IMG/VR virus record: IMGVR_UViG_3300036845_000183
Span: 1 to 55,180 of that record
Length of the DNA: 55,180 nt
Direction: 5' to 3' (one strand)
Source of the DNA: a virus
In this document: piece by piece, positions 1 to 55,180 of the stretch
How positions within the stretch are numbered: the first letter of the stretch is position 1
Layout: the number at the start of each line of letters is the position of its first letter
Translations under genes and position numbers: made by a program
The notes under the pieces: generated by a model
Databases searched by the model: none
What the model was told of the DNA's origin: nothing
Seen by the model: the letters and a program-made list of their open reading frames with translations, nothing else

Positions 1-166
1 GTTCGGCATGCCATTGCGCCTGCGTCTTCGGGGTGATGAAGCCGGCGAAGTAGTTGGGCTTTTTCTGCTCCTGCCCTTTGTAGTTCGTGCTCGGTGACCA
101 AAGGTGTCGCATGTCCACGATGCGAACATTAAACAGGGTGAAAGGTTCGTACTGTCTGTTAGCCAT
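1..166 (-). CDS. ssDNA-binding-like protein, N-terminal fragment cut by window edge
   Basis: The ATG at 166-164 opens the same reading frame as the complete gene at 51888-52685. Roughly the first 55 residues are present and the rest lies beyond the window start. It is nearly identical to the complete copy, which supports a circular map in which position 1 equals 52520. Function is discussed under the full gene. Confidence 0.85.
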   Translation of the reverse strand, partial: MANRQYEPFTLFNVRIVDMRHLWSPSTNYKGQEQKKPNYFAGFITPKTQAQWHAE

Positions 167-212
167 TTTCAGTTGCTCACTTTTTCAATTTGCCGGGTCC
201 GCCGGCAGCGGT

Positions 213-659
213 TTACAGAACCTTAGGGTAGCCAATTTCCGCGGATTTCTCGTTGAATACTTCTGTCGCGGCATCGGCGATCATGAACCCGTTCGCTTGC
301 GCAAGCAAGTCTAAGTACACAAATATATCGCCAAGTTCCTTGCGAAGTTTGTTGCGCAATTCTTCTGGCGTTTCTTTGTTACCTTTAACGCCGTCGCGAA
401 CACGATTGAGTTTCTTCGCAATGTTGGCAGCTTCGCCCAATTCGCCAAGCACGGCGACGAACCAATCTGACGTACTCCATTCGTTTAGCTTGTGATTGAA
501 GCCCGACGGGCTCTCGCAACGTTCGCGGTTTGCTTCGCTGAAATTTTCAAAGGTCAAAGTCGCTCTCTGTGGGAGTCCTTTGCAGCTATGCGGCGTTCCT
601 GCCCATAGCTGCTCTCCACACTCGGCGCACCCACCCAAAGCGTCCATGTAATCTGTCAT
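213..659 (-). CDS. MazG-like NTP pyrophosphohydrolase
   Basis: A 148-residue protein. The segment LGELGEAANIAKKLNR followed by LRKELGDIFVYLDLLA carries the ExxE...ExxD helices that bind Mg2+ in the all-alpha MazG/dUTPase-like superfamily. Such enzymes hydrolyse (d)NTPs to monophosphates; phage versions are thought to adjust nucleotide pools or (p)ppGpp. The N-terminal 35 residues carry CxxC and a third Cys (CAECGEQLW...HSC), possibly a small zinc site not typical of minimal MazG. It starts two bases after the stop of the upstream nuclease gene. In the other copy of this locus a DUF4406-like gene occupies the same place, so the slot appears to be exchanged between nucleotide-metabolism genes. 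Confidence 0.8.
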   Translation of the reverse strand: MTDYMDALGGCAECGEQLWAGTPHSCKGLPQRATLTFENFSEANRERCESPSGFNHKLNEWSTSDWFVAVLGELGEAANIAKKLNRVRDGVKGNKETPEELRNKLRKELGDIFVYLDLLAQANGFMIADAATEVFNEKSAEIGYPKVL

Positions 660-661
660 GT

Positions 662-1609
662 TCAGTACGACGCTTTGAGCGTCCCTTCTGGTTTATGCGC
701 GCCAACAGCGGCGTACATCTTGCCGCTCGCGCCGAGCTTTTCGGCCTGGGCCGGCGAGACTGGCTTAACACCTTTGGCGCCGTATTGCGTATAGAGATGT
801 AGTGCGGCCTGGGTGTCGTCGTTCCAGCTTCGAAAACTTCGGCTCGTCTTCAGTGAAGCGCCTTGCGCTTGGTGCCCGAGTTTGAGCTTGACGGTCAAGG
901 CTTCCTCGTAAACTGGCTTGACGTCGCCCAGCGCGCGAATAAGCCGCAGCAGCCGCACAAGCTCGTCAGCCGTCAGATCTTCGATACGGCGCGTCATCGC
1001 GCCCATGACGAAGCCGGCATCGGTCGACATGGCCGGACAGACCTGAAAAGCCTTGCACCATCTGCACCACGGGCCTGGCTTCGGCGCGCTGCGATCGGCG
1101 ATGGCGCGAAGCACGCGAATTTTGTGCGCTTCGACTTCCGATCGGTGGTGTACCCATTGCTTCCACGGGTCTTCATCCAAGCCATTCGGCTGATAGATCA
1201 CGAAGCGCCACCACTCTGAAGACAGCGACGAAAGCAGACATGCCGCGTACGTCATAAGCTGCAAGTTGTGTTTCGCTGGCACGTCCCATTTGCCAAACTT
1301 ACCGTCAATGATTGTCGTGATACGCCGAGTGGGGTTCATGAGGTCGATAGTTCCGCCGCAGTCGTCAGTCAATTTTACCCGCAGCTCGCGTTCCAAGATT
1401 GGGTAGTCATCGTCGTATTCAAGCTGCGCTAGGAAGGCCTCAACCTCTGGGCTGCCGCCGGCTTCCATCACGACATGCTGCGCTGTACCGGCGTCGGCCG
1501 CTGCGACCGTCTCGGCTTTCTTCGGCGCATCGGGCACGGCGTTCAGCGCCGACCAGGGGCACTCAATCCACGTTGCGGTTGACGATGCGTTGAAAACGTC
1601 GTGGCTCAT
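662..1609 (-). CDS. RecB-like/DUF2800 PD-(D/E)XK nuclease, left allele
   Basis: A 315-residue protein. Visible features are the N-terminal WIECPWS motif, AADAGTAQH, the core TTIIDGKFGKWDVPAKHNLQ (catalytic D...xGK, then Q) and a C-terminal cluster CRWCKAFQVCP resembling the Fe-S cysteines of Cas4/AddB-type nucleases. This matches DUF2800-type phage exonucleases, probably acting in recombination or DNA-end processing. I chose the ATG at 1609 because it has AGGGAG five bases upstream and aligns with the second copy at 53979; an earlier ATG at 1648 adds 13 unconserved residues. The homologue at 53047-53979 has diverged in the middle, mainly around the region preceding the catalytic Asp. Confidence 0.8.
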   Translation of the reverse strand: MSHDVFNASSTATWIECPWSALNAVPDAPKKAETVAAADAGTAQHVVMEAGGSPEVEAFLAQLEYDDDYPILERELRVKLTDDCGGTIDLMNPTRRITTIIDGKFGKWDVPAKHNLQLMTYAACLLSSLSSEWWRFVIYQPNGLDEDPWKQWVHHRSEVEAHKIRVLRAIADRSAPKPGPWCRWCKAFQVCPAMSTDAGFVMGAMTRRIEDLTADELVRLLRLIRALGDVKPVYEEALTVKLKLGHQAQGASLKTSRSFRSWNDDTQAALHLYTQYGAKGVKPVSPAQAEKLGASGKMYAAVGAHKPEGTLKASY

Positions 1610-1747
1610 AGTGGCTCCCTGTGCTCGCATCGAACAAGCTTCTAGCACACACTTCGATTTTCGGCTCTGCGTCCAGGTCCTTCATCGGACACGCCTACTG
1701 ACTTCGCATGTGATCGGTTTTAGCCTTATAAACTAACAGGGAAAACT

Positions 1748-1942
1748 TCAACCGTTCGGCTTACTCCGACGCAGTCCGTCCGTGCCATGATCGCGTGCAT
1801 AGCAGGCCTGTTCGTAGCCCGGCGCGCATGCCACCAATGGTGCTACCTGCGTCTGGCAGTAATTTATGGCTTCGATCTGCCGGGGCGTGATCGGTCCCTG
1901 GATAACCAGGGTCAAAAGAATGGAACAAAAAGCTGCGTCCAC
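1748..1942 (-). CDS. Small Cys-containing protein with signal-like N-terminus, left allele
   Basis: A 64-residue protein beginning MDAAFCSILLTLVIQG, a short hydrophobic start that could be a weak export signal, followed by QIEAINYCQTQVAPLVACAPGYEQACYARDHG with several Cys. It is about 90% identical to 54172-54366, which supports it as a real gene. No family recognised. The 138 bases between it and the nuclease gene downstream hold no convincing gene here, while the second copy has a 67-residue gene in that gap. Confidence 0.65.
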   Translation of the reverse strand: MDAAFCSILLTLVIQGPITPRQIEAINYCQTQVAPLVACAPGYEQACYARDHGTDGLRRSKPNG

Positions 1943-2020
1943 GGTAGTTCCTCCTGTTAAAATTCGGGGGTTGGTAGAGGTTCGATACCAACCCCCACGA
2001 CATCGTCGAACCGACGCCGT

Positions 2021-2470
2021 TTAACTTACGCCCATCAGCTTGGCGATACCCTCCAGCGCCGGCATCGTCAGCTTGGGCAGAAAATGGCTCTTGATCTGGT
2101 CCATTGTGGCCGCCGATGCGTCGTGGCCGTTCTTCGCCAGCTCGCCGCGGAACCATGCCAGTGCCGGCTCAAGCGGCGACCCTGCGGCCAACGTGGCGTC
2201 CAGTTTCGCCGCGATCTTGCCAACCGTAGCCGTGACTTCGGGCGCCGGGCCTGCGGCCTGCGAAACTTGCCAAGCCGGTTGAGAATTGGAAGTGCTGGTG
2301 TTCGGCGGATTGAACTGCGTCGTTGGTACTTGCATCGGCGCCGGCACGTTCACGGCTGCCGCGCCATGCGGGGGCGTGTCGTCGTCGCCCTTGTCTTTCG
2401 GGCCGCGCTTGCCTTTCAGCTCGGCAACGAAGACCTTGACTTCCTCAATGCTGTCAAATTCAAGTTTCAT
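2021..2470 (-). CDS. Unknown protein with disordered Pro-rich centre, left allele
   Basis: A 149-residue protein. The first 25 residues are charged, the middle (about 30-75) is rich in Pro, Asn, Thr and Ala and probably disordered, and the C-terminal 70 residues are helical and well conserved with the allele at 54456-54923 (ASAATMDQIKxHFLPKL then MPALEGIAKLMG). The conserved tail suggests a binding domain; no family recognised. It is preceded by the promoter at 2498-2525. Confidence 0.7.
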   Translation of the reverse strand: MKLEFDSIEEVKVFVAELKGKRGPKDKGDDDTPPHGAAAVNVPAPMQVPTTQFNPPNTSTSNSQPAWQVSQAAGPAPEVTATVGKIAAKLDATLAAGSPLEPALAWFRGELAKNGHDASAATMDQIKSHFLPKLTMPALEGIAKLMGVS

Positions 2471-2497
2471 GTCTGTTTCCTGGGTTTGAGATGTTTT

Positions 2498-2525
2498 GTC
2501 TTACACTAAATCCGTACAGTGTCAA
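2498..2525 (-). promoter_or_regulatory. Sigma70-like promoter for 2021-2470 (left allele)
   Basis: On the minus strand TTGACA (2525-2520) is followed after 16 bases by TAAGAC (2503-2498). The start codon lies 28 bases beyond the -10 box. The spacer and both boxes are conserved in the other copy (54950-54977), although nearby coding sequence has diverged. Confidence 0.6.
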
Positions 2526-2528
2526 CTA

Positions 2529-2801
2529 CTATTCTTTGTAGTCCGAAAGATTGAGAGGAACTAGAACCCGTTCGAAAAATTTTATCGTGCCCCACTCAGG
2601 GCACAAACGCTCCGACAGCTCTTTGCTTCTATTGCACTGTGGGTGCCCGTATCCTTCGCCATAGAAAACTAGCCCTTTTTCAGGGTGGACCACCCACCAG
2701 CTATCCAGGTACTGATGCAGGTATGGGCTCCTACTGTGGATGGTTGCATCGTTTTCAGCGACGAAATGGTACATGGCAGAACCAACAACGTACTTTTTCA
2801 T
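2529..2801 (-). CDS. Unknown 90-residue protein
   Basis: The protein begins MKKYVVGSAMYHFVAENDATI and is rich in Tyr, Trp and His. No domain recognised. Its ATG overlaps the stop of the helicase gene as ATGA, so it is translated from the same message. A second, truncated copy starts the right-hand repeat edge (54981-55180) with only a few base changes. Confidence 0.7.
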   Translation of the reverse strand: MKKYVVGSAMYHFVAENDATIHSRSPYLHQYLDSWWVVHPEKGLVFYGEGYGHPQCNRSKELSERLCPEWGTIKFFERVLVPLNLSDYKE

Positions 2802-4405
2802 CGTTCGTGCATCCTTCCTTCGGTGTCAATAATCCCGTGCGCCACGTACCGGCCGTTCTGTGACCGCTTCAGGAACACGTTAGCGGGCGATGGCAGGTTC
2901 TGATAGGGCCAGTACGCCGTTGTGAACTTCGTTGTGAGCAGCCAGCCGTCGCCGCTCTTGACCGGTGGTGACACGATCTGCTGCCAGGGCTCATTCTCCA
3001 GTATCTTACGTATACTCACAGCCTCGTTTGCGCCACCGCGGGTTTTCAAATCCTTGCCGGCGCTCGTCACAATCGTGTTATCGTACTGACAAAAGGGGCA
3101 GATCGGATGCAGGAACGCGGCGTAAGTTTCCTGGCATGCTGCGCACTGCTTGATGTCGGATTGCTGCTGGCCACAATGCGGGCACCGCATGCCGTGAAAA
3201 TGCGGGTCGAATCGTTCGCCACAGGCCTTGCACTTCGGGGCGCTGTGGTGAATTTCCGCGCACTTCGGACACGTCTTGCCGTGCTCCCAAGTCTCCCATT
3301 CGCCAGGGCAGATTTCGCCGTCGCAAGTCAGCATGCGGCCCGGCGCTGCCATCACGGCGTCCAAGGCGCCATGCCTGGCGATATTGCCACCGAAGTCCGA
3401 GACGAGACAGTTCTGCGCTAGCGGAGTGATCCGCGCGCCGCGACCCAGCCCCTGAGCGTAGTAAACGGCCGATTTAGTGGCCCTCCCAAAAATTAGGTAG
3501 TCAATGCCCGGCACGTCGAAGCCCGTGCTGAACATGTTGCAGGAAACCAGGATGCCGTTTTCGCACTGCTCAAACCATTCGGTAGCCTTGTCGCGCTTGC
3601 CGTCGATGGATTTCGAGTGGACCCCTGCAACGGGGGCGCCTAGCCGCCTGTACTCTGCTTCTATTTTGTCCACGTGCGCGATGTTGCAGCAGAAGAACAG
3701 CGCTTTTCGGCGGTTAAATTTCTGCATTACGTCCAGAGATGTTTTGACGTGGCTGGGTGCGAGCTTGATCGCCCGCGGCGCCATTTCGTCAAGATCGTAA
3801 TCGCCGGCTATGGTGCTCAACCCCTCAACGCTGATTGTCTCGTCTTCACCAGCGTCGACGGGGACTAGCGGCTTGACATAACCATCACGTAAAGCGTCAA
3901 GAAAAGTATAGCGAAATACAATCGGGCCGAAAGTTTTGGCAAGATCACCGGTGCCGTCGGCTCGGAAAGGAGTACCTGTAAGTCCGTGGATTTTTGCATG
4001 ACTCAGCTTCTCAAATAGCTTGCGGTACTGCGAAGACTTGGCTGGCGGGACCATGTGAACTTCGTCAACCAGGATCGCAACCACGTCTCGGAATAGGTGC
4101 ACGCGATTGATAATAGTTCCGATCGTCCCCACGGTTACGCGTGCGAATGCATTGGTCGATATCGAGGCGCTGCAGATGCCCGGACTCAAACCGATTTTAC
4201 GCAGAGCCAGCGTATTGTGCTGCACCAACTTCTTGTTGTGCGCTACGACCAGCACCCGGCCGAATACGCTGTAATGCGCAGCCAGAATGCCGAGCATGAA
4301 ACTCTTGCCGCCCGCAACCGACACTTCGGCCACGGAGAACTGGCCTTCGTACTGAATGAGGGCTGACGTTCCTTGAAGCTGGTGGTCGCGCGGTACGAAG
4401 GTCAC
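2798..4405 (-). CDS. SF2 DNA helicase with C-terminal zinc ribbons
   Basis: A 535-residue DEAD/DEAH-type ATPase. Motif I is VAGGKSFM (about 30-37), motif II DEVH (114-117), motif III LTGTPFRADG, and the second RecA lobe has STGFDVPGIDYLIFGRAT and the motif VI-like GLGRGAR. Residues of about 365-455 contain several CxxC pairs (CPKC, CKAC, CPHC, CAAC, CPFC), forming at least two rubredoxin-like zinc ribbons, unusual for the minimal phage UvsW/RecG-like helicases. It probably unwinds DNA or branched intermediates in replication or recombination. The GTG start at 4405 overlaps the upstream stop as GTGA. Confidence 0.9.
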   Translation of the reverse strand: MTFVPRDHQLQGTSALIQYEGQFSVAEVSVAGGKSFMLGILAAHYSVFGRVLVVAHNKKLVQHNTLALRKIGLSPGICSASISTNAFARVTVGTIGTIINRVHLFRDVVAILVDEVHMVPPAKSSQYRKLFEKLSHAKIHGLTGTPFRADGTGDLAKTFGPIVFRYTFLDALRDGYVKPLVPVDAGEDETISVEGLSTIAGDYDLDEMAPRAIKLAPSHVKTSLDVMQKFNRRKALFFCCNIAHVDKIEAEYRRLGAPVAGVHSKSIDGKRDKATEWFEQCENGILVSCNMFSTGFDVPGIDYLIFGRATKSAVYYAQGLGRGARITPLAQNCLVSDFGGNIARHGALDAVMAAPGRMLTCDGEICPGEWETWEHGKTCPKCAEIHHSAPKCKACGERFDPHFHGMRCPHCGQQQSDIKQCAACQETYAAFLHPICPFCQYDNTIVTSAGKDLKTRGGANEAVSIRKILENEPWQQIVSPPVKSGDGWLLTTKFTTAYWPYQNLPSPANVFLKRSQNGRYVAHGIIDTEGRMHER

Positions 4406-4674
4406 GGTTTGCCTGTTCGCTTGAATCGACGACGCGACGCCCTCACGTCGTCAGCACGGCCCTTCCACATCTCGCATTCTTCGATTTCGTCTCGCAGTTC
4501 TGCGATCTCGGTTTCCGCGTCGGTCAGCGCCCGCAGGTCGTCCACGCAATCGAGGTAGAGTTGCGGCATGCCGGCTTCGATGCCCGCGTACCGCAGCCAG
4601 TCGAGAAAATCTTCGCGCGGCATCGTTGAGCTGAAGTGCTTTGTCTTGCGCCATGGCATCCAAGGTAGGGTCAT
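4402..4674 (-). CDS. Small unknown protein, coiled-coil-like
   Basis: A 90-residue protein starting MTLPWMPWRKTKHF; the middle (ALTDAETEIAELRDEIEECE) has heptad-like Leu/Ile spacing, then a very basic tail ending RRRFKRTGKP. I chose the ATG at 4674 because it overlaps the upstream stop as ATGA. No family recognised; DNA or nucleoprotein binding is possible from the tail only. Confidence 0.6.
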   Translation of the reverse strand: MTLPWMPWRKTKHFSSTMPREDFLDWLRYAGIEAGMPQLYLDCVDDLRALTDAETEIAELRDEIEECEMWKGRADDVRASRRRFKRTGKP

Positions 4675-4838
4675 AGGATGCACGCCACGAAAAAGAAACC
4701 GATGAACGCCAGCAGCAGCAACCACCGTTCGTCGAAGGTGACAGATCGCAGCGGTGGCGGCCCGAAGTCGTGGGAGAGCATGCGGCAGACCTCGGCGGTT
4801 GCGGCATGGCGGCGGTGTGCGTGCTGGCGGGGTGTCAT
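4671..4838 (-). CDS. Small protein with C-terminal membrane segment
   Basis: A 55-residue protein starting MTPRQHAHRRHAATAEV. The last 20 residues, including WLLLLAFIGFFFVACIL, form a likely membrane helix, giving a tail-anchored layout. Start chosen from the ATGA overlap with the upstream gene. Function unknown. Confidence 0.55.
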   Translation of the reverse strand: MTPRQHAHRRHAATAEVCRMLSHDFGPPPLRSVTFDERWLLLLAFIGFFFVACIL

Positions 4839-5035
4839 GCCTTGCCCTCCCTTTGGTAGCGCGCCCAGCGCATGGCGCACTCGGCGCCGCGGTCGTAGGC
4901 TTGCTTACCTACTTCGGTTTGCGGCCCGAGACTGGCCGGCGGGCTGTAACTACTGTTATAGTTTTCGAAGCCCGAATCGAACTCACGGAAGTTGTGATAC
5001 GGCGCATAAAGCGCCTTGAGCTGGTCCAGGGTCAT
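4835..5035 (-). CDS. Unknown small protein
   Basis: A 66-residue protein. The C-terminal AYDRGAECAMRWARYQREG looks like a compact amphipathic helix. Its ATG lies in TCATGA with the upstream stop (ATGA overlap), so it belongs to a translationally coupled set running from about 5599 to 2529. Confidence 0.6.
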   Translation of the reverse strand: MTLDQLKALYAPYHNFREFDSGFENYNSSYSPPASLGPQTEVGKQAYDRGAECAMRWARYQREGKA

Positions 5036-5238
5036 GACGCGATCCTCCGTACGTTGATGGTTGTCGATGCGCCCCAGAGCGCCGAACGGCGCTTGCCGTC
5101 AACGTTCTGGAGCAGAACTCCGATCTTGCCGCGCGGCGTTTTCGCTCCTGCGGAGGTGTAGACCACGGTTTCGCCGGACCCGACGACGTCGCCCGGACGG
5201 AGGTATCGGGCGACGATTTTGGTGATTTGTTCGGTCAT
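5032..5238 (-). CDS. Unknown small beta-rich protein
   Basis: A 68-residue protein with alternating hydrophobic residues (YLRPGDVVGSGETVVYTSAG, later GKIGVLLQNVDGKRRSALWG), consistent with a small beta-barrel such as an SH3-like fold. That fold is inference only. It lies between tightly packed small genes. Confidence 0.6.
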   Translation of the reverse strand: MTEQITKIVARYLRPGDVVGSGETVVYTSAGAKTPRGKIGVLLQNVDGKRRSALWGASTTINVRRIAS

Positions 5239-5241
5239 CGT

Positions 5242-5433
5242 TCAGTCCTCCGCTTGAAACAGGAAATGACCCACCAAGCCGCGACCGCTAAGAAGCGTCG
5301 CAAGGTTGTCATTCAGGGTAGACAGTTCCATTTTGGCGTACCGGTTGCCGGCGGCAAGACGCGCTTCGGTCGCCGCGATGTCGCGCCTGATTTCAGCAAT
5401 TTTCTTGTCGACTCGCTTCTGACTGACCGCCAT
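5242..5433 (-). CDS. Small coiled-coil protein
   Basis: A 63-residue protein; residues about 5-50 (KRVDKKIAEIRRDIAATEAR then AKMELSTLNDNLATLL) have heptad spacing typical of a coiled coil. Function unknown. It begins just after the stop of the leader-controlled gene 5435-5599. Confidence 0.55.
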   Translation of the reverse strand: MAVSQKRVDKKIAEIRRDIAATEARLAAGNRYAKMELSTLNDNLATLLSGRGLVGHFLFQAED

Positions 5434-5434
5434 G

Positions 5435-5599
5435 TCACGCCGCCTTCGAAAAGAGCTGCACGCCAGCGGGCGGGTTGGCGTTCTGCCAAGCGAAGTGCAG
5501 TTCCTCGGCGAAGAACAGCGCGTACGCCTTGCCGGTCTTGCAGAGGCCGAAACGGCGGCGGGCTTCGGCGTGGGCGGTCTTCATGATCTGGGATTTCAT
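5435..5599 (-). CDS. Leader-regulon small gene A (unknown)
   Basis: A 54-residue basic protein starting MKSQIMKTAHAEARRRFG and continuing with KTGKAYALFFAEELHFAWQN. It is the first gene behind leader copy A (5605-5640). No family is recognised with certainty, though short proteins of this form occur in other phages. Its start is fixed by the conserved leader with GGAGAG just upstream. Confidence 0.65.
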   Translation of the reverse strand: MKSQIMKTAHAEARRRFGLCKTGKAYALFFAEELHFAWQNANPPAGVQLFSKAA

Positions 5600-5604
5600 C
5601 GGGT

Positions 5605-5640
5605 GCTCTCCAGCGGTTGTTGATGTACGTACGATAGCAC
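5605..5640 (-). promoter_or_regulatory. Leader module copy A: conserved 5' leader with -10 box
   Basis: On the minus strand, TGCTATCGTACGTACATC leads into ACAACCGCTGGAGAGC (5620-5605), ending five bases before the ATG at 5599. GGAGAG is the ribosome-binding site. TATCGT (5636-5631) is the candidate -10 box; no good TTGACA is seen upstream, only TTAGGC. The block from the -10 box to the start is shared with copies B and F. Confidence 0.75.
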
Positions 5641-5679
5641 GAGTTTCGAGATTGCCTAATCACTTTTTATTACAAATTG

Positions 5680-6006
5680 TTACAGTCGCAGCTCCAGACC
5701 CAATTCCTGCGCCCGGTCCCACACCCGCGCCATCAGTTCGCCGATCAGCATCATTTCCGCGCCGGGCTGCGGCATGCCCAGGTCTTGAAACTCCGTTGTA
5801 CTGCCATCTGAGAAGCTGCACACGCCCCGCGGAATGATCTGGCCCCGCGGCGTGTTCACCACCATGCGCAGCTCGGGCCGCTCGCTGCGCACCAGCACAG
5901 CGGTGCATGCCACCATCGTCGCCAAGTCGCGCTGGATTAGCGCCACCGTCTCGGCGACGGGCGCAGGCTCCCAGGGCATGCGGTGCGGTACTAGGTTGTC
6001 AGTCAC
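5680..6006 (-). CDS. Unknown 108-residue protein
   Basis: The GTG at 6006 is chosen because it is the nearest in-frame start to the upstream stop (5999). Contents: PVAETVALIQRDLATMVACTA, then a beta-rich part and a helical end (GAEMMLIGELMARVWDRAQELG). No family recognised. It is the last gene before leader copy A. Confidence 0.55.
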   Translation of the reverse strand: MTDNLVPHRMPWEPAPVAETVALIQRDLATMVACTAVLVRSERPELRMVVNTPRGQIIPRGVCSFSDGSTTEFQDLGMPQPGAEMMLIGELMARVWDRAQELGLELRL

Positions 6007-6247
6007 GTTCTTCAGGCATGAAAAGCGGAAACTCTGGCTTTGATTCAGTATCGACAATCCAGCCGCATACAGTGCAGCGCCGTGACGTCTCCGCCCTCGT
6101 CACTCCGATACCGTGCATGTCGATCACGCCGTCATCCATGAAAGAATGATCGTAACCAGCCTCGCGTAGCTTTCGCGCTATCTCATCGTATGCCGACTGC
6201 GACAGCTCAAGTTCGGCATACGTATGCGTAGAGGTCAGTTTTCCCAC
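5999..6247 (-). CDS. Unknown small protein with CxxC motif
   Basis: An 82-residue protein. The segment RRCTVCGWIVDTESKPEF carries one CxxC pair, and AYDEIARKLREAGYDHSFMD looks like a helix-turn-helix-sized unit. GTG start at 6247 with AAAGGAG upstream. Function unknown. Confidence 0.6.
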   Translation of the reverse strand: MGKLTSTHTYAELELSQSAYDEIARKLREAGYDHSFMDDGVIDMHGIGVTRAETSRRCTVCGWIVDTESKPEFPLFMPEERD

Positions 6248-6250
6248 AGT

Positions 6251-6424
6251 TCACTCCTTTGTTTGGCCGCACACCGGGCAAGTGGTCCATTGCTGTGCAG
6301 TAGAACACCACGCACACGGAGGCTTTTCGATCGGTGCCGGTTTGCCGAGATACCAGCTCCGATCGATGTAATCGCGCTGGTTGCTGACTGGCGTGCATTT
6401 CGGATCGAAACCTAAGTCTCCCAT
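6251..6424 (-). CDS. Small zinc-ribbon protein
   Basis: A 57-residue protein: MGDLGFDPKCTPVSNQRDYI, later PPCAWCSTAQQWTTCPVCGQT. Two CxxC pairs (CAWC, CPVC) indicate a zinc ribbon. The stop lies four bases before the next start, with the shared AAAGGAG. Role unknown; phages often use such proteins to bind host polymerases or nucleic acid. Confidence 0.6.
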   Translation of the reverse strand: MGDLGFDPKCTPVSNQRDYIDRSWYLGKPAPIEKPPCAWCSTAQQWTTCPVCGQTKE

Positions 6425-6543
6425 GGCATCTTTTCCTTCTTTGGCGGCGGTGGTTGATGTGTCGCGCCGAGACGGCAGCGCACGCCGTCAAGCAAAGGTT
6501 TGCCGCAGGCGCAAACACCGTCCCACTCGCCGTTGATGGTCAT
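6412..6543 (-). CDS. Tiny Cys-containing protein
   Basis: A 43-residue protein, MTINGEWDGVCACGKPLLDG and a Pro/Lys-rich tail ending KKEKMPWET. It has a CxC pair and a further Cys, possibly a half zinc site. Its ATG overlaps the preceding stop as ATGA; it overlaps the next gene by 13 bases. Confidence 0.5.
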   Translation of the reverse strand: MTINGEWDGVCACGKPLLDGVRCRLGATHQPPPPKKEKMPWET

Positions 6544-6794
6544 TTGTCGCTGATCAGCAAACGCATATAAAACTTATGGTCGCTCGCTTCCGGCCATGTA
6601 CGCCAGTATAGCGTACCTATTTTGTCTTTCGCGTAGGTGCGGAAAGCTTCGCGAGCCTCGTTTTCCGCGCCGAATCCTTCAAGTTTAACGTATGGTTCGC
6701 CTGTGGGCGCGTAGCCAGGTGCTTTCGGCGTAAACTGAACGACGTGGTACCCCTGTTCAAGTTCTTTGCGAAGCAGGTGCAAAATTACGCTCAC
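6540..6794 (-). CDS. Unknown 84-residue protein
   Basis: The protein starts MSVILHLLRKELEQGYHVVQ. The GTG at 6794 is favoured because it overlaps the primase-helicase stop as GTGA. Its form (Leu-rich helix, then beta-strands with YVKLEGFG and TLYWRTWPE) is not one I recognise. Probably co-expressed with the replication gene upstream. Confidence 0.55.
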   Translation of the reverse strand: MSVILHLLRKELEQGYHVVQFTPKAPGYAPTGEPYVKLEGFGAENEAREAFRTYAKDKIGTLYWRTWPEASDHKFYMRLLISDK

Positions 6795-8827
6795 TTCCTT
6801 CCCTCCCAAGTCATCCAAGGCATAAGCAGTTCGTGCTTGACGCCGTTCACTGGCGCAAAAACCGCCAGGAACGGGCACCCGCGCATTGTACGGAAATATC
6901 CGCTGTCAAGCAAGCTTTTCAAGACGGCGCGCTCAAACATTTTTGCCGCAGCGTCCTTGTTGATGACATATCCGGGGCGTTCGTCGATTCTGTCGCCAAG
7001 TTCTTCCACACTCTCAAAGGTGACGATGTTTCCGGCTCGGAGGCCATTCATCCCGCCGGCAACTGCGCCAGGCAGCATCGCGGCCAGTCGCATCACGGCA
7101 TTTTGTTCTTGTTGTTCGGGCGGCAAGACAATCTCCCTCTTGAATACGTTCACAGTTGTGATTCGGCCTTTGCTGTCGGTGCCGTAGTTCTCCGACACGA
7201 TCCGGCCAATGTAGCTTTTGGCCTTCGGGGCGCCGCGGGCCTTGCCGCAGTCGATCGAAACCTGATCGCCCTTGCCGGCGGTGACGCGGTAGACAAAACC
7301 TGACTGAGCCGACTTGGCGCCGTTGCCTTTCTGCCACGCGTCTTCATTGCCGAGTGGCAGATGGTCCGTGACGATCGTTGCTGCAGCGGTTCGCTTCGCA
7401 ATCAGTTTGAGCACGAACATCGCCTTCAAAACCTTCTCGGTATCGTTGTCGGCGAAGCACAGCCCCGAGGCGCCCCAGGTGTCAACCACGATCAGATCGA
7501 CACGCTTGCCCATGGCGGCCATAGCTTGGACTTGGCCTAGGCACTGCGATTCGAACGCCAGAGGCTCGGGCACGCCGCGGATCAAATGGAACCTATCAGC
7601 CAGTTCGCCGCCATTCGATTCGAGACGGAGTAAGTGTCTCACGCGTCGTTCTGTGCCGTAATCGTCTTCAGCCGCGACCCATAGTACGTGACTGTCCAGC
7701 CGCTCAACATCAGCCTCAAGCCAACTTCGTCCAGCGAGCAAAGAAACAGCCATGTCGCTAACGACAGTGGATTTTCCCGCTCCAGAGTGCCCAGTAACGA
7801 AATGTAGTTCTCCGCAGAGAACACGCTGATGGAGCAACCATGGTAACTCTGCACTGCTATCCTCCAGTGAGATTTCAAAACCAGTTCGTGCAGCAACCAG
7901 CGTCGGCGCCGTTTGCGCGTCGTGCAGGCCTTGCAACATTGTGCGCCTGTTCATGATCGCTTGCATGATCAGGTTGCCGCGCAGCACGGGCAAGTCGTCG
8001 TGGCGCGAGATTTCTTCGCCTAGAGTGCGACCTCCGAGGCCTTCGTCAAGCGAGTGGCCAGCGCCAGTGATCGCGTCTTCAATTTCCTGCCGGACACAGA
8101 GGCCGTTCAGCTCGGCGAATTTCAGCACGCCAACTAAGGAAAAGATCGTTGAGCCGCGCCCTTCGGTGCGCCCCGTTAGCTCTTGTTTAAGTAGCCCGAG
8201 GTATCGTTGAGCAGCGTCTCGTCCTGCTTGCCATTCGTCCTGCGTTCTTGGCACGGCTTCTTTGAGTTCGTCGAGACTGGCAGTCTCATGGTCTGCAGAG
8301 AAGCGCAGCGAGGTTCCTGCACGCAAGGGTACTTCACTAAGGACTGATTGAAGCTGAGCACTCGTAAGTCGCGGCCACTCGGCGTCCCAGTTTTCCCAGA
8401 CATAATTTTCTCCTGTGTCCTTATGCGGACCGAAGGCGACGAACTGGCCGCCCATGAGCTGCAGCTTGTCGCCATCAGGAAACGTGAACGTGCGGCCGGT
8501 TACCGGAGTGTCGGTTAGGTAAAACGGAATGAGGAAACGAGGCTTCTTCCCCCAGCGTACCGGCACATCGTGCCCCAGCACGCCTCTAAATGCAGCAAGC
8601 AGTCGCATTGACGCGGATGCGTCGCCGCAATCAACATCAAAGGCGGTAAGCCCGCCATCGCCACAACGAAGACCGACGCCCCCGGCTCCAGGGTGTGGTA
8701 TTGGACTTGTCCAGACGTTCCAGCCTTCGCCGATCGGTCGTTTCGATCCTCGGGCGATTGCGAGGGGGAACAGGCCTCTTTGCGTCGCTTCATGCCAAAA
8801 CTCCTGAATTGAGGACGGAAACGGCAT
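6791..8827 (-). CDS. Bifunctional primase-polymerase / RepA-like helicase
   Basis: A 678-residue replication protein. Residues 20-165 are a prim-pol (AEP) domain: PHPGAGGVGLRCGDGGLTAF then DVDC supplies the catalytic Asp pair at 64 and 66, and QFVAFGPHKDTGENYVW is the conserved final strand. Residues 335-560 are a RecA-type ATPase of the RepA/DnaB-like (AAA_25) kind: Walker A TGHSGAGKST (about 343-352) and Walker B LIVVDTWGASG. This pairing primes and unwinds DNA at phage or plasmid origins. ATG start at 8827, preceded by a leader with a 9-bp hairpin. Confidence 0.92.
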   Translation of the reverse strand: MPFPSSIQEFWHEATQRGLFPLAIARGSKRPIGEGWNVWTSPIPHPGAGGVGLRCGDGGLTAFDVDCGDASASMRLLAAFRGVLGHDVPVRWGKKPRFLIPFYLTDTPVTGRTFTFPDGDKLQLMGGQFVAFGPHKDTGENYVWENWDAEWPRLTSAQLQSVLSEVPLRAGTSLRFSADHETASLDELKEAVPRTQDEWQAGRDAAQRYLGLLKQELTGRTEGRGSTIFSLVGVLKFAELNGLCVRQEIEDAITGAGHSLDEGLGGRTLGEEISRHDDLPVLRGNLIMQAIMNRRTMLQGLHDAQTAPTLVAARTGFEISLEDSSAELPWLLHQRVLCGELHFVTGHSGAGKSTVVSDMAVSLLAGRSWLEADVERLDSHVLWVAAEDDYGTERRVRHLLRLESNGGELADRFHLIRGVPEPLAFESQCLGQVQAMAAMGKRVDLIVVDTWGASGLCFADNDTEKVLKAMFVLKLIAKRTAAATIVTDHLPLGNEDAWQKGNGAKSAQSGFVYRVTAGKGDQVSIDCGKARGAPKAKSYIGRIVSENYGTDSKGRITTVNVFKREIVLPPEQQEQNAVMRLAAMLPGAVAGGMNGLRAGNIVTFESVEELGDRIDERPGYVINKDAAAKMFERAVLKSLLDSGYFRTMRGCPFLAVFAPVNGVKHELLMPWMTWEGRK

Positions 8828-8867
8828 GTATGCCTTCGAAGGAATGCGGGGTGCCGTTTCTAACGCC

Positions 8868-8894
8868 GTAGCGGCTCGTCTCGCAAGCCGCTAC
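8868..8894. other. Inverted repeat in the primase-helicase leader
   Basis: GTAGCGGCT (8868-8876) and AGCCGCTAC (8886-8894) form a perfect 9-bp stem with a 9-base loop, lying 40 bases upstream of the primase-helicase ATG. No T-run follows in the direction of transcription, so a terminator is unlikely; an RNA control hairpin or protein-binding site is possible. Confidence 0.5.
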
Positions 8895-8921
8895 CCGTGG
8901 TATTTTGTACTGATTCGCAAA

Positions 8922-9080
8922 CTATGAAATGAGAGGCTTGTTCAACGAAGCGAGGTATTCCAAGATTGGTATCGCTTCGTATTTTTCCGTGTTGAGTGCC
9001 GCAACAGCTTTTGGGTTGAAAGTCTCTAAAACGACTTCCTTCGTAACTTTGTTGCGAATGACCCATGAAGCGGTTTTCAC
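8922..9080 (-). CDS. Small conserved phage protein
   Basis: A 52-residue protein: MKTASWVIRNKVTKEVVLET, then FNPKAVAALNTEKYEAIPIL and EYLASLNKPLIS. GTG start at 9080 with an upstream GAGGGTTGAGCT. The pattern of strands followed by a helix (KVxxALNTxKYEAIPIxEYLASLN) is familiar from small hypothetical proteins of many phages; function unknown. Confidence 0.7.
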   Translation of the reverse strand: MKTASWVIRNKVTKEVVLETFNPKAVAALNTEKYEAIPILEYLASLNKPLIS

Positions 9081-9083
9081 AGC

Positions 9084-9227
9084 TCAACCCTCCAGTTGTT
9101 CAAGCAAATCGGCAACCGCCTGTTCCTCGGTGTCGCCAGCGCCGTATGGGCTTTCCGGGCCGTCGTACGTGTCGGTATCGATCGCGGTCCATTCGTTGGC
9201 GTAGTGCTGTGTGGTGCGGATGTTCAT
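9084..9227 (-). CDS. Leader-regulon small gene B (acidic, unknown)
   Basis: A 47-residue acidic protein starting MNIRTTQHYANEWTAIDTD and ending TEEQAVADLLEQLEG. The ATG at 9227 follows leader copy B directly, which fixes the start. The C-terminal helix resembles those of small HicB-like or nucleoid-mimic proteins, but that is only a resemblance. Confidence 0.65.
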   Translation of the reverse strand: MNIRTTQHYANEWTAIDTDTYDGPESPYGAGDTEEQAVADLLEQLEG

Positions 9228-9230
9228 CTT

Positions 9231-9284
9231 GCTCTCCAGCGGTTGTTCGATGTACGTACATAGCACACCTAGAAGGGGTGTCAA
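9231..9284 (-). promoter_or_regulatory. Leader module copy B: full promoter plus leader
   Basis: On the minus strand: TTGACA (9284-9279), 16-base spacer, TATGTA (9262-9257) inside the palindrome TGTACGTACA, then ACAACCGCTGGAGAGC (9246-9231) and the ATG. The TGA stop of the upstream gene (9281-9283) lies inside the -35 hexamer. The segment upstream, GGGGGCTTGACACCCCTTC, is repeated at copy C. Confidence 0.8.
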
Positions 9285-9892
9285 GCCCCCTCAGCAATAA
9301 AAATCAAAATATTTCGAAACGGCAGGGGCGTCGCTTCGCGGTCCCGCGTCTTGTGCTTGCCGCCGACCATCGCCCCAATGCCGATACGCCTGGCTTTCTC
9401 GTATCCATAGCGTTCCAGCGCGACAGGATGCAGTCGTTGCGTGCCTTTCGTCCAGTTCAGTTCGGGCAAGTTCTTCGCCACAGCGTAAAGCCACGTCGGT
9501 TTGCGCGACGCATGGCCGTACCAACCCTGTTCGACGTAGCAGGAACGCCCGCCGTACTGGTCTAGCGCGGTCCATCCTTGATGCCTGACCGGCTTCACCA
9601 TGCCGTGTGCGGACCATGCGTGGCTGTCGCAAGGGTGTTCCAGCACGCCACTCCAACGACGTACCGAGGCCAGCGCGGAGGCGAAGCAACCGTGGTCGTC
9701 GCCTAGCTTGTGCTGGTGCGGTTTCCGCGGCGACCCGTGCCAGTACCGGCCCCAGCGCTGGCACGGAGGATGCGCCACTACAGGCCACGGACCCTCATAC
9801 AGCCGCGCGTCGCGGTCGATACCCCAGCAATCGACGGCCCAAGGCATGCCACTGTAGCAGCCCTGTGGGTCGACGAACAACGCTGCGATCAT
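9281..9892 (-). CDS. Phage protein with DNA-methylase-like PPC motif
   Basis: A 203-residue protein. Residues about 37-50 read PVVAHPPCQRWGRYW, with the PPC found in cytosine-C5 methyltransferases, followed by FASALASVRRWSGVLEHP, which matches the family's helix plus a second HP motif. The rest (CYVEQGWYGHASRKPTWLYA) is typical of a conserved phage family of unproven activity. A role in DNA or nucleotide modification is inferred. No complete AdoMet-binding motif I is seen, so it may be a degenerate or distinct enzyme. It overlaps the upstream gene's coding end by ATGA. Confidence 0.65.
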   Translation of the reverse strand: MIAALFVDPQGCYSGMPWAVDCWGIDRDARLYEGPWPVVAHPPCQRWGRYWHGSPRKPHQHKLGDDHGCFASALASVRRWSGVLEHPCDSHAWSAHGMVKPVRHQGWTALDQYGGRSCYVEQGWYGHASRKPTWLYAVAKNLPELNWTKGTQRLHPVALERYGYEKARRIGIGAMVGGKHKTRDREATPLPFRNILIFIAEGA

Positions 9893-10095
9893 GCTTGCGA
9901 GTACTCACGTGCGACGTACTCGCGCGCCTCGACAGTCAATCGCCCGTATTGCAGCATAAGCCGCGCCATCCTGACATCGACGATACCCGACTTTTTCTTG
10001 TCGCTTGCCAAAGTAGCCTTAACCTGTGCGAGCGTACGGAGCGGCAGCCCAAGCTTGTCGGCGTCTTCTCGCAGCACGTCACCTACGGTTTTCAT
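9889..10095 (-). CDS. Leader-regulon small gene C (unknown)
   Basis: A 68-residue protein, MKTVGDVLREDADKLGLPLR, with a helical C-terminus (MARLMLQYGRLTVEAREYVA). The ATG at 10095 follows leader copy C. The N-terminal layout could be a helix-turn-helix, but no family is recognised. Confidence 0.65.
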   Translation of the reverse strand: MKTVGDVLREDADKLGLPLRTLAQVKATLASDKKKSGIVDVRMARLMLQYGRLTVEAREYVAREYSQA

Positions 10096-10099
10096 TTTT

Positions 10100-10154
10100 G
10101 CTCTCCAGCGGTTGTTGACGATTTGTATGTACACGCGTTCCGAAGGGGTGTCAA
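10100..10154 (-). promoter_or_regulatory. Leader module copy C: full promoter plus leader
   Basis: On the minus strand: TTGACA (10154-10149), 17-base spacer, TACATA (10131-10126), then ACAACCGCTGGAGAGC (10115-10100) and ATG. The TGA of the gene above (10151-10153) sits within TTGACA. Shares GGGGGCTTGACACCCCTTC with copy B. Confidence 0.8.
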
Positions 10155-10618
10155 GCCCCCCAAGGCATTTTTTCTTTGGCCGTTTGCGCCATGGCGGCCG
10201 GCAGCTCGTATTTGGCTAGCCGAACTTTCAGTTCTTTCAACTCGGCATACAAGTAACTGAGTTCTTCGGTCATCGTTGCGTTGGCCATGCGGAGCCGCTC
10301 TAAATCTTCATCTCCACCGGGTTGTGCTGCAACCACATTAGAAACCGTAGGCCGCGACGTGCCGCCGCGGGAGCCGGGGCCGCCGTTCCTGCGCTGCGCC
10401 CGGCAGTTCGGGCAGTTCTTCATGAGCAAGCCGGCGTTCTTGGTGAAGCCCTGGAGCGCCTTCTTTGACACGTCAAGGCTGATGGTTGCCGAGCACGTTC
10501 CGCAGGGCCGGGTGACCCGGTAGAGATGGAGATAGTCTCCGTTCCAGTATTTGGTTACCGGCGCTCCGCCAGTCCAACCATCGGGAAATGAACCGTCCCA
10601 CGCTGCATGTCCGACCAT
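10151..10618 (-). CDS. Zinc-finger protein with C-terminal coiled coil
   Basis: A 155-residue protein. Residues about 39-73 contain CGTC and CPNC, a four-Cys zinc site; residues 105-140 (MANATMTEELSYLYAELKEL) form a likely coiled coil. It is the first gene of the left minus-strand operon, adjacent to the iteron region, so it may be a regulator or an initiator accessory; this is inference. ATG at 10618 with AAGGA upstream. Confidence 0.65.
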   Translation of the reverse strand: MVGHAAWDGSFPDGWTGGAPVTKYWNGDYLHLYRVTRPCGTCSATISLDVSKKALQGFTKNAGLLMKNCPNCRAQRRNGGPGSRGGTSRPTVSNVVAAQPGGDEDLERLRMANATMTEELSYLYAELKELKVRLAKYELPAAMAQTAKEKMPWGA

Positions 10619-10911
10619 ATCCGTACGTTCCTTGTTGTGGTGAATTTACGTCTTGTGATGCGGTGAATATAGTTCACGGTGAAAAAGTCACTTCACAATA
10701 AATTTACTGAGAATTCACCACAATTTACGGTGTTTATTCGTTCTGTGGTTAAATATGGTGAAAAGCCGTGAATTTACAGCGCGTATGATAAGCATCCCCT
10801 CGAAGTGGCGGGGGTGGAGGACGAAAGATCACACCCCCAGTAGACGAGGGGTGGGTGGTGGAGTAGACTCAATTCGAAACCCCAGGCACAAATAGTAACT
10901 AAGGCACAAAC
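10619..10911. promoter_or_regulatory. Divergent intergenic control region
   Basis: 293 bases without a gene separate the leftward operon (10618) from the rightward one (10912). The first 160 bases are AT-rich and filled with the iterated repeats listed separately; TATATT on the minus strand (10672-10667) is a possible -10 box inside one repeat. The last 110 bases are G-rich (GGCGGGGGTGGAGG, then GAGGGGTGGGTGGTGG). This is the best candidate in the window for an origin of replication or master operator. Confidence 0.6.
10637..10779. repeat. Iteron-like cluster (GTGAATTTAC and inverted copies)
   Basis: Copies on either strand: GTGAATTTACG (10640-10650), GTGAATATAGTTCAC as a palindrome (10663-10677), GTGAAAAAG (10679-), CTTCAC (10691-10696), AATTTAC (10701-10707), GAATTCACC (10711-10719), AATTTACGGTG (10722-10732), GTGAAAAG (10758-) and GTGAATTTACAG (10768-10779). 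Iterated short repeats in AT-rich DNA between divergent operons are typical of initiator- or repressor-binding arrays. Confidence 0.6.
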
Positions 10912-11352
10912 GTGAACCTACCGGTCGCACGGCTCCCGCAGTACGCAGTCGAGACGGCTGCCAAGCATGCCACACGGATAGGCACGTTCGTACGGGTGCA
11001 AAGTCCGACGCTGACAACGGCTTGTCGCCAGGCGGGTTTGCCGATCGAGTTGGCGGAGCTGTGCGCCGGGCTGCTCGCCTCGGTCGTTGACGACCTCGTT
11101 GAAATCAGCCGGCTGCCGAAACGGGACTTCAACCGGGCGAAACGGATCGAACGGGTTCTAGCGGCTGCAGAAGAACCGGTTGCATCGGCGCTCCGTGTCG
11201 CCATGGCTGCGTCACCGGTCAACGGACGGGCTTGCGTGCGTCACTGGGACGCCATTTGCGACAAGCGCGAAATCGGCAAGCTGGCGTGGCTGCTCGGCAT
11301 GCACACGGACACCGCGGAAAAATATTCGAAGAAAATCGAAAAGAGGGGTTGA
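10912..11352 (+). CDS. Unknown protein, first gene of rightward operon
   Basis: A 146-residue mainly helical protein starting with GTG. It contains SPTLTTACRQAGLPIELAEL and a C-terminal KLAWLLGMHTDTAEKYSKKI that could be a DNA-recognition helix pair. Its TGA stop lies within the -35 box of leader copy D. No family recognised; a DNA-binding role is plausible from its position next to the iterons. Confidence 0.6.
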   Translation: MNLPVARLPQYAVETAAKHATRIGTFVRVQSPTLTTACRQAGLPIELAELCAGLLASVVDDLVEISRLPKRDFNRAKRIERVLAAAEEPVASALRVAMAASPVNGRACVRHWDAICDKREIGKLAWLLGMHTDTAEKYSKKIEKRG

Positions 11353-11403
11353 CGGCGCTTTGCGTACGTGCAATAAGAAGGTCGTCAACAACCGCTGGAG
11401 AGC
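11349..11403 (+). promoter_or_regulatory. Leader module copy D: promoter plus leader
   Basis: TTGACG (11349-11354), 17-base spacer, AATAAG (11372-11377), then ACAACCGCTGGAGAGC (11388-11403) and ATG at 11408. The upstream TGA (11350-11352) falls inside the -35 hexamer. Spacer contains GTACGT, as in copies A, B and F. Confidence 0.75.
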
Positions 11404-11407
11404 ACAA

Positions 11408-11572
11408 ATGCTGATCAACTATACGGTCATCGAGGTCTACAACCGGGACGATGAATTGGTTGGCGAAGGTTGCCACGTGAAATGGATGGTTGGCAGTTTT
11501 TACGAACCCCGAGGTTGGCAGCCTAAGCCTTCGGAGGGCTACTGGATAGTTCCGGGCACGCGAGAAGATTGA
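11408..11572 (+). CDS. Leader-regulon small gene D (unknown)
   Basis: A 54-residue protein, MLINYTVIEVYNRDDELVGE with several Trp (CHVKWMVGSFYEPRGWQPKP); probably an all-beta fold. Its stop TGA lies in the -35 box of leader copy E. Not recognised. Confidence 0.65.
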   Translation: MLINYTVIEVYNRDDELVGEGCHVKWMVGSFYEPRGWQPKPSEGYWIVPGTRED

Positions 11573-11623
11573 CAACTCCCACAACTTCACGTACTGACAG
11601 CACATAAACAACCGCTGGAGAGC
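11569..11623 (+). promoter_or_regulatory. Leader module copy E: promoter plus leader
   Basis: TTGACA (11569-11574), 17-base spacer, TACTGA (11592-11597), ACAACCGCTGGAGAGC (11608-11623), ATG at 11627. The stop of the preceding gene (11570-11572) lies in TTGACA. The spacer is unlike the other copies, so the leader core is the constant part. Confidence 0.75.
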
Positions 11624-11626
11624 AAA

Positions 11627-11926
11627 ATGACCAAGACCGTTGAAACCCCCGCCATCATCCCGCCGCTTGCCGTTGACGAGCTGGCCGGTATCAAAGCCCA
11701 GATCGCCGTGCTGCAGGAGCGCGAGAAGGCGCTTGTCGACGCGCTCAAGGCGACGGGCATGGAGCGTATCATCGGCACGCTGCACGAAGCCGTGGTGTCG
11801 CTGTCGGAGCGCGAAACCATTGATACCAAGAAACTCCGCGCCGATCTTGGCGACGAAATCATTGCGGAGTACGTTCGCAAGACCGACGTTACGACGCTGA
11901 AGATCACAGCGCGAAAGGTGCATTGA
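11627..11926 (+). CDS. Leader-regulon small gene E (unknown, coiled coil)
   Basis: A 99-residue protein. Residues 18-45 (ELAGIKAQIAVLQEREKALV) form a coiled coil and the C-terminus (YVRKTDVTTLKITARKV) is strand-rich. The overall form is like small phage proteins that follow a KALxxxGxExxxGxxxxAxVSxxxRxTIDxKxLxxxL pattern (here IIGTLHEAVVSLSERETIDT), which I have seen in siphovirus and podovirus accessory genes; function unknown. Confidence 0.7.
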   Translation: MTKTVETPAIIPPLAVDELAGIKAQIAVLQEREKALVDALKATGMERIIGTLHEAVVSLSERETIDTKKLRADLGDEIIAEYVRKTDVTTLKITARKVH

Positions 11927-11927
11927 G

Positions 11928-12071
11928 ATGACCATCATCAAAAGCACCGATCGTTTCGGCATTTCGTACATTCATTTCATTCCGACTTCACGCTTGTCGG
12001 AATGGTACCTATACCAGCCAACAGACTATGCCTTGCGTGAGTTCTGGGACCAAGCAACGCTGGAGGGCTAA
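11928..12071 (+). CDS. Tiny unknown protein
   Basis: A 47-residue protein, MTIIKSTDRFGISYIHFIPT, aromatic-rich. Starts one base after the previous stop, so it is in the same message. No family recognised. Confidence 0.5.
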   Translation: MTIIKSTDRFGISYIHFIPTSRLSEWYLYQPTDYALREFWDQATLEG

Positions 12072-12074
12072 AAG

Positions 12075-12254
12075 ATGAACGACGGAATTAGCATGTTGCT
12101 TTGGAAGGCTCGCCAAGATTTGTTCTTTGAGCACGACCGCCTATCGTACTGGCGCAAGACTGACAGCCAGGAACTGCGGTTTTACGAACGGCGCTATTGC
12201 TGCGCGCTTGACCGCGTTTGGGAGTTACAGCAAATGTGCGAGGTGACGCTGTGA
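12075..12254 (+). CDS. Small unknown protein
   Basis: A 59-residue protein: MNDGISMLLWKARQDLFFEH, then a helical, charged stretch with CC (RYCCALDRVWELQQMCEVTL). It overlaps the next gene by GTGA. Function unknown. Confidence 0.55.
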   Translation: MNDGISMLLWKARQDLFFEHDRLSYWRKTDSQELRFYERRYCCALDRVWELQQMCEVTL

Positions 12255-12382
12255 CCAAGAAGCAGCATTTGGACAGACTGCGTAAACGCCTGGAGCCGCC
12301 GCTCAGCTATACGAGCGACGATTTGCGGCGCTTGCGCGATATCCTGAAAGGGATTATTGATCTGTTGGAGGACGAGCTATGA
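12251..12382 (+). CDS. Tiny helical protein
   Basis: A 43-residue charged helical protein, MTKKQHLDRLRKRLEPPLSY, ending LKGIIDLLEDEL. GTG start overlapping the upstream stop; ATGA overlap with the next gene. Unknown function. Confidence 0.5.
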   Translation: MTKKQHLDRLRKRLEPPLSYTSDDLRRLRDILKGIIDLLEDEL

Positions 12383-12489
12383 TTGGGTTCCTGACTTGCT
12401 TCGCAGTCGGCTTCATGCTCGGATGCATCGCATGGAAATGTTGGGACACGCCCCTTGCGCAGCTCAACCCGCCGGAGAATGAGCCATGA
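12379..12489 (+). CDS. Tiny membrane protein 1 of a tandem pair
   Basis: A 36-residue protein, MIGFLTCFAVGFMLGCIAWK, with one membrane helix and a short polar tail. It overlaps the next tiny membrane protein (ATGA), which has the same layout (CFxVGFxxGC), so the two may have arisen by duplication. Possible lysis-inhibition, exclusion or membrane accessory role; unproven. Confidence 0.5.
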   Translation: MIGFLTCFAVGFMLGCIAWKCWDTPLAQLNPPENEP

Positions 12490-12590
12490 TGGATTTATGG
12501 GCCGCATTTATGGTCTGCTTTGTAGTTGGGTTCGTTGTCGGCTGCGTCGTGACGACGCTGAAGCTTACGAGGAACGACGATGCCAAATGA
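12486..12590 (+). CDS. Tiny membrane protein 2 of a tandem pair
   Basis: A 34-residue protein, MMDLWAAFMVCFVVGFVVGC followed by VVTTLKLTRNDDAK: one membrane helix with FVVGFVVGC like its neighbour. ATGA overlap upstream and an 11-base overlap downstream. Confidence 0.5.
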   Translation: MMDLWAAFMVCFVVGFVVGCVVTTLKLTRNDDAK

Positions 12591-12783
12591 TCCCGATGTC
12601 AAGGCGCTGGTGGAGCGGGCTACTTCTTTGGCGCGTGTACAGAACAGCTTACATGCGCAGGTCATATTGGAGTTAGTTGCCGTCATTACCGCCCAGGCAG
12701 CGGAGATCGAGCGGCTGAAAGTCCGGTGCAGTGACCTCACTCAATGCATGATCGCCGCCGCCATCCGAGGGCTCAAGTCATGA
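12580..12783 (+). CDS. Small coiled-coil protein
   Basis: A 67-residue protein starting MPNDPDVKALVERATSLARV with a heptad segment AVITAQAAEIERLKVRC. A related AAEIERLKAAL stretch occurs in 13408-13575, so these short coiled-coil proteins may be paralogues. Confidence 0.6.
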   Translation: MPNDPDVKALVERATSLARVQNSLHAQVILELVAVITAQAAEIERLKVRCSDLTQCMIAAAIRGLKS

Positions 12784-12971
12784 CCCTCAGCGAATTTGCC
12801 GCGCTCAAGCCAGGCGACAAGATTGAACTGCCGATGTCCGGCGGGCAGGGCACCGTGAACGAAGTCAAGAAAGACGGCGTTATGGTGACCTGGGGCAGTT
12901 CAATCATATCGTGGCATTACAGCGTCGTATCAACGGCGTGGATGCATTGGAGCCGAATTGACCCTGTTTGA
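12780..12971 (+). CDS. Small beta-barrel-like protein
   Basis: A 63-residue protein: MTLSEFAALKPGDKIELPMS, then GTVNEVKKDGVMVTWG and HYSVVSTAWMHWSRIDPV. The KPGD...V..V..DGV.V.W pattern is that of small SH3-like barrels. Start chosen from the ATGA overlap. Confidence 0.6.
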   Translation: MTLSEFAALKPGDKIELPMSGGQGTVNEVKKDGVMVTWGSSIISWHYSVVSTAWMHWSRIDPV

Positions 12972-13173
12972 GCAAGCCGTGCTGCAGGCACTCGTAATTC
13001 TGGGCGGCACGGGTACTCATAACGCCATCGCCGGAGTGAGCGGGCGTCGCCAGCATGCGATGCAAGACAAAGGTTGGATTATCTGCGTGGGTCTGAAAAC
13101 GCATCGGAGACGGTACAACAATGCAACTAATCGACTTGCCACCAGATCCGCGCGGCGGCCAGTTACGCCGTAA
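12958..13173 (+). CDS. Possible small DNA-binding protein (TTG start)
   Basis: A 71-residue frame starting TTG with GGAG upstream, MTLFEQAVLQALVILGGTGT, then basic residues in the second half. Overlaps both neighbours (14 and 53 bases). Helix-turn-helix is possible for the first 45 residues; the C-terminal part may be translated by default, so it is less certain than its neighbours. Confidence 0.4.
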   Translation: MTLFEQAVLQALVILGGTGTHNAIAGVSGRRQHAMQDKGWIICVGLKTHRRRYNNATNRLATRSARRPVTP

Positions 13174-13339
13174 GTACGAAACTCAGCTACGTGACCGCGT
13201 CGGCATCGACCCTGCGATCGTCGCCGCCGAGCTGGGGCTGCAGGAGCGCACGGTCATTCGGTTGCAAGTCAAGCTTGGGCTGCGCGGCTGCCGCAACCAC
13301 ATCAACAAGGGACCTGCCAGCGAACGGGCTGTCAGCTAG
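13121..13339 (+). CDS. Small helix-turn-helix protein
   Basis: A 72-residue protein; residues 28-55 (GIDPAIVAAELGLQERTVIR then LQVKLGLRGC) match a helix-turn-helix of the MerR/sigma4-like or GcrA-like small type. ATG at 13121 with GGAGACGG upstream. Probably a phage regulator of the adjacent plus-strand genes; target unknown. Confidence 0.6.
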   Translation: MQLIDLPPDPRGGQLRRKYETQLRDRVGIDPAIVAAELGLQERTVIRLQVKLGLRGCRNHINKGPASERAVS

Positions 13340-13407
13340 GGAGAGTGCCTGCCAGTGGTTCGCGAACCTGGTAACGCGCTCTCCCGTCATTTTGGAGGAC
13401 TCAGACC

Positions 13408-13575
13408 GTGGACAATGCTAATTTTCTGAAGATGGAAGCCTTGAGAACCGATTTGAATGCGAGTCACGATGCACGACTCTACGCCATCATTGACGCCCAA
13501 GCCGCGGAGATAGAACGGTTGAAGGCTGCTTTGGCCGAAACAAATCAGGTTTTGGGTCCAAACTGGCGTCCCTAG
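13408..13575 (+). CDS. Small coiled-coil protein
   Basis: A 55-residue protein starting GTG with TTGGAGGA upstream. IDAQAAEIERLKAALAETNQ is a coiled coil resembling part of 12580-12783. Last small gene before the ejection protein. Confidence 0.5.
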   Translation: MDNANFLKMEALRTDLNASHDARLYAIIDAQAAEIERLKAALAETNQVLGPNWRP

Positions 13576-13603
13576 ACCCGCTGCCATCTGCCGTGCTACC
13601 GTC

Positions 13604-13630
13604 CATGCCGGAGCACACGGAGCCGGCATG
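13604..13630 (+). promoter_or_regulatory. Hairpin that covers the start codon of the ejection protein
   Basis: CATGCCGG (13604-13611) pairs with CCGGCATG (13623-13630), and the last three bases are the ATG of the 1,323-residue gene. The GGAG Shine-Dalgarno site lies in the 11-base loop. In RNA this 8-bp GC-rich stem would mask the start codon, suggesting translational control. Confidence 0.5.
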
Positions 13631-16600
13631 TCAGGACAGCAAGCATTCGGAGCAGCGTTAAACCAGGGCTTTGGCACGGGTGGTGAAGGCGCCCCCGAGC
13701 CGCCGCTTGACCTAAGCCCGCCAAGCCCAGGCGCCGCGACGCCCGACCAACAGTCGCCGGTATTCGGGTCCGCAACCTCGGGCATGACGTTCGGCCAGCC
13801 GAAGTACACTACTGACCCGAACGCCACTGCGCTGGACCAGTCGGCTAGCCTCATTCAGCAGCGAATCGACCAAGCTACCAAGATCAGCAACAACCCGTTT
13901 GCCGCGATCTTCGCGCCGGACGAAGTCGCCAAGGCGCGGGACTTTGTGCCACAGGCTGCCGACGCGCTGCAGAAGATCAAGCAACAGCAGCAAACCGGCA
14001 TCGACGCCAAAGACACCGCGCGCAACTGGGGCTTGACCAACCCGAATCAGTTCGGGCCGCAAACGACCGACACGACGCTTGCAAACGAGGCGTTGCGGCA
14101 GTGGAAGGACGAAGGCAATTTCAACGCGTACAAGGCGTTGAGCGGCCTCGGGCCGGAATGGAAGAACCGTGCCGAGCTGTACATGCCCGACGCCATGGGC
14201 AAGTTCGCAACGCACGTCAACGCGGTGCAGGACGGCATTACGGCGCTGAATGCCGCGGTCAACACGCGCAGCCAGACGGCGTACGAAGCGGCGCGTGACA
14301 AGTTGATCAAGAGCAACGATTTGTCGGCTATCGGCGTGCGGCCGGAGAACATCCCCGGCACCAAAGAGGGCTGGCTTGCGGCGCGCGGGCCGCTGGAGGC
14401 ACAGTACAATCAGGCGTCGCGCACCATCAAGGCGTTTCAGACGCGCCAGGACCAGCTCAATCAAGCCACGCCAATCACTGACGAGAAAGTTGGTAGCCGT
14501 ATCGAAGGTACGTTTCAATTCGGCAACGGCGAGACTGTGCCGGGCTTCAAGGCTGTATCGCTGCCCGGTTACGGCGATGTGCAAGGCGTCATGGGGCCGC
14601 CAGGCAGCAAAGACATTGCGCAGCGCGGCGTGACGTGGTCGAACGCAGCGCCCGAACAGGTCAAGACTGTGCAGGAGCAGACCAAGGCGCCCGAGGTGCA
14701 AGGCGCCATCAACAAGTACAAAATGGCGCGCGAGTTCAATGAAACTGCGCAAAACGACAAAATGTACAAATCGGCCGCCGGCATTGCGCTGATCAGCGAC
14801 GAACTGGGCGCGATCGGCCGCGACGTGTCGGAGGGCTCGAAAGCCGCTGGCAGCATCGGCCTGACGAAGATGCTGGAGGCGAAGTACGGCAGCGTCGACA
14901 ATGCACGCAACAAGCTTGCGCAAGAGGCCAGCGCCTTGAAAGACTGGCTGAGCAAAGGCGGCGATAAGAACCCGCGCCTGTCGCCACCGAGCATTCAGGG
15001 CATCAAGGACGTGGCGCAGTACAAGCACGACCAAGCGTTGAAAGAAGTACGGGACCGCATCGGGCAGCCGCTCGAAACCGCTGGCCGCTACGGCATGATC
15101 TTGAAGAACCTCGGGCTTGACAAGGAAATTACGGACAGCCCCGAAATTCGCGGCGTTTATGACCAGGCGCTGGCGCGCGGCAACAAGGAACTCGATAGTT
15201 ACCCCATGGTGGCGATCGGCGACCGTCGCGTCATGCTCCCGAGCGGCAGCAGCGTGCAAGGCGCCATCCAGGGCACGATGCAGCATCCGGCCTTGACAAC
15301 GCCCGCACAGCCGGCGCAAGGTGGCGGTGCGCCGGCCTTAACCGGAGCTGGTACTAGCGGCCCCTCGGGGAGCCCTGGCCCAAATTCACCCGCAGGCGGT
15401 GCGGCCCCTACAGCCCCCCAGCCTCCAACTGTGCCTCCTGCGGGTGGAGGCGGCCCCGCCCCGCAGCCCCAAGTCATCGCTGGCCAGTCCGTGAATGCGC
15501 CGATGCCGCCGGGTGCGTCGCCAGGCTACATGCAGGCAACGCAGCGTATCGAAAGCGGCAACGAGGCCAGCCCGTGGGCCGCCGGCACGCCACGCTCCAG
15601 CGCGTCAGGTGCGTTCCAATTTATTAATTCAACATGGGCCGCCGACAAACCGCCGGGCGCCCCCGCTCGCGCGGGCGACGCCACGCCGCAGCAGCAAGCC
15701 GACGCCTTCGCCACCCGCACGGCGAAGAACGCCGCGACGCTGACCAAGGCCGGCTTGCCGGTGAACGATGTCAGCCTGTACGTGGCGCACAATCTCGGCG
15801 AAGGCGCCGGGCCGAAGCTGCTTCAGGCCGACCCGAATGCCGACGCACGATCAATTGTTGGTGATAAGGCCGCAAGCAACAACCCGCGATTTTTCCGCGG
15901 CAAGCCGACCGTGGCAACCGTGCTGCAGCGATATTCCGACGCAATGCAGCCTCCGCAGGGTGCATGGGGCCGGCTAAACAGTCTGTTCATGCAAGGTATT
16001 CCAGCCGGGCAGCGCGCACAGGCGGCTCGAAACGTTGGCACTGCAGCAACCGAAAACGCGCCGGCCATCGGTTCGACGCTCGGCGCCATCGGAGGGTCAG
16101 TTGCCGGGCCGCTGGGCACGGTTGGCGGCGGGGCGGCGGGCGGCGCCGGCGGCCAAGTGCTCAAGGACTACCTGCAGGGTAACCCACAAAGCCCGACAAA
16201 CATCGCTGAGCAGGGTGCACTGGGTGGCGTGCTCGGCGTCGCGCCGGCCGGCAAGCCGTTGGTTGGATTGGCGACGCGCGTGCTCGGCGCGGGCAGTGTA
16301 GAAGCTGGCGCGGAGGCGGCGCGCGGCGGCAGTGCAGAGGACGTGGTCAAGGCCGGCGCGGTCGGGTCCGCGGCGGCGGCCGGCGGCGAAGCGCTGGGCC
16401 GCTTCATCGGCTATTTGGGCCGCCAAGCGCATCAGTTCGTGAGCAAGTACACGCAACCAGCGCAGAAAGAGCTGTTCGAACACGGGACAAACTTGGCCGA
16501 AGCACGGGCGACGCTGGAGAGCACGGAGCCCAAGTTGCCGGGCGATGGCGGCGACAACCCGAAGTATGTCGCTGCTGAGAAAGCGGAGGAAAAGTCAAAG

Positions 16601-17599
16601 GCTGCGATCGAAAAGCTTGGTCACGATCCTGACGACATCGCCTATGCGGCCGAACAGGCAAACCAAAAGGCGACCAAGGGCGAGGCGAACATGGAACGCC
16701 CGCTTGCGGCCGAAAAAGCTTCGGTCGGGCGGGGCTACCAGGCGCAGCGTGCGGAATTGGCTGCAACGCCAGTCAATCAGCACGTCGTGAACTCAGACGG
16801 TTCTGCATGGGACGCGTCCAAAGGCTACGGCATTGCGGACGGCCCCAAATCAATGGTTCGGACGGCTGAGAACCCGAAAGGCGCGGTCGACGAAGCCTAC
16901 GCGGCCGATGCGGAGAGCGCGCAACGGCTTGCGTCGGCGCCGGCCGCCAGTCCTGCGGAGCGCTGGGGCAACGTCGAAAAGGCGCAAGCCGAACTGCTCA
17001 GGAAGGAGCGTGACGCCTATGCGAACAATGATACGACGCGTGCGAACGCCATGCGCACGATGGCGACTAGTCTTCGCGGCGAGCAGGCTCGCATTGCGCG
17101 TGGGTTGCTTCCCGAAGGTCGCGCGCAATCGTTCATGGACGAATTGCATGACCTTGACGAACGGTACGCCAAGGTAATGAAGCTCAGCGAAGGCATCAAG
17201 CAGAGCAAGCTTGATTCGCTGCTGTCGAAGAACACACCGGAGAGCCGGGAGTTCGAAACGAACTTCAAGCGTATCGCGGGCGACGATGTATCGGCTATTC
17301 GCACGTTCAACGCGATCAAGGCCAATGCGCGCAACTCGCTCGGCGGCGAAGCAAAGCTCATGCTTCCCGTGATCGCGGGCGAAGTGACGGCGAACGCAAC
17401 GGGCATTCCGACCATGGGCGCCGCGTCGGCCGCAATTGGGCTGCACCGAACCTACAAGATCCTGGGTGACTGGCTGAGCGCGAAGGCGCTTGGCAAGACG
17501 GTCAAGTTTGCCGATTTCATGCGCCAGGAGACGAAGGCGCCGACCGTGAACGTCGGCGGACGCGCCGCGGTCGGAGCAGCACAGGAGGCACAGCAATGA
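13628..17599 (+). CDS. Internal virion/ejection protein with lytic transglycosylase domain
   Basis: A 1,323-residue protein. Residues 1-540 are helical and rich in Ala, Gln and Asn; 545-625 is a Pro/Gly linker; about 630-770 is an SLT-like muramidase domain (ATQRIESGNEASPWAAGTPR, then SSASGAFQFINSTW, with the catalytic Glu in RIESG and the typical SGAFQF); 815-860 is a Gly/Ala-rich segment that could cross the membrane (GSTLGAIGGSVAGPLGTVGG); the rest is helical. This layout fits proteins ejected into the periplasm to open peptidoglycan and form a DNA channel, as with T7 gp16. Start ATG lies in a hairpin. Confidence 0.88.
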   Translation: MSGQQAFGAALNQGFGTGGEGAPEPPLDLSPPSPGAATPDQQSPVFGSATSGMTFGQPKYTTDPNATALDQSASLIQQRIDQATKISNNPFAAIFAPDEVAKARDFVPQAADALQKIKQQQQTGIDAKDTARNWGLTNPNQFGPQTTDTTLANEALRQWKDEGNFNAYKALSGLGPEWKNRAELYMPDAMGKFATHVNAVQDGITALNAAVNTRSQTAYEAARDKLIKSNDLSAIGVRPENIPGTKEGWLAARGPLEAQYNQASRTIKAFQTRQDQLNQATPITDEKVGSRIEGTFQFGNGETVPGFKAVSLPGYGDVQGVMGPPGSKDIAQRGVTWSNAAPEQVKTVQEQTKAPEVQGAINKYKMAREFNETAQNDKMYKSAAGIALISDELGAIGRDVSEGSKAAGSIGLTKMLEAKYGSVDNARNKLAQEASALKDWLSKGGDKNPRLSPPSIQGIKDVAQYKHDQALKEVRDRIGQPLETAGRYGMILKNLGLDKEITDSPEIRGVYDQALARGNKELDSYPMVAIGDRRVMLPSGSSVQGAIQGTMQHPALTTPAQPAQGGGAPALTGAGTSGPSGSPGPNSPAGGAAPTAPQPPTVPPAGGGGPAPQPQVIAGQSVNAPMPPGASPGYMQATQRIESGNEASPWAAGTPRSSASGAFQFINSTWAADKPPGAPARAGDATPQQQADAFATRTAKNAATLTKAGLPVNDVSLYVAHNLGEGAGPKLLQADPNADARSIVGDKAASNNPRFFRGKPTVATVLQRYSDAMQPPQGAWGRLNSLFMQGIPAGQRAQAARNVGTAATENAPAIGSTLGAIGGSVAGPLGTVGGGAAGGAGGQVLKDYLQGNPQSPTNIAEQGALGGVLGVAPAGKPLVGLATRVLGAGSVEAGAEAARGGSAEDVVKAGAVGSAAAAGGEALGRFIGYLGRQAHQFVSKYTQPAQKELFEHGTNLAEARATLESTEPKLPGDGGDNPKYVAAEKAEEKSKAAIEKLGHDPDDIAYAAEQANQKATKGEANMERPLAAEKASVGRGYQAQRAELAATPVNQHVVNSDGSAWDASKGYGIADGPKSMVRTAENPKGAVDEAYAADAESAQRLASAPAASPAERWGNVEKAQAELLRKERDAYANNDTTRANAMRTMATSLRGEQARIARGLLPEGRAQSFMDELHDLDERYAKVMKLSEGIKQSKLDSLLSKNTPESREFETNFKRIAGDDVSAIRTFNAIKANARNSLGGEAKLMLPVIAGEVTANATGIPTMGAASAAIGLHRTYKILGDWLSAKALGKTVKFADFMRQETKAPTVNVGGRAAVGAAQEAQQ

Positions 17600-17865
17600 T
17601 GCACGACTTGCCACTGCTCCAGCAGCTAACCAAGCAGCTCGAAACTTCGGGCACGAAGGACGCGCGTAACAAGGCGATTGCTATTTTGCGTGACCGCGGC
17701 CACATGCACAAGGATTCGGAGCGGTTGACTGCGGAGGGCCAGAGGCGGGATGCGATGGGCGCCGCCGGCCGCGCAATCGACAGAGCTTCGAAGGCGAGCG
17801 GGAAGCCTCCGCACCATTACGAGTACAACCCGCATACGAACAGAGCGACTTTGAAGAAGCGATGA
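17596..17865 (+). CDS. Small unknown protein
   Basis: An 89-residue basic helical protein, MMHDLPLLQQLTKQLETSGT. ATG overlaps the ejection protein's TGA (ATGATG). Rich in Arg/Lys and His at the C-terminus (HHYEYNPHTNRATLKKR). It may accompany the ejection protein in the virion; function unknown. Confidence 0.55.
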   Translation: MMHDLPLLQQLTKQLETSGTKDARNKAIAILRDRGHMHKDSERLTAEGQRRDAMGAAGRAIDRASKASGKPPHHYEYNPHTNRATLKKR

Positions 17866-17866
17866 C

Positions 17867-18178
17867 GTGCTTCCCTGGTTAAACCAGTTCCAACCCAAGC
17901 AACCTGAGACGCCGCGGCAAACCATGCTGCGGCGTATTGGCGAGGGCGTGCCCCTCGAACTGGCGACACGCGCTGCTGGCGTAACGATGGACAGCCTCAA
18001 GGGCGACCCGGAGGCTGACAAAGCGCTGGCCGAAGGCGAAATCCTGCTATTCGAGCGCGCACGCGACAGCGGCGTTACCGGCGTCGTCAGGGCTGCGATG
18101 CGTCGGGAGGCGAATAGTTGGCTTCCCAAGGCAGAGGTGCAGACTGGGCTTTCGCTGGAGGACTATCTGAAAGACTAG
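17867..18178 (+). CDS. Small helical protein, possible terminase small subunit
   Basis: A 103-residue protein with GTG start. The stretch MLRRIGEGVPLELATRAAGV followed by TMDSLKGDPEADKALAEGEI resembles the helix-turn-helix and following helices of short terminase small subunits. No other small terminase candidate is seen near the large subunit (32588-34126), so this is the best guess, weakly supported. The last 91 bases overlap a convergent minus-strand gene. Confidence 0.45.
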   Translation: MLPWLNQFQPKQPETPRQTMLRRIGEGVPLELATRAAGVTMDSLKGDPEADKALAEGEILLFERARDSGVTGVVRAAMRREANSWLPKAEVQTGLSLEDYLKD

Positions 18179-18308
18179 GCCAGACGACTTTCGGATTGTA
18201 ACCGGAGAACAGTGGCGGCCCTTCTCGCACTGACATCGGCGGCAAGTCCATAAACGGCGCGCGGTTGTCTTTGTCGCGTCGCAGCGCTTCGGGAATGTCT
18301 TCGTTCAT
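18087..18308 (-). CDS. Unknown Pro-rich small protein
   Basis: A 73-residue Pro-rich protein, MNEDIPEALRRDKDNRAPFM. Start set by ATGA overlap with the upstream gene. It overlaps the end of the convergent gene 17867-18178 by 91 bases; both may be real. Confidence 0.5.
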   Translation of the reverse strand: MNEDIPEALRRDKDNRAPFMDLPPMSVREGPPLFSGYNPKVVWPSLSDSPPAKAQSAPLPWEANYSPPDASQP

Positions 18309-18436
18309 CCCAGCCCCCATGGAAGCCCCAGCCACGGCGTCGGCTTCGATTTCAGGTCTCTCCGAACCAAGCGTACGATCCGGTATGCGTGTCGCGCCAC
18401 GCTAACGGCGCCGATTGCAGCAAGTACATAGATCAT
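18305..18436 (-). CDS. Tiny membrane protein
   Basis: A 43-residue protein, MIYVLAAIGAVSVARHAYRI then a positively charged tail. One membrane helix. ATG at 18436 overlaps the GcrA-like stop (ATGA) and has GGAGGG upstream. Confidence 0.55.
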   Translation of the reverse strand: MIYVLAAIGAVSVARHAYRIVRLVRRDLKSKPTPWLGLPWGLG

Positions 18437-18813
18437 ACAACCCTCCGTGAAACGTGTTGATGAAATGCGCAGTAGCGAAAATCTATCGTTGACAGACCGC
18501 AGAACATCGCACCAACCGGCCACTTGCACATGCCGTCTTTAAGCTGGTCGAAGGTCACGGCGTCATCGGGTGGCGGCTCCACAGGGACGATTTTCTTTGC
18601 CCGCGCCACTACGGGTTTCTTCTCATACACCCGATGTTGATGGCCGCCGAACTTCGTATTCAGCGATCTGATACCGTACCGGCTGCGGAAGCTCATGATG
18701 GCGTTTCGCGTAGTGCCGAGTTCTTTCGCGATGCTGAGGCCGGAGCCACCTTCGGCCGAAAGTTTCGTGACCGCGGACAAGCGGTCGTCGTGCGTCATGT
18801 TTGCCCAGATCAT
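18433..18813 (-). CDS. GcrA-like transcription regulator
   Basis: A 126-residue protein. N-terminal helix-turn-helix (LSAVTKLSAEGGSGLSIAKE, then LGTTRNAIMSFRSRYGIRS; residues 11-50), a Lys/Pro linker, and a C-terminal zinc site CKWPVGAMFCG...YCAFH (C96, C105, C115, H118), the pattern CxWPxG...FCG...YCxxH of GcrA. Cellular GcrA controls methylation-dependent sigma70 promoters in Alphaproteobacteria, so a phage homologue may redirect host RNA polymerase; that is inferred. ATG at 18813; an in-frame TTG at 18819 also exists. It lies with small membrane genes in a minus-strand group facing the virion genes. Confidence 0.72.
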   Translation of the reverse strand: MIWANMTHDDRLSAVTKLSAEGGSGLSIAKELGTTRNAIMSFRSRYGIRSLNTKFGGHQHRVYEKKPVVARAKKIVPVEPPPDDAVTFDQLKDGMCKWPVGAMFCGLSTIDFRYCAFHQHVSRRVV

Positions 18814-18815
18814 TT

Positions 18816-18968
18816 TCAAATTCCGTTGATCGCAATCACGCTGATGAAAAATAGCACAATCAGCGCACCAGTGCCAAGTAACGCACCGATAAAGACGCGT
18901 GCTGCGGTTTCGCCAAATGCGAAGGCGATAAATCCAGCCAAGCCGGCAGCGATCAGCAGGATGTGCAT
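18816..18968 (-). CDS. Small membrane protein, two helices
   Basis: A 50-residue protein: MHILLIAAGLAGFIAFAFGE and GALLGTGALIVLFFISVIAI are two membrane helices with a short loop. ATG at 18968 with GAGGG seven bases upstream. Holin-like in form but with no lysis neighbours; function unknown. Confidence 0.5.
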   Translation of the reverse strand: MHILLIAAGLAGFIAFAFGETAARVFIGALLGTGALIVLFFISVIAINGI

Positions 18969-18979
18969 TTTACAACCCT

Positions 18980-19069
18980 CTAAGTGAAAAACAGGTACCA
19001 AACGGAGTACATCGCCAGCGCGACCGCGCCTTGCGGAATTGCCAAGATGTAGAACATGCGGTCGCTCAT
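18980..19069 (-). CDS. 29-residue membrane peptide
   Basis: MSDRMFYILAIPQGAVALAM then YSVWYLFFT: a single hydrophobic helix. It overlaps the upstream stop as ATGA. Shortest gene called here; the tight overlap and clean ATG are the main support. Confidence 0.4.
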   Translation of the reverse strand: MSDRMFYILAIPQGAVALAMYSVWYLFFT

Positions 19070-19272
19070 GATCGCGGCCTCACGTAAACCCAGTGCGTGG
19101 CGTCGGCTCCTGCTTTTTCGAGCCATCCGATGGCGATGGTAGCGCGTACTTCTGCCCTTGAGAACTCATCAGCGCTCGCGGCTTCCACCGCACGCCGTGC
19201 TGCGACCGTAGCCAGAACAGCCCACAGACGTTTCGATTCTCGCAGGACGGGTATGGACGTTTTGTTGCTCAT
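19066..19272 (-). CDS. Small unknown protein
   Basis: A 68-residue protein, MSNKTSIPVLRESKRLWAVL, with an Ala-rich helix (VAARRAVEAASADEFSRAEV) and a final strand (THWVYVRPRS). First gene of the leftward group, expressed from the promoter at 19371-19399. Confidence 0.6.
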   Translation of the reverse strand: MSNKTSIPVLRESKRLWAVLATVAARRAVEAASADEFSRAEVRATIAIGWLEKAGADATHWVYVRPRS

Positions 19273-19471
19273 CGTTAGCTCCAGGCAGATGCGCAGTAGG
19301 TTGGAATCTACGGCAGTCCCTGCGCATCCTTTTGCCCCTCCACCGCGTTTCCGAGGGCGCCAATTTTGCGTGTGTACGCCTAAAATGTATGACAGTCAAG
19401 AGCCTATTTGACGTCCGCCGCATTGTTCTGTACCGTGTGCTTGAGTTTGTCATACAATCGGAGGCCAAACA
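19273..19471. promoter_or_regulatory. Divergent intergenic region with TGTCATACA repeats
   Basis: 199 bases separate the leftward small genes from the rightward virion genes. It holds the minus-strand promoter (19371-19399), whose 25-bp core is repeated upstream of 46676, and a forward-facing TTTGTCATACAATCGGAGG (19447-19465) just before the GTG at 19472. No gene seen. Confidence 0.55.
19371..19399 (-). promoter_or_regulatory. Promoter with TGTCATACATTTT spacer (copy 1)
   Basis: Minus strand: TTGACT (19399-19394), 17-base spacer, TACACA (19376-19371). The spacer begins GTCATACATTTTAGGCG. The same boxes and 22 of 25 core bases recur at 46685-46709, so this looks like a defined promoter class, not chance. 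Confidence 0.6.
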
Positions 19472-20230
19472 GTGGTCAATATCGTCAACCAGGGCACGCT
19501 TGGCGGCGGGTTTCGCCATTATTCCGGCCTCTTGCCTGCGATCAACGGCGCGGGCGATCCGCATCACGCATCTGTACGCCTTTTCCACGTCCCGGCGGCC
19601 AACGTGGCGACGATTTTTCGCGGCGACATCATGGTGTTCGGCGGCGCCGTAGTCGGCAACCAGGGCGCGGCGGATATCCCGTCGAACATTTCGGCGCCAT
19701 CCACCTCAGTTGTGATCGGCAACGGCGGTGGTTCGGGGCTCGGTAACCAATCGATCGCGCCGAACGTCATCAAATGGACGCCTGGCGACGCTACCACAAC
19801 CAGCATCATCGCGGGTGTTTGCGTCGGCTTCGGCCCGCTTACGCTGTACATGGCCAAGAACGGCTTTCAGTACATCCCGACGCTTACGGAGGCCTGGGTC
19901 TATGTCGAGACCGACCCGGAAATCGAGATGTACGCGACTGTTCCGACCGTACCTGGCACCGCATTCAATTTGCTGCTCAACGACGGTTGCGACGTCAAGG
20001 CGAACGCTGGTTTCCAGTCAACGCGGTTCGGCGTGTCCGGCGTGTCGATCGACCCGGCTTCTTTCGCCACCACGGCGACGCTGCCGCTTCGCGTGCTGTC
20101 GTCCGGCGAGCAGATCGGCAACGACCCGACCGCCACCGGCTTCGTTGCGAAGGTGACCTTCAACAAGCTTCGCCACTACAAAGGCAACCCCGGCAGCGCC
20201 GCCGCGAACGTTCCGTTCGTCGCGGATTAA
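19472..20230 (+). CDS. Virion-type structural protein, possible decoration protein
   Basis: A 252-residue beta-rich, Gly/Ala/Thr-rich protein starting GTG with GGAGG seven bases upstream. No catalytic motifs; composition (many small residues, few charges) is typical of phage head or tail decoration proteins. It is the first gene of the long rightward block. Assignment is by composition and place only. Confidence 0.5.
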   Translation: MVNIVNQGTLGGGFRHYSGLLPAINGAGDPHHASVRLFHVPAANVATIFRGDIMVFGGAVVGNQGAADIPSNISAPSTSVVIGNGGGSGLGNQSIAPNVIKWTPGDATTTSIIAGVCVGFGPLTLYMAKNGFQYIPTLTEAWVYVETDPEIEMYATVPTVPGTAFNLLLNDGCDVKANAGFQSTRFGVSGVSIDPASFATTATLPLRVLSSGEQIGNDPTATGFVAKVTFNKLRHYKGNPGSAAANVPFVAD

Positions 20231-20244
20231 CAGGAGCAACCACG

Positions 20245-20769
20245 ATGAAGAAATTTCTGATTGCCGCGCTCTTTGCGCTGCTTCCTGCGATGGCGTTTGC
20301 GCAAACCGTCACGTCACTTCCCGAGGTCATCCCCTCCGGCGCCGTGACCGATCTCGGCAACGGCCCGCTGGAATACAAGCTGGTACAGGGCAACGCCGGC
20401 TTGTTTACGTCGCAAGGTTCCGGTACCGGCAGCACGTCGGGTTCGTCTACGGCGCTGACACTGACCGCGGTACCGACAACGCCGCCCTGCCAAGGTTGCA
20501 TCATCGCGGGCGCCGGCATCACATCGGGCACGACGGTAGCTGCATTCAATGCGGTTACCAGCATCACGCTTTCGGCGGCGATGACCGTAGTTGGCGGTAC
20601 CACGGTCACGTGGGGCGCCGCGTGCCCCGCTATCGGCAGCGCGCCTTCGGCTCTGGTGCAGGCCAGCGTCGGCGGCGATGTTCCGTTCTATACGCAGTCT
20701 CGCGTCTGCGGCTCCGGCAACTTCGGCCCTGGCGCTCAGGTACTGCCCTTCGCCATCGGCGCGCACTGA
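20245..20769 (+). CDS. Exported protein 1 (signal peptide), virion-like
   Basis: A 174-residue protein. MKKFLIAALFALLPAMAFA then QT is a classic Sec signal peptide with AxA cleavage. The mature part is beta-rich and Thr/Gly-rich with Cys in PPCQGCIIAG, AACPA and RVCGSG, possibly disulfide-bonded outside the cytoplasm. AGGAG precedes the ATG. Directly followed by the O-antigen ligase-like gene. Confidence 0.65.
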   Translation: MKKFLIAALFALLPAMAFAQTVTSLPEVIPSGAVTDLGNGPLEYKLVQGNAGLFTSQGSGTGSTSGSSTALTLTAVPTTPPCQGCIIAGAGITSGTTVAAFNAVTSITLSAAMTVVGGTTVTWGAACPAIGSAPSALVQASVGGDVPFYTQSRVCGSGNFGPGAQVLPFAIGAH

Positions 20770-20772
20770 GTT

Positions 20773-21843
20773 GTGTTCTGGCTGGGCGCCATCGTCGCAC
20801 TTTGCTACGTTCCGGGCTTAACCGGAGCGTATATTGCGACGCAGTGGCCCGTCTTGGCCGTGGTCATGTCGTTCGGTTTGTTGCGTAGCGCCCCGTTTAC
20901 GTTGCTTCATTTACTCGGGGCGCTTTTTCTTCTTTACGCTGCGGTGCATGCGTTCTTCACGCCCGCCCCCCATGACGCGGTGTTCGGCCTGTGGCTGGTC
21001 GTCATCATGGCGCTGACCGTCCGGTTTGGGTCGACCGTGACTGACACGCGCGGACTGTACGCGGGCTTGGCGCTCGGCGCCGCAGTATCGTCGGCCCTCG
21101 CTGTGGCGCAGTATTTCGGCCTGTACTGGCCGCCCATGTCGTCACCCGCGCCGGCAGGGCTCTACGTAAACAGCGTGCAGCAAGGTACTATTCTGGCGTT
21201 GCTGATCGTCGCCTTGATGACTGAGCGCATGTGGTTTTGGGCGCTGCCGCTTCTGCCGGGCTTGGTTCTGGCGCAGTCCCGCGGGGCATGGCTGGCCCTC
21301 GCAATCGGGCTGCTGGGTTGCCGCATCCGACATGTCGGAGTGCTGGGACTGGTTGTGGCGGTTGGCTGCGCTATTCTATCGGTCACGCTGTCATCATCCG
21401 ACCAGGAACGCATGCTGATCTGGAACGTCGCGTGGCACGGCCTGACATGGTTCGGTCGCGGACCTGGCATGTTCTATGCGGTGACGATTTGGCGAGAAGG
21501 TACGGCATGGTTTCCGGGATATGTGCACAATGACGCACTTCAGCTTATTTTCGAGTACGGCGTGGGGGCGGTGTTGCCGATCGCTGTTTTCGGTTTCGTG
21601 CTCAGTCGAACTGAGGCCAGAGAGTGGCCCGTTGTGCTCGCCTTTGTGGCGGCGAGCTGCTACACGATGCCGCTCTACATGCCGGTTACCGCTTTTCTGG
21701 CTCTGGTCGCTGTGGGGCGTGTTCTTCGTACTCATGCTCGGATTCTCGCTAGCAGCAATCACCGCCGACAGTTTGGCGTACCGAGGCGATCCGATGGCAG
21801 CTACCAAAGCGGCGCAACTGTTTCCGTGGAACCGAGTTATTAG
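20773..21843 (+). CDS. O-antigen ligase/polymerase-like membrane protein (WaaL/Wzy type)
   Basis: A 356-residue protein with 9-11 hydrophobic segments between 1 and 305. Diagnostic motifs of the Wzy_C/WaaL superfamily are visible: LAQSRGAWLALAIG (about 168-181) and, after the large external loop, VHNDALQLIFEYGVGAVLPI (about 250). Family members join or polymerise O-antigen units at the periplasmic face of the inner membrane. In a phage it could change host LPS to block re-adsorption by kin or rivals. The C-terminal 60 residues are polar and unlike the family. Lies between exported-protein genes, GTG start. Confidence 0.78.
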   Translation: MFWLGAIVALCYVPGLTGAYIATQWPVLAVVMSFGLLRSAPFTLLHLLGALFLLYAAVHAFFTPAPHDAVFGLWLVVIMALTVRFGSTVTDTRGLYAGLALGAAVSSALAVAQYFGLYWPPMSSPAPAGLYVNSVQQGTILALLIVALMTERMWFWALPLLPGLVLAQSRGAWLALAIGLLGCRIRHVGVLGLVVAVGCAILSVTLSSSDQERMLIWNVAWHGLTWFGRGPGMFYAVTIWREGTAWFPGYVHNDALQLIFEYGVGAVLPIAVFGFVLSRTEAREWPVVLAFVAASCYTMPLYMPVTAFLALVAVGRVLRTHARILASSNHRRQFGVPRRSDGSYQSGATVSVEPSY

Positions 21844-21857
21844 AGAGAGGGTGCCCC

Positions 21858-22208
21858 GTGGCTGATGTCGATGCGCTAAACCTGTACCCCAATAGCTACA
21901 TGGCGAAGGCCGTCAAGCTCGGGCAATCCCGGTTCATTTCGGTGGACCAGCCCTCGCTACCGATCGGATCGCAGAACAACGTGTCAATCGCCGCGGCAAC
22001 GACGCTGACGGTGCCCGCCACAGCCGGCTACGCGATCATTACGGCGGTCGGCGGCCCGCTCTACCTCACGACGGATGGCAGCACGCCATCGGCTGCGAAC
22101 TACTCGATTACGCTGGCCAGTGGTGCTTCGGTGTCGTTCTACGGCCAAGCGACCCTGACGGCAATCAAGGTGCAGGGTACCAGCATGTCGGTGGAGTACC
22201 TGCAGTGA
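21858..22208 (+). CDS. Small virion-associated-type protein
   Basis: A 116-residue beta-rich protein, MADVDALNLYPNSYMAKAVK; the C-terminal half (YLTTDGSTPSAANYSITLAS) looks like a small beta-sandwich. GTG start at 21858. Probably structural; no named family recognised. Confidence 0.5.
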   Translation: MADVDALNLYPNSYMAKAVKLGQSRFISVDQPSLPIGSQNNVSIAAATTLTVPATAGYAIITAVGGPLYLTTDGSTPSAANYSITLASGASVSFYGQATLTAIKVQGTSMSVEYLQ

Positions 22209-22657
22209 GCGGACGATCATTTTTCTGGGTTCTGCTTCTCTTTGCCGTGCTCGCTGGAGCTAGCTTCGGATTACGAGCAGAACCCGGCTTGCCGAATGGC
22301 GGGACCGGAGGAGGCGCCGCCACTTCGATCACCATAACGCCGAACGTCACGCCAACTGACTGTTCGGGCTCTATTACCGCGGGCGGCACGGCGCAGCCGC
22401 TCATAGCCGCTCAGACTACGCTGCACGGCTTTACTGTCGTGAATATCGACACTGGGCACAATGCCGAGCCGCTATGGCAGTCATTCACGGGGACCGCGGC
22501 GCCTCTCACTGCCGGGTCTTATCCACTGCCGGCACCAACGGCGACGACATTTGCAGGCGCGGGGTCGTGGACTTCACCACCTGGTTTCGGAACCAATCAC
22601 GCCGTCTCGATTATCGGCGCTACGACCGGGCACATCTTTTCCTGCACGTGGTGGTGA
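22205..22657 (+). CDS. Exported protein 2 (signal peptide)
   Basis: A 150-residue protein. SFFWVLLLFAVLAGASFG is a hydrophobic signal segment; the mature part is Thr/Gly-rich with Cys in TDCSGS and FSCTWW. GTG start overlaps the previous stop (GTGA). Beta-rich, similar in style to the neighbouring exported proteins. Confidence 0.55.
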   Translation: MSGRSFFWVLLLFAVLAGASFGLRAEPGLPNGGTGGGAATSITITPNVTPTDCSGSITAGGTAQPLIAAQTTLHGFTVVNIDTGHNAEPLWQSFTGTAAPLTAGSYPLPAPTATTFAGAGSWTSPPGFGTNHAVSIIGATTGHIFSCTWW

Positions 22658-22659
22658 AC

Positions 22660-23130
22660 ATGCGCGGTTTCATAACCCTCCTGTTTCTGCTATGCGCGAG
22701 TGCCGCCTCAGCTCAATGGGGCGGCGGGGGCGGCACTACGAATAGTGTTTCGACGGCCAGCAACACCCAGCGGCAGCTTTGCTCGATTCGCGCCGCGGAC
22801 TTCAATTCCACCGCCGATCAGTTGTGCGTGCTGCCGGCCGCCGTGACGACCTACAAGATCATTGAGATATTTGAGACCAACTGTTCGTCGTCACCCGGCA
22901 GCGCGGCCGGCGGCGTGTATACGGCTGCATCCAAAGGTGGTACCGCCATCGTCGCGGCGTCGCAGACGTTCGTGACGGCGCAGGCGATCGCACCGACCAT
23001 TCCCAACACCTTAGCCACCAACATGGCTACCACCCGTTTCACCGCCAACCCTCTGTACCTCAGCTTGACCACTCCGAAGGGCAGCGCCGTCACGTGCGAC
23101 ATGTACGTGATTGGGGTGGACCTGACGTGA
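22660..23130 (+). CDS. Exported protein 3 (signal peptide, virion-like fold)
   Basis: A 156-residue protein. MRGFITLLFLLCASAASA then QW is a signal peptide with ASA cleavage. The mature part (TYKIIEIFETNCSSSPGSAA, later LYLSLTTPKGSAVTCDMYVI) resembles small beta-sandwich virion proteins, but these normally lack signal peptides. Several Cys fit an oxidising compartment. Confidence 0.6.
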   Translation: MRGFITLLFLLCASAASAQWGGGGGTTNSVSTASNTQRQLCSIRAADFNSTADQLCVLPAAVTTYKIIEIFETNCSSSPGSAAGGVYTAASKGGTAIVAASQTFVTAQAIAPTIPNTLATNMATTRFTANPLYLSLTTPKGSAVTCDMYVIGVDLT

Positions 23131-23951
23131 ACTGGTTTCTGCTTGCCCTATTCTTGCTCGGCTCGGCACCAGCCGCCGCGCAGTGGGAGGGCTGCGCACC
23201 GGGGTTTTGCAACCTAGCGGGAACATCAGCAGGAGCGCCGCAAACGCTTGATGGCGTGGCTACCGGTACTGGCCACGGTAGCCTTACCGTGCCAACAGCG
23301 GGGCTGACGACGACCAAAACCAACGATATCTTGGTAGCTTACGTCGTAAATAACAGAACAAGTGGGCAGGGCAGCGCAACTACGGTGTCAGGTATCACGG
23401 ACAGTAGCTCGTTGTCGTGGGTTCGACGTGGCAGCGCTTGCAGTTTTCAGAGCGGCGCGGCGGGAACGCCGTTCGTCACGGTGGAAATCTGGTGGGCGCT
23501 GGCGGCTTCCGTACAGGCCTCTGACGTACTGTCAATCACGTTTGCGGCTGCGTACGACAATGCAACTGCTATCGTTTTCGGAGTTTCGGGAAGCAAGACG
23601 AGTGCACCTTTTGACGTAAACGCTTCGTTGCCAAATTGTGCGAACAGCAGCGCGACGTCGGCCCCGACTGCTACGGCCGTGTCCACTACGTGCAACAACA
23701 CGTTCATGATCGCAGGGGCTGGGTCGGCAAACACCGCAGCCAACCCAGGCGCTCAAACGGTCGGAACATCCCCAGTTACCTTTACCGCGATAAGCTTGAA
23801 CAACCTGCAAGCCGGGGGCGTTAATTTTATGCAAGCTGTCGCTGAATACTCAGTTTTTTCGTCGGCTCAGTCTTCCATCAGTCCTGGGTTTTCTTCAAAC
23901 TGGGCTGGCTGGGATATTTTGGTTGATGCTTTGCAATCTGCGTCATGCTAG
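23127..23951 (+). CDS. Exported protein 4 (signal peptide)
   Basis: A 274-residue protein beginning MNWFLLALFLLGSAPAAA then QW, a signal peptide with AAA cleavage. The mature part is Thr/Ser/Asn-rich beta protein with paired Cys. GTG start overlaps the previous stop. Related in style to 22660-23130 (both mature parts start QW). Confidence 0.6.
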   Translation: MNWFLLALFLLGSAPAAAQWEGCAPGFCNLAGTSAGAPQTLDGVATGTGHGSLTVPTAGLTTTKTNDILVAYVVNNRTSGQGSATTVSGITDSSSLSWVRRGSACSFQSGAAGTPFVTVEIWWALAASVQASDVLSITFAAAYDNATAIVFGVSGSKTSAPFDVNASLPNCANSSATSAPTATAVSTTCNNTFMIAGAGSANTAANPGAQTVGTSPVTFTAISLNNLQAGGVNFMQAVAEYSVFSSAQSSISPGFSSNWAGWDILVDALQSASC

Positions 23952-23961
23952 GGAAATAATC

Positions 23962-24219
23962 ATGCGCCTGACAATCATCAAAGACGACAATATGGTGTCG
24001 GTGAACGGCGAGCACCGCACGGTCGACTGCAGCGACTTGCCGGCCGACTTTCACGCGTTGCAGTGGTACGGCGAACTGAAAACCGGCGAGGTCGAGTACC
24101 GCGTGGTGAAGTGCGAGCACTGCGGCAGTCGGCACAAGAAATCGAACTTGGACATCTCGGACGTCGCCCCCTATCAAATTTACGTGGACCGGTGGAATGT
24201 TGCCAGACCCCAAAGTTAA
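23962..24219 (+). CDS. Small conserved tail-region protein
   Basis: An 85-residue protein, MRLTIIKDDNMVSVNGEHRT, then DLPADFHALQWYGELKTGEV. This N-terminal pattern (IxxDNxVxVDG...ALQWxGxxGEVE) occurs in a small phage family next to tail fibre genes. A CEHC pair follows. Function unknown. Confidence 0.6.
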   Translation: MRLTIIKDDNMVSVNGEHRTVDCSDLPADFHALQWYGELKTGEVEYRVVKCEHCGSRHKKSNLDISDVAPYQIYVDRWNVARPQS

Positions 24220-24550
24220 GTGCCCTGCGACGGCCTTCACGAAAACGTGTCGGTCGGTCGTCACTAAGTGCGACTGCCCGAAGTTCGTCACGATCCGCGG
24301 TAAAGACCCGCAGACGGGCGCCGAAGCTGATCGCGTCGGCTGCGTGGACAGCTTTCTGCCGCTGTTGCTGATCGAAAATGCGCAGATGTCGCGGCAAACG
24401 GGCGCCGCGGTGGAAAGCTTCCGTAACGAAGTTGTGAAGGCCAGGGAGGCGGACGAACAGGCTCGCCATGAGTTCTTAATGCTGGCGCGGGGCGGAAGGA
24501 GTAAAGCAGATGCGAACGGCAACTACTTACCGTCCCTGGATGGGACCTGA
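24197..24550 (+). CDS. Small Cys-containing protein
   Basis: A 117-residue protein: N-terminal half with six Cys (KCPATAFTKTCRSVVTKCDC...GCVDS), C-terminal half helical (NEVVKAREADEQARHEFLML). The pattern suggests a bound metal or disulfides. Overlaps the upstream gene by 23 bases. Not recognised. Confidence 0.55.
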   Translation: MLPDPKVKCPATAFTKTCRSVVTKCDCPKFVTIRGKDPQTGAEADRVGCVDSFLPLLLIENAQMSRQTGAAVESFRNEVVKAREADEQARHEFLMLARGGRSKADANGNYLPSLDGT

Positions 24551-24821
24551 AATGCATCCTGAGCACCACATTTTCTCCGACGGCGCTACGTGGTCGATCG
24601 CCTTCGCTACGACGTCCGTGCTGCCGTGGCTCGATACGCTATGGGAACACGTGCCTTCGATCACGGTGGCGTACATGGCCGTCTCAGGCGCGTTCATGCT
24701 GTTCCAGGTGGCCGATCGCATGGGGTGGCTGGACAACCTGAAACAGCGTCGGTTGCCGCTCATCTCAGTCGACGATCCACCACCGGAGTCCGACCATGCC
24801 AAAACGCTACGAGGCCGTTAA
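24510..24821 (+). CDS. Small membrane protein, holin candidate
   Basis: A 103-residue protein with two moderately hydrophobic segments (ATWSIAFATTSVLPWLDTLW and SITVAYMAVSGAFMLFQVAD) and a polar tail. ATG at 24510 has GGAAGGAG upstream; an internal ATG at 24552 would remove 14 residues. Holin-like topology, though the endolysin is 7 kb away; weak. Confidence 0.45.
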   Translation: MRTATTYRPWMGPEMHPEHHIFSDGATWSIAFATTSVLPWLDTLWEHVPSITVAYMAVSGAFMLFQVADRMGWLDNLKQRRLPLISVDDPPPESDHAKTLRGR

Positions 24822-24942
24822 GCGCAGCATCCGCAAGCGGAACCCTGGCATGAGTTCCGCAGCGGTGAAGACCAAAGCAGCCAAGATCGCCAACGGAACA
24901 CGCAAGCCTGGGCAGGCGAAGGTAACTCGGGGCTCTAAATGA
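24796..24942 (+). CDS. Small basic protein
   Basis: A 48-residue Lys/Arg-rich protein, MPKRYEAVKRSIRKRNPGMS, continuing SAAVKTKAAKIANGTRK. It resembles short basic phage proteins of the form MPxxYxxVxxSVRKxxPxxSxxxxKxxAAxI. Probably binds nucleic acid or virion parts; overlaps both neighbours. Confidence 0.6.
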   Translation: MPKRYEAVKRSIRKRNPGMSSAAVKTKAAKIANGTRKPGQAKVTRGSK

Positions 24943-25127
24943 GCAACGGGCTTCCGAACAAGGCAAAAGTCGGTATTCCCGGCAAGTCGGTCGAGATTTC
25001 GCCGGCCACCTACTTCGTCGCCAAGCGGATGGAAGACCGAGGCTTGCTCCGGCCGGGAACAGCGCTTATGCTAGCGGCGACCCTGCCGAACACCAAACCG
25101 GCACCGAAGAAAGGTAAGCGGCGATGA
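24939..25127 (+). CDS. Small unknown protein
   Basis: A 62-residue protein with a basic tail (PNTKPAPKKGKRR). ATGA overlaps on both sides. Not recognised. Confidence 0.5.
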   Translation: MSNGLPNKAKVGIPGKSVEISPATYFVAKRMEDRGLLRPGTALMLAATLPNTKPAPKKGKRR

Positions 25128-25453
25128 CCCGATTCGTCGGACACAAGACGGGCTTCAACACCACTGGCAGCAACGATTGCTGCCCGAACGAAATGGGGCC
25201 GCCCAGCACGAAGTTCGGCGGCCGACCTGCCGTGCCTGCCGGGCCGCTCAAGCGCTACCCAGGCGCCACGGCGGATATCAGCAACGGCAATCGCCGGCTC
25301 GCCAAGTCGAAGCACGGGGCCGGCGAGGGCGATGGCGTGGCCTTCAAGACGCATACGGCCTTCGGCTCGGGCGAGAAGGGTTCACCCAGCGGCCGGAAGC
25401 CCGGCGGCATGGGCGGCAAGCGCAGCCGGGACATGTCCGACAACAAGAAATAG
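25124..25453 (+). CDS. Small basic Gly-rich protein
   Basis: A 109-residue Gly/Lys/Arg-rich protein, MTRFVGHKTGFNTTGSNDCC. Low-complexity, probably disordered; likely virion-associated by its neighbours. Confidence 0.5.
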   Translation: MTRFVGHKTGFNTTGSNDCCPNEMGPPSTKFGGRPAVPAGPLKRYPGATADISNGNRRLAKSKHGAGEGDGVAFKTHTAFGSGEKGSPSGRKPGGMGGKRSRDMSDNKK

Positions 25454-25465
25454 CGGGAGGTTGTA

Positions 25466-25882
25466 ATATTTTACCGTCCAGGCGGCACCGCGAACGCGCC
25501 TAATCGTCAGTACGATTATGTATACGTCGATACCATCGGCGGCGCAACCGATTGGCTGCCCATCAACAAGGGCGACACGATCGCGGTGAACATCTGCCGC
25601 GCGTCGATCGCGTTTACGACGCCGGCCGCCAGCAAGGTCACGAAGTCACCCGTTGCCTACGAAGCGCTGATCTTGCTGGAAATGAAAATGTTCGGTGGCG
25701 ACAGTGATTCGGAAGCATGGCCCATCGACAACTGGTCCAATGTCGTTGTTGCCACGGACCGCCGCGCGCATCGCGCCGGCTGGGTGCGGCTGCGGCTCGT
25801 CAACGTCAACAACGCTGACGGTACGGGTGTAGCCATGGCGCTGCAAATCAGTCGGACGGGGGAATCAGGTGCAGTCACGTAA
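25466..25882 (+). CDS. Small virion-type protein, apparent ATA start
   Basis: The frame is open from the TAG at 25451 and codes MFYRPGGTANAPNRQYDYVY onwards (138 residues if read from ATA at 25466). GGGAGG (25455-25460) lies five bases before the ATA; no ATG, GTG or TTG is in frame until the GTG at 25586, which would lose 40 plausible residues and lacks a ribosome-binding site. Beta-rich; likely structural. One of three genes with an apparent non-standard start. Confidence 0.55.
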   Translation: MFYRPGGTANAPNRQYDYVYVDTIGGATDWLPINKGDTIAVNICRASIAFTTPAASKVTKSPVAYEALILLEMKMFGGDSDSEAWPIDNWSNVVVATDRRAHRAGWVRLRLVNVNNADGTGVAMALQISRTGESGAVT

Positions 25883-26015
25883 GCCAACTATTGAAAATCT
25901 GGCGGCTGAACTTGACCGCGCAATGGCGACGTTCAATCGCATTACTTTCTGGGTTGTAGTCGGCGGGCTGGCGTCCATGGCCGTCTTGGGAGCCCTGTGG
26001 TATGGCGGGTTTTGA
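25869..26015 (+). CDS. Small bitopic membrane protein
   Basis: A 48-residue protein: a charged helix (MQSRKPTIENLAAELDRAMA) followed by one membrane helix (WVVVGGLASMAVLGALWYGG). GTG start overlaps the previous gene. Could be a lysis accessory or holin-class protein; unproven. Confidence 0.5.
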   Translation: MQSRKPTIENLAAELDRAMATFNRITFWVVVGGLASMAVLGALWYGGF

Positions 26016-26016
26016 G

Positions 26017-26178
26017 ATGAATGAGCAGTACATCCGCGGCTGCATGAAGTCGCTTGGCGGCGCGATTGATAGTCAAGAAGAAAAAATCGCGCTGGCGGCT
26101 GCGCTGGAATTGTTGACGATCGTGATCGTCGATTTACACCGTATTGCCAACGCGCTGGAGAAACACCACGGGAACTAA
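26017..26178 (+). CDS. Small helical protein
   Basis: A 53-residue protein, MNEQYIRGCMKSLGGAIDSQ, helical throughout. One base after the previous stop, so it is in the same message. Unknown. Confidence 0.5.
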   Translation: MNEQYIRGCMKSLGGAIDSQEEKIALAAALELLTIVIVDLHRIANALEKHHGN

Positions 26179-26180
26179 CC

Positions 26181-26819
26181 ATGGCAGGCTTCGACAACGG
26201 CACGGCGCAGAGCGGTATTTTCAGCCAGGTCAAGCAATTTGGCCCGATCTTGCGCGGCTTCGGCCCACCAGTGCCGCAGGCCGGCGTCGTTGGTGACGTC
26301 TACATCGATACGCAGACTTGGTTCCTCTACACCAAGCGTTCGCCGGATGCCGGCGGTGACGTAGACCCGTGGGGGCATTACCTCTTTCAGGTGCCGGCGA
26401 CCTACCGTACGGCGCTGAAGTGGTTCACGGTCAGCCAGCCGACCGACGATATCGGCCTCACGGGTGACTACGCGCTGCTGTGGGGTGGCTATTCGAACTA
26501 CGGCCTCCAGCCCTCGATCTACGGTCCCAAGCAGCTCACGGGCTGGCCTGAGAACGGCAACGGCCCCAACGTGCCGATCGCGACGGCCGGCGCCGGTACG
26601 GTGCTTCAGATCGGCCTGGTGGACGAAGGCGCTGCGCTGCCCGACAGCGCGAGCACGCAGCTCATCGTCGTCGGGCTGGTGGACGAATACATTCTTGGCG
26701 TTCCGGTTACGGCAGCCGCCGGCAGCCCGGTAGTTCAGACCGGATTGCGATCAGGACCGGCGCAGGTTGCTGTCGTGCTCAACCCCCTATACACATCCGA
26801 AGATACCCACGCAGTCTAG
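26181..26819 (+). CDS. Tail-region structural protein, paralogue 1
   Basis: A 212-residue protein, MAGFDNGTAQSGIFSQVKQF, with conserved GPPVPQAGVVGDVYIDTQTW, SPDAGGDVDPWGHYLFQVP, and end LNPLYTSEDTHAV. Paralogous to the next gene over its whole length apart from about 66 extra residues near the C-terminus. Probably a short tail-fibre connector or knob: the Gly/Pro rich PVPQAGxxGDxYxDxQTxFLY motif is that of phage fibre collagen-like or lectin-like modules. It ends in a TAG that is followed in the same frame by paralogue 2. Confidence 0.65.
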   Translation: MAGFDNGTAQSGIFSQVKQFGPILRGFGPPVPQAGVVGDVYIDTQTWFLYTKRSPDAGGDVDPWGHYLFQVPATYRTALKWFTVSQPTDDIGLTGDYALLWGGYSNYGLQPSIYGPKQLTGWPENGNGPNVPIATAGAGTVLQIGLVDEGAALPDSASTQLIVVGLVDEYILGVPVTAAAGSPVVQTGLRSGPAQVAVVLNPLYTSEDTHAV

Positions 26820-26828
26820 GAGGCGGCC

Positions 26829-27266
26829 ATTTCAGGGTTCGACAACGGCACGCTTCAGGGTGGGATCTTCGCGCAGGCGAAGCAGTTCGGTTCCGTATTG
26901 CGCGGGCTCGGGCCGCCCGTGCCGCAGGCTGGCGTGGTCGGCGACCTGTATCTGGATTCGCAGACCCGGTTCCTGTATCTGAAGCGTTCGCCCGATGCGG
27001 GTGGCGATGTCGATCCATGGGGGCACTACCTGTTTCAGGTGCCTCTGACCTATGCTGCAACGCTGAAGTGGTTCAGCGCCTCCGCACCGACAAATGATGT
27101 CGGCGTTGATGGCGACTATGCGTTGCTTTGGGGCGGATACCCGAATTACGGGCTCCAGCCCTCAATTTTCGGCCCGCGGGCGCTGGGCGTCTGGCCGTCC
27201 AGCCCGGTGAACGTCGCCGTGACCTTGAATCCTCTGTACACTTCGGAGGATAGCCACGCGCTATGA
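26829..27266 (+). CDS. Tail-region structural protein, paralogue 2, apparent ATT start
   Basis: A 145-residue frame reading (M)SGFDNGTLQGGIFAQAKQFG, closely matching paralogue 1 (GFDNGTxQxGIFxQxKQFG). The conserved N-terminus begins at ATT 26829, with AGGAGG ending five bases before it. The next usual start (TTG, 26898) would drop 23 conserved residues and has no ribosome-binding site. It follows the TAG of paralogue 1 (26817) in the same frame, so readthrough would yield a 358-residue two-domain protein. ATGA overlap with the next gene. Confidence 0.65.
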   Translation: MSGFDNGTLQGGIFAQAKQFGSVLRGLGPPVPQAGVVGDLYLDSQTRFLYLKRSPDAGGDVDPWGHYLFQVPLTYAATLKWFSASAPTNDVGVDGDYALLWGGYPNYGLQPSIFGPRALGVWPSSPVNVAVTLNPLYTSEDSHAL

Positions 27267-28570
27267 GCTACAATTCCACCACAGATTTTTTGGGCCTTTG
27301 GCGGAATAACGCCGGCCAAGTCTCAAAAGTCGAGATGCCCGGCCTGGACTACATCGTGGCCGCGCTGGCGCGCGCCGGCCTCCTTGTGGTGTCGGTCTCG
27401 GCGACGGCGCCCGTCGCCAACCAGCCGACCACGGCTTGGCTGCAAACCGCCGTCCCGAGCTTTTCGGGCGAAGGTGTCTTCCAGCTCTGGAACCAAGATA
27501 CCGCTTCATATGCTCCGGCCACGCCCGAGCTGTTCATGGACTTCCTGCAAGCATCGGCGGGTGAGAGCGGCATATCGTGGTGGACGACCACGGGGCCGCC
27601 AATCAACACTCTCGGTCAAAACGGTGACTTGGCGATCCGCCTGGATCTCCCGAACGGCATTTACGGCCCCAAGACCGCAGGTGCTTGGCCGACCACGCCG
27701 ATATCGGGTACTGTAGCAGGATTGACGAGCGCGGAGTTCGACGGCCTGTTTGGCTCCACTCCGGGGCAGTTGATTTACCGCGGCGCTTCTGCTTGGCAGT
27801 CGCTTCCGGTCGGAGGGGGCAATAATACAGTTCTTGCGTCCCCCTTCGGCACCCTACCCGTGTGGGAGAGCTTCTATACATTGCTTGATAATTTGATAAG
27901 CAGTGCGCAGGGCTCCATAATGTTCAGGGGTTCTGCCATATGGCAGCCGCTGCCACCCGGCAGCACTGCAAATCAGTTGTTAGTTACAGGTGGCGCAGGC
28001 GCTAATCCGGCATGGGAAAATCTATCGACGCTTTTCGATGCGACTTTCGGAGGATCCGCACAGGGTAGCATTCTGTATCGTAATGCCAGTGTTTGGGCTC
28101 AACTAGCACCTGGCACCGCAGGCCAACTTCTGACCACGGGTGGCGCAGGCACGAATCCGGCATGGGCTAACTCTCCCAATCAATTTCCATCCGGCACTGT
28201 CATGCTATTCCAGCAGTCAGCCGCACCCACGGGATGGACGAAGTTAGTTGCAGTTAACGACGTAGGACTTCGTATCGTAAGTGGGTCCGTTACTGCGGTA
28301 GGCGGGGTGGCATTCAGCACGGTGTTTGCGCAGACTGCGGTAGGCAATACGACGTTGTCGGTCTCGCAGATCCCTGCACATACTCACCAAGTGGTGGCCA
28401 GCCCCGGCGTCAATGGAACGACGTATGCACCTAACACAGGTGCTAACCAAGGCGCCTCTCCTGCTTCATCCATCACCAGCGACGGCGGTACGGGCGGTGC
28501 GGGTGCTCATGCGCACGCCGTAACTCTAAACTTGTCCTACATCGACGTGATCATGGCGAGTAAAACTTGA
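27263..28570 (+). CDS. Tail fibre with collar domain (fibre paralogue 1)
   Basis: A 435-residue protein. Residues 1-95 are an adaptor shared with the next two genes (MSYNSTTDFLGLWRNN, MPGLDYIVAALARAGL). Residues 155-305 hold three imperfect repeats of about 45 residues (GQLIYRGASAWQSLP, GSIMFRGSAIWQPLP, GSILYRNASVWAQLA). Residues about 310-435 are a phage tail-collar domain (PSGTVMLFQQSAAPTGW) and the C-terminal HxH metal sites IPAHTHQVV and GAHAHAVTL. This is a receptor-binding fibre tip. Confidence 0.82.
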   Translation: MSYNSTTDFLGLWRNNAGQVSKVEMPGLDYIVAALARAGLLVVSVSATAPVANQPTTAWLQTAVPSFSGEGVFQLWNQDTASYAPATPELFMDFLQASAGESGISWWTTTGPPINTLGQNGDLAIRLDLPNGIYGPKTAGAWPTTPISGTVAGLTSAEFDGLFGSTPGQLIYRGASAWQSLPVGGGNNTVLASPFGTLPVWESFYTLLDNLISSAQGSIMFRGSAIWQPLPPGSTANQLLVTGGAGANPAWENLSTLFDATFGGSAQGSILYRNASVWAQLAPGTAGQLLTTGGAGTNPAWANSPNQFPSGTVMLFQQSAAPTGWTKLVAVNDVGLRIVSGSVTAVGGVAFSTVFAQTAVGNTTLSVSQIPAHTHQVVASPGVNGTTYAPNTGANQGASPASSITSDGGTGGAGAHAHAVTLNLSYIDVIMASKT

Positions 28571-30549
28571 TGTCCTATAGCCCGACGACTGATTTTTTCG
28601 CTCTCGTACGCCAGACTTCGGGCGGCGAAGAATTTGCGAGCATGCCGGGCCTCGATATGGTCGTGGCCGCGCTCATGCGCGCCGGCTTGGTTACCTTGGT
28701 GGTCGGGCAGACGGCGCCGATCGTAAATCAGCCAAGTACGGCATGGTTCAAGCCCTCGGTGCCTTCGTGGGTTGCGGAAGGTGTGCTGTTCCTATGGAAT
28801 ACGACCACGCAGCAGTACGAGACTGCGACGCCGCAGCTATGGACCAACATCCTCACGCTGCATGCGTCGTTCGTCGCCGCGGCTGCCACGAGCGATCCGT
28901 TATCCGTCAAGGCAACGGGTGCTCTGGGCGACGGCGTCACGGACGACACCTTTGCCATTCAGACGGCGTTGAATACGTCGAAAAATGTGTTTGTTCCTGT
29001 CGGTACCTACATCGTGTCGGCTACGCTGCAGATGCAGCCGGCCGGAGCAATTCGCGGCTCAAACAGGGACACCGTTCAGATACGGCGCTCGACGGCGTAC
29101 GGTCCTACACTGCAGTGTGGCAGCACTGTGATAGGCGTCAACGCGGGCTCCTGCACTGTCGAGAACTTGTGGTTTTTCCAAGTTACGCAATTCAACAACG
29201 GCCCGAGTTACGTCGCGGGAGTGTCGACGGTCATCCTCAACAAAGAAACGAACCCGCACGTTGCGATTTACAAAGGGCAGAATGTTTTGCTCAACGGTCT
29301 CCGGGCAACCGGTGCCGGCGGCATCAGCATATATGGTTGCACCGCCGCATTTTGCGACAGCCTGTTTGTTAACGGTTGCTGGGATGACAACCAAGTTGGG
29401 CTGCAAGAGTGCTTCGCCAACATCGGCTTTTACCAGTTCACGGATGCCAACAATAACGTTTCGTTCAACACAGAGTGCCGCGTTCGCAGGTGCTATTTGG
29501 GCGGCTTCGGCCACACGCCAAATCAGAATGTGACGATAGGCAACGTGGTCATTTCGTTGCCGGGCAACTTCGGCTCGGCTTCCGGCATTTACTGCAACGC
29601 TTCCGAGGGTTTTGAGGTCCACGACAGTTACATCGGCGGCAACAACCGCAACAACATCATGCTGGACCGACAAGGCATCTTCGGCTTGGTCCGCATCCAC
29701 CATAATTTCTTCGACAGCGCTCGCACAGGCTCCATAAAAATTCAAGCCAGTGCAGCGGGCGGCGGCCCCAGCATTGTTGAGATTGACCACAACGTCTCCC
29801 AGGGTTATGGCTTCGATCAGAGTTTCTTAGTTGTTGCTGATCTCGGTATCGGCGAGCCGGCTTGCGCCAATTTGGACATCAGCAATAACATCGGCCAAGG
29901 GTACAACCAGTGCGCCGTAAGCCTGAGCGGTGTGCGCGGCTTCTCGCACAGCAACAACCAGTGGCGCGACTACAACAAATGGGGCAACACGAACAACGAT
30001 CCGGCTATCAACTCGGGCCTGTACGCCCTCAACTGCACCATGGGAGACAGTTCGAACAACTGCTACGGCGGCGGCACCAACGATCCGTCCGGCGCCAATA
30101 CTTGCCAGTACGGAAGTACGTTCGTCAACCCTACCACTTGCACGGCTTCGCACGAGAACGGCCAAAACTTAGGTTTAATTGTTTTGGGTTTGTCGGGTTA
30201 CGAAAGCAATCTTGACCAGTGGATTGCTTACACCCCGACCGTTTCGTCACAGACAGGCGCCTACGGAGCTGCTTCGGCAACGGGCTTCTACCGGGTGGAC
30301 AGCAACACGGTTCACGTTCACTACCACGTAACAGTTACGGGCGTAGGCACTGCGACAACGGCGTCACTCATAACGCTACCCCTGACGGCTGTCGTACCCG
30401 TGCAGACGGGCTCGGCGCGCGACGAAACGGCTGGCTTCCAGTTGATTTCTTACTGTTCAGACCAAGTGCATCTGTTTCATCAGAAATACGATGCAACATT
30501 TCCGCCTGGCAGTTACAGCGGCAGTTTCACGTATGAAAAGATAAGCTAG
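28570..30549 (+). CDS. Tailspike with right-handed beta-helix (fibre paralogue 2)
   Basis: A 659-residue protein. The N-terminal 95 residues are the shared adaptor (MSYSPTTDFFALVRQTSGG). From about 113 a pectate-lyase-like parallel beta-helix starts with the signature LGDGVTDDTFAIQTALNTSK and continues with many Asn-rich rungs (ISIYGCTAAFCDSLFVNGCW, later IHHNFFDSARTGSIKI). Such spikes depolymerise host O-antigen or capsule. Residues about 545-659 form a C-terminal trimerisation/receptor part. ATG at 28570. Confidence 0.85.
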   Translation: MSYSPTTDFFALVRQTSGGEEFASMPGLDMVVAALMRAGLVTLVVGQTAPIVNQPSTAWFKPSVPSWVAEGVLFLWNTTTQQYETATPQLWTNILTLHASFVAAAATSDPLSVKATGALGDGVTDDTFAIQTALNTSKNVFVPVGTYIVSATLQMQPAGAIRGSNRDTVQIRRSTAYGPTLQCGSTVIGVNAGSCTVENLWFFQVTQFNNGPSYVAGVSTVILNKETNPHVAIYKGQNVLLNGLRATGAGGISIYGCTAAFCDSLFVNGCWDDNQVGLQECFANIGFYQFTDANNNVSFNTECRVRRCYLGGFGHTPNQNVTIGNVVISLPGNFGSASGIYCNASEGFEVHDSYIGGNNRNNIMLDRQGIFGLVRIHHNFFDSARTGSIKIQASAAGGGPSIVEIDHNVSQGYGFDQSFLVVADLGIGEPACANLDISNNIGQGYNQCAVSLSGVRGFSHSNNQWRDYNKWGNTNNDPAINSGLYALNCTMGDSSNNCYGGGTNDPSGANTCQYGSTFVNPTTCTASHENGQNLGLIVLGLSGYESNLDQWIAYTPTVSSQTGAYGAASATGFYRVDSNTVHVHYHVTVTGVGTATTASLITLPLTAVVPVQTGSARDETAGFQLISYCSDQVHLFHQKYDATFPPGSYSGSFTYEKIS

Positions 30550-31764
30550 ATGAGCTATTCACCCACTTCTGACTTGCTGGCTTTGCTGCGGCAGACGCCG
30601 GGCGGCATGCGTTCGATACGTATGCCCGGCTTGGACTGGCTTATTTCCGGCATGTCGCGCGCGAACATTTTCAATCTGTGGGTGGCGCAAACGCCGCCAC
30701 CGGTTGCTGCGCTGTCGACAGTGTGGTTCAAGACCGCATTTCCAAACTCGGGAGCCGCCGAAGGTAAGGCCTTCATCTATAACGTCGCTGCAGCACAGTA
30801 CCAGCAAGCCACCCCGCAGCTATGGACTTCCGTTTTTACGAGCGGGTCAATCGACGCAGGCAGCATCACAACCGGCACGCTGAGCCCCGCCAGACTGCCC
30901 GCTTTCGGTTCGGGCGACGTGTCTTTCGCGGCAGCCGGCGGCGCCGGTACGATTGCCATGTCGGCGGTTACGTACGCCAAGATGCAGCTTGAAGGTGCGT
31001 CGTCGCTTTTGGGAAATCCGACAGGCGCACCGGCTACGATCAGCGAAGTTACCTTGGATGGTAGCTTTCTTACTTTCAGCGGCACCAACATCACGCTGGT
31101 AGCGCACGGCATCACATACGGCAAAATACAGAACGTCGCAGCGTCGTCGCTGCTTGGCAACCCGACTGGTGCACCAGCCACGGTTAGCGAAATCACTCTG
31201 GACGCCAGTTTTCTTACGTTCAGCGCCAGCGTCATCACTCTCGTAACGAACGGGGTTACGAATGCCAAGCTGGCGCAGATGGCCACTAAGACCCTCAAAG
31301 GAAACAACACGGGCGGCACTGCAAACGCTGCTGATTTGACGGTATCTCAGGTAAACGCAATGTTAGGCGTTGCGCAAACGCCGGGGCAGGTTTTTCTAAC
31401 GGGTAGCGATGTCGCTCTGAACAACACAGCGAACTATTTCGATGTCATCAACACTGGATCGATCGGCGCTTCAGGCCAAGTGTGGAAAATTACGGCTTAC
31501 GCCTGCGCAGCAGATACCGTTTCCGCAAAGATTAACGTCAGGATATGGGACGGCACCACCGTCTATGCCGAGTCATCGTCATTTGTCGGCGGCGGTAGCT
31601 TCACCAACACAATTCCCGTCATCGCTATCGTGTCGCTTTCGGCCGCTACGACTTTCAAGCTTTCCGCCAAGGACGTTACCTCTACTGGTGGGCTCATACA
31701 GGCTACCGGATTTGCCGGTACCGCCAACAAAGCAACCTGCATCATCGCAGAGAGGATTTCGTGA
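30550..31764 (+). CDS. Tail fibre (fibre paralogue 3)
   Basis: A 404-residue protein with the shared N-terminal adaptor (MSYSPTSDLLALLRQTPGGM). Residues about 135-260 contain two to three repeats of about 47 residues (SSLLGNPTGAPATISEVTLD and SSLLGNPTGAPATVSEITLD). The C-terminal 125 residues are a beta-sandwich similar to phage fibre heads (GQVFLTGSDVALNNTANYFD). The three fibres share the adaptor but differ in the tip, so they may compete for or share the same tail position. Confidence 0.78.
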   Translation: MSYSPTSDLLALLRQTPGGMRSIRMPGLDWLISGMSRANIFNLWVAQTPPPVAALSTVWFKTAFPNSGAAEGKAFIYNVAAAQYQQATPQLWTSVFTSGSIDAGSITTGTLSPARLPAFGSGDVSFAAAGGAGTIAMSAVTYAKMQLEGASSLLGNPTGAPATISEVTLDGSFLTFSGTNITLVAHGITYGKIQNVAASSLLGNPTGAPATVSEITLDASFLTFSASVITLVTNGVTNAKLAQMATKTLKGNNTGGTANAADLTVSQVNAMLGVAQTPGQVFLTGSDVALNNTANYFDVINTGSIGASGQVWKITAYACAADTVSAKINVRIWDGTTVYAESSSFVGGGSFTNTIPVIAIVSLSAATTFKLSAKDVTSTGGLIQATGFAGTANKATCIIAERIS

Positions 31765-32342
31765 TGGTTGATTTGCATCAGTTGACCACCTCAAATGCAG
31801 TTCGTTGGGGCGCAGCTCATGTCCACCCCGATCTCATCCCGCTGCTTGACCGCGTGGCGTGGCGTTTGGCGGGCGCAAAGACTCGGTACCAGACAGTAGA
31901 AGCCAAGACCGGCATTCCGTGGGCCGTCATCGCCGTAATTCACGAGCGCGAGTCATCGCAGAGCTGGCTGGCTTCGTTGGCGCAGGGCGACCCGTGGAAC
32001 CGGGTATCGATCCACGTTCCGGCGCATCGGGGGCCTTTCACGTCGTGGGAGGCAGCCGCGGAGGACGCCCTAGTCATCTGCCCGCCGCATGCAGCCCATT
32101 GGACCGATTGGCGCATTGGCGGGGCGCTGTGCTTGCTGGAGCAGTACAACGGGCTCGGCTACGCTGCGCATGGCATGCCGTCGCCCTACGTGTGGGCATC
32201 CACCGACAGGTACCAGCGAGGCAAGTACACCGCAGACGGTCACTTCGATCCGAATGCAATAGACCATCAGCTTGGTTGCGCTGCACTCTTAATGCGAATG
32301 ACGTTGATTGACCCGTCGATCGCTGGAGAGTGGCACCCCTAG
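31764..32342 (+). CDS. Endolysin (lysozyme-like muramidase)
   Basis: A 192-residue protein. Residues 40-195 show the conserved pattern GIPWAVIAVIHERESSQSW, with Glu61 the likely catalytic acid, then SLAQGDPWNRVSIHVPAHRG, a WTDWRIGGALCLLEQYNGLG segment and YADGHFDPNAIDHQLG-type end. This matches a lysozyme-fold family of phage peptidoglycan hydrolases. No signal peptide, so it needs a holin. Start ATG at 31764 overlaps the previous stop; GAGAGGA is well placed. Confidence 0.85.
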   Translation: MVDLHQLTTSNAVRWGAAHVHPDLIPLLDRVAWRLAGAKTRYQTVEAKTGIPWAVIAVIHERESSQSWLASLAQGDPWNRVSIHVPAHRGPFTSWEAAAEDALVICPPHAAHWTDWRIGGALCLLEQYNGLGYAAHGMPSPYVWASTDRYQRGKYTADGHFDPNAIDHQLGCAALLMRMTLIDPSIAGEWHP

Positions 32343-32350
32343 GCTTGATC

Positions 32351-32380
32351 TGCCGTACTTGGTATGACATAAGTACGGCA
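32351..32380. other. Perfect 10-bp inverted repeat after the endolysin
   Basis: TGCCGTACTT (32351-32360) and AAGTACGGCA (32371-32380) flank a 10-base loop (GGTATGACAT). Lies between endolysin and the next small membrane protein. There is no T-run, so a simple terminator is doubtful; a weak terminator, RNA processing hairpin or operator are all possible. It contains GTACTT/AAGTAC as in the 42251 palindrome. Confidence 0.5.
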
Positions 32381-32408
32381 TCGTCTCAAAACCTTGCAGG
32401 GGTACCCC

Positions 32409-32585
32409 ATGAACTGGAAAGACATTGCGCATTATGGCGCCGCCAGCCTCGCTATTCTGGTCGGCGGCGTGAGTGAACTCGGCATTTCGTTGCCTGGTAT
32501 CGTCGTCAGTGACCCGAAGATGACCATTACCATGGGCATCGGCATTCTGGTCGCCGGCCTCAAAGGCGGCTGGACGGCGCACTGA
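32409..32585 (+). CDS. Small membrane protein, holin candidate
   Basis: A 58-residue protein: MNWKDIAHYGAASLAILVGG and a second hydrophobic stretch (MTIMGIGILVAG-like, MTITMGIGILVAGLKGGW). Two membrane helices directly downstream of the endolysin are typical of a small class II holin. AGGGGTACCCC precedes the ATG. Confidence 0.6.
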   Translation: MNWKDIAHYGAASLAILVGGVSELGISLPGIVVSDPKMTITMGIGILVAGLKGGWTAH

Positions 32586-32587
32586 AC

Positions 32588-34126
32588 GTGCTACCCTGGG
32601 AGACGCCTGCACCTACCAAAGAGGAAGTGCGGGCGAAGCTCCATGATTTCGATGTTTACCGTGAACGGTTTCTGCGGGTCCGACCGCGACAAGGCGGCGA
32701 CCGTATCCCCTTCGTTCTGAACGCCGCCCAACGCGTGCTGCATGGGAAAGTGGAGGCTGAACGGGCCGCCTTTGGGCTGGTGCGCTGCCTCATTCCCAAG
32801 GCGCGGCGGATGGGCGTCAGCACCTACATCGGCGGTCGCTACTTTCAACGCACCGCAACCGAGTACGGGCGCCGCGCCCAAGTTGTGGCGCACCGATCGG
32901 ACAGCGCTACCAACCTCCACCGTGAAATCAAAGAGTTCTATGAAGGGCTGCCACAATCCATCCGCCCCCATCTCGGCGCGTCGAACGCTCGGGAGTTGAT
33001 TTTTGACAAGCTGAAATCGCTCTACAAGGTTGGTTCGGCCGAAGGTGGCGACATCGGCCGTTCCGATGACTTTCACTTTCTGCACCTATCCGAGGCTGGG
33101 TTCTTCGACAACACGGAAGACTTGTCGTCCGGTTTGCTGCAGACGGTGCAGAACTTACCAGGCACTGAAATTGCCATGGAGAGCACTGGCAACGGGCAAT
33201 CCGGCATGTTCTACAACATGTGCGAGGAGGCGTACCGCCAGAACAACAAAGGACCGTGGCGGCTGCATTTCCTGCCGTGGTTGGTCATGCCCGAGTACCG
33301 CACCGAGGTTCCGTTTGGGTGGAAGGCGCCGCAGGATTTTGAGGATTACGCGCGGTTGCACGGCTGCGACCGCGAACAACTCTATTGGTTTTGGTTACAG
33401 AATTACACCATCGGAACCATGAATGGCGGGCAGCCCGAGAAGATCCACCCTCTTACCCGTCAGGAATACCCGGCCACGTATGCCGAGTGCTTCATGGCCG
33501 ACAGTACGATGGATTTCTTTCCGGCCTCCATGGTTGCCGCAGCGATGGCACGCAAGCCGGCGCCCTCCGCTGGAGCGCTGAAGTTGCTCTGCATAGACCC
33601 GGCTGGCGACGGCCAGGACAAGCCTTTCGTTTGCGATCGCCAGGGCTCTGCGATCGGAGCGCGTCTATGGGGCGAAATAACCAATCGAGATTACAACGTT
33701 CAAGCTGACTGGCTGGTGCAGCAATTCGACAATTTCAGCATGGACGCCATTTTGATCGACGTAACCGGCGGGTACGGAAAAGGACTGAAAGACGCCGTCC
33801 GCTTGCGGATGAAAAGCCGCGGTCCCGAGAAAGTGGTTGCGGTTGATTTTTCATTCGGGGCGCTGAATTCGATACAGTGCGGCAACCGGCGTGCGGAGCT
33901 CCACGACAAATTGCAGCGGTGGCTTCAGGGCGACGTGTCATTGCCGAATGACAAGCTGTTGCAAGAGGAAGCATCGGCCTACAAGTGGGGTACCAGCGGC
34001 TGTCACCGTGACGAAAAGGGCCGGCTGTTCATGACTCTCAAAGAGAAAATCAAGAAAGAACTGAAGCCCGTGCGGTCACCGGACAGATTGGACGCATGCG
34101 CGGTTTCTATGGCAGTAGACGGGTGA
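32588..34126 (+). CDS. terL: Terminase large subunit
   Basis: A 512-residue ATP-driven DNA packaging motor. The ATPase part shows a Walker A-like KARRMGVST (71-79) and a Walker B/TPN-like region FHFLHLSEAGFFDN; the nuclease part has CIDPAGDGQD (Asp about 337), LIDVTGGYGKG (about 390) and RLDACAVS (Asp about 502), the RNase-H-like acidic triad. GTG start at 32588, two bases after the holin candidate's stop. It is far from the portal gene, which is on the other strand. Confidence 0.93.
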   Translation: MLPWETPAPTKEEVRAKLHDFDVYRERFLRVRPRQGGDRIPFVLNAAQRVLHGKVEAERAAFGLVRCLIPKARRMGVSTYIGGRYFQRTATEYGRRAQVVAHRSDSATNLHREIKEFYEGLPQSIRPHLGASNARELIFDKLKSLYKVGSAEGGDIGRSDDFHFLHLSEAGFFDNTEDLSSGLLQTVQNLPGTEIAMESTGNGQSGMFYNMCEEAYRQNNKGPWRLHFLPWLVMPEYRTEVPFGWKAPQDFEDYARLHGCDREQLYWFWLQNYTIGTMNGGQPEKIHPLTRQEYPATYAECFMADSTMDFFPASMVAAAMARKPAPSAGALKLLCIDPAGDGQDKPFVCDRQGSAIGARLWGEITNRDYNVQADWLVQQFDNFSMDAILIDVTGGYGKGLKDAVRLRMKSRGPEKVVAVDFSFGALNSIQCGNRRAELHDKLQRWLQGDVSLPNDKLLQEEASAYKWGTSGCHRDEKGRLFMTLKEKIKKELKPVRSPDRLDACAVSMAVDG

Positions 34127-34520
34127 CGCGCTTATAAAGCAGGCTGCCGCGCGTTGTTTCATACGCCGCTATGAGTTCTGATGCGATGATTTGCATCGCG
34201 TACGCTTCAAATTCGGAAGACGGTTCTTTCTCCCCAAGCGCTTCGCGGAGGTCTTGCCACACGTGGGCGCCTTCGTGAACTAACAGCGACATGATCGCCC
34301 GAGGCTCTGTCACGGAGGTGTTTATGGTGACCAGGGCGACGCGGCACTTGGTCACTTTCTGCTGAAATAATGAAGTACAGCCCCGATGCGTCGGGTAGTC
34401 ATCCTCCTGCATTTTGGAGGCTCGCATGTAGGTGCGCCACGCTTTTTCGCTGGGGCAGAAGCCGTATTTGTGTGGCAGCCGCCAGCTATCGCACCAGACT
34501 ATTTGGTCACGTCTTGACAT
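34107..34520 (-). CDS. HExxH putative metallopeptidase-like protein
   Basis: A 137-residue protein. LVHEGAHVWQ (H82, E83, H86) is a zincin motif, and SSEFEAYAMQ (E103, E105) supplies a likely third ligand, as in gluzincins. Several Cys in the first half may bind a structural metal. Short zincins of this type may cleave peptides or act on the host envelope. The ATG overlaps TTGACAT of a forward promoter, and there is no ribosome-binding site; a divergent promoter lies 8 bases upstream, so the mRNA may be leaderless. The 3' end overlaps the terminase by 20 bases. Confidence 0.65.
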   Translation of the reverse strand: MSRRDQIVWCDSWRLPHKYGFCPSEKAWRTYMRASKMQEDDYPTHRGCTSLFQQKVTKCRVALVTINTSVTEPRAIMSLLVHEGAHVWQDLREALGEKEPSSEFEAYAMQIIASELIAAYETTRGSLLYKRVTRLLP

Positions 34521-34556
34521 GCTCAGGTACTTACATTACTAGATTTTGTACGTCAA
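34514..34556. promoter_or_regulatory. Overlapping divergent promoters
   Basis: Plus strand: TTGACA (34514-34519), 17 bases, TACTAG (34537-34542), for the gene at 34569. Minus strand: TTGACG (34556-34551), 17 bases, TAAGTA (34533-34528), for the HExxH gene. The two overlap by some 28 bases, so they may compete. Both contain GTAC(T). Confidence 0.55.
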
Positions 34557-34568
34557 CAGGAGCGCGTA

Positions 34569-34706
34569 ATGAGCGAAGAACTACGATCCGAACGGCTGGA
34601 CCTTCGGCTGACGAAGACCGAAAAAAGGAAGTTGCTGGCCAAGGCGAAGGCAACCGGGTGCACCGTGACCAGCATCATTTCCGAGATGATTGCGCAGTTC
34701 AAGTAG
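34569..34706 (+). CDS. Small ribbon-helix-helix regulator
   Basis: A 45-residue protein: MSEELRSERLDLRLTKTEKR with alternating residues RLDLRLT (a beta strand), then two helices (KRKLLAKAKATG, TSIISEMIAQF), the layout of Arc/MetJ repressors. AGGAG upstream. Probably binds the overlapping promoter region just upstream. Confidence 0.65.
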   Translation: MSEELRSERLDLRLTKTEKRKLLAKAKATGCTVTSIISEMIAQFK

Positions 34707-35291
34707 TCAATGGAACAATAGCGGCAGTCCGCCGAAGCCGCCGACGATCGTTGGCAGGGTCAAGCCGATGCCGCCGGTTGCCGCCACAGCGCCCGTGATG
34801 ATGCCGAGCTGCACCAGCGTATTTTGCACGTCCATGGCCAGCGGGGCGCATGCGAGATTGAGTTGCGCCATCGGGCCGTTGGGGCTCTGCAGGTTAGCCA
34901 GCATGGCTTTGGCATCGCGAGCCTTCTGCAAGGCCTGGAAAATGCCGAGACTCTTGGGAAGTATCCCCTTGATGCCGCTGGCCTGCTGCACGAGCGGAAT
35001 GAGCGCTGTGTAGCACTGGACCGCGGCCTGGTCCGGCGGGTTCTGCGCCTGTGCGTCGGCCAGCGCGTTCTGCAGATCCGTGACGGTGAACTGCTGCAAC
35101 ACGGTCACCGGGTCCGCAGTCGCCGTCGCCTTGGTGATGGGTGCCACCACGGGCGCAGCGATGGACGCCGCCGGGACGGCCGCCATGGCGTCAAAGACGG
35201 ATGCCTTGTGCTTCGTATGACGGGTCGTGGCGGCGTCGGCCAGCGTGCAAGTCGACAAGAGTACGCAGGCGGTAATCAAGTGTCTGAACAT
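34707..35291 (-). CDS. Exported Ala-rich helical protein
   Basis: A 194-residue protein with signal peptide MFRHLITACVLLSTCTLADA. The mature part is helical (LQQFTVTDLQNALADAQAQN, later LGIFQALQKARDAKAMLANL) and ends in a hydrophobic stretch GAVAATGGIGLTLPTIVGGF that could insert in a membrane. Last gene of the portal operon; role unknown. Confidence 0.6.
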   Translation of the reverse strand: MFRHLITACVLLSTCTLADAATTRHTKHKASVFDAMAAVPAASIAAPVVAPITKATATADPVTVLQQFTVTDLQNALADAQAQNPPDQAAVQCYTALIPLVQQASGIKGILPKSLGIFQALQKARDAKAMLANLQSPNGPMAQLNLACAPLAMDVQNTLVQLGIITGAVAATGGIGLTLPTIVGGFGGLPLLFH

Positions 35292-35302
35292 GGCAGTTCC
35301 TT

Positions 35303-35491
35303 TCAGTAGTACCCGACTGGGCTGTTCTTTTTCGATTTCGGGGGCGGGTTCTCCGCGTCCATCAGCTCGGCTTTCGCACCGTGCAGCCGGGCTTTTGCAT
35401 GGTGGGTACTGGCCATCTTGCGATGGTCATCGGCCGTCATGGTCTTCGGGGCTGCCTTTTTGGCGCCCTTACCACTCGGTTTCTTCGCCAT
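35303..35491 (-). CDS. Small Lys-rich protein
   Basis: A 62-residue basic protein, MAKKPSGKGAKKAAPKTMTA, ending PVGYY. Likely disordered; possibly virion-associated. Confidence 0.5.
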   Translation of the reverse strand: MAKKPSGKGAKKAAPKTMTADDHRKMASTHHAKARLHGAKAELMDAENPPPKSKKNSPVGYY

Positions 35492-35493
35492 CG

Positions 35494-36036
35494 CTATACC
35501 TTAATGCGCCAGCCGGCGCCGTCGAATTGCGCCTTGCTGCCGCCGATACGGCCCGCATTCTCAGTGTACTTGCCGTTCAGTTCCTTGTTCGCCGGGTCCA
35601 TGCCGGCGTACAGACTTGCGAGCTGCTTGCGGTGCTCCCGGCGGACGTGATCGCCGACAGCCTTCGGCCGCGCCATCAGAAGGGGCCGGAATGCCTTGCC
35701 GTCCTTGTCCGTGCCGGCATGCAGATCGGCGAACAACACCGTCAGCTCCGGGTCTGTGATCGCTTTCCAGCCCTTGTTGTGCGCCGCAGCGATTTCCTGC
35801 GGAATACTGTTGATGACCCGGAACTCCCAGTCCGGGTACCGGTTCTTGTTCGGGATATACAGCTTCAGCGGCCGGTCCAGCACCAAGCCCGCAATGATGC
35901 TGTCGACGTCCTGGGGCTCGCTGAACGGCGATAGCCGCGCCGTAGCGTCGCCGGCACTCGGCGCCGCGGGAATCTCGCCAGGCGGGTTCGGAATGAGGTT
36001 CGGCGTCAAGCCGGATTGAAACGGGTTGCTGCTCAC
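35494..36036 (-). CDS. Unknown head-region protein
   Basis: A 180-residue protein. GTG at 36036 is chosen because it overlaps the Tad2-like stop as GTGA and loses only residues that lie within that gene. Content: Pro-rich start, then VDSIIAGLVLDRPLKLYIPN and a helical end with HAGTDKDGKAFRPLLMARPK. Possibly structural or a head-completion protein; no family recognised. Confidence 0.55.
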   Translation of the reverse strand: MSSNPFQSGLTPNLIPNPPGEIPAAPSAGDATARLSPFSEPQDVDSIIAGLVLDRPLKLYIPNKNRYPDWEFRVINSIPQEIAAAHNKGWKAITDPELTVLFADLHAGTDKDGKAFRPLLMARPKAVGDHVRREHRKQLASLYAGMDPANKELNGKYTENAGRIGGSKAQFDGAGWRIKV

Positions 36037-36269
36037 GTCGCCAATTCCCAGTCGGCTGCCAGTAGGTCGGTCTGCGAGCACAGCCAAGGTACGAAATGGT
36101 TATCTGCCGTTTTCATGTACACGTACGGCAAGCTCATCTTGGAGTGCAAATCCGGGACTTGCAACTTCAGATACATGTTTCTGCCGTTCCAGTTGGCGCG
36201 GCGGACGCAATCACCGTTGTGGAGCTGCTTGACCGCCCACCCGATGGTCTGCTGAGATGTTCGTTCCAT
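36033..36269 (-). CDS. Tad2-like (DUF2829) protein, candidate anti-Thoeris factor
   Basis: A 78-residue protein with the DUF2829 pattern: TIGWAVKQLHNGDCVRRANW then NGRNMYLKLQV (about 8-37) and LPYVYMKTADNHFVPW followed by SQTDLLAADWELA (about 47-77). Members of this family include Tad2, which sequesters the cyclic nucleotide signal of the Thoeris defence. Here it sits in the head operon between scaffold and a structural-type gene, not in a defence cluster. Assignment to DUF2829 is strong; anti-Thoeris function is inferred, since DUF2829 proteins are also of unknown function. TAATG overlap with the scaffold stop. Confidence 0.75.
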   Translation of the reverse strand: MERTSQQTIGWAVKQLHNGDCVRRANWNGRNMYLKLQVPDLHSKMSLPYVYMKTADNHFVPWLCSQTDLLAADWELAT

Positions 36270-36913
36270 TACTTCTTTCCTTTGGCGCGCTGGTGCGCTT
36301 GGTAGTGGCTTTCGAGCGCCTTCGAAATGAACGATTCGCGCTGTTCCTTCGTGGCTTTCGCGGAAACGAACTTATCCGCCTGCCGCTTGACGTCAGCCTG
36401 AACTTCCCGCGGTGCGTCGGAGAGCTTCGTCCACGGGCCGGACTTGGCACGCGTAGTACCGGCGCCGGCCGTGTCGCTGTCTTTCGGGCCGTCCGTCTTC
36501 TTTGGTTTGGCCGGCGGATCTTGTTCGCCATCCGGGTCCACATCTTCGTCCAGTTCTTCGTCATCTTCCGTCTTGGCCGGCGGCTTGAACTCATCGTCAA
36601 CGGCCTTAATCAGGGCTTCCGCGAACGCCTCCGCGCTGGCGAACTTCGATAGCGTCAAGGCCTTGCCGAACTCGTGAGCCTTCGCCGTTTTCTTCGGATC
36701 GGTGCCGAACCACGGCGCCTTGGTTTCGAGGGCCGCTTTGATTTCGGTATCGCCGAACGGCGGCGCTTTGGGCGCCGTGCTGACCTCCAGCTTGACGATG
36801 TCCGCCATGATCTTGCGCGCGGCTTCCGTGTCGCCATCGGTCACGGCCTTGTCGTGGTGCGCCATCAATCCGGCGCGCGCCTGTTCGCGCATCATCATAT
36901 TGAGGTCGGTCAC
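36269..36913 (-). CDS. Scaffolding protein candidate
   Basis: A 214-residue protein: helical start, very acidic centre (KTEDDEELDEDVDPDGEQDP), and basic end with KATKEQRESFISKALESHYQ. Charge split, coiled-coil potential and position between GroES-like and portal genes fit a head scaffold. ATGA overlap with the GroES-like stop. Confidence 0.6.
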   Translation of the reverse strand: MTDLNMMMREQARAGLMAHHDKAVTDGDTEAARKIMADIVKLEVSTAPKAPPFGDTEIKAALETKAPWFGTDPKKTAKAHEFGKALTLSKFASAEAFAEALIKAVDDEFKPPAKTEDDEELDEDVDPDGEQDPPAKPKKTDGPKDSDTAGAGTTRAKSGPWTKLSDAPREVQADVKRQADKFVSAKATKEQRESFISKALESHYQAHQRAKGKK

Positions 36914-37452
36914 TTGATCACCCCGTAAGGATGCGTGTCGGGTTGAACATCGTACCCTGTGCGCTCGCGGATGCTGTCGTATATCGTACGCTCACGGATG
37001 CTATCCCGCCACGGATCGACGGCCGGAGCTTCCGGCGTTGCGGGCTTCGCTGGCTTTGACATGTCCCACTCCAGCGTTACCGGGTCGGGCATGTGTTCGG
37101 CTGGGATGACGCCGATCACGTCGCCGAAGCTGGACACGTAGCGCCAGCCCCCGGTGACTTGGATCTGGCCGCCTTGAACCATGGTGCCTGCGAACGGCCG
37201 GATGACGACCCAATCGCCGATATTGGCCTCCTGCACCTGCAAGCCGTCCGCGTCCTTGTACGAGAACGCCAGCGGTCCCTTGGCCACGATGCGCCCGTAC
37301 ATGACGTTGTGCTGTGCCAGTTCTCTGGTAGCGTCGGCCAGATGCACGCTGCCGACCATCTTCGGCGGCATGGGGATGCGGATAATCACCATGTCTCGCG
37401 TCGGCTGCACCTTCTCATAGGGGGCTTCGAAACCGTGAACGCCGACGCTCAT
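36910..37452 (-). CDS. GroES-like co-chaperonin-type protein
   Basis: A 180-residue protein. Residues 15-115 fit the GroES (cpn10) fold: RDMVIIRIPMPPKMVGSVHL, ADATRELAQHNVMYGRIVAK, NIGDWVVIRPFAGTMVQGGQ and SFGDVIGVI match the family's Gly-rich mobile loop and GDxV...GT motifs. In phages such proteins work with host GroEL to fold the capsid. Residues about 145-165 have DSIRERTIYD then DSIRERTGYD, a direct repeat with a matching 30-bp DNA repeat. Overlaps neighbours by ATGA on both sides. Confidence 0.7.
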   Translation of the reverse strand: MSVGVHGFEAPYEKVQPTRDMVIIRIPMPPKMVGSVHLADATRELAQHNVMYGRIVAKGPLAFSYKDADGLQVQEANIGDWVVIRPFAGTMVQGGQIQVTGGWRYVSSFGDVIGVIPAEHMPDPVTLEWDMSKPAKPATPEAPAVDPWRDSIRERTIYDSIRERTGYDVQPDTHPYGVIK

Positions 37453-37679
37453 TTCAGCTCCTGTTCAAAGGCAAGTCGCACGGCCGACGCCGGGGCGGTA
37501 AGTAGACTTTCAAGGTCATGGTACGCCGCCGCCCGCCCCTGCGTTGTCGGGTCCACCGAGACTCCCCCCAGGAACTGCTGGACCGCCCCCGCCTGCCGGC
37601 GGCGCAGCACCTCCACCAGCGCCTTGGTCTCCGGGCTGTTGAGCCATTCCGTCAAGCCCGCCCCCCGCACCAGCCACAT
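37449..37679 (-). CDS. Small protein overlapping portal C-terminus out of frame
   Basis: A 76-residue protein, MWLVRGAGLTEWLNSPETKA, with LVEVLRRRQAGAVQQFLGG. Its first 164 bases overlap the end of the portal gene in another frame. A strong AGGAGG lies six bases upstream of the ATG inside the portal gene, which is hard to explain by chance. The portal end here is low-complexity Gly/Pro, which allows such overlap. ATGA overlap with the GroES-like gene. Confidence 0.7.
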   Translation of the reverse strand: MWLVRGAGLTEWLNSPETKALVEVLRRRQAGAVQQFLGGVSVDPTTQGRAAAYHDLESLLTAPASAVRLAFEQELK

Positions 37680-39459
37680 TGCCCGCCTCCTGCATCATCA
37701 TTTGTACAGCTTGCTCTAACTGAGCCATTTGGAGCAGTGCCGTACGATTGTCAAGCATGCCGCCGCTGGCTTCGACCAGATTTTTCAGCGCCTGCGTGAG
37801 CTGCACCGCAACGGCGCCCGTAACCTTGATCTTTTCGGACTGCTGCTTCATCAAGCCGATTGCGCCTTGCATCTTTTCGTGCGGCGTCGCCTGGGGCTGT
37901 TGCGGCGGCGCAATCAAGTCCTCTGGGTTTGATATCCGAAGCGTTTGCAGCAGCCGCAACCCGACTTTTTGAGGGTTGAATACCACCGGTAGCTCTAGCA
38001 GTTCCTTGTATACGCCAGCCAGCGCACTGCGGTGCATCTCCGTCGCAAGTTGCGGGTCCGCAGTGATCGCGATGCCAGCGGCCTGCGATACCGACACGCC
38101 ATCAGGCAGCATGTCGTAAGCATCGGCCATCCGCACGAACTGGCGAATTTCTTGCGTCAGGGACGACACGAGCCGGCGGTGCACTGCCGATTGAACCTGC
38201 GTCCCGCTGTCGATCAGTCCCTTGGCCAGTGTCGCTGTCATGGATGCCGGGGCGTTCTCCATGAGGTTGAGCGTACCGGCCAGGCGATCGCCCAGCGTCA
38301 TCATTTTTTCGAGCACTTGGACGGAGCCCGCGGAAACTGACTTGACCGGAAACATGGTCGTTGAGTCGGCGAGCGGGCGGCCCTCAAGTGGGAGGAAATT
38401 CATTCGGTTGTTTTTTAGTTCAACCTTATCGGGCACCCCAATTCCAGGGCTGCTCGCGATGCCGCCGTTCTGTGCTTCCGATTGCGCGGTGTCCACGATC
38501 GACGCAAGCAAACCGTCCGCGGAGCTTTCAATACGGTGCAGCAACTTTCCGAAACCGATCGGCAGGAAACCACCTTTCGGGTCCGGTAGCATGCGGTACG
38601 GGTAGAACCGCTGTACGGGGTTGAAGAATAGCGCATCGTTGGTATCGACGACCGTTTTCTTCGTCCATCGTGGCGTAATCTTGACGACTTCGGCCGTATC
38701 ATCGCACGAAATTACGATGGTCCACGGCTCGTCAATTTCATCGCCGTCCAGGTCCAACCACAGATCGGTCTTGTAGAATTTCTTCGGTGCCTGCGGGTCC
38801 AGGTCGTCAAACTTCGGGTCGTAGTCAATCCAGTGCCCGCGTTGAATTGATCGTTCGATCTCGTAAGGGTAGCGCTCAAACCGGAGCGTGATACGCGGCG
38901 CCCGCTCAATCGAACGCACGTTGGCGTTGATGATGACTTCCTGGAACGTACGAAACCACGAATGAAACTCGCGGTCGTCCACATCAAACTCTCGTTCGCG
39001 CCATGCCAAGCCGGTAACGGACATGTGAACAATTAGCGGATCGGTATCAAGTAGCCAGTTCGGGTCCGCAGTGCGAAGTTGGCTTGAAACCCAGTCCGCC
39101 AGCTTTTCGCCGCCGGGTTCGCTGGCGCGGGCCAGATCAGGTTCGCCAAGTAGCGCGTCGGTAGCGCGGGCCGAAAACTGAATGACGGCCGATAGCGTCA
39201 TTTCGGTAGCTGGTGGCGGCTCCTCTCCGGCGCCTTCCTGTTCGCGATTCTCCGGCTTGGCGTTGCCGTGATCGGCTTCGACGCTGTCCAGATAGCCTTG
39301 CGCTTCGCCGGCCCAATCCGACATGCTGCTTTCGTCGATACCGATCAGCTCAATGATGTCGGTGGCGAGTTTCCGGCGTTCGTCGGCGTCCAGCTTTTCA
39401 GCCAGATTTTTGAACGTTTCGGGTTTGCTCAGGTCGAACTTAAGAACCGGAGGATGCAT
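37516..39459 (-). CDS. Portal protein
   Basis: A 647-residue protein: N-terminal MHPPVLKFDLSKPETFKNLA and a head-type core with WKxDPLIVHMSVTGLAWRER-like strands, PFYPYRMLPDPKGGFLPIGF, the helical stem/wing region (ADGLLASIVDTAQSEAQNGG), a helix-rich C-terminal part and a Gly/Pro/Ala tail. Length and pattern match P22-type portals, which form the dodecameric DNA gate at the head vertex. First structural gene of the minus-strand head operon. Confidence 0.85.
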   Translation of the reverse strand: MHPPVLKFDLSKPETFKNLAEKLDADERRKLATDIIELIGIDESSMSDWAGEAQGYLDSVEADHGNAKPENREQEGAGEEPPPATEMTLSAVIQFSARATDALLGEPDLARASEPGGEKLADWVSSQLRTADPNWLLDTDPLIVHMSVTGLAWREREFDVDDREFHSWFRTFQEVIINANVRSIERAPRITLRFERYPYEIERSIQRGHWIDYDPKFDDLDPQAPKKFYKTDLWLDLDGDEIDEPWTIVISCDDTAEVVKITPRWTKKTVVDTNDALFFNPVQRFYPYRMLPDPKGGFLPIGFGKLLHRIESSADGLLASIVDTAQSEAQNGGIASSPGIGVPDKVELKNNRMNFLPLEGRPLADSTTMFPVKSVSAGSVQVLEKMMTLGDRLAGTLNLMENAPASMTATLAKGLIDSGTQVQSAVHRRLVSSLTQEIRQFVRMADAYDMLPDGVSVSQAAGIAITADPQLATEMHRSALAGVYKELLELPVVFNPQKVGLRLLQTLRISNPEDLIAPPQQPQATPHEKMQGAIGLMKQQSEKIKVTGAVAVQLTQALKNLVEASGGMLDNRTALLQMAQLEQAVQMMMQEAGNVAGAGGGLDGMAQQPGDQGAGGGAAPPAGGGGPAVPGGSLGGPDNAGAGGGVP

Positions 39460-39465
39460 GTTTTG

Positions 39466-40206
39466 TCATACAACTTTCTTGGCTGCGGTGTCAACGACGG
39501 CTTGGCAGAAGGCAAGCATCTCGGCTTCGGGAAGTTCGTGCTTTGCCAGATTGTACCAGTTGCAGACGATTTGCACATTTCCGCGGATGTAGCCCTTCGT
39601 GCTGTCGATTCGATCAATTGAAGGTGCAAAAGGGTGCCGGCGCAGTTCTGGATGCGGTGCCAAGTCGAACAAAAAGCCGGTTCGAGGGCAAGTACCGGCG
39701 GCAACGAGAACATAGATGTCATCAAAAATGAGGTCGAACTCTCGATTTTCTTTCACTGCACGATTACGCGCGCCGTGCAGTAGCATCCCGGCGCGGCCTT
39801 GCACTGTGGCATAGCGAGCAGCGCGCCACGCTTTGTCTTGCCCCGTCTCTCGATAGCGTGCGGTCGCGGCTGCCTGAGAGGCCTTCCCTTTTTCGCTTGC
39901 GTTATACTTCGCACTGGCTCTGCTCTGTGCTGTTAGGTATTCGCGGTCTCCTTTAGCAACCTTGGCAGCGTGGCGGCGACGTTGGTATTCATTCGCACGT
40001 TCCGAATTTTTGCTTTGCCAATTTGCTGAGCGTTGTTTTGTACGTGCTTTAAAATTTGGATCTGTCGCGTACCGCTCTTTAAGTCGAGCGCTATTTTCCG
40101 CAGACTTGCAAGCTTTGCATTTTAGCTTCCACTTTGGAAAGAGCGACAGCGATTTTTCTTGGTTGCACGTACTGCAAACTTGTGTTTCTTCTACTGAATT
40201 TGACAT
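39466..40206 (-). CDS. HNH homing-type endonuclease
   Basis: A 246-residue protein. An N-terminal CxxC...CxxC zinc site (C11, C14, C30, C33) is followed by a basic linker (YQRRRHAAKVAKGDREYLTA) and a C-terminal HNH-type core: TGFLFDLAPHPELRRHPFAP, SIDRIDSTKGYIRGNVQIVC, NWYNLAKHELPE. Free-standing genes of this kind move between phages by cutting DNA. ATG at 40206 with an AAAGGGGGG run upstream. It sits between the portal and capsid genes and shares the portal's orientation. Confidence 0.78.
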   Translation of the reverse strand: MSNSVEETQVCSTCNQEKSLSLFPKWKLKCKACKSAENSARLKERYATDPNFKARTKQRSANWQSKNSERANEYQRRRHAAKVAKGDREYLTAQSRASAKYNASEKGKASQAAATARYRETGQDKAWRAARYATVQGRAGMLLHGARNRAVKENREFDLIFDDIYVLVAAGTCPRTGFLFDLAPHPELRRHPFAPSIDRIDSTKGYIRGNVQIVCNWYNLAKHELPEAEMLAFCQAVVDTAAKKVV

Positions 40207-40251
40207 TTTAGCCCCCCTTTGATATTTTGCGTCATCATCGATCGCGGACAC

Positions 40252-40280
40252 TTATTAGCATCAGGCCAGTAAGATGTCAA
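40252..40280 (-). promoter_or_regulatory. Strong promoter for the portal operon
   Basis: Minus strand: TTGACA (40280-40275), 17-base spacer, TAATAA (40257-40252), then the HNH start 46 bases on. The -35 box lies within the leader of the plus-strand capsid gene, so the portal and capsid transcripts start from adjoining divergent sites. Confidence 0.65.
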
Positions 40281-40292
40281 TAGGAGGTTGTC

Positions 40293-41225
40293 ACGCAAGT
40301 CATTGACAGAAGTTTGCAGAGCTCGCAGTACTGGCCGGGTTTGTTTGCTTTGTTTGGGCTCGATTACGAAAGATTGAGTCCGATCTATACGCAGTTCTAC
40401 GACCCGAAGTCGTCAGAGAAGGCGTTTGAGGAATTCATGACAGAGCGCGCCGGCCTCGGACTCGCCGTCCAGCAACCCGAACTGGAGCCCGTGCAGTTCG
40501 ATATTCCGAACGAAGGCTACCGCACCCAGGTCACGCACGCCTCCTACGGCCTCGCCGTCGCAATCTCCCGCGAAGCGAAAGACGACAACCTCTACGAAGA
40601 CGTCGGCTCGCGCATGATGAAGGAACTGGCCTTCAGCGCGCGGCAGACCGAGGAATACATTGCTCACGCGCCGCTGAACGTAGCCGGCGATGCAGTGAAC
40701 GGCCTCCGTGCCGACAACGTCCCGCTGATCAGCGCCAGCCACCCGACCGCAACCGGCAACCAATCGAATCAGCTCATTTCGGCGAACGTATCGGAATTGG
40801 CTTTCGAGAACGCCGTCATCCAGATCAGTTACGCCCGCAATGGCCGCGGCTTCATCATCAATCTGCTGCCGAAACGTGTCATCGAATCGGTGGAAAGCGG
40901 CCCGGAAACCCGGCGTATTCTCGGTTCGCCGCTGCAGTGGAACGCGCAGACCAACAACATCAACGTGCTGCGTTCCACCGGAGCGCTGCCGGAGGTCGTC
41001 GAAACGCCGTACCTGGTCGACAAGGACAACTACTTCATCCAGACCAGCGAGCAGGACAAAGACAACGGCCAGGGCTTCACGTTCTGGGAGCGCAGCCAGC
41101 TCGAAATGCGCGAAGACAGCAACTGGGCCAACCAAGCTTCGCTCATGGCGATGTGGTTCCGGTGCTCCGTTTCGATTGTTGACTTCCGTACGGTTTTCGG
41201 TAGTTTGGGCGCTGACGGCACCTGA
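40293..41225 (+). CDS. Major capsid protein, apparent ACG start
   Basis: About 310 residues from ACG (40293): TQVIDRSLQSSQYWPGLFAL, then FGLDYERLSPIYTQFYD. This matches the N-terminus of a phage capsid family (sLqs-xxWPGlxaxFGxxYxexxxeyxdLFD). The HK97-like body follows (YGLAVAISREAKDDNLYEDV, then LISASHPT...LIQISYAR). AGGAGG (40282-40287) sits five bases upstream of ACG; the next usual start, TTG 40314, would lose seven residues and is poorly spaced. The 3' end is followed by a strong terminator. Confidence 0.85.
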   Translation, partial: TQVIDRSLQSSQYWPGLFALFGLDYERLSPIYTQFYDPKSSEKAFEEFMTERAGLGLAVQQPELEPVQFDIPNEGYRTQVTHASYGLAVAISREAKDDNLYEDVGSRMMKELAFSARQTEEYIAHAPLNVAGDAVNGLRADNVPLISASHPTATGNQSNQLISANVSELAFENAVIQISYARNGRGFIINLLPKRVIESVESGPETRRILGSPLQWNAQTNNINVLRSTGALPEVVETPYLVDKDNYFIQTSEQDKDNGQGFTFWERSQLEMREDSNWANQASLMAMWFRCSVSIVDFRTVFGSLGADGT

Positions 41226-41265
41226 TGGCTCCGTCGCCCTACTTGGGCGTTTCCTCCCCAGACTT

Positions 41266-41313
41266 AGGGGCCTCCCGACTAGCAAATTGGCTGACCGGAG
41301 GCCCCTCTTTTTC
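41266..41313 (+). terminator. Rho-independent terminator after the capsid gene
   Basis: AGGGGCCTCC (41266-41275) and GGAGGCCCCT (41297-41306) form a perfect 10-bp GC-rich stem followed by CTTTTTC. It ends the capsid message and overlaps the stop codon of the convergent ParB-like gene (41315). Confidence 0.9.
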
Positions 41314-41314
41314 T

Positions 41315-42193
41315 TCAGGCAGCTTTGGCCATCGGTGGCAACCAGTCGGGCGGCGCGGGCAGCTTGATATCTGGCGCCAGCCGCGCGGCCAGCGGCCGAT
41401 GAAAGTCGATGACCGACAGAAGTGCCAACCCGGCATCCGCGGCTTTCGGTCGCGGGCCGACTGAACGCGCCGCCATGTCGATACGCGGCCAACCAAGGTC
41501 CACCAGCCGGCGGCCGTGCTCCCGAATGGCCGGGTAGTGGTGCACCAGCCAGACGAAGCCCAGCGTTGCGTGCTCGGTCACCAAGGCATTCGCAGGCGCC
41601 AGTCCGGCAATCAGCTCCAGCGCGGCGTTCAGCTCGCCAAGCGGCACTGGAGCGGCCCGTTTGGCGTAACTCGGCGAGCCATGGCCGAACAGCGATTTCA
41701 GCGCTCCGATGCATGCGATCTTGGGAACTGCGAATTCTTGCTGCGCTATGTTGGCGTCCACGATCGCCAAGCCGGCCTCCTGTACCAGCCTGTTCAGCGC
41801 AATCGCTTCCGGGTCGCCGGCCGCCACTTCGGCCATGAATAGCATGCCCTGCGGAACCTTGCGGATGCGCGTGTTGCAGGCGAGGAAGATTTCGATTTCG
41901 CGTTTGCGGTCGTGCACGTCGTAAATGTCGCACGGCAGCACCTCGCGGCCAGCAATCAAGCCGCCCTCCCATCGGTGGCGACCGTCTACCACAAACAGCG
42001 CTCCGTTCGCGCGGCGCACAACCCGGAGCCGGCCGAACACGGCGAGGTCGAAATGACGGCCGATTTCACGTATCAGCCGCGGGTTGCGAGGTGCGATAGC
42101 CTGGTAGGTGGTGTCGATGTTGAGTAGCGAGGCCGGCACGTCGGCGGGCTCGGGTCGTTCTTCCAGCATCATCTCCCAGGGGAGTAAGTTCAT
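41315..42193 (-). CDS. ParB-like nuclease-domain protein
   Basis: About 292 residues from the ATG at 42193. The ParB N-terminal core is visible at residues about 40-95: RLIREIGRHFDLAVFGRL, VVRRANGALFVVDGRHRWEG, then GREVLPCDIYDVHDRKREIE. The rest is helical, with a DNA-recognition-like LSVIDFHRPLAARLAPDIKL near the end. Phage ParB-like proteins are regulators, partition factors or nucleases. It is the only minus-strand gene in a plus-strand tail block and reads from a region containing a 20-bp palindrome, so autoregulation is likely. Start ATG has GGAG upstream; longer frames extend to 42271. Confidence 0.7.
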   Translation of the reverse strand: MNLLPWEMMLEERPEPADVPASLLNIDTTYQAIAPRNPRLIREIGRHFDLAVFGRLRVVRRANGALFVVDGRHRWEGGLIAGREVLPCDIYDVHDRKREIEIFLACNTRIRKVPQGMLFMAEVAAGDPEAIALNRLVQEAGLAIVDANIAQQEFAVPKIACIGALKSLFGHGSPSYAKRAAPVPLGELNAALELIAGLAPANALVTEHATLGFVWLVHHYPAIREHGRRLVDLGWPRIDMAARSVGPRPKAADAGLALLSVIDFHRPLAARLAPDIKLPAPPDWLPPMAKAA

Positions 42194-42250
42194 TACGCGT
42201 CTCCATTGGTTAAGCCCCATGCCCGTACAACTACGAAGGACCTGTGTGTA

Positions 42251-42270
42251 TGTCAAGTACGTACTTGACA
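42251..42270. promoter_or_regulatory. 20-bp perfect palindrome with outward TTGACA boxes
   Basis: TGTCAAGTACGTACTTGACA is perfectly symmetric and 58 bases upstream of the ParB-like ATG (42193) and 59 upstream of the plus-strand ATG (42329). Each arm is a TTGACA -35 hexamer pointing outward, so a bound dimer would block two divergent promoters. -10 boxes are weak (TAGTTG on minus, TTATGT or similar on plus). The core GTACGTAC recurs in leader copies A, B and F. Confidence 0.7.
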
Positions 42271-42328
42271 AGTTCCCGCGGGGCGCCGCTTATGTCGGCC
42301 GCCGAACATAAGGCACGAGGGCAAAACC

Positions 42329-42553
42329 ATGACGGGAGACGGGTATTTTTGGGCTCGGACGCCCAAGGGAGAGCTATTTGTAGTGCTGGTCGTCAGCGGG
42401 CAGGGCTATGTGGCCGCCGTTGAGTGTGCTATAGATTTGGTGCAAATCGATATTCTGGAGCCCGTCGCGTGGCCTACGGCATCCGCAGCCCCAAACCAAA
42501 GTTCCGACCGTACGAAACATGGGCTGCATGTAGTCGGTGCAATGCTCGCGTAG
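42329..42553 (+). CDS. Small conserved phage protein
   Basis: A 74-residue beta-rich protein, MTGDGYFWARTPKGELFVVL. The FYWAR..KG...VV pattern, ending QIDILEPVAWP, belongs to a common small phage family. GAGGG upstream. Overlaps the next gene by 85 bases, so the end is less sure. Confidence 0.6.
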   Translation: MTGDGYFWARTPKGELFVVLVVSGQGYVAAVECAIDLVQIDILEPVAWPTASAAPNQSSDRTKHGLHVVGAMLA

Positions 42554-43083
42554 CGTACCGCACCTTGGCCCGAGAGAGGCTCACTGGCTTGCTGGTTTGC
42601 ACGAAGGCCTCGGGCCGCGCGGTACGGCCTTGTCTCGACCCTTGGCCGGCGGTGTACGATTTCCAGGCCTTTCCCGACAAGTCAATCGAACCGCCGCCGG
42701 AACCCTTACCGCTGCGCTACAATCTGGACGCCATATGGGGCAGCGGCCCCGTGTCCGGCACGACGGCGACCTTTGCCAACGCTCCGGCGCCGGCCCCCGA
42801 CGATGCGACGCGATTGAATGCGCTGGTGAAGTCGGTGCCGTACTACGCCACGATCGGCAAGTCAGCGGCATTCCCGCCTATCAACCCATCGGTGCAGCAG
42901 ACCATTCTTGACGCGGTCACCATCATACCGGCAAACTACGACGGTACATTTTTGCCCTCCAGCTCGGTTCGAACCGTGACGCCGCCGAACGAAGCTGCTG
43001 AACTGGCCGCGGCCTCCGGCATGGACCCGGACGTCACCGACAAGATATGGTCGCCACCATGGACCGTGAACCAAGGAATATAA
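42469..43083 (+). CDS. Head-tail region protein with N-terminal zinc-like motif
   Basis: A 204-residue protein. Start GTG at 42469 (MAYGIRSPKPKFRPYETWAA) with CTGGAG upstream; a C-x2-C, then a further Cys (CSRCNARV...LVCTKASG) suggests a small zinc site. The rest is Pro/Ala-rich. Lies directly before the gp4-like tail gene; likely a connector or packaging accessory. Confidence 0.55.
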   Translation: MAYGIRSPKPKFRPYETWAACSRCNARVAYRTLARERLTGLLVCTKASGRAVRPCLDPWPAVYDFQAFPDKSIEPPPEPLPLRYNLDAIWGSGPVSGTTATFANAPAPAPDDATRLNALVKSVPYYATIGKSAAFPPINPSVQQTILDAVTIIPANYDGTFLPSSSVRTVTPPNEAAELAAASGMDPDVTDKIWSPPWTVNQGI

Positions 43084-43220
43084 GCACGTACGGCCCCGAG
43101 GACTGGGTGCGGTTCGCGTTCCGTTTGATTGCGGTCGGGCTGGCTTTTGCGGTACTGTTGATGATGGCAGGCTTAGCGGGGGTGGGCTGGGTGCTTTTTC
43201 ATCTGATTGCGGGGTGGTGA
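43059..43220 (+). CDS. Small membrane protein
   Basis: A 53-residue protein, charged start (MDREPRNISTYGPEDWVRFA) and one or two membrane helices (GLAFAVLLMMAGLAGVGWVL). Overlaps the previous gene by 25 bases. Placed inside a structural cluster, its role is unknown; lysis or membrane fusion are speculative. Confidence 0.5.
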   Translation: MDREPRNISTYGPEDWVRFAFRLIAVGLAFAVLLMMAGLAGVGWVLFHLIAGW

Positions 43221-43221
43221 C

Positions 43222-43314
43222 GTGCTGCGTGTTATGTTGACTGCGTTGGCTATGGTTGCGTGGGTCGTGCTTATCAGTACGGGCGCCGGCCTGATTTTGG
43301 GGGGCCATTGGTGA
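43222..43314 (+). CDS. 30-residue membrane peptide
   Basis: MLRVMLTALAMVAWVVLIST then GAGLILGGHW: one hydrophobic helix. GTG start, overlapping the next gene by GTGA. Together with the gene before, a tandem pair of tiny membrane proteins. Confidence 0.45.
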   Translation: MLRVMLTALAMVAWVVLISTGAGLILGGHW

Positions 43315-43994
43315 CCACAGCCGCTCAACTGATCGCGAACGCACTGCATCTTTTTGGGATCACAGACCAAACGGAGCAGCCGACCGCGACCGACATCGCA
43401 AACAACGTCATCGTGCTGAATGATCTGTTGCGCAGCGAAATGGCTGACGGTGCGGTGCAGTTCATGATGAAGCGTGTCACGGTGCAACTGCCGATCGGCA
43501 CGACGGGGCAGATTTACTCGTTTTCGATCGGGACCGCGAACACCGGGTACTTGGTTCAAGCCGACGCGGTCGCGGTCAAGTCGATCTGGATGAACGACAT
43601 CAACAACACCGTCAATCGCGAGACGCGCATGGCGCCGATCGCGGACGTGGTGCGGACAACCCAAGTCGGCATCATCACGAAATGGCACCAGGAACGTCAG
43701 GTTGATGGCTCGATACTGATTACGGCTTGGCAGCCGCCGCGCGCCGCAGCCCCGGCGCTCATTGAGTACGGAGGGCGGCTGCCGCCGATCACTGCGGCGG
43801 CCGGCACTGACATCATTGCGCTGCCGCCGGAGGGTATTCACGATGCTACGCTGTTGCTCGGGTTGACCGTCTATAGCAGTTACGGACGCCAGTTCGCGCC
43901 CACTGACCCGCTCCTGATGCGCGCACAGCGCGTTGACGACCGCTGGCGCTCGTGGGCGCGCGGTCAAATGTGGCTTCGGTTCGTACGGGCATGA
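43311..43994 (+). CDS. P22 gp4-like tail accessory factor
   Basis: A 227-residue protein starting MTTAAQLIANALHLFGITDQ. The N-terminal helices (ATDIANNVIVLNDLLRSEMA) and the beta-core with YSFSIGTANTGYLVQADAVA match the head-completion proteins of P22 (gp4) that attach the portal to the tail. GTG start at 43311. Confidence 0.75.
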   Translation: MTTAAQLIANALHLFGITDQTEQPTATDIANNVIVLNDLLRSEMADGAVQFMMKRVTVQLPIGTTGQIYSFSIGTANTGYLVQADAVAVKSIWMNDINNTVNRETRMAPIADVVRTTQVGIITKWHQERQVDGSILITAWQPPRAAAPALIEYGGRLPPITAAAGTDIIALPPEGIHDATLLLGLTVYSSYGRQFAPTDPLLMRAQRVDDRWRSWARGQMWLRFVRA

Positions 43995-44158
43995 CAGCGG
44001 ATCGCGTCTACTACGACCGTATTGCGAAAGCTGAGCAGGCAATCATAGACGCCGGCTACATGCGCGACAGCCAGCGTCACCAGTGGGTGAACTGGAAAGG
44101 GCAGACGACCAAAGTCATGCGTGAGGAACCCGGAAAATTTTACGTGGAATGGCCGTAG
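43991..44158 (+). CDS. Small tail-region protein
   Basis: A 55-residue protein starting MTADRVYYDRIAKAEQAIID, compact, with several aromatic residues. ATG at 43991 overlaps the gp4-like stop as ATGA. Probably a small tail or head accessory. Confidence 0.5.
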   Translation: MTADRVYYDRIAKAEQAIIDAGYMRDSQRHQWVNWKGQTTKVMREEPGKFYVEWP

Positions 44159-44170
44159 TGGTGCGACAAA

Positions 44171-45643
44171 ATGCCGCCGCTTAATATTTTAGGCTCCTTT
44201 GCGGACCCGCTCAATCTCGACCAGGGCGCCGGGAAGCTCGTCAACGTACGCGTGGTGCCGCGCGCTGCGGAGGAAGGCAAGCCGTCGTCGGTGCGCTTCA
44301 TCGGTGCGCCTGGTCTGGATGCAGTCTGCCGGCCGACGTCCGCGGCGTGTCTCGTGCTTTGCCATGCACAGGATACGGTGTGGAGTGGCCACGCGGATGG
44401 CTCAATCTTCCGCGGCGTCGAAACAGCATCGCCCGTGTTCGTCGGCACTGTGGCCGTAAACCCTCTTGCACCAATCATCCGATTCGCTGAAGAACGCACC
44501 GCGCTTTGCATTGCATCCAACGCAAATGTGCTTGGCGGCGGCCGTGCGGGCACCAGCTACACCGCGTCACTTGCCGGCGGCCTGACTAATTCCGGTTTTG
44601 ATTCCTCCATAAACTTCGACCCGACTGCTACCGTCGTGCTCGATAACTTTGCTGTGTGGTCTGGCGCATCTAATTTCTACGCAAATCAAAGCGACCGGAT
44701 GTACAGCTCGGTTGCGTTACAGCCGGCAAACGTGTTGCCGAACAGCTTCGCAACAAAAGAAGCGCGTTCTGATCGCGTCGTTGACCTGGCAATATCGGGC
44801 CGCATCCTGTGGCCGCTCGGTTCGCGGTCGCTGGAGCAATGGTACGATCCCGGCGGTGCCACGGATTTTGCTTTCGTCGCCTACCCCAATTCACTGCTTT
44901 CCGTAGGTCTGGCCGCGCGGCTGACGCTGGCCGTATTACGCGACCGAATCGTGTTCGTGGGTACGGATCGCCGCGTGTGGCTTTGCGAGGGTCAATCCGG
45001 GCAAGCGGTATCGCCAGCATGGGTCGATCTGCTTTTGCAGCAACTCACGCTGGCCCAGTTAGGGCAGCTTACCGGGTACGCCTACGGCCAAGGTGGTAGC
45101 GATTTCTACGTGCTCACGCTGCCTAACCAGTGGTCCCTGGAGCTGGCGGCCTCCGGCGTGTGGTCCTATCGGCAGTCGCCAGGGCGGCTTGACCACGCCG
45201 GGCGTTGCGCTACGGAGCATGACGGCGGCGTGACCTACATCGGGCTCGACAGCGGCCAGGTATGCACACTCGACATTGACAGCGCCGCGGAGCCGGCCGG
45301 CACGCTGGCCAGAACCATGATTACGCCATGGGTCGGCGGCAGCGCGGGGAACCTGCTTTCGTCGGGCACCAGCGGACAGGAAACGCGCCAGACCTTCAAC
45401 ACGATCGACATTACGTCGTCCATGGGGCCGTCAGCCGGTACGTTTCAGCTCGATTGGAGCGAAGACCGCGCCGTGACATGGCGCGGTGTCCGGCAGATCA
45501 CACTGCCGCAACCGGGTACGCAGCGCGCCATCGCCCGCGATCTCGGAACTGGCCGGCGCCGGCAGTTTCGTTTGCAGTACAGCGGCACGCAAGCGCCATT
45601 TACGATCGATGAATGGTTTGCGGGAGTTACGCCGGGCACATGA
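44171..45643 (+). CDS. P22 gp10-like tail hub protein
   Basis: A 490-residue protein, MPPLNILGSFADPLNLDQGA, matching P22 gp10 (packaged-DNA stabilisation/tail hub): similar length, strand-rich centre (VDLAISGRILWPLGSRSLEQ), LIDGx-like GLDSGQVCTLDIDSAAEPAG and C-terminal TIDEWFAGVTPGT. No SD site is obvious; it may be coupled to the upstream gene. Forms the middle of the short tail, next to gp4-like. Confidence 0.78.
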   Translation: MPPLNILGSFADPLNLDQGAGKLVNVRVVPRAAEEGKPSSVRFIGAPGLDAVCRPTSAACLVLCHAQDTVWSGHADGSIFRGVETASPVFVGTVAVNPLAPIIRFAEERTALCIASNANVLGGGRAGTSYTASLAGGLTNSGFDSSINFDPTATVVLDNFAVWSGASNFYANQSDRMYSSVALQPANVLPNSFATKEARSDRVVDLAISGRILWPLGSRSLEQWYDPGGATDFAFVAYPNSLLSVGLAARLTLAVLRDRIVFVGTDRRVWLCEGQSGQAVSPAWVDLLLQQLTLAQLGQLTGYAYGQGGSDFYVLTLPNQWSLELAASGVWSYRQSPGRLDHAGRCATEHDGGVTYIGLDSGQVCTLDIDSAAEPAGTLARTMITPWVGGSAGNLLSSGTSGQETRQTFNTIDITSSMGPSAGTFQLDWSEDRAVTWRGVRQITLPQPGTQRAIARDLGTGRRRQFRLQYSGTQAPFTIDEWFAGVTPGT

Positions 45644-46134
45644 CACAGAAGATCCCGCCGCCGCCGAATCTGGCCAAAGAAAATCCGCAGCTTAACCGTT
45701 GGCTACTGGAAGTGACGTCCATCCTCAATTCGCAGGGCGCCGTCACTCAAAGTTCGGTCGCCGGCTTGAACGATATCGTAGTGCAAGTTGGCAGCAACAC
45801 GGTCGACATCACGGCGTTGAGCGCCCAAGTTACGACGAACACCGCCAACATCGCCACGAATACCGCCAACATCGCCACGAATACCGCCAACATCGCCACG
45901 AACACCGCCAACATCGCCACGAACACCGCCAACATCGCCACGAACACCGCCAACATCGCCACGAACACCGCCAACATCGCCACGCTGACGGCGCGCAACC
46001 AAGTGTTCAGCGGCGCAGGCGCTCCGGCTGCTGGCCTTGGCGTCAACGGCGACTGGTACGGCAACACAACGGGCGGTGCAGGCGCCAGGATCTACATCAA
46101 GATCGCGGGGACGTGGACGGCGTTTGCGTTCTGA
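45640..46134 (+). CDS. Tail needle/fibre-like protein with heptad minisatellite
   Basis: A 164-residue protein: a Pro-rich start, a coiled-coil segment (LNDIVVQVGSNTVDITALSA), then seven NTANIAT heptads coded by the 21-bp repeat, and a small C-terminal beta domain (VFSGAGAPAAGLGVNGDWYG). The heptads would give a trimeric coiled-coil shaft. ATGA overlap with gp10-like. By analogy with P22 it may be the tail needle; proof is lacking. Confidence 0.7.
   Translation: MTQKIPPPPNLAKENPQLNRWLLEVTSILNSQGAVTQSSVAGLNDIVVQVGSNTVDITALSAQVTTNTANIATNTANIATNTANIATNTANIATNTANIATNTANIATNTANIATLTARNQVFSGAGAPAAGLGVNGDWYGNTTGGAGARIYIKIAGTWTAFAF
45838..45984. repeat. 21-bp coding minisatellite, seven copies
   Basis: Seven tandem units of AACACCGCCAACATCGCCACG (two copies read AAT at the first codon) code NTANIAT seven times. 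Units begin at 45838, 45859, 45880, 45901, 45922, 45943 and 45964. Copy number could change by slippage without a frameshift, giving variable shaft length. Confidence 0.95.
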
Positions 46135-46444
46135 GCGACCATGCAGCGTTCACGGTTCCTTGAAACTCCTCCAGCGTACGAGCGATAAAATAGGTACCGC
46201 CTGCGTCTTCCCATTGACGCCGGAACTTGATTTGATCAGCGTCTTGTTCGCCTTCATCGTCCTTCAGCTCGATAGCCACCCGGTAACCCGGAACAAACAG
46301 AAGCCAATCGGCGACGCCTTTCCGAACGCCCATTCGCTTGAAAAACATGTGCGTGCCAAAGCTACCTTTGCGCTCGTTCGCCACGTGAAAAATGAGCAGT
46401 CGATCCCAAAGCCCGGACTTGTCGAGCCACTGTTTACAGTGCAT
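46097..46444 (-). CDS. VRR-NUC domain nuclease
   Basis: A 115-residue protein. Matches VRR-NUC/Holliday-junction-resolvase-like nucleases: RMGVRKGVADWLLFVPGYRV, AIELKDDEGEQDADQIKFRR, AGGTYFIARTLEEFQ. Catalytic D46, E59, K61 and Q71 are visible. ATG at 46444 is a choice; upstream residues overlap the RHH gene. Probably resolves branched replication DNA. Its end overlaps the convergent fibre gene by 38 bases. Confidence 0.78.
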   Translation of the reverse strand: MHCKQWLDKSGLWDRLLIFHVANERKGSFGTHMFFKRMGVRKGVADWLLFVPGYRVAIELKDDEGEQDADQIKFRRQWEDAGGTYFIARTLEEFQGTVNAAWSLRTQTPSTSPRS

Positions 46445-46475
46445 CTGCAGGCAAGTTTCATCGTTCGTGACGGTC

Positions 46476-46676
46476 TTAGCGGGCTTTTTTCGTAAGGACG
46501 CCGAGTTTTTCAAGCTGTTCCTCCAAGGGTGGTAACCACGCCTCCAGGGCTGCCTGGACGGCCTCTGAGCGACTGTTGGCGCCGACGTCAATGTTGCGCA
46601 CTACGAAGTCTATGCGAGCCACCAGGGAGGCCGGCACACGTGCGGAAATCATGATCGTTTTGCGTTCGGATGCCAT
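46476..46676 (-). CDS. Ribbon-helix-helix regulator
   Basis: A 66-residue protein, MASERKTIMISARVPASLVA: a strand TIMISARVP followed by helices RIDFVVRNID and SRSEAVQAALEAWLPPLEEQ, the RHH (CopG-like) pattern. Expressed from the promoter at 46686-46715, which matches another at 19371-19399. Confidence 0.7.
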   Translation of the reverse strand: MASERKTIMISARVPASLVARIDFVVRNIDVGANSRSEAVQAALEAWLPPLEEQLEKLGVLTKKAR

Positions 46677-46685
46677 CAGTGCTAG

Positions 46686-46715
46686 TCTGTACTCCGAAAA
46701 TGTATGACATTGCAA
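46686..46715 (-). promoter_or_regulatory. Promoter with TGTCATACATTTT spacer (copy 2)
   Basis: Minus strand: TTGCAA (46715-46710), 18-base spacer with TGTCATACATTTTCGGAG, TACAGA (46691-46686), then the RHH start at 46676. 22 of 25 core bases equal those of 19370-19394. Reads into a putative repressor, suggesting self-control. Confidence 0.6.
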
Positions 46716-46725
46716 GGGGCTCGGC

Positions 46726-47490
46726 ATGGCCGGTTTTGGCGAGGGTTTGGGGCAGATCATCGGGGCGCAGGAGGCCTCGGGCGACCTGAACGCCGGCTTG
46801 ATGAACGTCAACGGCACGTCGCGCACTGGCTTGGCAGGCATCAGCGATACAGCGAACGCGGGCGTCGCGAACATCAACGCTACGGCGGGTACCTTCGGGC
46901 CACAAGTGCAGCCGTACAATCAGTTTGGCCAGTCGTTCCTGGCGCCGACGACCGCCGCGGCGCAGGGTGTGCAGAACACCGCCAACGCGGGGGTGACTTC
47001 GTACGACGATTTCATGAAGAACTACCAGACGTCGCCGGCTGAGAAGTACCTGACCCAGCAAGCCGACGCGACGCAGAACAGCAGCGCGGCAGCGCACGGC
47101 GGCTTGCTTTCCGGTGCCAACGAGCGGGCGCTGAGCGGCATCAATGAAGGCATCGCCAGTCAGTACAGCAATCAGGCTTACCAAAATTATCTCCAAGGCA
47201 ACCAGCAGCATTTCGGCCAGCTCGAAACCGCCTTCGGCAACATGCTCGGTTCGATCGGCGTTGGCACCACGGCTACCGGACAGCAAGCCGGCGTCACCAC
47301 GGCGCAGATGGGTAACCAAGCTGGCATAACCGCCAGCCAACTAAGCCAGCAAGGCAACATCGACGTCGGCCAGATGAACAATCAATCATCGATCGCCCAG
47401 GCTCAGGCGAAGAACGATCAGAGCAAGGGTTCCGGCCTGGGATCGATGTTTTCCGGCATGAGTTCGATATTGCCAGCGTTCGCGTTTTGA
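46726..47490 (+). CDS. Ejection/internal virion protein
   Basis: A 254-residue protein, MAGFGEGLGQIIGAQEASGD, rich in Gly, Ala, Gln and Asn with amphipathic helices and low charge, like the ejected proteins of P22-like phages. It ends with a hydrophobic FSGMSSILPAFAF. Stands alone as plus strand between minus-strand genes. Confidence 0.6.
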   Translation: MAGFGEGLGQIIGAQEASGDLNAGLMNVNGTSRTGLAGISDTANAGVANINATAGTFGPQVQPYNQFGQSFLAPTTAAAQGVQNTANAGVTSYDDFMKNYQTSPAEKYLTQQADATQNSSAAAHGGLLSGANERALSGINEGIASQYSNQAYQNYLQGNQQHFGQLETAFGNMLGSIGVGTTATGQQAGVTTAQMGNQAGITASQLSQQGNIDVGQMNNQSSIAQAQAKNDQSKGSGLGSMFSGMSSILPAFAF

Positions 47491-47630
47491 TCGTAAATAA
47501 ATTCCACAGTTTCTCGTCTCAAGAAACCGCTATTGTAAGCAGATATCTCGGTATCCGACACTGTGAGGCAGCGCCACCATGGAATGTTTGGGGCGCAGCC
47601 GGTCGCGTAAGTCACCCGGCATTTGAACAC
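47418..47630 (-). CDS. Possible small protein
   Basis: A 70-residue frame, MFKCRVTYATGCAPNIPWWR, with four Cys-type residues in the first half. GTG start at 47630, just after the acetyltransferase stop, but it overlaps the end of the convergent virion gene by 73 bases. Without homologues it is doubtful. Confidence 0.3.
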   Translation of the reverse strand: MFKCRVTYATGCAPNIPWWRCLTVSDTEISAYNSGFLRRETVEFIYDQNANAGNIELMPENIDPRPEPLL

Positions 47631-47634
47631 TACG

Positions 47635-48138
47635 TCACCTCGTTATCGAGTACGAAAAAACGTCCTGCGGTTCGTGGCTCAGGTTCGGGAACACTTCGAA
47701 CCGTCGCAGCCGGCCCTCACGTTCTGCACCCATGCGTGACAGTACCCTTTGTACGGGCAAATTGTCAACATGGCAGTACGCCCAAACACGCCAAATGTTC
47801 GGGTGCGTGAAGATCCACGTCACGAACGGAACCGACAGTTCCCGGCCGGCGCCGCGGGCTTTCTGGGTGCGGTTGAATGCGATTGTCAGCGCGACTTGAT
47901 GGCCTTGGGCTTCCATGCCGACGATGCCTAGGAACTTCGCATCGTCCAGCACGGCCAGCCATCGCGTCGGCGACGTAGCGTAGCGCTCGATCAACGCCGA
48001 CGCCTCCGCAACGCCCCGGAGCTGCCGCAAGCCCATGTAGCGCACCGTCTGCGCATCGCCGAACAGCGCGAGCAGCTCCGGGGCGTCCCATAGATTGACG
48101 TCCCGGAGGGTAAAACGGCCAAGGGTGGCGGATGTCAC
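47635..48138 (-). CDS. GNAT-family acetyltransferase
   Basis: A 167-residue protein with GNAT pattern: N-terminal LGRFTLRDVNLWDAPELLAL, ALTIAFNRTQKARGAGRELS (acetyl-CoA loop RxxGxG-like) and VDNLPVQRVLSRMGAEREGR. Close to ribosomal-protein Ala or small-molecule acetyltransferases in form. In phages this may modify host proteins or nucleotides. GTG start overlaps the upstream stop (GTGA). Confidence 0.75.
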   Translation of the reverse strand: MTSATLGRFTLRDVNLWDAPELLALFGDAQTVRYMGLRQLRGVAEASALIERYATSPTRWLAVLDDAKFLGIVGMEAQGHQVALTIAFNRTQKARGAGRELSVPFVTWIFTHPNIWRVWAYCHVDNLPVQRVLSRMGAEREGRLRRFEVFPNLSHEPQDVFSYSITR

Positions 48139-48314
48139 TCAGCACGCTCGCGGTTGAGGAAGGGCTTGCGCAGCGTCGGCGCCTTCACGGGCCTGCGGGT
48201 ATTGAATGCTACGAACGGGTTGGCGAGGGCCGTGACGGGCTTCAGCACTGAGATCGGCATTTTGTCGGTAACGAAGCGGTAATCGTTGGCGGGAAGTTCG
48301 GTCTTGTGGGTCAT
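48135..48314 (-). CDS. Leader-regulon small gene F (unknown)
   Basis: A 59-residue basic protein, MTHKTELPANDYRFVTDKMP, with KAPTLRKPFLNRERAE at the end. The ATG at 48314 follows leader copy F. Not recognised. Confidence 0.65.
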   Translation of the reverse strand: MTHKTELPANDYRFVTDKMPISVLKPVTALANPFVAFNTRRPVKAPTLRKPFLNRERAE

Positions 48315-48317
48315 GTT

Positions 48318-48348
48318 GCTCTCCAGCGGTTGTCGATGTACGTACATA
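48318..48348 (-). promoter_or_regulatory. Leader module copy F
   Basis: Minus strand: TATGTA (48348-48343) in the palindrome TGTACGTACA, then ACAACCGCTGGAGAGC (48333-48318) and ATG. Positions -10 to leader match copy B almost exactly. The best -35 at 17 bases is TTGGGC; the TGA/TTGACA overlap seen elsewhere is absent here. Confidence 0.75.
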
Positions 48349-48382
48349 GCACGTTTCGCCCCACAGCCCAATCACATTTTCG

Positions 48383-48880
48383 TTACTCCCACGGCATCCG
48401 TTCTGGTGCGGCCTCTAGAGGCGGCATGTCTTCCGGGCGCAATTGGAACACGAGCAAACCCGCCTTTGTCTGTCCGACGTAGCGAAAACCAGCTAAAACC
48501 CATGTGCGGCCCCATGTCGGACAACTTCGAATGGTCGTCGGCTGTACTTTTGTGTGATCGATGAACGTCACCATGCCTAACGTGGGTGGCTCGCCATATA
48601 CGGCACGCGTGGCCGCTACGGCTTGACGTATTAGATCGGACGCAGCCCCAGCACCTTCGGAACGGAACGCGGAACACACCCATGCGCCAGCCCACGCATG
48701 CTTAACGTACTCCGCAAATGGCCACGAAGTCACCCAAAAAGCACGTTGGCAGTCGGATAGCAGAACCACACAACGACCCGGCGGTACGAATTGCGGGCTG
48801 CCGACCTTCTGTCGGTTGTAGTGTCGGTCTGCCAGTGGCAACGCCATGGGGTCCGCACGGTGGCTCCTACGCCATTTCAT
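48383..48880 (-). CDS. Conserved phage protein of unknown function
   Basis: A 165-residue protein starting MKWRRSHRADPMALPLADRH. The signature HYNRQKVGSPQFVPPGRCVV, followed by LGMVTFIDHTKV, is shared by a large group of phage and actinobacterial proteins that lack an assigned role. Start set by the ATGA overlap with the DNA polymerase stop. Confidence 0.7.
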   Translation of the reverse strand: MKWRRSHRADPMALPLADRHYNRQKVGSPQFVPPGRCVVLLSDCQRAFWVTSWPFAEYVKHAWAGAWVCSAFRSEGAGAASDLIRQAVAATRAVYGEPPTLGMVTFIDHTKVQPTTIRSCPTWGRTWVLAGFRYVGQTKAGLLVFQLRPEDMPPLEAAPERMPWE

Positions 48881-50790
48881 TTGGACATTCTTTGCGCCGT
48901 GTAGCCCTCGCAATCCAGCGGCAACCCGGCCGTCCAGTGCCGCGGCCGGCGCATGATCGCGCGCATTTGCTCCGACCGCTCTTTCGCTACGGCTGCCGGC
49001 GCCAGGGCCAAAATCGAGTCGTACACGTCCAAGATCAACACGACGTCCGGCAGCTCGCGTTCAATGTCGGCTTCGGCGGCGGTAACCAAGTCCCTGGTAC
49101 AGCTCTGGCAAAAAATTTCCAAAAGCGAGCCGCCGAACGCCTTTTGACGAAGCATCGCGCCAAACTTCCCGCGAAAGAAGCACGCTTCGCCTTCGTGCGT
49201 AATGTGCGCCGAGTAATGCGGCACTGCGCGGCCCGAGGGTAGCAGCATCCACACGGTTCCGTGCTGATCTTTCTGAAACGCAGTTTTGCCGGCGGGGAAG
49301 ACGCGGCCTGGTTGCTCATAGATCGCAAACCTGAATGCGTCGGAAAGTTCGTACCATGCTTTCCGCAGGAGCGGATTCGCTTCGCGATACCCGTCGATAT
49401 CCGATCGGGCTTCGTTTTCGGTCATGTTCCGGCCCGCGCGGCGCTGGTGCGCCATGTACGTCTTCCAACCGAGTTGATAGTTGCCCCCCAGCGTGACTGA
49501 TTTGAAATTCTGGCGTTCGATCGGATGGGTTTTCTTAGTCGCGGTTGCTGGCAACTTCAAAATCGTTCTGGCGTTATGCATGTACAGATCGCCATCCGGC
49601 TGTGCCAGAATGCTCAAACGCTCAGTGTCGCCGGCTTGCCACAGGGCTATGAAAAGCTCCGCACTTTTCAGATCGTTGTCGCAAATCATCCAGCCTGGAG
49701 GTGCGACGATGCAGCCACGAAGCGCGTCAGTCAACGCAACGTTGCCGTACTTGAAACCCATCTTCAAACCGGCAATGACTTGTTCGGTATCGTACTTGCC
49801 AGAGGGCCGCGCGATGTTGAACATATTGGCGCCTTCGGAGGTGCCCCGACCCGATCGGGCACCGAAGTACCGCGTAGCGTCTTTGTAGAAGCCGCCGACG
49901 TGTCTATCGAGTAGTGCTTGTGCTTTGAGCGGTGCCGAACCGCCCTCTGCTTGAAGCAGTTCCAGCACGATACGAACTTCGGGCGGCATGTCTTCATCGG
50001 CGAGTGATTCGGCAATGATATGCTTTTGCGTGCTTTCCAATCGGTAGCCGCGGCTTTGGCACCACTCAGCGATGCGCTGACGCTGCGACAGTTTCGTCAC
50101 GGCGTTCTGCGTCAACTCCATTAGCTTGACGGTGCTCTCCTGTTCAATGTCCTGACGGCGTAGCGCGATCGCGGTTGCCAACTCGATATCGATCGGGAGC
50201 CCGATTTCATTCTTACGCCACGTTCGCTCAAAGATCAGGCGTTCGTCGGCCGATAGCGGCGGCAAGCGCGCGTCAAGTTCGACCAGACAGCGGACATCTT
50301 GAACGTTGTATTTGAGCAGCCCTTCGAACAGGTGAATGCGCTCGTCAAAGGTGCCGTCACGTTGCGGCCTGCATGTCGCCATGACGAGCGCACGGCCCGC
50401 AGGATCTTTGCCTTTGAGCCCAAGCACCGTGCAAACTTCATCCAGTCCGCCAGGCAGTGCGAGCGCTTGGGCGCGGCCCATTGTGCAGTCGATTTTTGAA
50501 AGTGGGATGTCGAGAAATGGATTTTGCCGTTTGATGACATTGACGTCAAAATTGGCATGGTGTGCGACGAAGCGCCGGCACGCGCGGATGTCGTCATAGA
50601 AAGCCGATATGGGGTGCGACCCGAGCTGCGGGTGTACGGTGCATGAAGTTTTGAGTTGATTTCGGAACTGCCAAACCGCGGTCGTGATCTGGGTCGAAGG
50701 GTCGGCTGCGTACCGACGCGCGCCGGCCTTTTTCAGGTCTACTCTCGATCTTGTCTCAACGTCGGCTAGCAGACTATCGGGGCATATCAT
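48877..50790 (-). CDS. Family A DNA polymerase with 3'-5' exonuclease domain
   Basis: A 637-residue protein. Exonuclease domain: LADVETRS (about 7-15), AHHANFD, YNVQDV. Polymerase: motif A ICDNDLKSAELFIALWQAGD (about 366-383), motif B RQNFKSVTLGGNYQLG (about 425-440) and motif C LDVYDSI (about 584-591). Motifs A (DNDLKSAE instead of DYSxIE) and C (DVYDS instead of xHDE) are atypical, yet catalytic Asp are present. Replicates the phage genome together with the primase-helicase. ATG overlaps the upstream stop. Confidence 0.88.
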   Translation of the reverse strand: MICPDSLLADVETRSRVDLKKAGARRYAADPSTQITTAVWQFRNQLKTSCTVHPQLGSHPISAFYDDIRACRRFVAHHANFDVNVIKRQNPFLDIPLSKIDCTMGRAQALALPGGLDEVCTVLGLKGKDPAGRALVMATCRPQRDGTFDERIHLFEGLLKYNVQDVRCLVELDARLPPLSADERLIFERTWRKNEIGLPIDIELATAIALRRQDIEQESTVKLMELTQNAVTKLSQRQRIAEWCQSRGYRLESTQKHIIAESLADEDMPPEVRIVLELLQAEGGSAPLKAQALLDRHVGGFYKDATRYFGARSGRGTSEGANMFNIARPSGKYDTEQVIAGLKMGFKYGNVALTDALRGCIVAPPGWMICDNDLKSAELFIALWQAGDTERLSILAQPDGDLYMHNARTILKLPATATKKTHPIERQNFKSVTLGGNYQLGWKTYMAHQRRAGRNMTENEARSDIDGYREANPLLRKAWYELSDAFRFAIYEQPGRVFPAGKTAFQKDQHGTVWMLLPSGRAVPHYSAHITHEGEACFFRGKFGAMLRQKAFGGSLLEIFCQSCTRDLVTAAEADIERELPDVVLILDVYDSILALAPAAVAKERSEQMRAIMRRPRHWTAGLPLDCEGYTAQRMSK

Positions 50791-51560
50791 TCAAAGCACC
50801 CACACGGTTTTTCATCGTGCGGATCATCGGCAGGAGCTGTTTTCGTGTGTAGAAAATTCTCCCACGAAAATGTGCGTCCCAAGCCTTTTACTTTTTTGGC
50901 CCCCACCAAGCCACGCCGTTCAATTTCTAAAGCGCGCTGCATCAGATCCGGGTACTCGGAAGCTAAGTCCAAAATTTCAGCTTTCCGCATGTGCGGGCAG
51001 AAGAAACACGAAGACTTACCCGGCAGCGGCAGCCGGTGCTTTAGTATCTCCACTTCGCATTCCGGGCGCCCCCACTCCCATTCGATAAGTGGGTACCGCA
51101 TCCTATATTTGCCGTCCACTACGCCAAAACGTGCACGTTGCGGCTCTCCAAAGTCGTAGCCGATTAACTTAGTTACCAACTCTCCGCGGCCCCAAACTTC
51201 GCGTAACACGGGATTATTATTGCACCACTTATTTTGCGGTTCTATCTTAAATTTCTGACTGCATGTTTTCCAACCATACGCAACTGATGGTAGCGTCCCC
51301 AACCGTAAACAATCGTCTTCTAAAGACTTCCATTGTTTATCACGTCTGGAACGATGCAGGATTGTGATCGCCGGGTAGCCTCGCCGTACTAAGTACTCGG
51401 AAAATAAGTGAAGATTCTTGTATGTTTTCGGTTTCTCTCCTCCGGTATCCGCAAAAAGGATAGCATAGGGTGCTGGCTCGTTTCGATCGAGCATGCCGAG
51501 ATACATAGCTTCGGAGTTTGTACCTCCACCGAAAGAACCTACTACAACATCTTGAGTCAT
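50787..51560 (-). CDS. PP-loop / PAPS-reductase-like protein
   Basis: A 257-residue protein. N-terminal VVVGSFGGGTNSEAMYLGML is a PP-loop-like SGGxDS variant. The middle has YLVRRGYPAITIL, and the C-terminal part carries SSCFFCPHMRKAE plus a final CGCFE, giving Cys that could hold a metal or Fe-S cluster. Such proteins are related to sulfate-reduction, DNA phosphorothioation (DndC-type) or tRNA-modification enzymes. Next to the DNA polymerase, DNA or nucleotide modification is a guess. Start ATG at 51560. Confidence 0.7.
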   Translation of the reverse strand: MTQDVVVGSFGGGTNSEAMYLGMLDRNEPAPYAILFADTGGEKPKTYKNLHLFSEYLVRRGYPAITILHRSRRDKQWKSLEDDCLRLGTLPSVAYGWKTCSQKFKIEPQNKWCNNNPVLREVWGRGELVTKLIGYDFGEPQRARFGVVDGKYRMRYPLIEWEWGRPECEVEILKHRLPLPGKSSCFFCPHMRKAEILDLASEYPDLMQRALEIERRGLVGAKKVKGLGRTFSWENFLHTKTAPADDPHDEKPCGCFE

Positions 51561-51606
51561 CAGTACGTCAACCCCCGTCTTGTGCGTTCCCACCATATGA
51601 AGCGAT

Positions 51607-51631
51607 GCCAACCCCACCAGTAGGGGTTGGC
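51607..51631. other. Inverted repeat between 51639 and 51560 genes
   Basis: CCAACCCC (51608-51615) and GGGGTTGG (51623-51630) form an 8-bp GC-rich stem with a 7-base loop, right after the stop of the small gene at 51639 and before the PP-loop gene. No T-run; possible pause site or translational control. Confidence 0.45.
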
Positions 51632-51638
51632 AAAACTG

Positions 51639-51878
51639 TCACGAACGATCAGTGCTTTGGACAGCATGCTTTTCTTTCGCGGCAGCCAGCACGCGCGCCG
51701 TTACTGTCCAGTCTGCCCCGATCGCGTGGTGCCTCGCATCCCAGTACGTCGCATCATAGTAGTAAGTGATCGGCGCTTTGCCGCCCAGCTTGCGTTCTCT
51801 GATACGTTGTGGAATGCCCTTGTCGTCGAAGTGGACAGCGAACTTGCGACCATCCACTTCGACCCAGACCTTCTTCAT
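51639..51878 (-). CDS. Small unknown protein
   Basis: A 79-residue protein, MKKVWVEVDGRKFAVHFDDK, with ITYYYDATYWDARHHAIGAD. Strand-rich start, Tyr-rich centre. ATG at 51878 with GAGGG upstream. Not recognised. Confidence 0.6.
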   Translation of the reverse strand: MKKVWVEVDGRKFAVHFDDKGIPQRIRERKLGGKAPITYYYDATYWDARHHAIGADWTVTARVLAAAKEKHAVQSTDRS

Positions 51879-51887
51879 TTCCAACCC

Positions 51888-52685
51888 TCAGCGCGGCGGA
51901 AACGGCTGACCGCTAAAAGGGGATGTCGCATTCCCAGGACTTGTGGATGGCGCTCCAAACGGGGCCGGGGCATTTTGGAAAGCAGGTCCTGATGTTGTCC
52001 CTGGAGCCGTCGTACCGAATGAAGCCGGGGCAAACCCCTGGGGCAGGCTTAGACCCGGCTGCTGAAAACCCGGCGCCCCCTGCGGCTGAAAACCTGGCGA
52101 CCCGGAGAACCCCGCCACCTGCAGACCCTGCTTCTGTGCTTGCTGCATCAGTTCAGCGCCGGACACTGAGTTGGCGAATACGATCTCCTCGCCGGGTGCC
52201 GAGAACACGACGGCATTGAGATACAACTTCGCAGCTCGGTTGTTCTGCTGGCTGACGGCTGCGGTGCCGCCGACCATACAGTAGTCGCCGGATTTCACGC
52301 CGACCTTGTTCTGAAGCTTTACGAGCGCACCGCCAGCCTGAACGATTTCGACGTTCGGCGGGCTTTCGGTGGACGCGTTGAACAACCAGTGGCCCTTGGC
52401 GAACTCGGACGACTTGCCGTCCGCGCTCGGCAGATCGCCGTCCTGAATGCGCCAATCCGTGATCTGCGGGTTGTTGGCGTGCAGCTTCATCAGTGCCGCC
52501 GTCAAGCCGGCGAGCGCCGGTTCGGCATGCCATTGCGCCTGCGTCTTCGGGGTGATGAAGCCGGCGAAGTAGTTGGGCTTTTTCTGCTCCTGCCCTTTGT
52601 AGTTCGTGCTCGGTGACCAAAGGTGTCGCATGTCCACGATGCGAACGTTGAACAGGGTGAACGGTTCATACTGTCTGTTAGCCAT
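51888..52685 (-). CDS. Putative ssDNA-binding protein
   Basis: A 265-residue protein: N-terminal OB-fold-like strands (EPFTLFNVRIVDMRHLWSPS), NYFAGFITPKTQAQW, then a long Pro/Gly/Ser-rich tail ending PFSGQPFPPR. It is consistent with phage SSB proteins (DUF2815-like), which have an OB fold and an exposed tail ending in a protein-binding motif. Placement beside polymerase and PP-loop genes fits. Family is tentative. The window's first 166 bases are the same gene. Confidence 0.65.
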   Translation of the reverse strand: MANRQYEPFTLFNVRIVDMRHLWSPSTNYKGQEQKKPNYFAGFITPKTQAQWHAEPALAGLTAALMKLHANNPQITDWRIQDGDLPSADGKSSEFAKGHWLFNASTESPPNVEIVQAGGALVKLQNKVGVKSGDYCMVGGTAAVSQQNNRAAKLYLNAVVFSAPGEEIVFANSVSGAELMQQAQKQGLQVAGFSGSPGFQPQGAPGFQQPGLSLPQGFAPASFGTTAPGTTSGPAFQNAPAPFGAPSTSPGNATSPFSGQPFPPR

Positions 52686-52734
52686 TTTCAGTTGCTCACT
52701 TTTTCAATTTGCCGGGTCCGCCGGCAGCGGTAAA

Positions 52735-53046
52735 TTAGTCAACTACATCTATACCATACTGTAAAATGGAAAGGCCGCAGTTATCTGCGAGCCCGCGTTC
52801 CGTTGTGGCTCCTTTCGAAGCCGGCCAACCCGGCAGCAAAACAATCGTGCAAGCTTCTTCGCAGATGAACTTCGCGTACTCTGCAAACGCCTTGCGTATC
52901 GGAAACTTTCCCGGCCCATATGCGAACTCAGCGGGGTTGTAAACGACGTGGCCGGCACCGCGCAGCTCCGCAGCGACGCGGTGGAATAGTGGGTAGTTTG
53001 ATTCCGGGTACCCTCTCATGGGTCCGCTGAGGTATATCTTCCGCAT
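52735..53046 (-). CDS. DUF4406-like nucleoside deoxyribosyltransferase-type protein
   Basis: A 103-residue protein, MRKIYLSGPMRGYPESNYPL with HVVYNPAEFAYG and TIVLLPGWPASKGATTERGL: the SGPxR...NPAE...LPGWxxSxGxxxE pattern of DUF4406/nucleoside 2-deoxyribosyltransferase-like proteins, which cut or transfer bases of (deoxy)nucleosides. Occupies the place of MazG in the other copy. ATG at 53046 directly follows the nuclease stop. Confidence 0.78.
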   Translation of the reverse strand: MRKIYLSGPMRGYPESNYPLFHRVAAELRGAGHVVYNPAEFAYGPGKFPIRKAFAEYAKFICEEACTIVLLPGWPASKGATTERGLADNCGLSILQYGIDVVD

Positions 53047-53979
53047 TCAATACGACGCCTTGAGCGTCCCTTCTGGTTTGTGTGCGCCGACAGCGGCGTA
53101 CATCTTACCTTCCGTGCCTAGCTTTTCAGCCTGGGCTGGCGAGACGGGTTTGACACCTTTGGCGCCGTACTGCGTATATAGATGCAGTGCAGCTTGGGTG
53201 TCGTCGTTCCACGCGCGGTAGCTTCGGCCCGTCTTCGGCGGGTCGCCGTGACCGAGCTTTTGATGCACGAGCAGCGCTTCCTCATAAACTGGCTTGACGT
53301 CGCCCAGCGCGCGAATCAGTCGCAGCAGCCGCTGCAATTCGTCGTGGGTTAGGTCTTCCGGCCGGCGCGTGATGGCGCCCATGACAAAACCGGCATCAGT
53401 CGACATCGCCGGGCAGGCCTGAAACGCTTTGCACCAGCGGCACCACGGGCCTGGCTTCGGCGCGCTGCGATCGGCGATGGCGCGAAGCACGCGGGCTTTG
53501 TGCGCTTCGACCTCGCTGCGGTGGTGTACCCATTGTTTCCAAGGGTCCTCGTCCAGGCCGTTCGGCTGATAGATGACGAAACGCCACCATTCCGCGTCGT
53601 TCTGATCAAGCAAGCATGCGGCATAGGTCATGAGCTGCAAGTTATGCTTTGCCGGAACGTCCCACTTGCCGAACTTGCCATCAAGAACGGTTGCCACGTT
53701 GCGGTAGATCGGGTCGTTAAAAACGTCGACCGTACCCCCACAGTCGTCCGCCAACTTCACACGTAGTTCTCTGCGGATGTCCCCGTCTTCAAGCTGCGCC
53801 AGAAACGCTTCAACCTCCGGAATGCCGCCGGCTTCCATAACGCCATGCCGCGCCGTACCGGCATCGGCCGCCGCGATCGTCTCGGCTTTCTTCGGCGCAT
53901 CAGGTACGGCATTCAAGGCCGACCACGGGCATTCGATCCATGTCGCGGTAGACGATGCATTGAAAACGTCGTGGCTCAT
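53047..53979 (-). CDS. RecB-like/DUF2800 PD-(D/E)XK nuclease, right allele
   Basis: A 310-residue homologue of 662-1609. It has the same WIECPWS, AADAGTARH, VATVLDGKFGKWDVPAKHNL and CRWCKAFQACP motifs. The stretch before the catalytic Asp differs (KLADDCGGTVDVFNDPIYRN here), where the left allele has a shorter loop, and it is five residues shorter overall. Likely same role. Confidence 0.8.
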   Translation of the reverse strand: MSHDVFNASSTATWIECPWSALNAVPDAPKKAETIAAADAGTARHGVMEAGGIPEVEAFLAQLEDGDIRRELRVKLADDCGGTVDVFNDPIYRNVATVLDGKFGKWDVPAKHNLQLMTYAACLLDQNDAEWWRFVIYQPNGLDEDPWKQWVHHRSEVEAHKARVLRAIADRSAPKPGPWCRWCKAFQACPAMSTDAGFVMGAITRRPEDLTHDELQRLLRLIRALGDVKPVYEEALLVHQKLGHGDPPKTGRSYRAWNDDTQAALHLYTQYGAKGVKPVSPAQAEKLGTEGKMYAAVGAHKPEGTLKASY

Positions 53980-54179
53980 TCGCCGGCTCTCGTCATGGAC
54001 CTGTGCCAGTCGCTCAGCAACCGGCTGTACTTGTTCCCGTTTTCCGTGTTTTCGTATACGATGTTGATAGGATACTTCAGGCGGTCGCCGGGTTCATTTG
54101 TGAACATGATGACGCGGTACTCGCATCCGTTCCGGTGTCGCCAAATCGATCCGATCGCAGGTTTTTCGGTGTCAGCCAT
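53976..54179 (-). CDS. Small protein present only in the right copy
   Basis: A 67-residue protein, MADTEKPAIGSIWRHRNGCE, YRVIMFTNEPGDRLKYPINI: a short beta-barrel form like DUF1653-type phage proteins (GxxWRHxxGxxYxV). ATG at 54179; the end overlaps the nuclease gene start as ATGA. The left copy has only a non-coding gap here. Confidence 0.6.
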   Translation of the reverse strand: MADTEKPAIGSIWRHRNGCEYRVIMFTNEPGDRLKYPINIVYENTENGNKYSRLLSDWHRSMTRAGE

Positions 54180-54366
54180 TCGGCTTGCTCCGGCGCAACC
54201 CATCCGTGCCATGGTCGCGTGCGTAGCAGGCCGCCTCGTAGCCCGGCGCGCATGCCACCAATGGCGCTACCTGTGTCTGGCAGTAATTGATGGCCTCAAT
54301 CTGCCTGGGCGTGATCGGCCCCTGGATAACCAGGGTCAAAAGAACGGAACAAAAAGCTGAGTCCAT
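54172..54366 (-). CDS. Small Cys-containing protein with signal-like start, right allele
   Basis: A 64-residue homologue of 1748-1942 with about six differences. Same hydrophobic start and the same Cys pattern. Confidence 0.65.
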   Translation of the reverse strand: MDSAFCSVLLTLVIQGPITPRQIEAINYCQTQVAPLVACAPGYEAACYARDHGTDGLRRSKPNG

Positions 54367-54455
54367 GGTGTTCTCCTGTTGAAAATTCGGGAGCCGACTA
54401 AGGCGCGGTGTACGAACCTACTTCCGCTCGCCGGCTCCCTACCCTGCAGGGGTTA

Positions 54456-54923
54456 CTATCGCAAGCCCATCAACTTGGCGATGCCTTCGAGCGCCGGCAT
54501 CGGAAGCTTGGGCAGGAAATGGCCTTTGATTTGGTCCATCGTGGCCGCCGAAGCGTCGAAACCGTGTTTGCCGATCTCGGTTCGGAACCATGCGAGCGCC
54601 GGTTCTGCGGGCGACCCGCCGGCGATCGTCGAATCAAGCTTGGCTGCGACTTCATTGACAACCTTCATGATTTCCTGTGCCAAGCCGGCGGGCGCTGTGC
54701 TGGGGAACGCGCCGCCTTGCGGAAACGTCGTGCTGGTGGCCTGCGGATTGAACTGCGTTGCGGTCGGTATCGCCATCGGCGCGGGCACGTTCACGGTTGC
54801 CGTGGTGTGCTGGGGCGGCGTCGCTGTCTGTTCGTCGTCGCCTTTCTTCGTCCGCGTCTTCTTGCCGCTGGTCTTGAAGGCTTCGAACTCGTCTTCGTTG
54901 TCAAATTCGACAGTGATTCGCAT
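54456..54923 (-). CDS. Unknown protein with disordered Pro-rich centre, right allele
   Basis: A 155-residue homologue of 2021-2470. ATG at 54923 is chosen because it follows the shared promoter; the first half has diverged strongly (MRITVEFDNEDEFEAFKTSG versus MKLEFDSIEEVKVFVAELKG), but the C-terminal 70 residues are conserved. Confidence 0.7.
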   Translation of the reverse strand: MRITVEFDNEDEFEAFKTSGKKTRTKKGDDEQTATPPQHTTATVNVPAPMAIPTATQFNPQATSTTFPQGGAFPSTAPAGLAQEIMKVVNEVAAKLDSTIAGGSPAEPALAWFRTEIGKHGFDASAATMDQIKGHFLPKLPMPALEGIAKLMGLR

Positions 54924-54949
54924 GCTCGGTTCCTTGTTTGAGATGTTTT

Positions 54950-54977
54950 GTCTTACACTAAATCCGTACAGTGTCAA
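54950..54977 (-). promoter_or_regulatory. Sigma70-like promoter, right allele
   Basis: TTGACA (54977-54972), 16-base spacer, TAAGAC (54955-54950): identical boxes and nearly identical spacer to the left copy, upstream of 54456-54923. Confidence 0.6.
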
Positions 54978-54980
54978 TTA

Positions 54981-55180
54981 CTATTCTTTGTAGTCCGAAA
55001 GGTTGAGAGGAACTAGAACCCGTTCGAAAAATTTTATCGTGCCCCACTCAGGGCACAAGCGCTCCGACAGCTCTTTGCTTCTATTGCACTGTGGGTGCCC
55101 GTATCCTTCGCCATAGAAAACTAGCCCTTTTTCAGGGTGGACCACCCACCAGCTATCCAGGTACTGATGCAGGTATGGGC
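54981..55180 (-). CDS. Unknown 90-residue protein, cut by window end
   Basis: The C-terminal part of the protein at 2529-2801, with only a few base changes; the stop is at 54981. The rest lies beyond the window. Confidence 0.75.
   Translation of the reverse strand, partial: PYLHQYLDSWWVVHPEKGLVFYGEGYGHPQCNRSKELSERLCPEWGTIKFFERVLVPLNLSDYKE

Follow-up and report, generated by a model that had tools for sequence, protein, structure and literature searches.

Repeats of k-mer length at the two ends of a viral contig are a sign of a circular template in CheckV (PMC8116208). Exact end repeats are found in three IMG/VR records of uncultured phages, IMGVR_UViG_3300031730_000008, 3300006237_000004 and 3300044840_000023, which have a size of 52.4-52.8 kb and share with the contig described here the gene order around the exonuclease, the annealing protein, the helicase and the polymerase, their exonuclease being 73-77% identical. 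Unlike our contig, these records carry the locus once, with other genes in the slot between the exonuclease and the ssDNA-binding protein (SSB), and their end repeats are exact and 120-127 bp long.

The window analysed here is the whole virus record IMGVR_UViG_3300036845_000183, 55,180 bases in length, so that its edges are the true ends of the contig and not cuts made by a scan. Its first 2,728 and last 2,661 bases are homologous in direct orientation and could be aligned over their full length. BLASTN of the two ends matched 1-212 with 52520-52731 at 98.1% identity (4 mismatches), 661-1609 with 53046-53979 at 78.6% and 1748-2728 with 54172-55180 at 78.5%, with E-values of 1e-103 and 0.0 which exclude a chance match. 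On the other side, the aligned right flanks (about 2484-2728 and about 54936-55180) differ by 3 mismatches in about 245 bases, corresponding to 98.8% identity. Next to the left flank, 213-659 in the first copy (A) and 52735-53046 in the second (B) hold different genes of different families, whose DNA does not align. The first-pass annotation had described the two ends as two alleles of one locus, with near-identical flanks at 1-210 and 52520-52731 and at about 2488-2728 and about 54940-55180. BLASTN and alignment confirmed these limits, and the allelic reading agrees with flanks of 98-99% identity enclosing middles that are about 78% identical or non-homologous. Such middles also bear out its statement that the ends are not identical terminal repeats. 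The features of both copies are collected in Table 1.

Table 1. Features of the two allele copies and of the adjoining regions of the contig
Feature	Coordinates	Strand	Evidence
Left shared flank, copy A	1..212	.	98.1% to 52520-52731; first 127 bases exact
ssDNA-binding/annealing gene, N-terminal codons (and leader in flank)	166 down to 1	-	Cut by contig start
Slot gene A, MazG-like nucleotide pyrophosphohydrolase, 148 aa	213..659	-	phrog_229 E 3e-06
Exonuclease A (DUF2800 / PD-(D/E)XK), 328 aa as listed	662..1648	-	phrog_69 E 1e-39; PF10926 87 bits
64-aa ORF A, counterpart of 54172-54366	1748..1942	-	22/195 bases differ, 15 at third codon positions
149-aa protein A, adjoins exonuclease in relatives	2021..2470	-	tblastn, 11 relatives
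Right shared flank, copy A, complete 90-aa ORF 2529-2801	2484..2801	-	3 mismatches in about 245 bases; 121 exact
DEAD/DEAH-type DNA helicase, single copy, first gene past duplicated ends	2798..4405	-	phrog_16 E 4e-64
Terminase large subunit	32588..34126	+	phrog_2 E 1.3e-16
Gp2.5/Enc34-like ssDNA-binding and annealing protein, complete, 265 aa	51888..52685	-	phrog_7011 E 3.5e-20; PF10991 over cut-off
Left shared flank, copy B	52520..52731	.	BLASTN 98.1% to copy A
Slot gene B, DUF4406 / nucleoside 2-deoxyribosyltransferase-like, 103 aa	52735..53046	-	phrog_355 E 7.5e-23; PF14359 70 bits
Exonuclease B, 310 aa	53047..53979	-	87% amino-acid identity to A; sister of A in tree
78-aa ORF, allele B only, function unknown	53976..54212	-	phrog_4767 E 1.6e-08
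64-aa ORF B	54172..54366	-	Base comparison with A counterpart
149-aa counterpart B, listed start TTG, ATG some codons inside	54456..54977	-	Alignment and tblastn
Right shared flank, copy B, 90-aa ORF cut by contig end	54981..55180	-	With 2729-2801 gives identical 90-aa protein

From these comparisons we propose that the contig very probably represents slightly more than one turn of a dsDNA phage genome that maps as a circle of about 52.5 kb and encodes a terminase, the cassettes of two strains both being kept as an uncollapsed bubble. The anatomy of the record shows near-identical flanks around two different cassettes of about 2.3 kb (exonuclease, slot gene, 149-aa and 64-aa proteins), those of two co-existing strains, and the assembler would have been unable to collapse them. 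The contig would then have begun at the allele branch, passed through allele A, gone round the genome and ended through allele B. The difference between the cassettes would itself have arisen when related lineages recombined, switching within the shared flanks. What the record very probably displays is strain mosaicism combined with an unresolved assembly bubble, and neither a tandem duplication nor a 2.7 kb terminal repeat.

Joining base 52519 to base 1 yields a closed unit of 52,519 bp with allele A, and joining 55180 to 2729 one of 52,452 bp with allele B. Both joins restore intact genes together with the gene order of the relatives. The genes cut at the contig edges (1-166 and 54981-55180) are whole in the other copy, as had been noted in the first pass, and the 265-aa and 90-aa proteins read across the joins show zero residue changes with respect to the complete copies.

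Twelve related contigs were collected by two IMG/VR scans, using the A and B exonucleases as queries. Whole-record searches detected a single close exonuclease and a single ssDNA-binding protein in every relative (12/12 in both cases). One copy of the helicase was found in 10 of the 12, at 73-79% identity, the two contigs without a helicase match being short, and the 149-aa protein gave tblastn matches in 11. No record among the 12 contains two copies of the locus. A second exonuclease-like match in five relatives was discarded as not belonging to this locus (30-33% identity, located elsewhere and on the opposite strand). Where the genes are present their order is fixed: helicase - 149-aa protein - DUF2800/PD-(D/E)XK exonuclease - variable slot - ssDNA-binding/annealing protein - DNA polymerase. 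This is the order produced by either join. The near-full-length relatives G001, G002, G004, G007, G008 and G012 are circular permutations of our contig, with ends located elsewhere and continuous sequence through the predicted join. G007 has no end repeat, and one of its genes is split over the two ends (residues 1-41 and 44-203, with a two-residue gap). Three relatives exhibit exact direct end repeats of 127, 126 and 120 bases; their closed lengths of about 52,409 to 52,810 bracket both predicted units.

A circular genome of about 52.5 kb had been put forward by the first-pass annotation. It stands as a map, in line with the closed relatives; the terminase large subunit gene marks a tailed, DNA-packaging phage, so the virions probably carry linear DNA. 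Circular is used here for the putative map of the genome, the form of the virion DNA being a separate matter. Headful packaging with circular permutation, or the joining of cohesive ends, could each produce such a map, and the data fit both equally well.

Outside this group of relatives, no phage record matched 1-8000 in a distant BLASTN search, and the helicase is only about 27-31% identical to cultured phages among the matches listed, so that cultured relatives could not serve as references. In bacterial and archaeal genomes the helicase likewise found distant matches only (28-31% identity), and consequently no host or prophage can be named. An exact search of IMG/VR, from which close records may be missing, with 31 bases of the left flank recovered no second record with either allele; a near-identical phage carrying just one of the alleles was thus not met with, a point against the proposed reading.

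Between the copies the flanking proteins show no difference, unlike the exonucleases, for which dN is 0.10 and dS 1.02, with differences distributed 39/24/126 over the three codon positions. Low dN and mostly third-position differences indicate that both are functional genes, long separated, and not products of errors. Their common start is probably the ATG at about residue 15 of exonuclease A as listed. In a tree of 14 sequences the two exonucleases are closest to each other (support 100/98), which indicates an exchange between lineages of one small group. The exchanged interior had been ascribed to strain variation. This was supported, but mere allelic drift does not account for it: one gene has been replaced outright and synonymous substitutions approach saturation, implying a cassette exchanged between lineages. 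We infer recombination as the cause from the sharp borders, the high dS and the slot-gene replacement. Promoter and terminator scans found the flanks no richer than shuffled sequences, and we therefore make no claim that the switch points lie at regulatory signals.

Slot gene A scored 20.2 bits against the Pfam MazG family, under the cut-off of 22. In the relatives, the slot is occupied by a PAPS reductase-like gene (L006), MazG/pyrophosphatase-like genes (L010, L011) or unnamed small ORFs (in others), and the exchange of the MazG-like gene for DUF4406 is a single case of this variability. Our contig also has a PAPS reductase-like gene at 50787-51617, between the polymerase and the ssDNA-binding gene; in L006 the gene of the same PHROG is on the opposite side, in the exonuclease-SSB slot. 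The two cassettes might be long-lived, selected alternatives within one phage population. Nucleotide-metabolism genes (MazG-like, DUF4406, PAPS reductase) would then be swapped in an accessory slot of the recombination operon, each along with the exonuclease allele that goes with it, and recombination would homogenise the rest of the genome; we regard this scenario as unlikely.

The exact match at the left ends extends over 127 bases, with the first difference at base 128, and the breakpoint would accordingly be an assembler product at a k-mer branch point. The left end would thus resemble that of a contig begun at a de Bruijn branch vertex with k=127. Against this, the exact run at the right ends is 121 bases, six short of 127, and the right end is not precisely at a k=127 merge point.

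These data can be set against other explanations. The printed contig has the form of a linear genome of about 55.2 kb whose ends carry a genuine 2.7 kb duplication that has since diverged, of old tandem or terminal origin. Such a genome would, however, keep its edge genes truncated, and the 127-base exact start suits an assembler branch point. The locus is single-copy in 12/12 relatives, and the closed ones reach only 52.4-52.8 kb, a range that includes our predicted lengths, which makes a true duplication, or linear DNA bounded by long terminal repeats, highly unlikely. A tandem duplication was rejected on the same count of relatives (0/12 with two copies) and because the contig ends cut the outer genes.

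Terminal-redundancy heterozygotes have been described for T4, and a headful phage whose individual virions carry a different allele at each end could also present two alleles. About 2.7 kb (5%) is a plausible redundancy, and a population mixing two alleles would yield such virions. Circular permutation would nevertheless scatter the ends of the molecules, so that a bulk assembly would not stop at the borders of one allele, and the pattern is explained without heterozygous virions; we consider this extremely unlikely. It is just as improbable that the contig is a chimera, mostly of one phage species with one end misjoined from another phage. Middles differing at about 22% of bases, in addition to a gene replacement, would suit a misjoin, but both versions run into the same flanks at 98-99% identity and restore the same order and intact genes, and in the tree their exonucleases group together to the exclusion of every relative. 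A two-allele population amounts to a mild version of the chimeric reading and would look the same in the assembled contig. The wrap-around of one circular map through two strain cassettes is the explanation that we retain.

Several other features of the contig were recorded. The motif CAACCGCTGGAGAGC occurs in six exact copies, at 5605-5619, 9231-9245, 10100-10114 and 48318-48332 on the minus strand and at 11389-11403 and 11609-11623 on the plus strand, for an expected count of 0.26 with up to 2 mismatches. Several copies lie just upstream of a start codon and have a longer leader in common (GTGCTATGTACGTACATC...), and the motif is also exact in several relatives; it is a candidate for a phage leader or ribosome-binding element. 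Two adjoining related genes account for a 349-base direct repeat at 73% identity (26179-26527 and 26827-27175), an arrangement that recurs in relatives, and at 45835-45984 a 63-base unit is repeated in tandem with 97.7% identity. Finally, a long tail fibre/transglycosylase-like gene covers 13628-17599. Both ends of the G012 contig fall within its counterpart and the G004 and G008 contigs end near theirs, which suggests a second variable place breaking assemblies.

The finding is mainly an assembly artefact, with a swapped gene cassette as a modest biological extra. It adds about 5% to the length and gene count of the record, and might let a complete genome be taken for a linear one. Spotting diverged wrap-around ends would allow more closed phage genomes to be recovered, and would give a direct view of cassette exchange within one population. 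The variable slot adjoining the exonuclease gene adds modestly to what is known of phage mosaicism.

As in the modular mosaicism of phages, where homologous and non-homologous exchanges occur at module borders, we observed a sharp switch from near-identical to diverged sequence and a gene replacement at one position; unlike the usual situation, both alleles are inside a single assembled contig. The record also resembles the DTR contigs of CheckV (PMC8116208), in which a circular template broken by the assembler leaves sequence repeated at both ends, here with the exact left match. In contrast to those contigs, the repeat extends over 2.7 kb in the form of a diverged allele; exact-repeat criteria at both ends therefore fail, and the record has the look of an overlong linear genome.

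Follow-up and report, generated by a model that had tools for sequence, protein, structure and literature searches.

Known Wzy_C proteins and their likeness to the window gene

One fold is used for three activities, namely O-antigen ligation, O-antigen polymerisation and protein O-oligosaccharyl transfer. Among phages, Wzy_C O-antigen polymerases are encoded by D3 and epsilon15; the O-antigen is changed by the polymerase in D3, and a periplasmic Arg and a His are essential (PMC4815439). A further Wzy_C protein is encoded by VarioGold (PMC9658991). In the bacterial enzymes, R215, R288 and H338 of E. coli WaaL and R224, R298 and H349 of PglL form the essential set, and PglL genes typically adjoin the gene of the acceptor, outside LPS loci, while PglL and WaaL are not distinguishable by simple sequence comparison (PMC3643930).

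The gene described here was identified in a record from an uncultured podophage group (IMGVR_UViG_3300036845_000183), of which the whole stretch of 55,180 nucleotides was analysed and is referred to as the window.

20773..21843, + strand: Wzy_C-superfamily (GT-C_B fold) membrane protein, 356 aa, GTG start

Like D3 Wzy-beta and the epsilon15 polymerase (386-392 aa), its product is a phage membrane protein with a Wzy_C motif, an HN-containing motif and the order Arg-Arg-His. However, D3 and epsilon15 are temperate and, according to their annotations, have an integrase nearby and the inhibitor Iap as a companion, whereas the window gene lies in a late operon of virion and signal-peptide genes, where neither an integrase nor an Iap-like companion of the D3/epsilon15 kind was identified. 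Against a profile of the D3, epsilon15 and VarioGold proteins, hhalign gave a weak match (probability 15%, P 0.0017) with collinear motifs, and single-sequence comparisons with these proteins were negative or insignificant. D3-type polymerases were present in 12 phage records (Pseudomonas and Variovorax) and are not close to the window family. VarioGold VG_p25 resembles the window gene in being an O-antigen-ligase family Wzy_C gene beside the gene of a signal-peptide protein (PMC9658991), but it belongs to a temperate phage, stands on the strand opposite to the late genes, is closest to D3 Wzy-beta (31% identity) and gave no match to the window family. The earlier note had called a ligase or polymerase type rare in phages, which holds, although D3, epsilon15 and VarioGold are precedents. 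Wzy_C-type genes are known in a few temperate phages and apparently not in this kind of podophage.

The fold and the Arg/Arg/His blocks are shared with WaaL of Cupriavidus metallidurans (7TPG) and of E. coli K-12, while the loops of the window protein are shorter. Sequence searches by HMM or hhalign gave nothing significant against E. coli WaaL, and there was no direct match to 7TPG or other PDB sequences. PglL and PglS share with the window protein the superfamily, the catalytic set and a gene position beside an exported Ser/Thr-rich protein, but the window protein is much shorter, and neither a PglL_A nor a Wzy_C_2 domain was found in it. The search for PglL_A (PF15864) gave no match in control genomes either, Wzy_C_2 was absent from the Pfam scans of the window protein and its orthologues, and the PglL-type QxN tract was seen by inspection only in the distant relative L030.

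Family membership and conservation of the Wzy_C gene

The open reading frame and both motifs on which the earlier note had relied are present at 20773-21843, and the motifs belong to a family spread over 15 contigs. About 11 membrane helices are predicted for the window protein. SRGAW occupies residues 169-173 and VHNDALQLIFEYG residues 251-263, the latter containing an HX10G tract from H252 to G263 that is invariant among the aligned relatives. Pfam Wzy_C (PF04932) matched the window protein alone with E = 5.8e-4 and 20.1 bits, under the cut-off of 31.7, and because this score is weak, the reading of the two motifs required independent support. Such support came from the family. Wzy_C was found in 9 of 11 core orthologues, of which L005 and L011 exceed the cut-off individually (top score 37.5 bits), so that membership of the window protein comes via its relatives. 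In the genome-wide scan, which is imperfectly sensitive and missed the true gene of L012, 11 of the 15 viral records passed the cut-off.

Scans of viral contigs yielded orthologues of approximately 350-360 aa, most of them on contigs of 50-54 kb, with identities to the window protein of 52-61% in the core set and down to 47% for L023. L022, L023 and L026-L030 are further, more distant viral relatives. The 19 aligned sequences show no substitution at R213, H252, N253, D254, L256, G263 and G129, and 18 of them retain R170. In two close pairs, dN/dS amounted to 0.024/0.21 (~0.12) and 0.037/0.38 (~0.10), respectively, and the window gene is under purifying selection. The orthologues, the invariant residues and the low dN/dS together indicate that the gene is real and selected. 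In L026 (2481-3566), SHAG replaces SRG and the first catalytic Arg is a His, while the equivalents of R213 and H252 stay. A relative with 41% identity in L025/L047 (IMGVR_UViG_3300014657_000022) has a frame broken by a stop after ~150 residues and may be a decayed copy or an assembly error.

No match for the window protein was obtained in NCBIfam and PHROGs, and neither this protein nor those of the distant relatives L027 and L030 had a homologue in tblastn searches of 50,697 records of cultured phages. With the patterns used, no close homologue was found in 84,980 bacterial genomes; the first scan gave none and the second only distant Legionella proteins, so that no donor was identified. Terminase, head-closure protein and polymerase matched cultured phages at only 23-30%, spread over many hosts, and gave no host prediction.

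Predicted structure and catalytic residues

The AlphaFold2 model built with 19 sequences reached a mean pLDDT of 82.9 and a pTM of 0.83, with a C-terminal tail that is disordered from about residue 330. Its top PDB match in Foldseek was the ligand-bound cryo-EM structure of WaaL, 7tpg_B (E 3.6e-6, probability 1.00, TM 0.53), followed by the SEDS glycosyltransferase RodA, 6pl6 (probability 0.90, E 0.11), to which there is no sequence relation. An earlier model from 11 close homologues (pLDDT 61) had no PDB match, and it was the addition of distant viral and Legionella relatives to the alignment that improved the model and gained the match. A Legionella Wzy_C protein was assigned to the viral profile by hhalign with 95.6%, and the same protein aligned to WaaL 7tpg in phmmer, with TRG, VRLKIW and AHND blocks common to both.

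By motif, R170, R213 and H252 of the window protein are the counterparts of WaaL R215, R288 and H338. Their order is the same, with spacings of 43 and 39 residues, which in E. coli WaaL are 73 and 50. In the model, these three residues would lie at the periplasmic face, in agreement with the loop charges. The earlier note had proposed a structure prediction as a check on its reading, and this check revealed a WaaL-like fold with the Arg and His residues in place. Together with Wzy_C in the relatives, WaaL as the top structural match and the conserved catalytic positions, this bears out the assignment to the WaaL/Wzy family. Among predicted viral structures, the closest was that of a 434-aa, uncharacterised protein from Arthrobacter phage Faja (probability 1.00, E 0.024). 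This may be a Wzy_C-like protein from a phage that infects a Gram-positive host.

The late block around the gene

The neighbours of the Wzy_C gene in the window are the following.

13628..17599, + strand: internal virion protein, 1323 aa, with a transglycosylase domain; left border of the late block
19472..20230, + strand: conserved late protein, 60-77% identity in the phage group; tree marker
20245..20769, + strand: small exported virion-like protein, Sec signal peptide MKKFLIAALFALLPAMAFA^QT
21858..22208, + strand: small virion-like protein directly downstream of the Wzy_C gene, in some relatives
22205..22657, + strand: protein with signal-peptide-like N-terminus, PHROG 22789 (unknown function)
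22660..23130, + strand: signal-peptide protein (MRGFITLLFLLCASAASA^QW)
23127..23951, + strand: Ser/Thr/Ala-rich protein with signal-peptide-like N-terminus (VNWFLLALFLLGSAPAAA^QW)
28567..30549, + strand: tail spike, pectate-lyase domain PF12708 above cut-off

With the transglycosylase virion protein upstream and the pectate-lyase spike and a terminase gene downstream, the placement in a virion gene block proposed earlier is confirmed. Of the four neighbouring signal-peptide genes also claimed, all are recognised by inspection (20245, 22205, 22660 and 23127), but the strict home-made predictor accepts only 22660 in the window; it also accepts several orthologues of the 20245 protein. The latter has four conserved cysteines (C88, C91, C133 and C161 in 20227-frame numbering) and an invariant S/T-rich stretch. 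Its stop lies 3 nt before the Wzy_C start, and translational coupling of the two genes is likely from this gap. From its pectate-lyase spike, the phage is likely to attach to a surface polysaccharide or to degrade it.

Distribution along the phage group

The Wzy_C gene occupies one slot between the same late phage genes in 15 carrier contigs, and the pair of 20245 and Wzy_C genes is syntenic in the core contigs. The 20245 family has 30 good loci in 29 contigs, with Wzy_C adjoining in 12 and absent beside it in 17; these 12 contigs and three others (the window, L005 and L010) make up the carriers. When the 17 sister contigs were scanned genome-wide for Wzy_C, with the type of scan that had missed the true gene of L012, no match was obtained. 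In the tree of the 19472 protein, several branches of which are weak, carriers and non-carriers are intermixed and at least six gains or losses are required. Since both kinds are mixed and the position is always the same, the enzyme appears as an optional cassette in a fixed slot, a pattern that would match the expected behaviour of a host-surface modification gene. A dependence of the exported neighbours on the enzyme was considered and rejected, as the 17 sister contigs have exported proteins without it. The signal-peptide cluster and Wzy_C are therefore no single obligate system.

Searches of ten records gave no tyrosine integrase, and only 2 of 15 records had a serine recombinase, encoded in an open reading frame of ~200 aa. 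From these records of unstated completeness, we infer that the phage group is mainly non-integrating. The two serine recombinases, possibly DNA invertases, are located in L012 (G009:39458-39862) and L027 (G012:16234-16632), and the exported proteins of L012 and L027 have a common C-terminal domain.

Proposed function and alternative explanations

The safest statement is that the gene encodes a predicted Wzy_C/GT-C_B enzyme whose substrate would be a lipid-linked glycan on the periplasmic side of the membrane; the sequence does not tell whether it is a ligase, a polymerase or a protein O-glycosylase. Beyond this, we somewhat favour a catalytically competent inner-membrane glycosyltransferase for the late remodelling of host surface polysaccharide. 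Two points speak for this reading: a polysaccharide-type spike is encoded by the phage itself, and the Wzy_C polymerases of D3 and epsilon15 change the O-antigen. Against it count the weak profile match to the D3, epsilon15 and VarioGold proteins, the missing match to E. coli WaaL, the missing Iap-like companion and the His in place of R170 in L026. Synthesis of the enzyme would be late and coupled to that of the exported protein encoded upstream, and the enzyme would sit in the inner membrane of the host, its residues R170, R213 and H252 facing the periplasm. Its substrates may be undecaprenyl-pyrophosphate-linked intermediates of the host O-antigen or of another surface polysaccharide, whose polymerisation or ligation it would alter. 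The polysaccharide recognised by the pectate-lyase-type spikes could thereby be altered or masked, and infected cells and debris would then neither capture progeny nor admit competitors. Given the short protein and its short periplasmic loops, we lean slightly towards a polymerase like those of D3 and epsilon15 rather than a ligase.

Gene neighbourhood is what argues for an O-oligosaccharyltransferase of the PglL/PglS kind, which would transfer host lipid-linked glycan en bloc onto the adjacent Ser/Thr-rich exported phage proteins and which we regard as possible, if unlikely. In the podophage group the gene directly follows that of an exported, S/T-rich, disulphide-type protein, and in the otherwise dissimilar phages L026 and L027 it directly follows a different signal-peptide gene, an arrangement reminiscent of PglL genes beside their acceptors, outside LPS loci, in a family whose sequences are inseparable from WaaL by simple comparison. 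The exported proteins without the enzyme in the sister contigs speak against it, as do the missing Wzy_C_2 domain, the restriction of the QxN tract to L030 and, weakly given the equally negative control genomes, the missing PglL_A match. Its more specific form, in which co-encoded exported virion-like or spike proteins are decorated late in infection with the surface glycan of the host, seems quite unlikely, and we know of no precedent for a periplasmic glycosylation route for phage proteins.

That the protein is non-catalytic and acts in a dominant-negative manner, binding lipid-linked glycan or the host Wzy/WaaL/Wzz complex and so blocking surface polysaccharide synthesis, would be in line with its short length for the family and with the small inhibitors of host polymerases that phages encode (Iap, in D3 and epsilon15). 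It is nevertheless very unlikely, as the catalytic Arg/Arg/His set is under purifying selection and would be unneeded for mere binding. A passenger gene or an assembly artefact, with host DNA in a viral contig and no role in infection, could account for the patchy distribution, but is extremely improbable and largely refuted by synteny and selection: the slot is the same in all 15 contigs, dN/dS is ~0.1, and the patterns used gave no close homologue in the 84,980 bacterial genomes.

On the preferred reading of surface-glycan remodelling, the locus extends what is known of phage O-antigen polymerases, which so far come from a few temperate seroconverting phages, to an enzyme of the O-antigen polymerase/ligase type in the late operon of uncultured, apparently non-integrating podophages. 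The repeated gain and loss of a compact Wzy_C gene in this operon suggests that such phages may also rebuild the glycan targeted by their spikes, beyond degrading it. With ~330 ordered residues and the full Arg/Arg/His set, the window protein is a small and testable member of Wzy_C. The locus also raises the question of whether phages glycosylate their own exported proteins via a Wzy_C pathway.

Exported late proteins and other genes of the phage group

No GT2 glycosyltransferase was found in these phages. In many late proteins of the group, a Sec-type signal peptide is found together with domains resembling those of virion or spike proteins. One combines a signal peptide and a 20245-like domain with a weak pectate-lyase spike match (PF12708, E 1.2e-4, sub-cut-off), and another a signal peptide with a GDSL esterase match (E 1.4e-5, sub-cut-off). 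Signal-peptide late proteins are located at L064:5700-6471 / L069:2372-4810, L053:5072-6495, L007:14454-15794, L062:4883-6484 and at 20245-23951 of the window. Exported proteins of a spike- or depolymerase-like kind would be unusual. In the early/replication block of the window, a phosphoadenosine phosphosulfate reductase-like gene is located at 50787-51617 (PHROG 424, E 3.5e-32).
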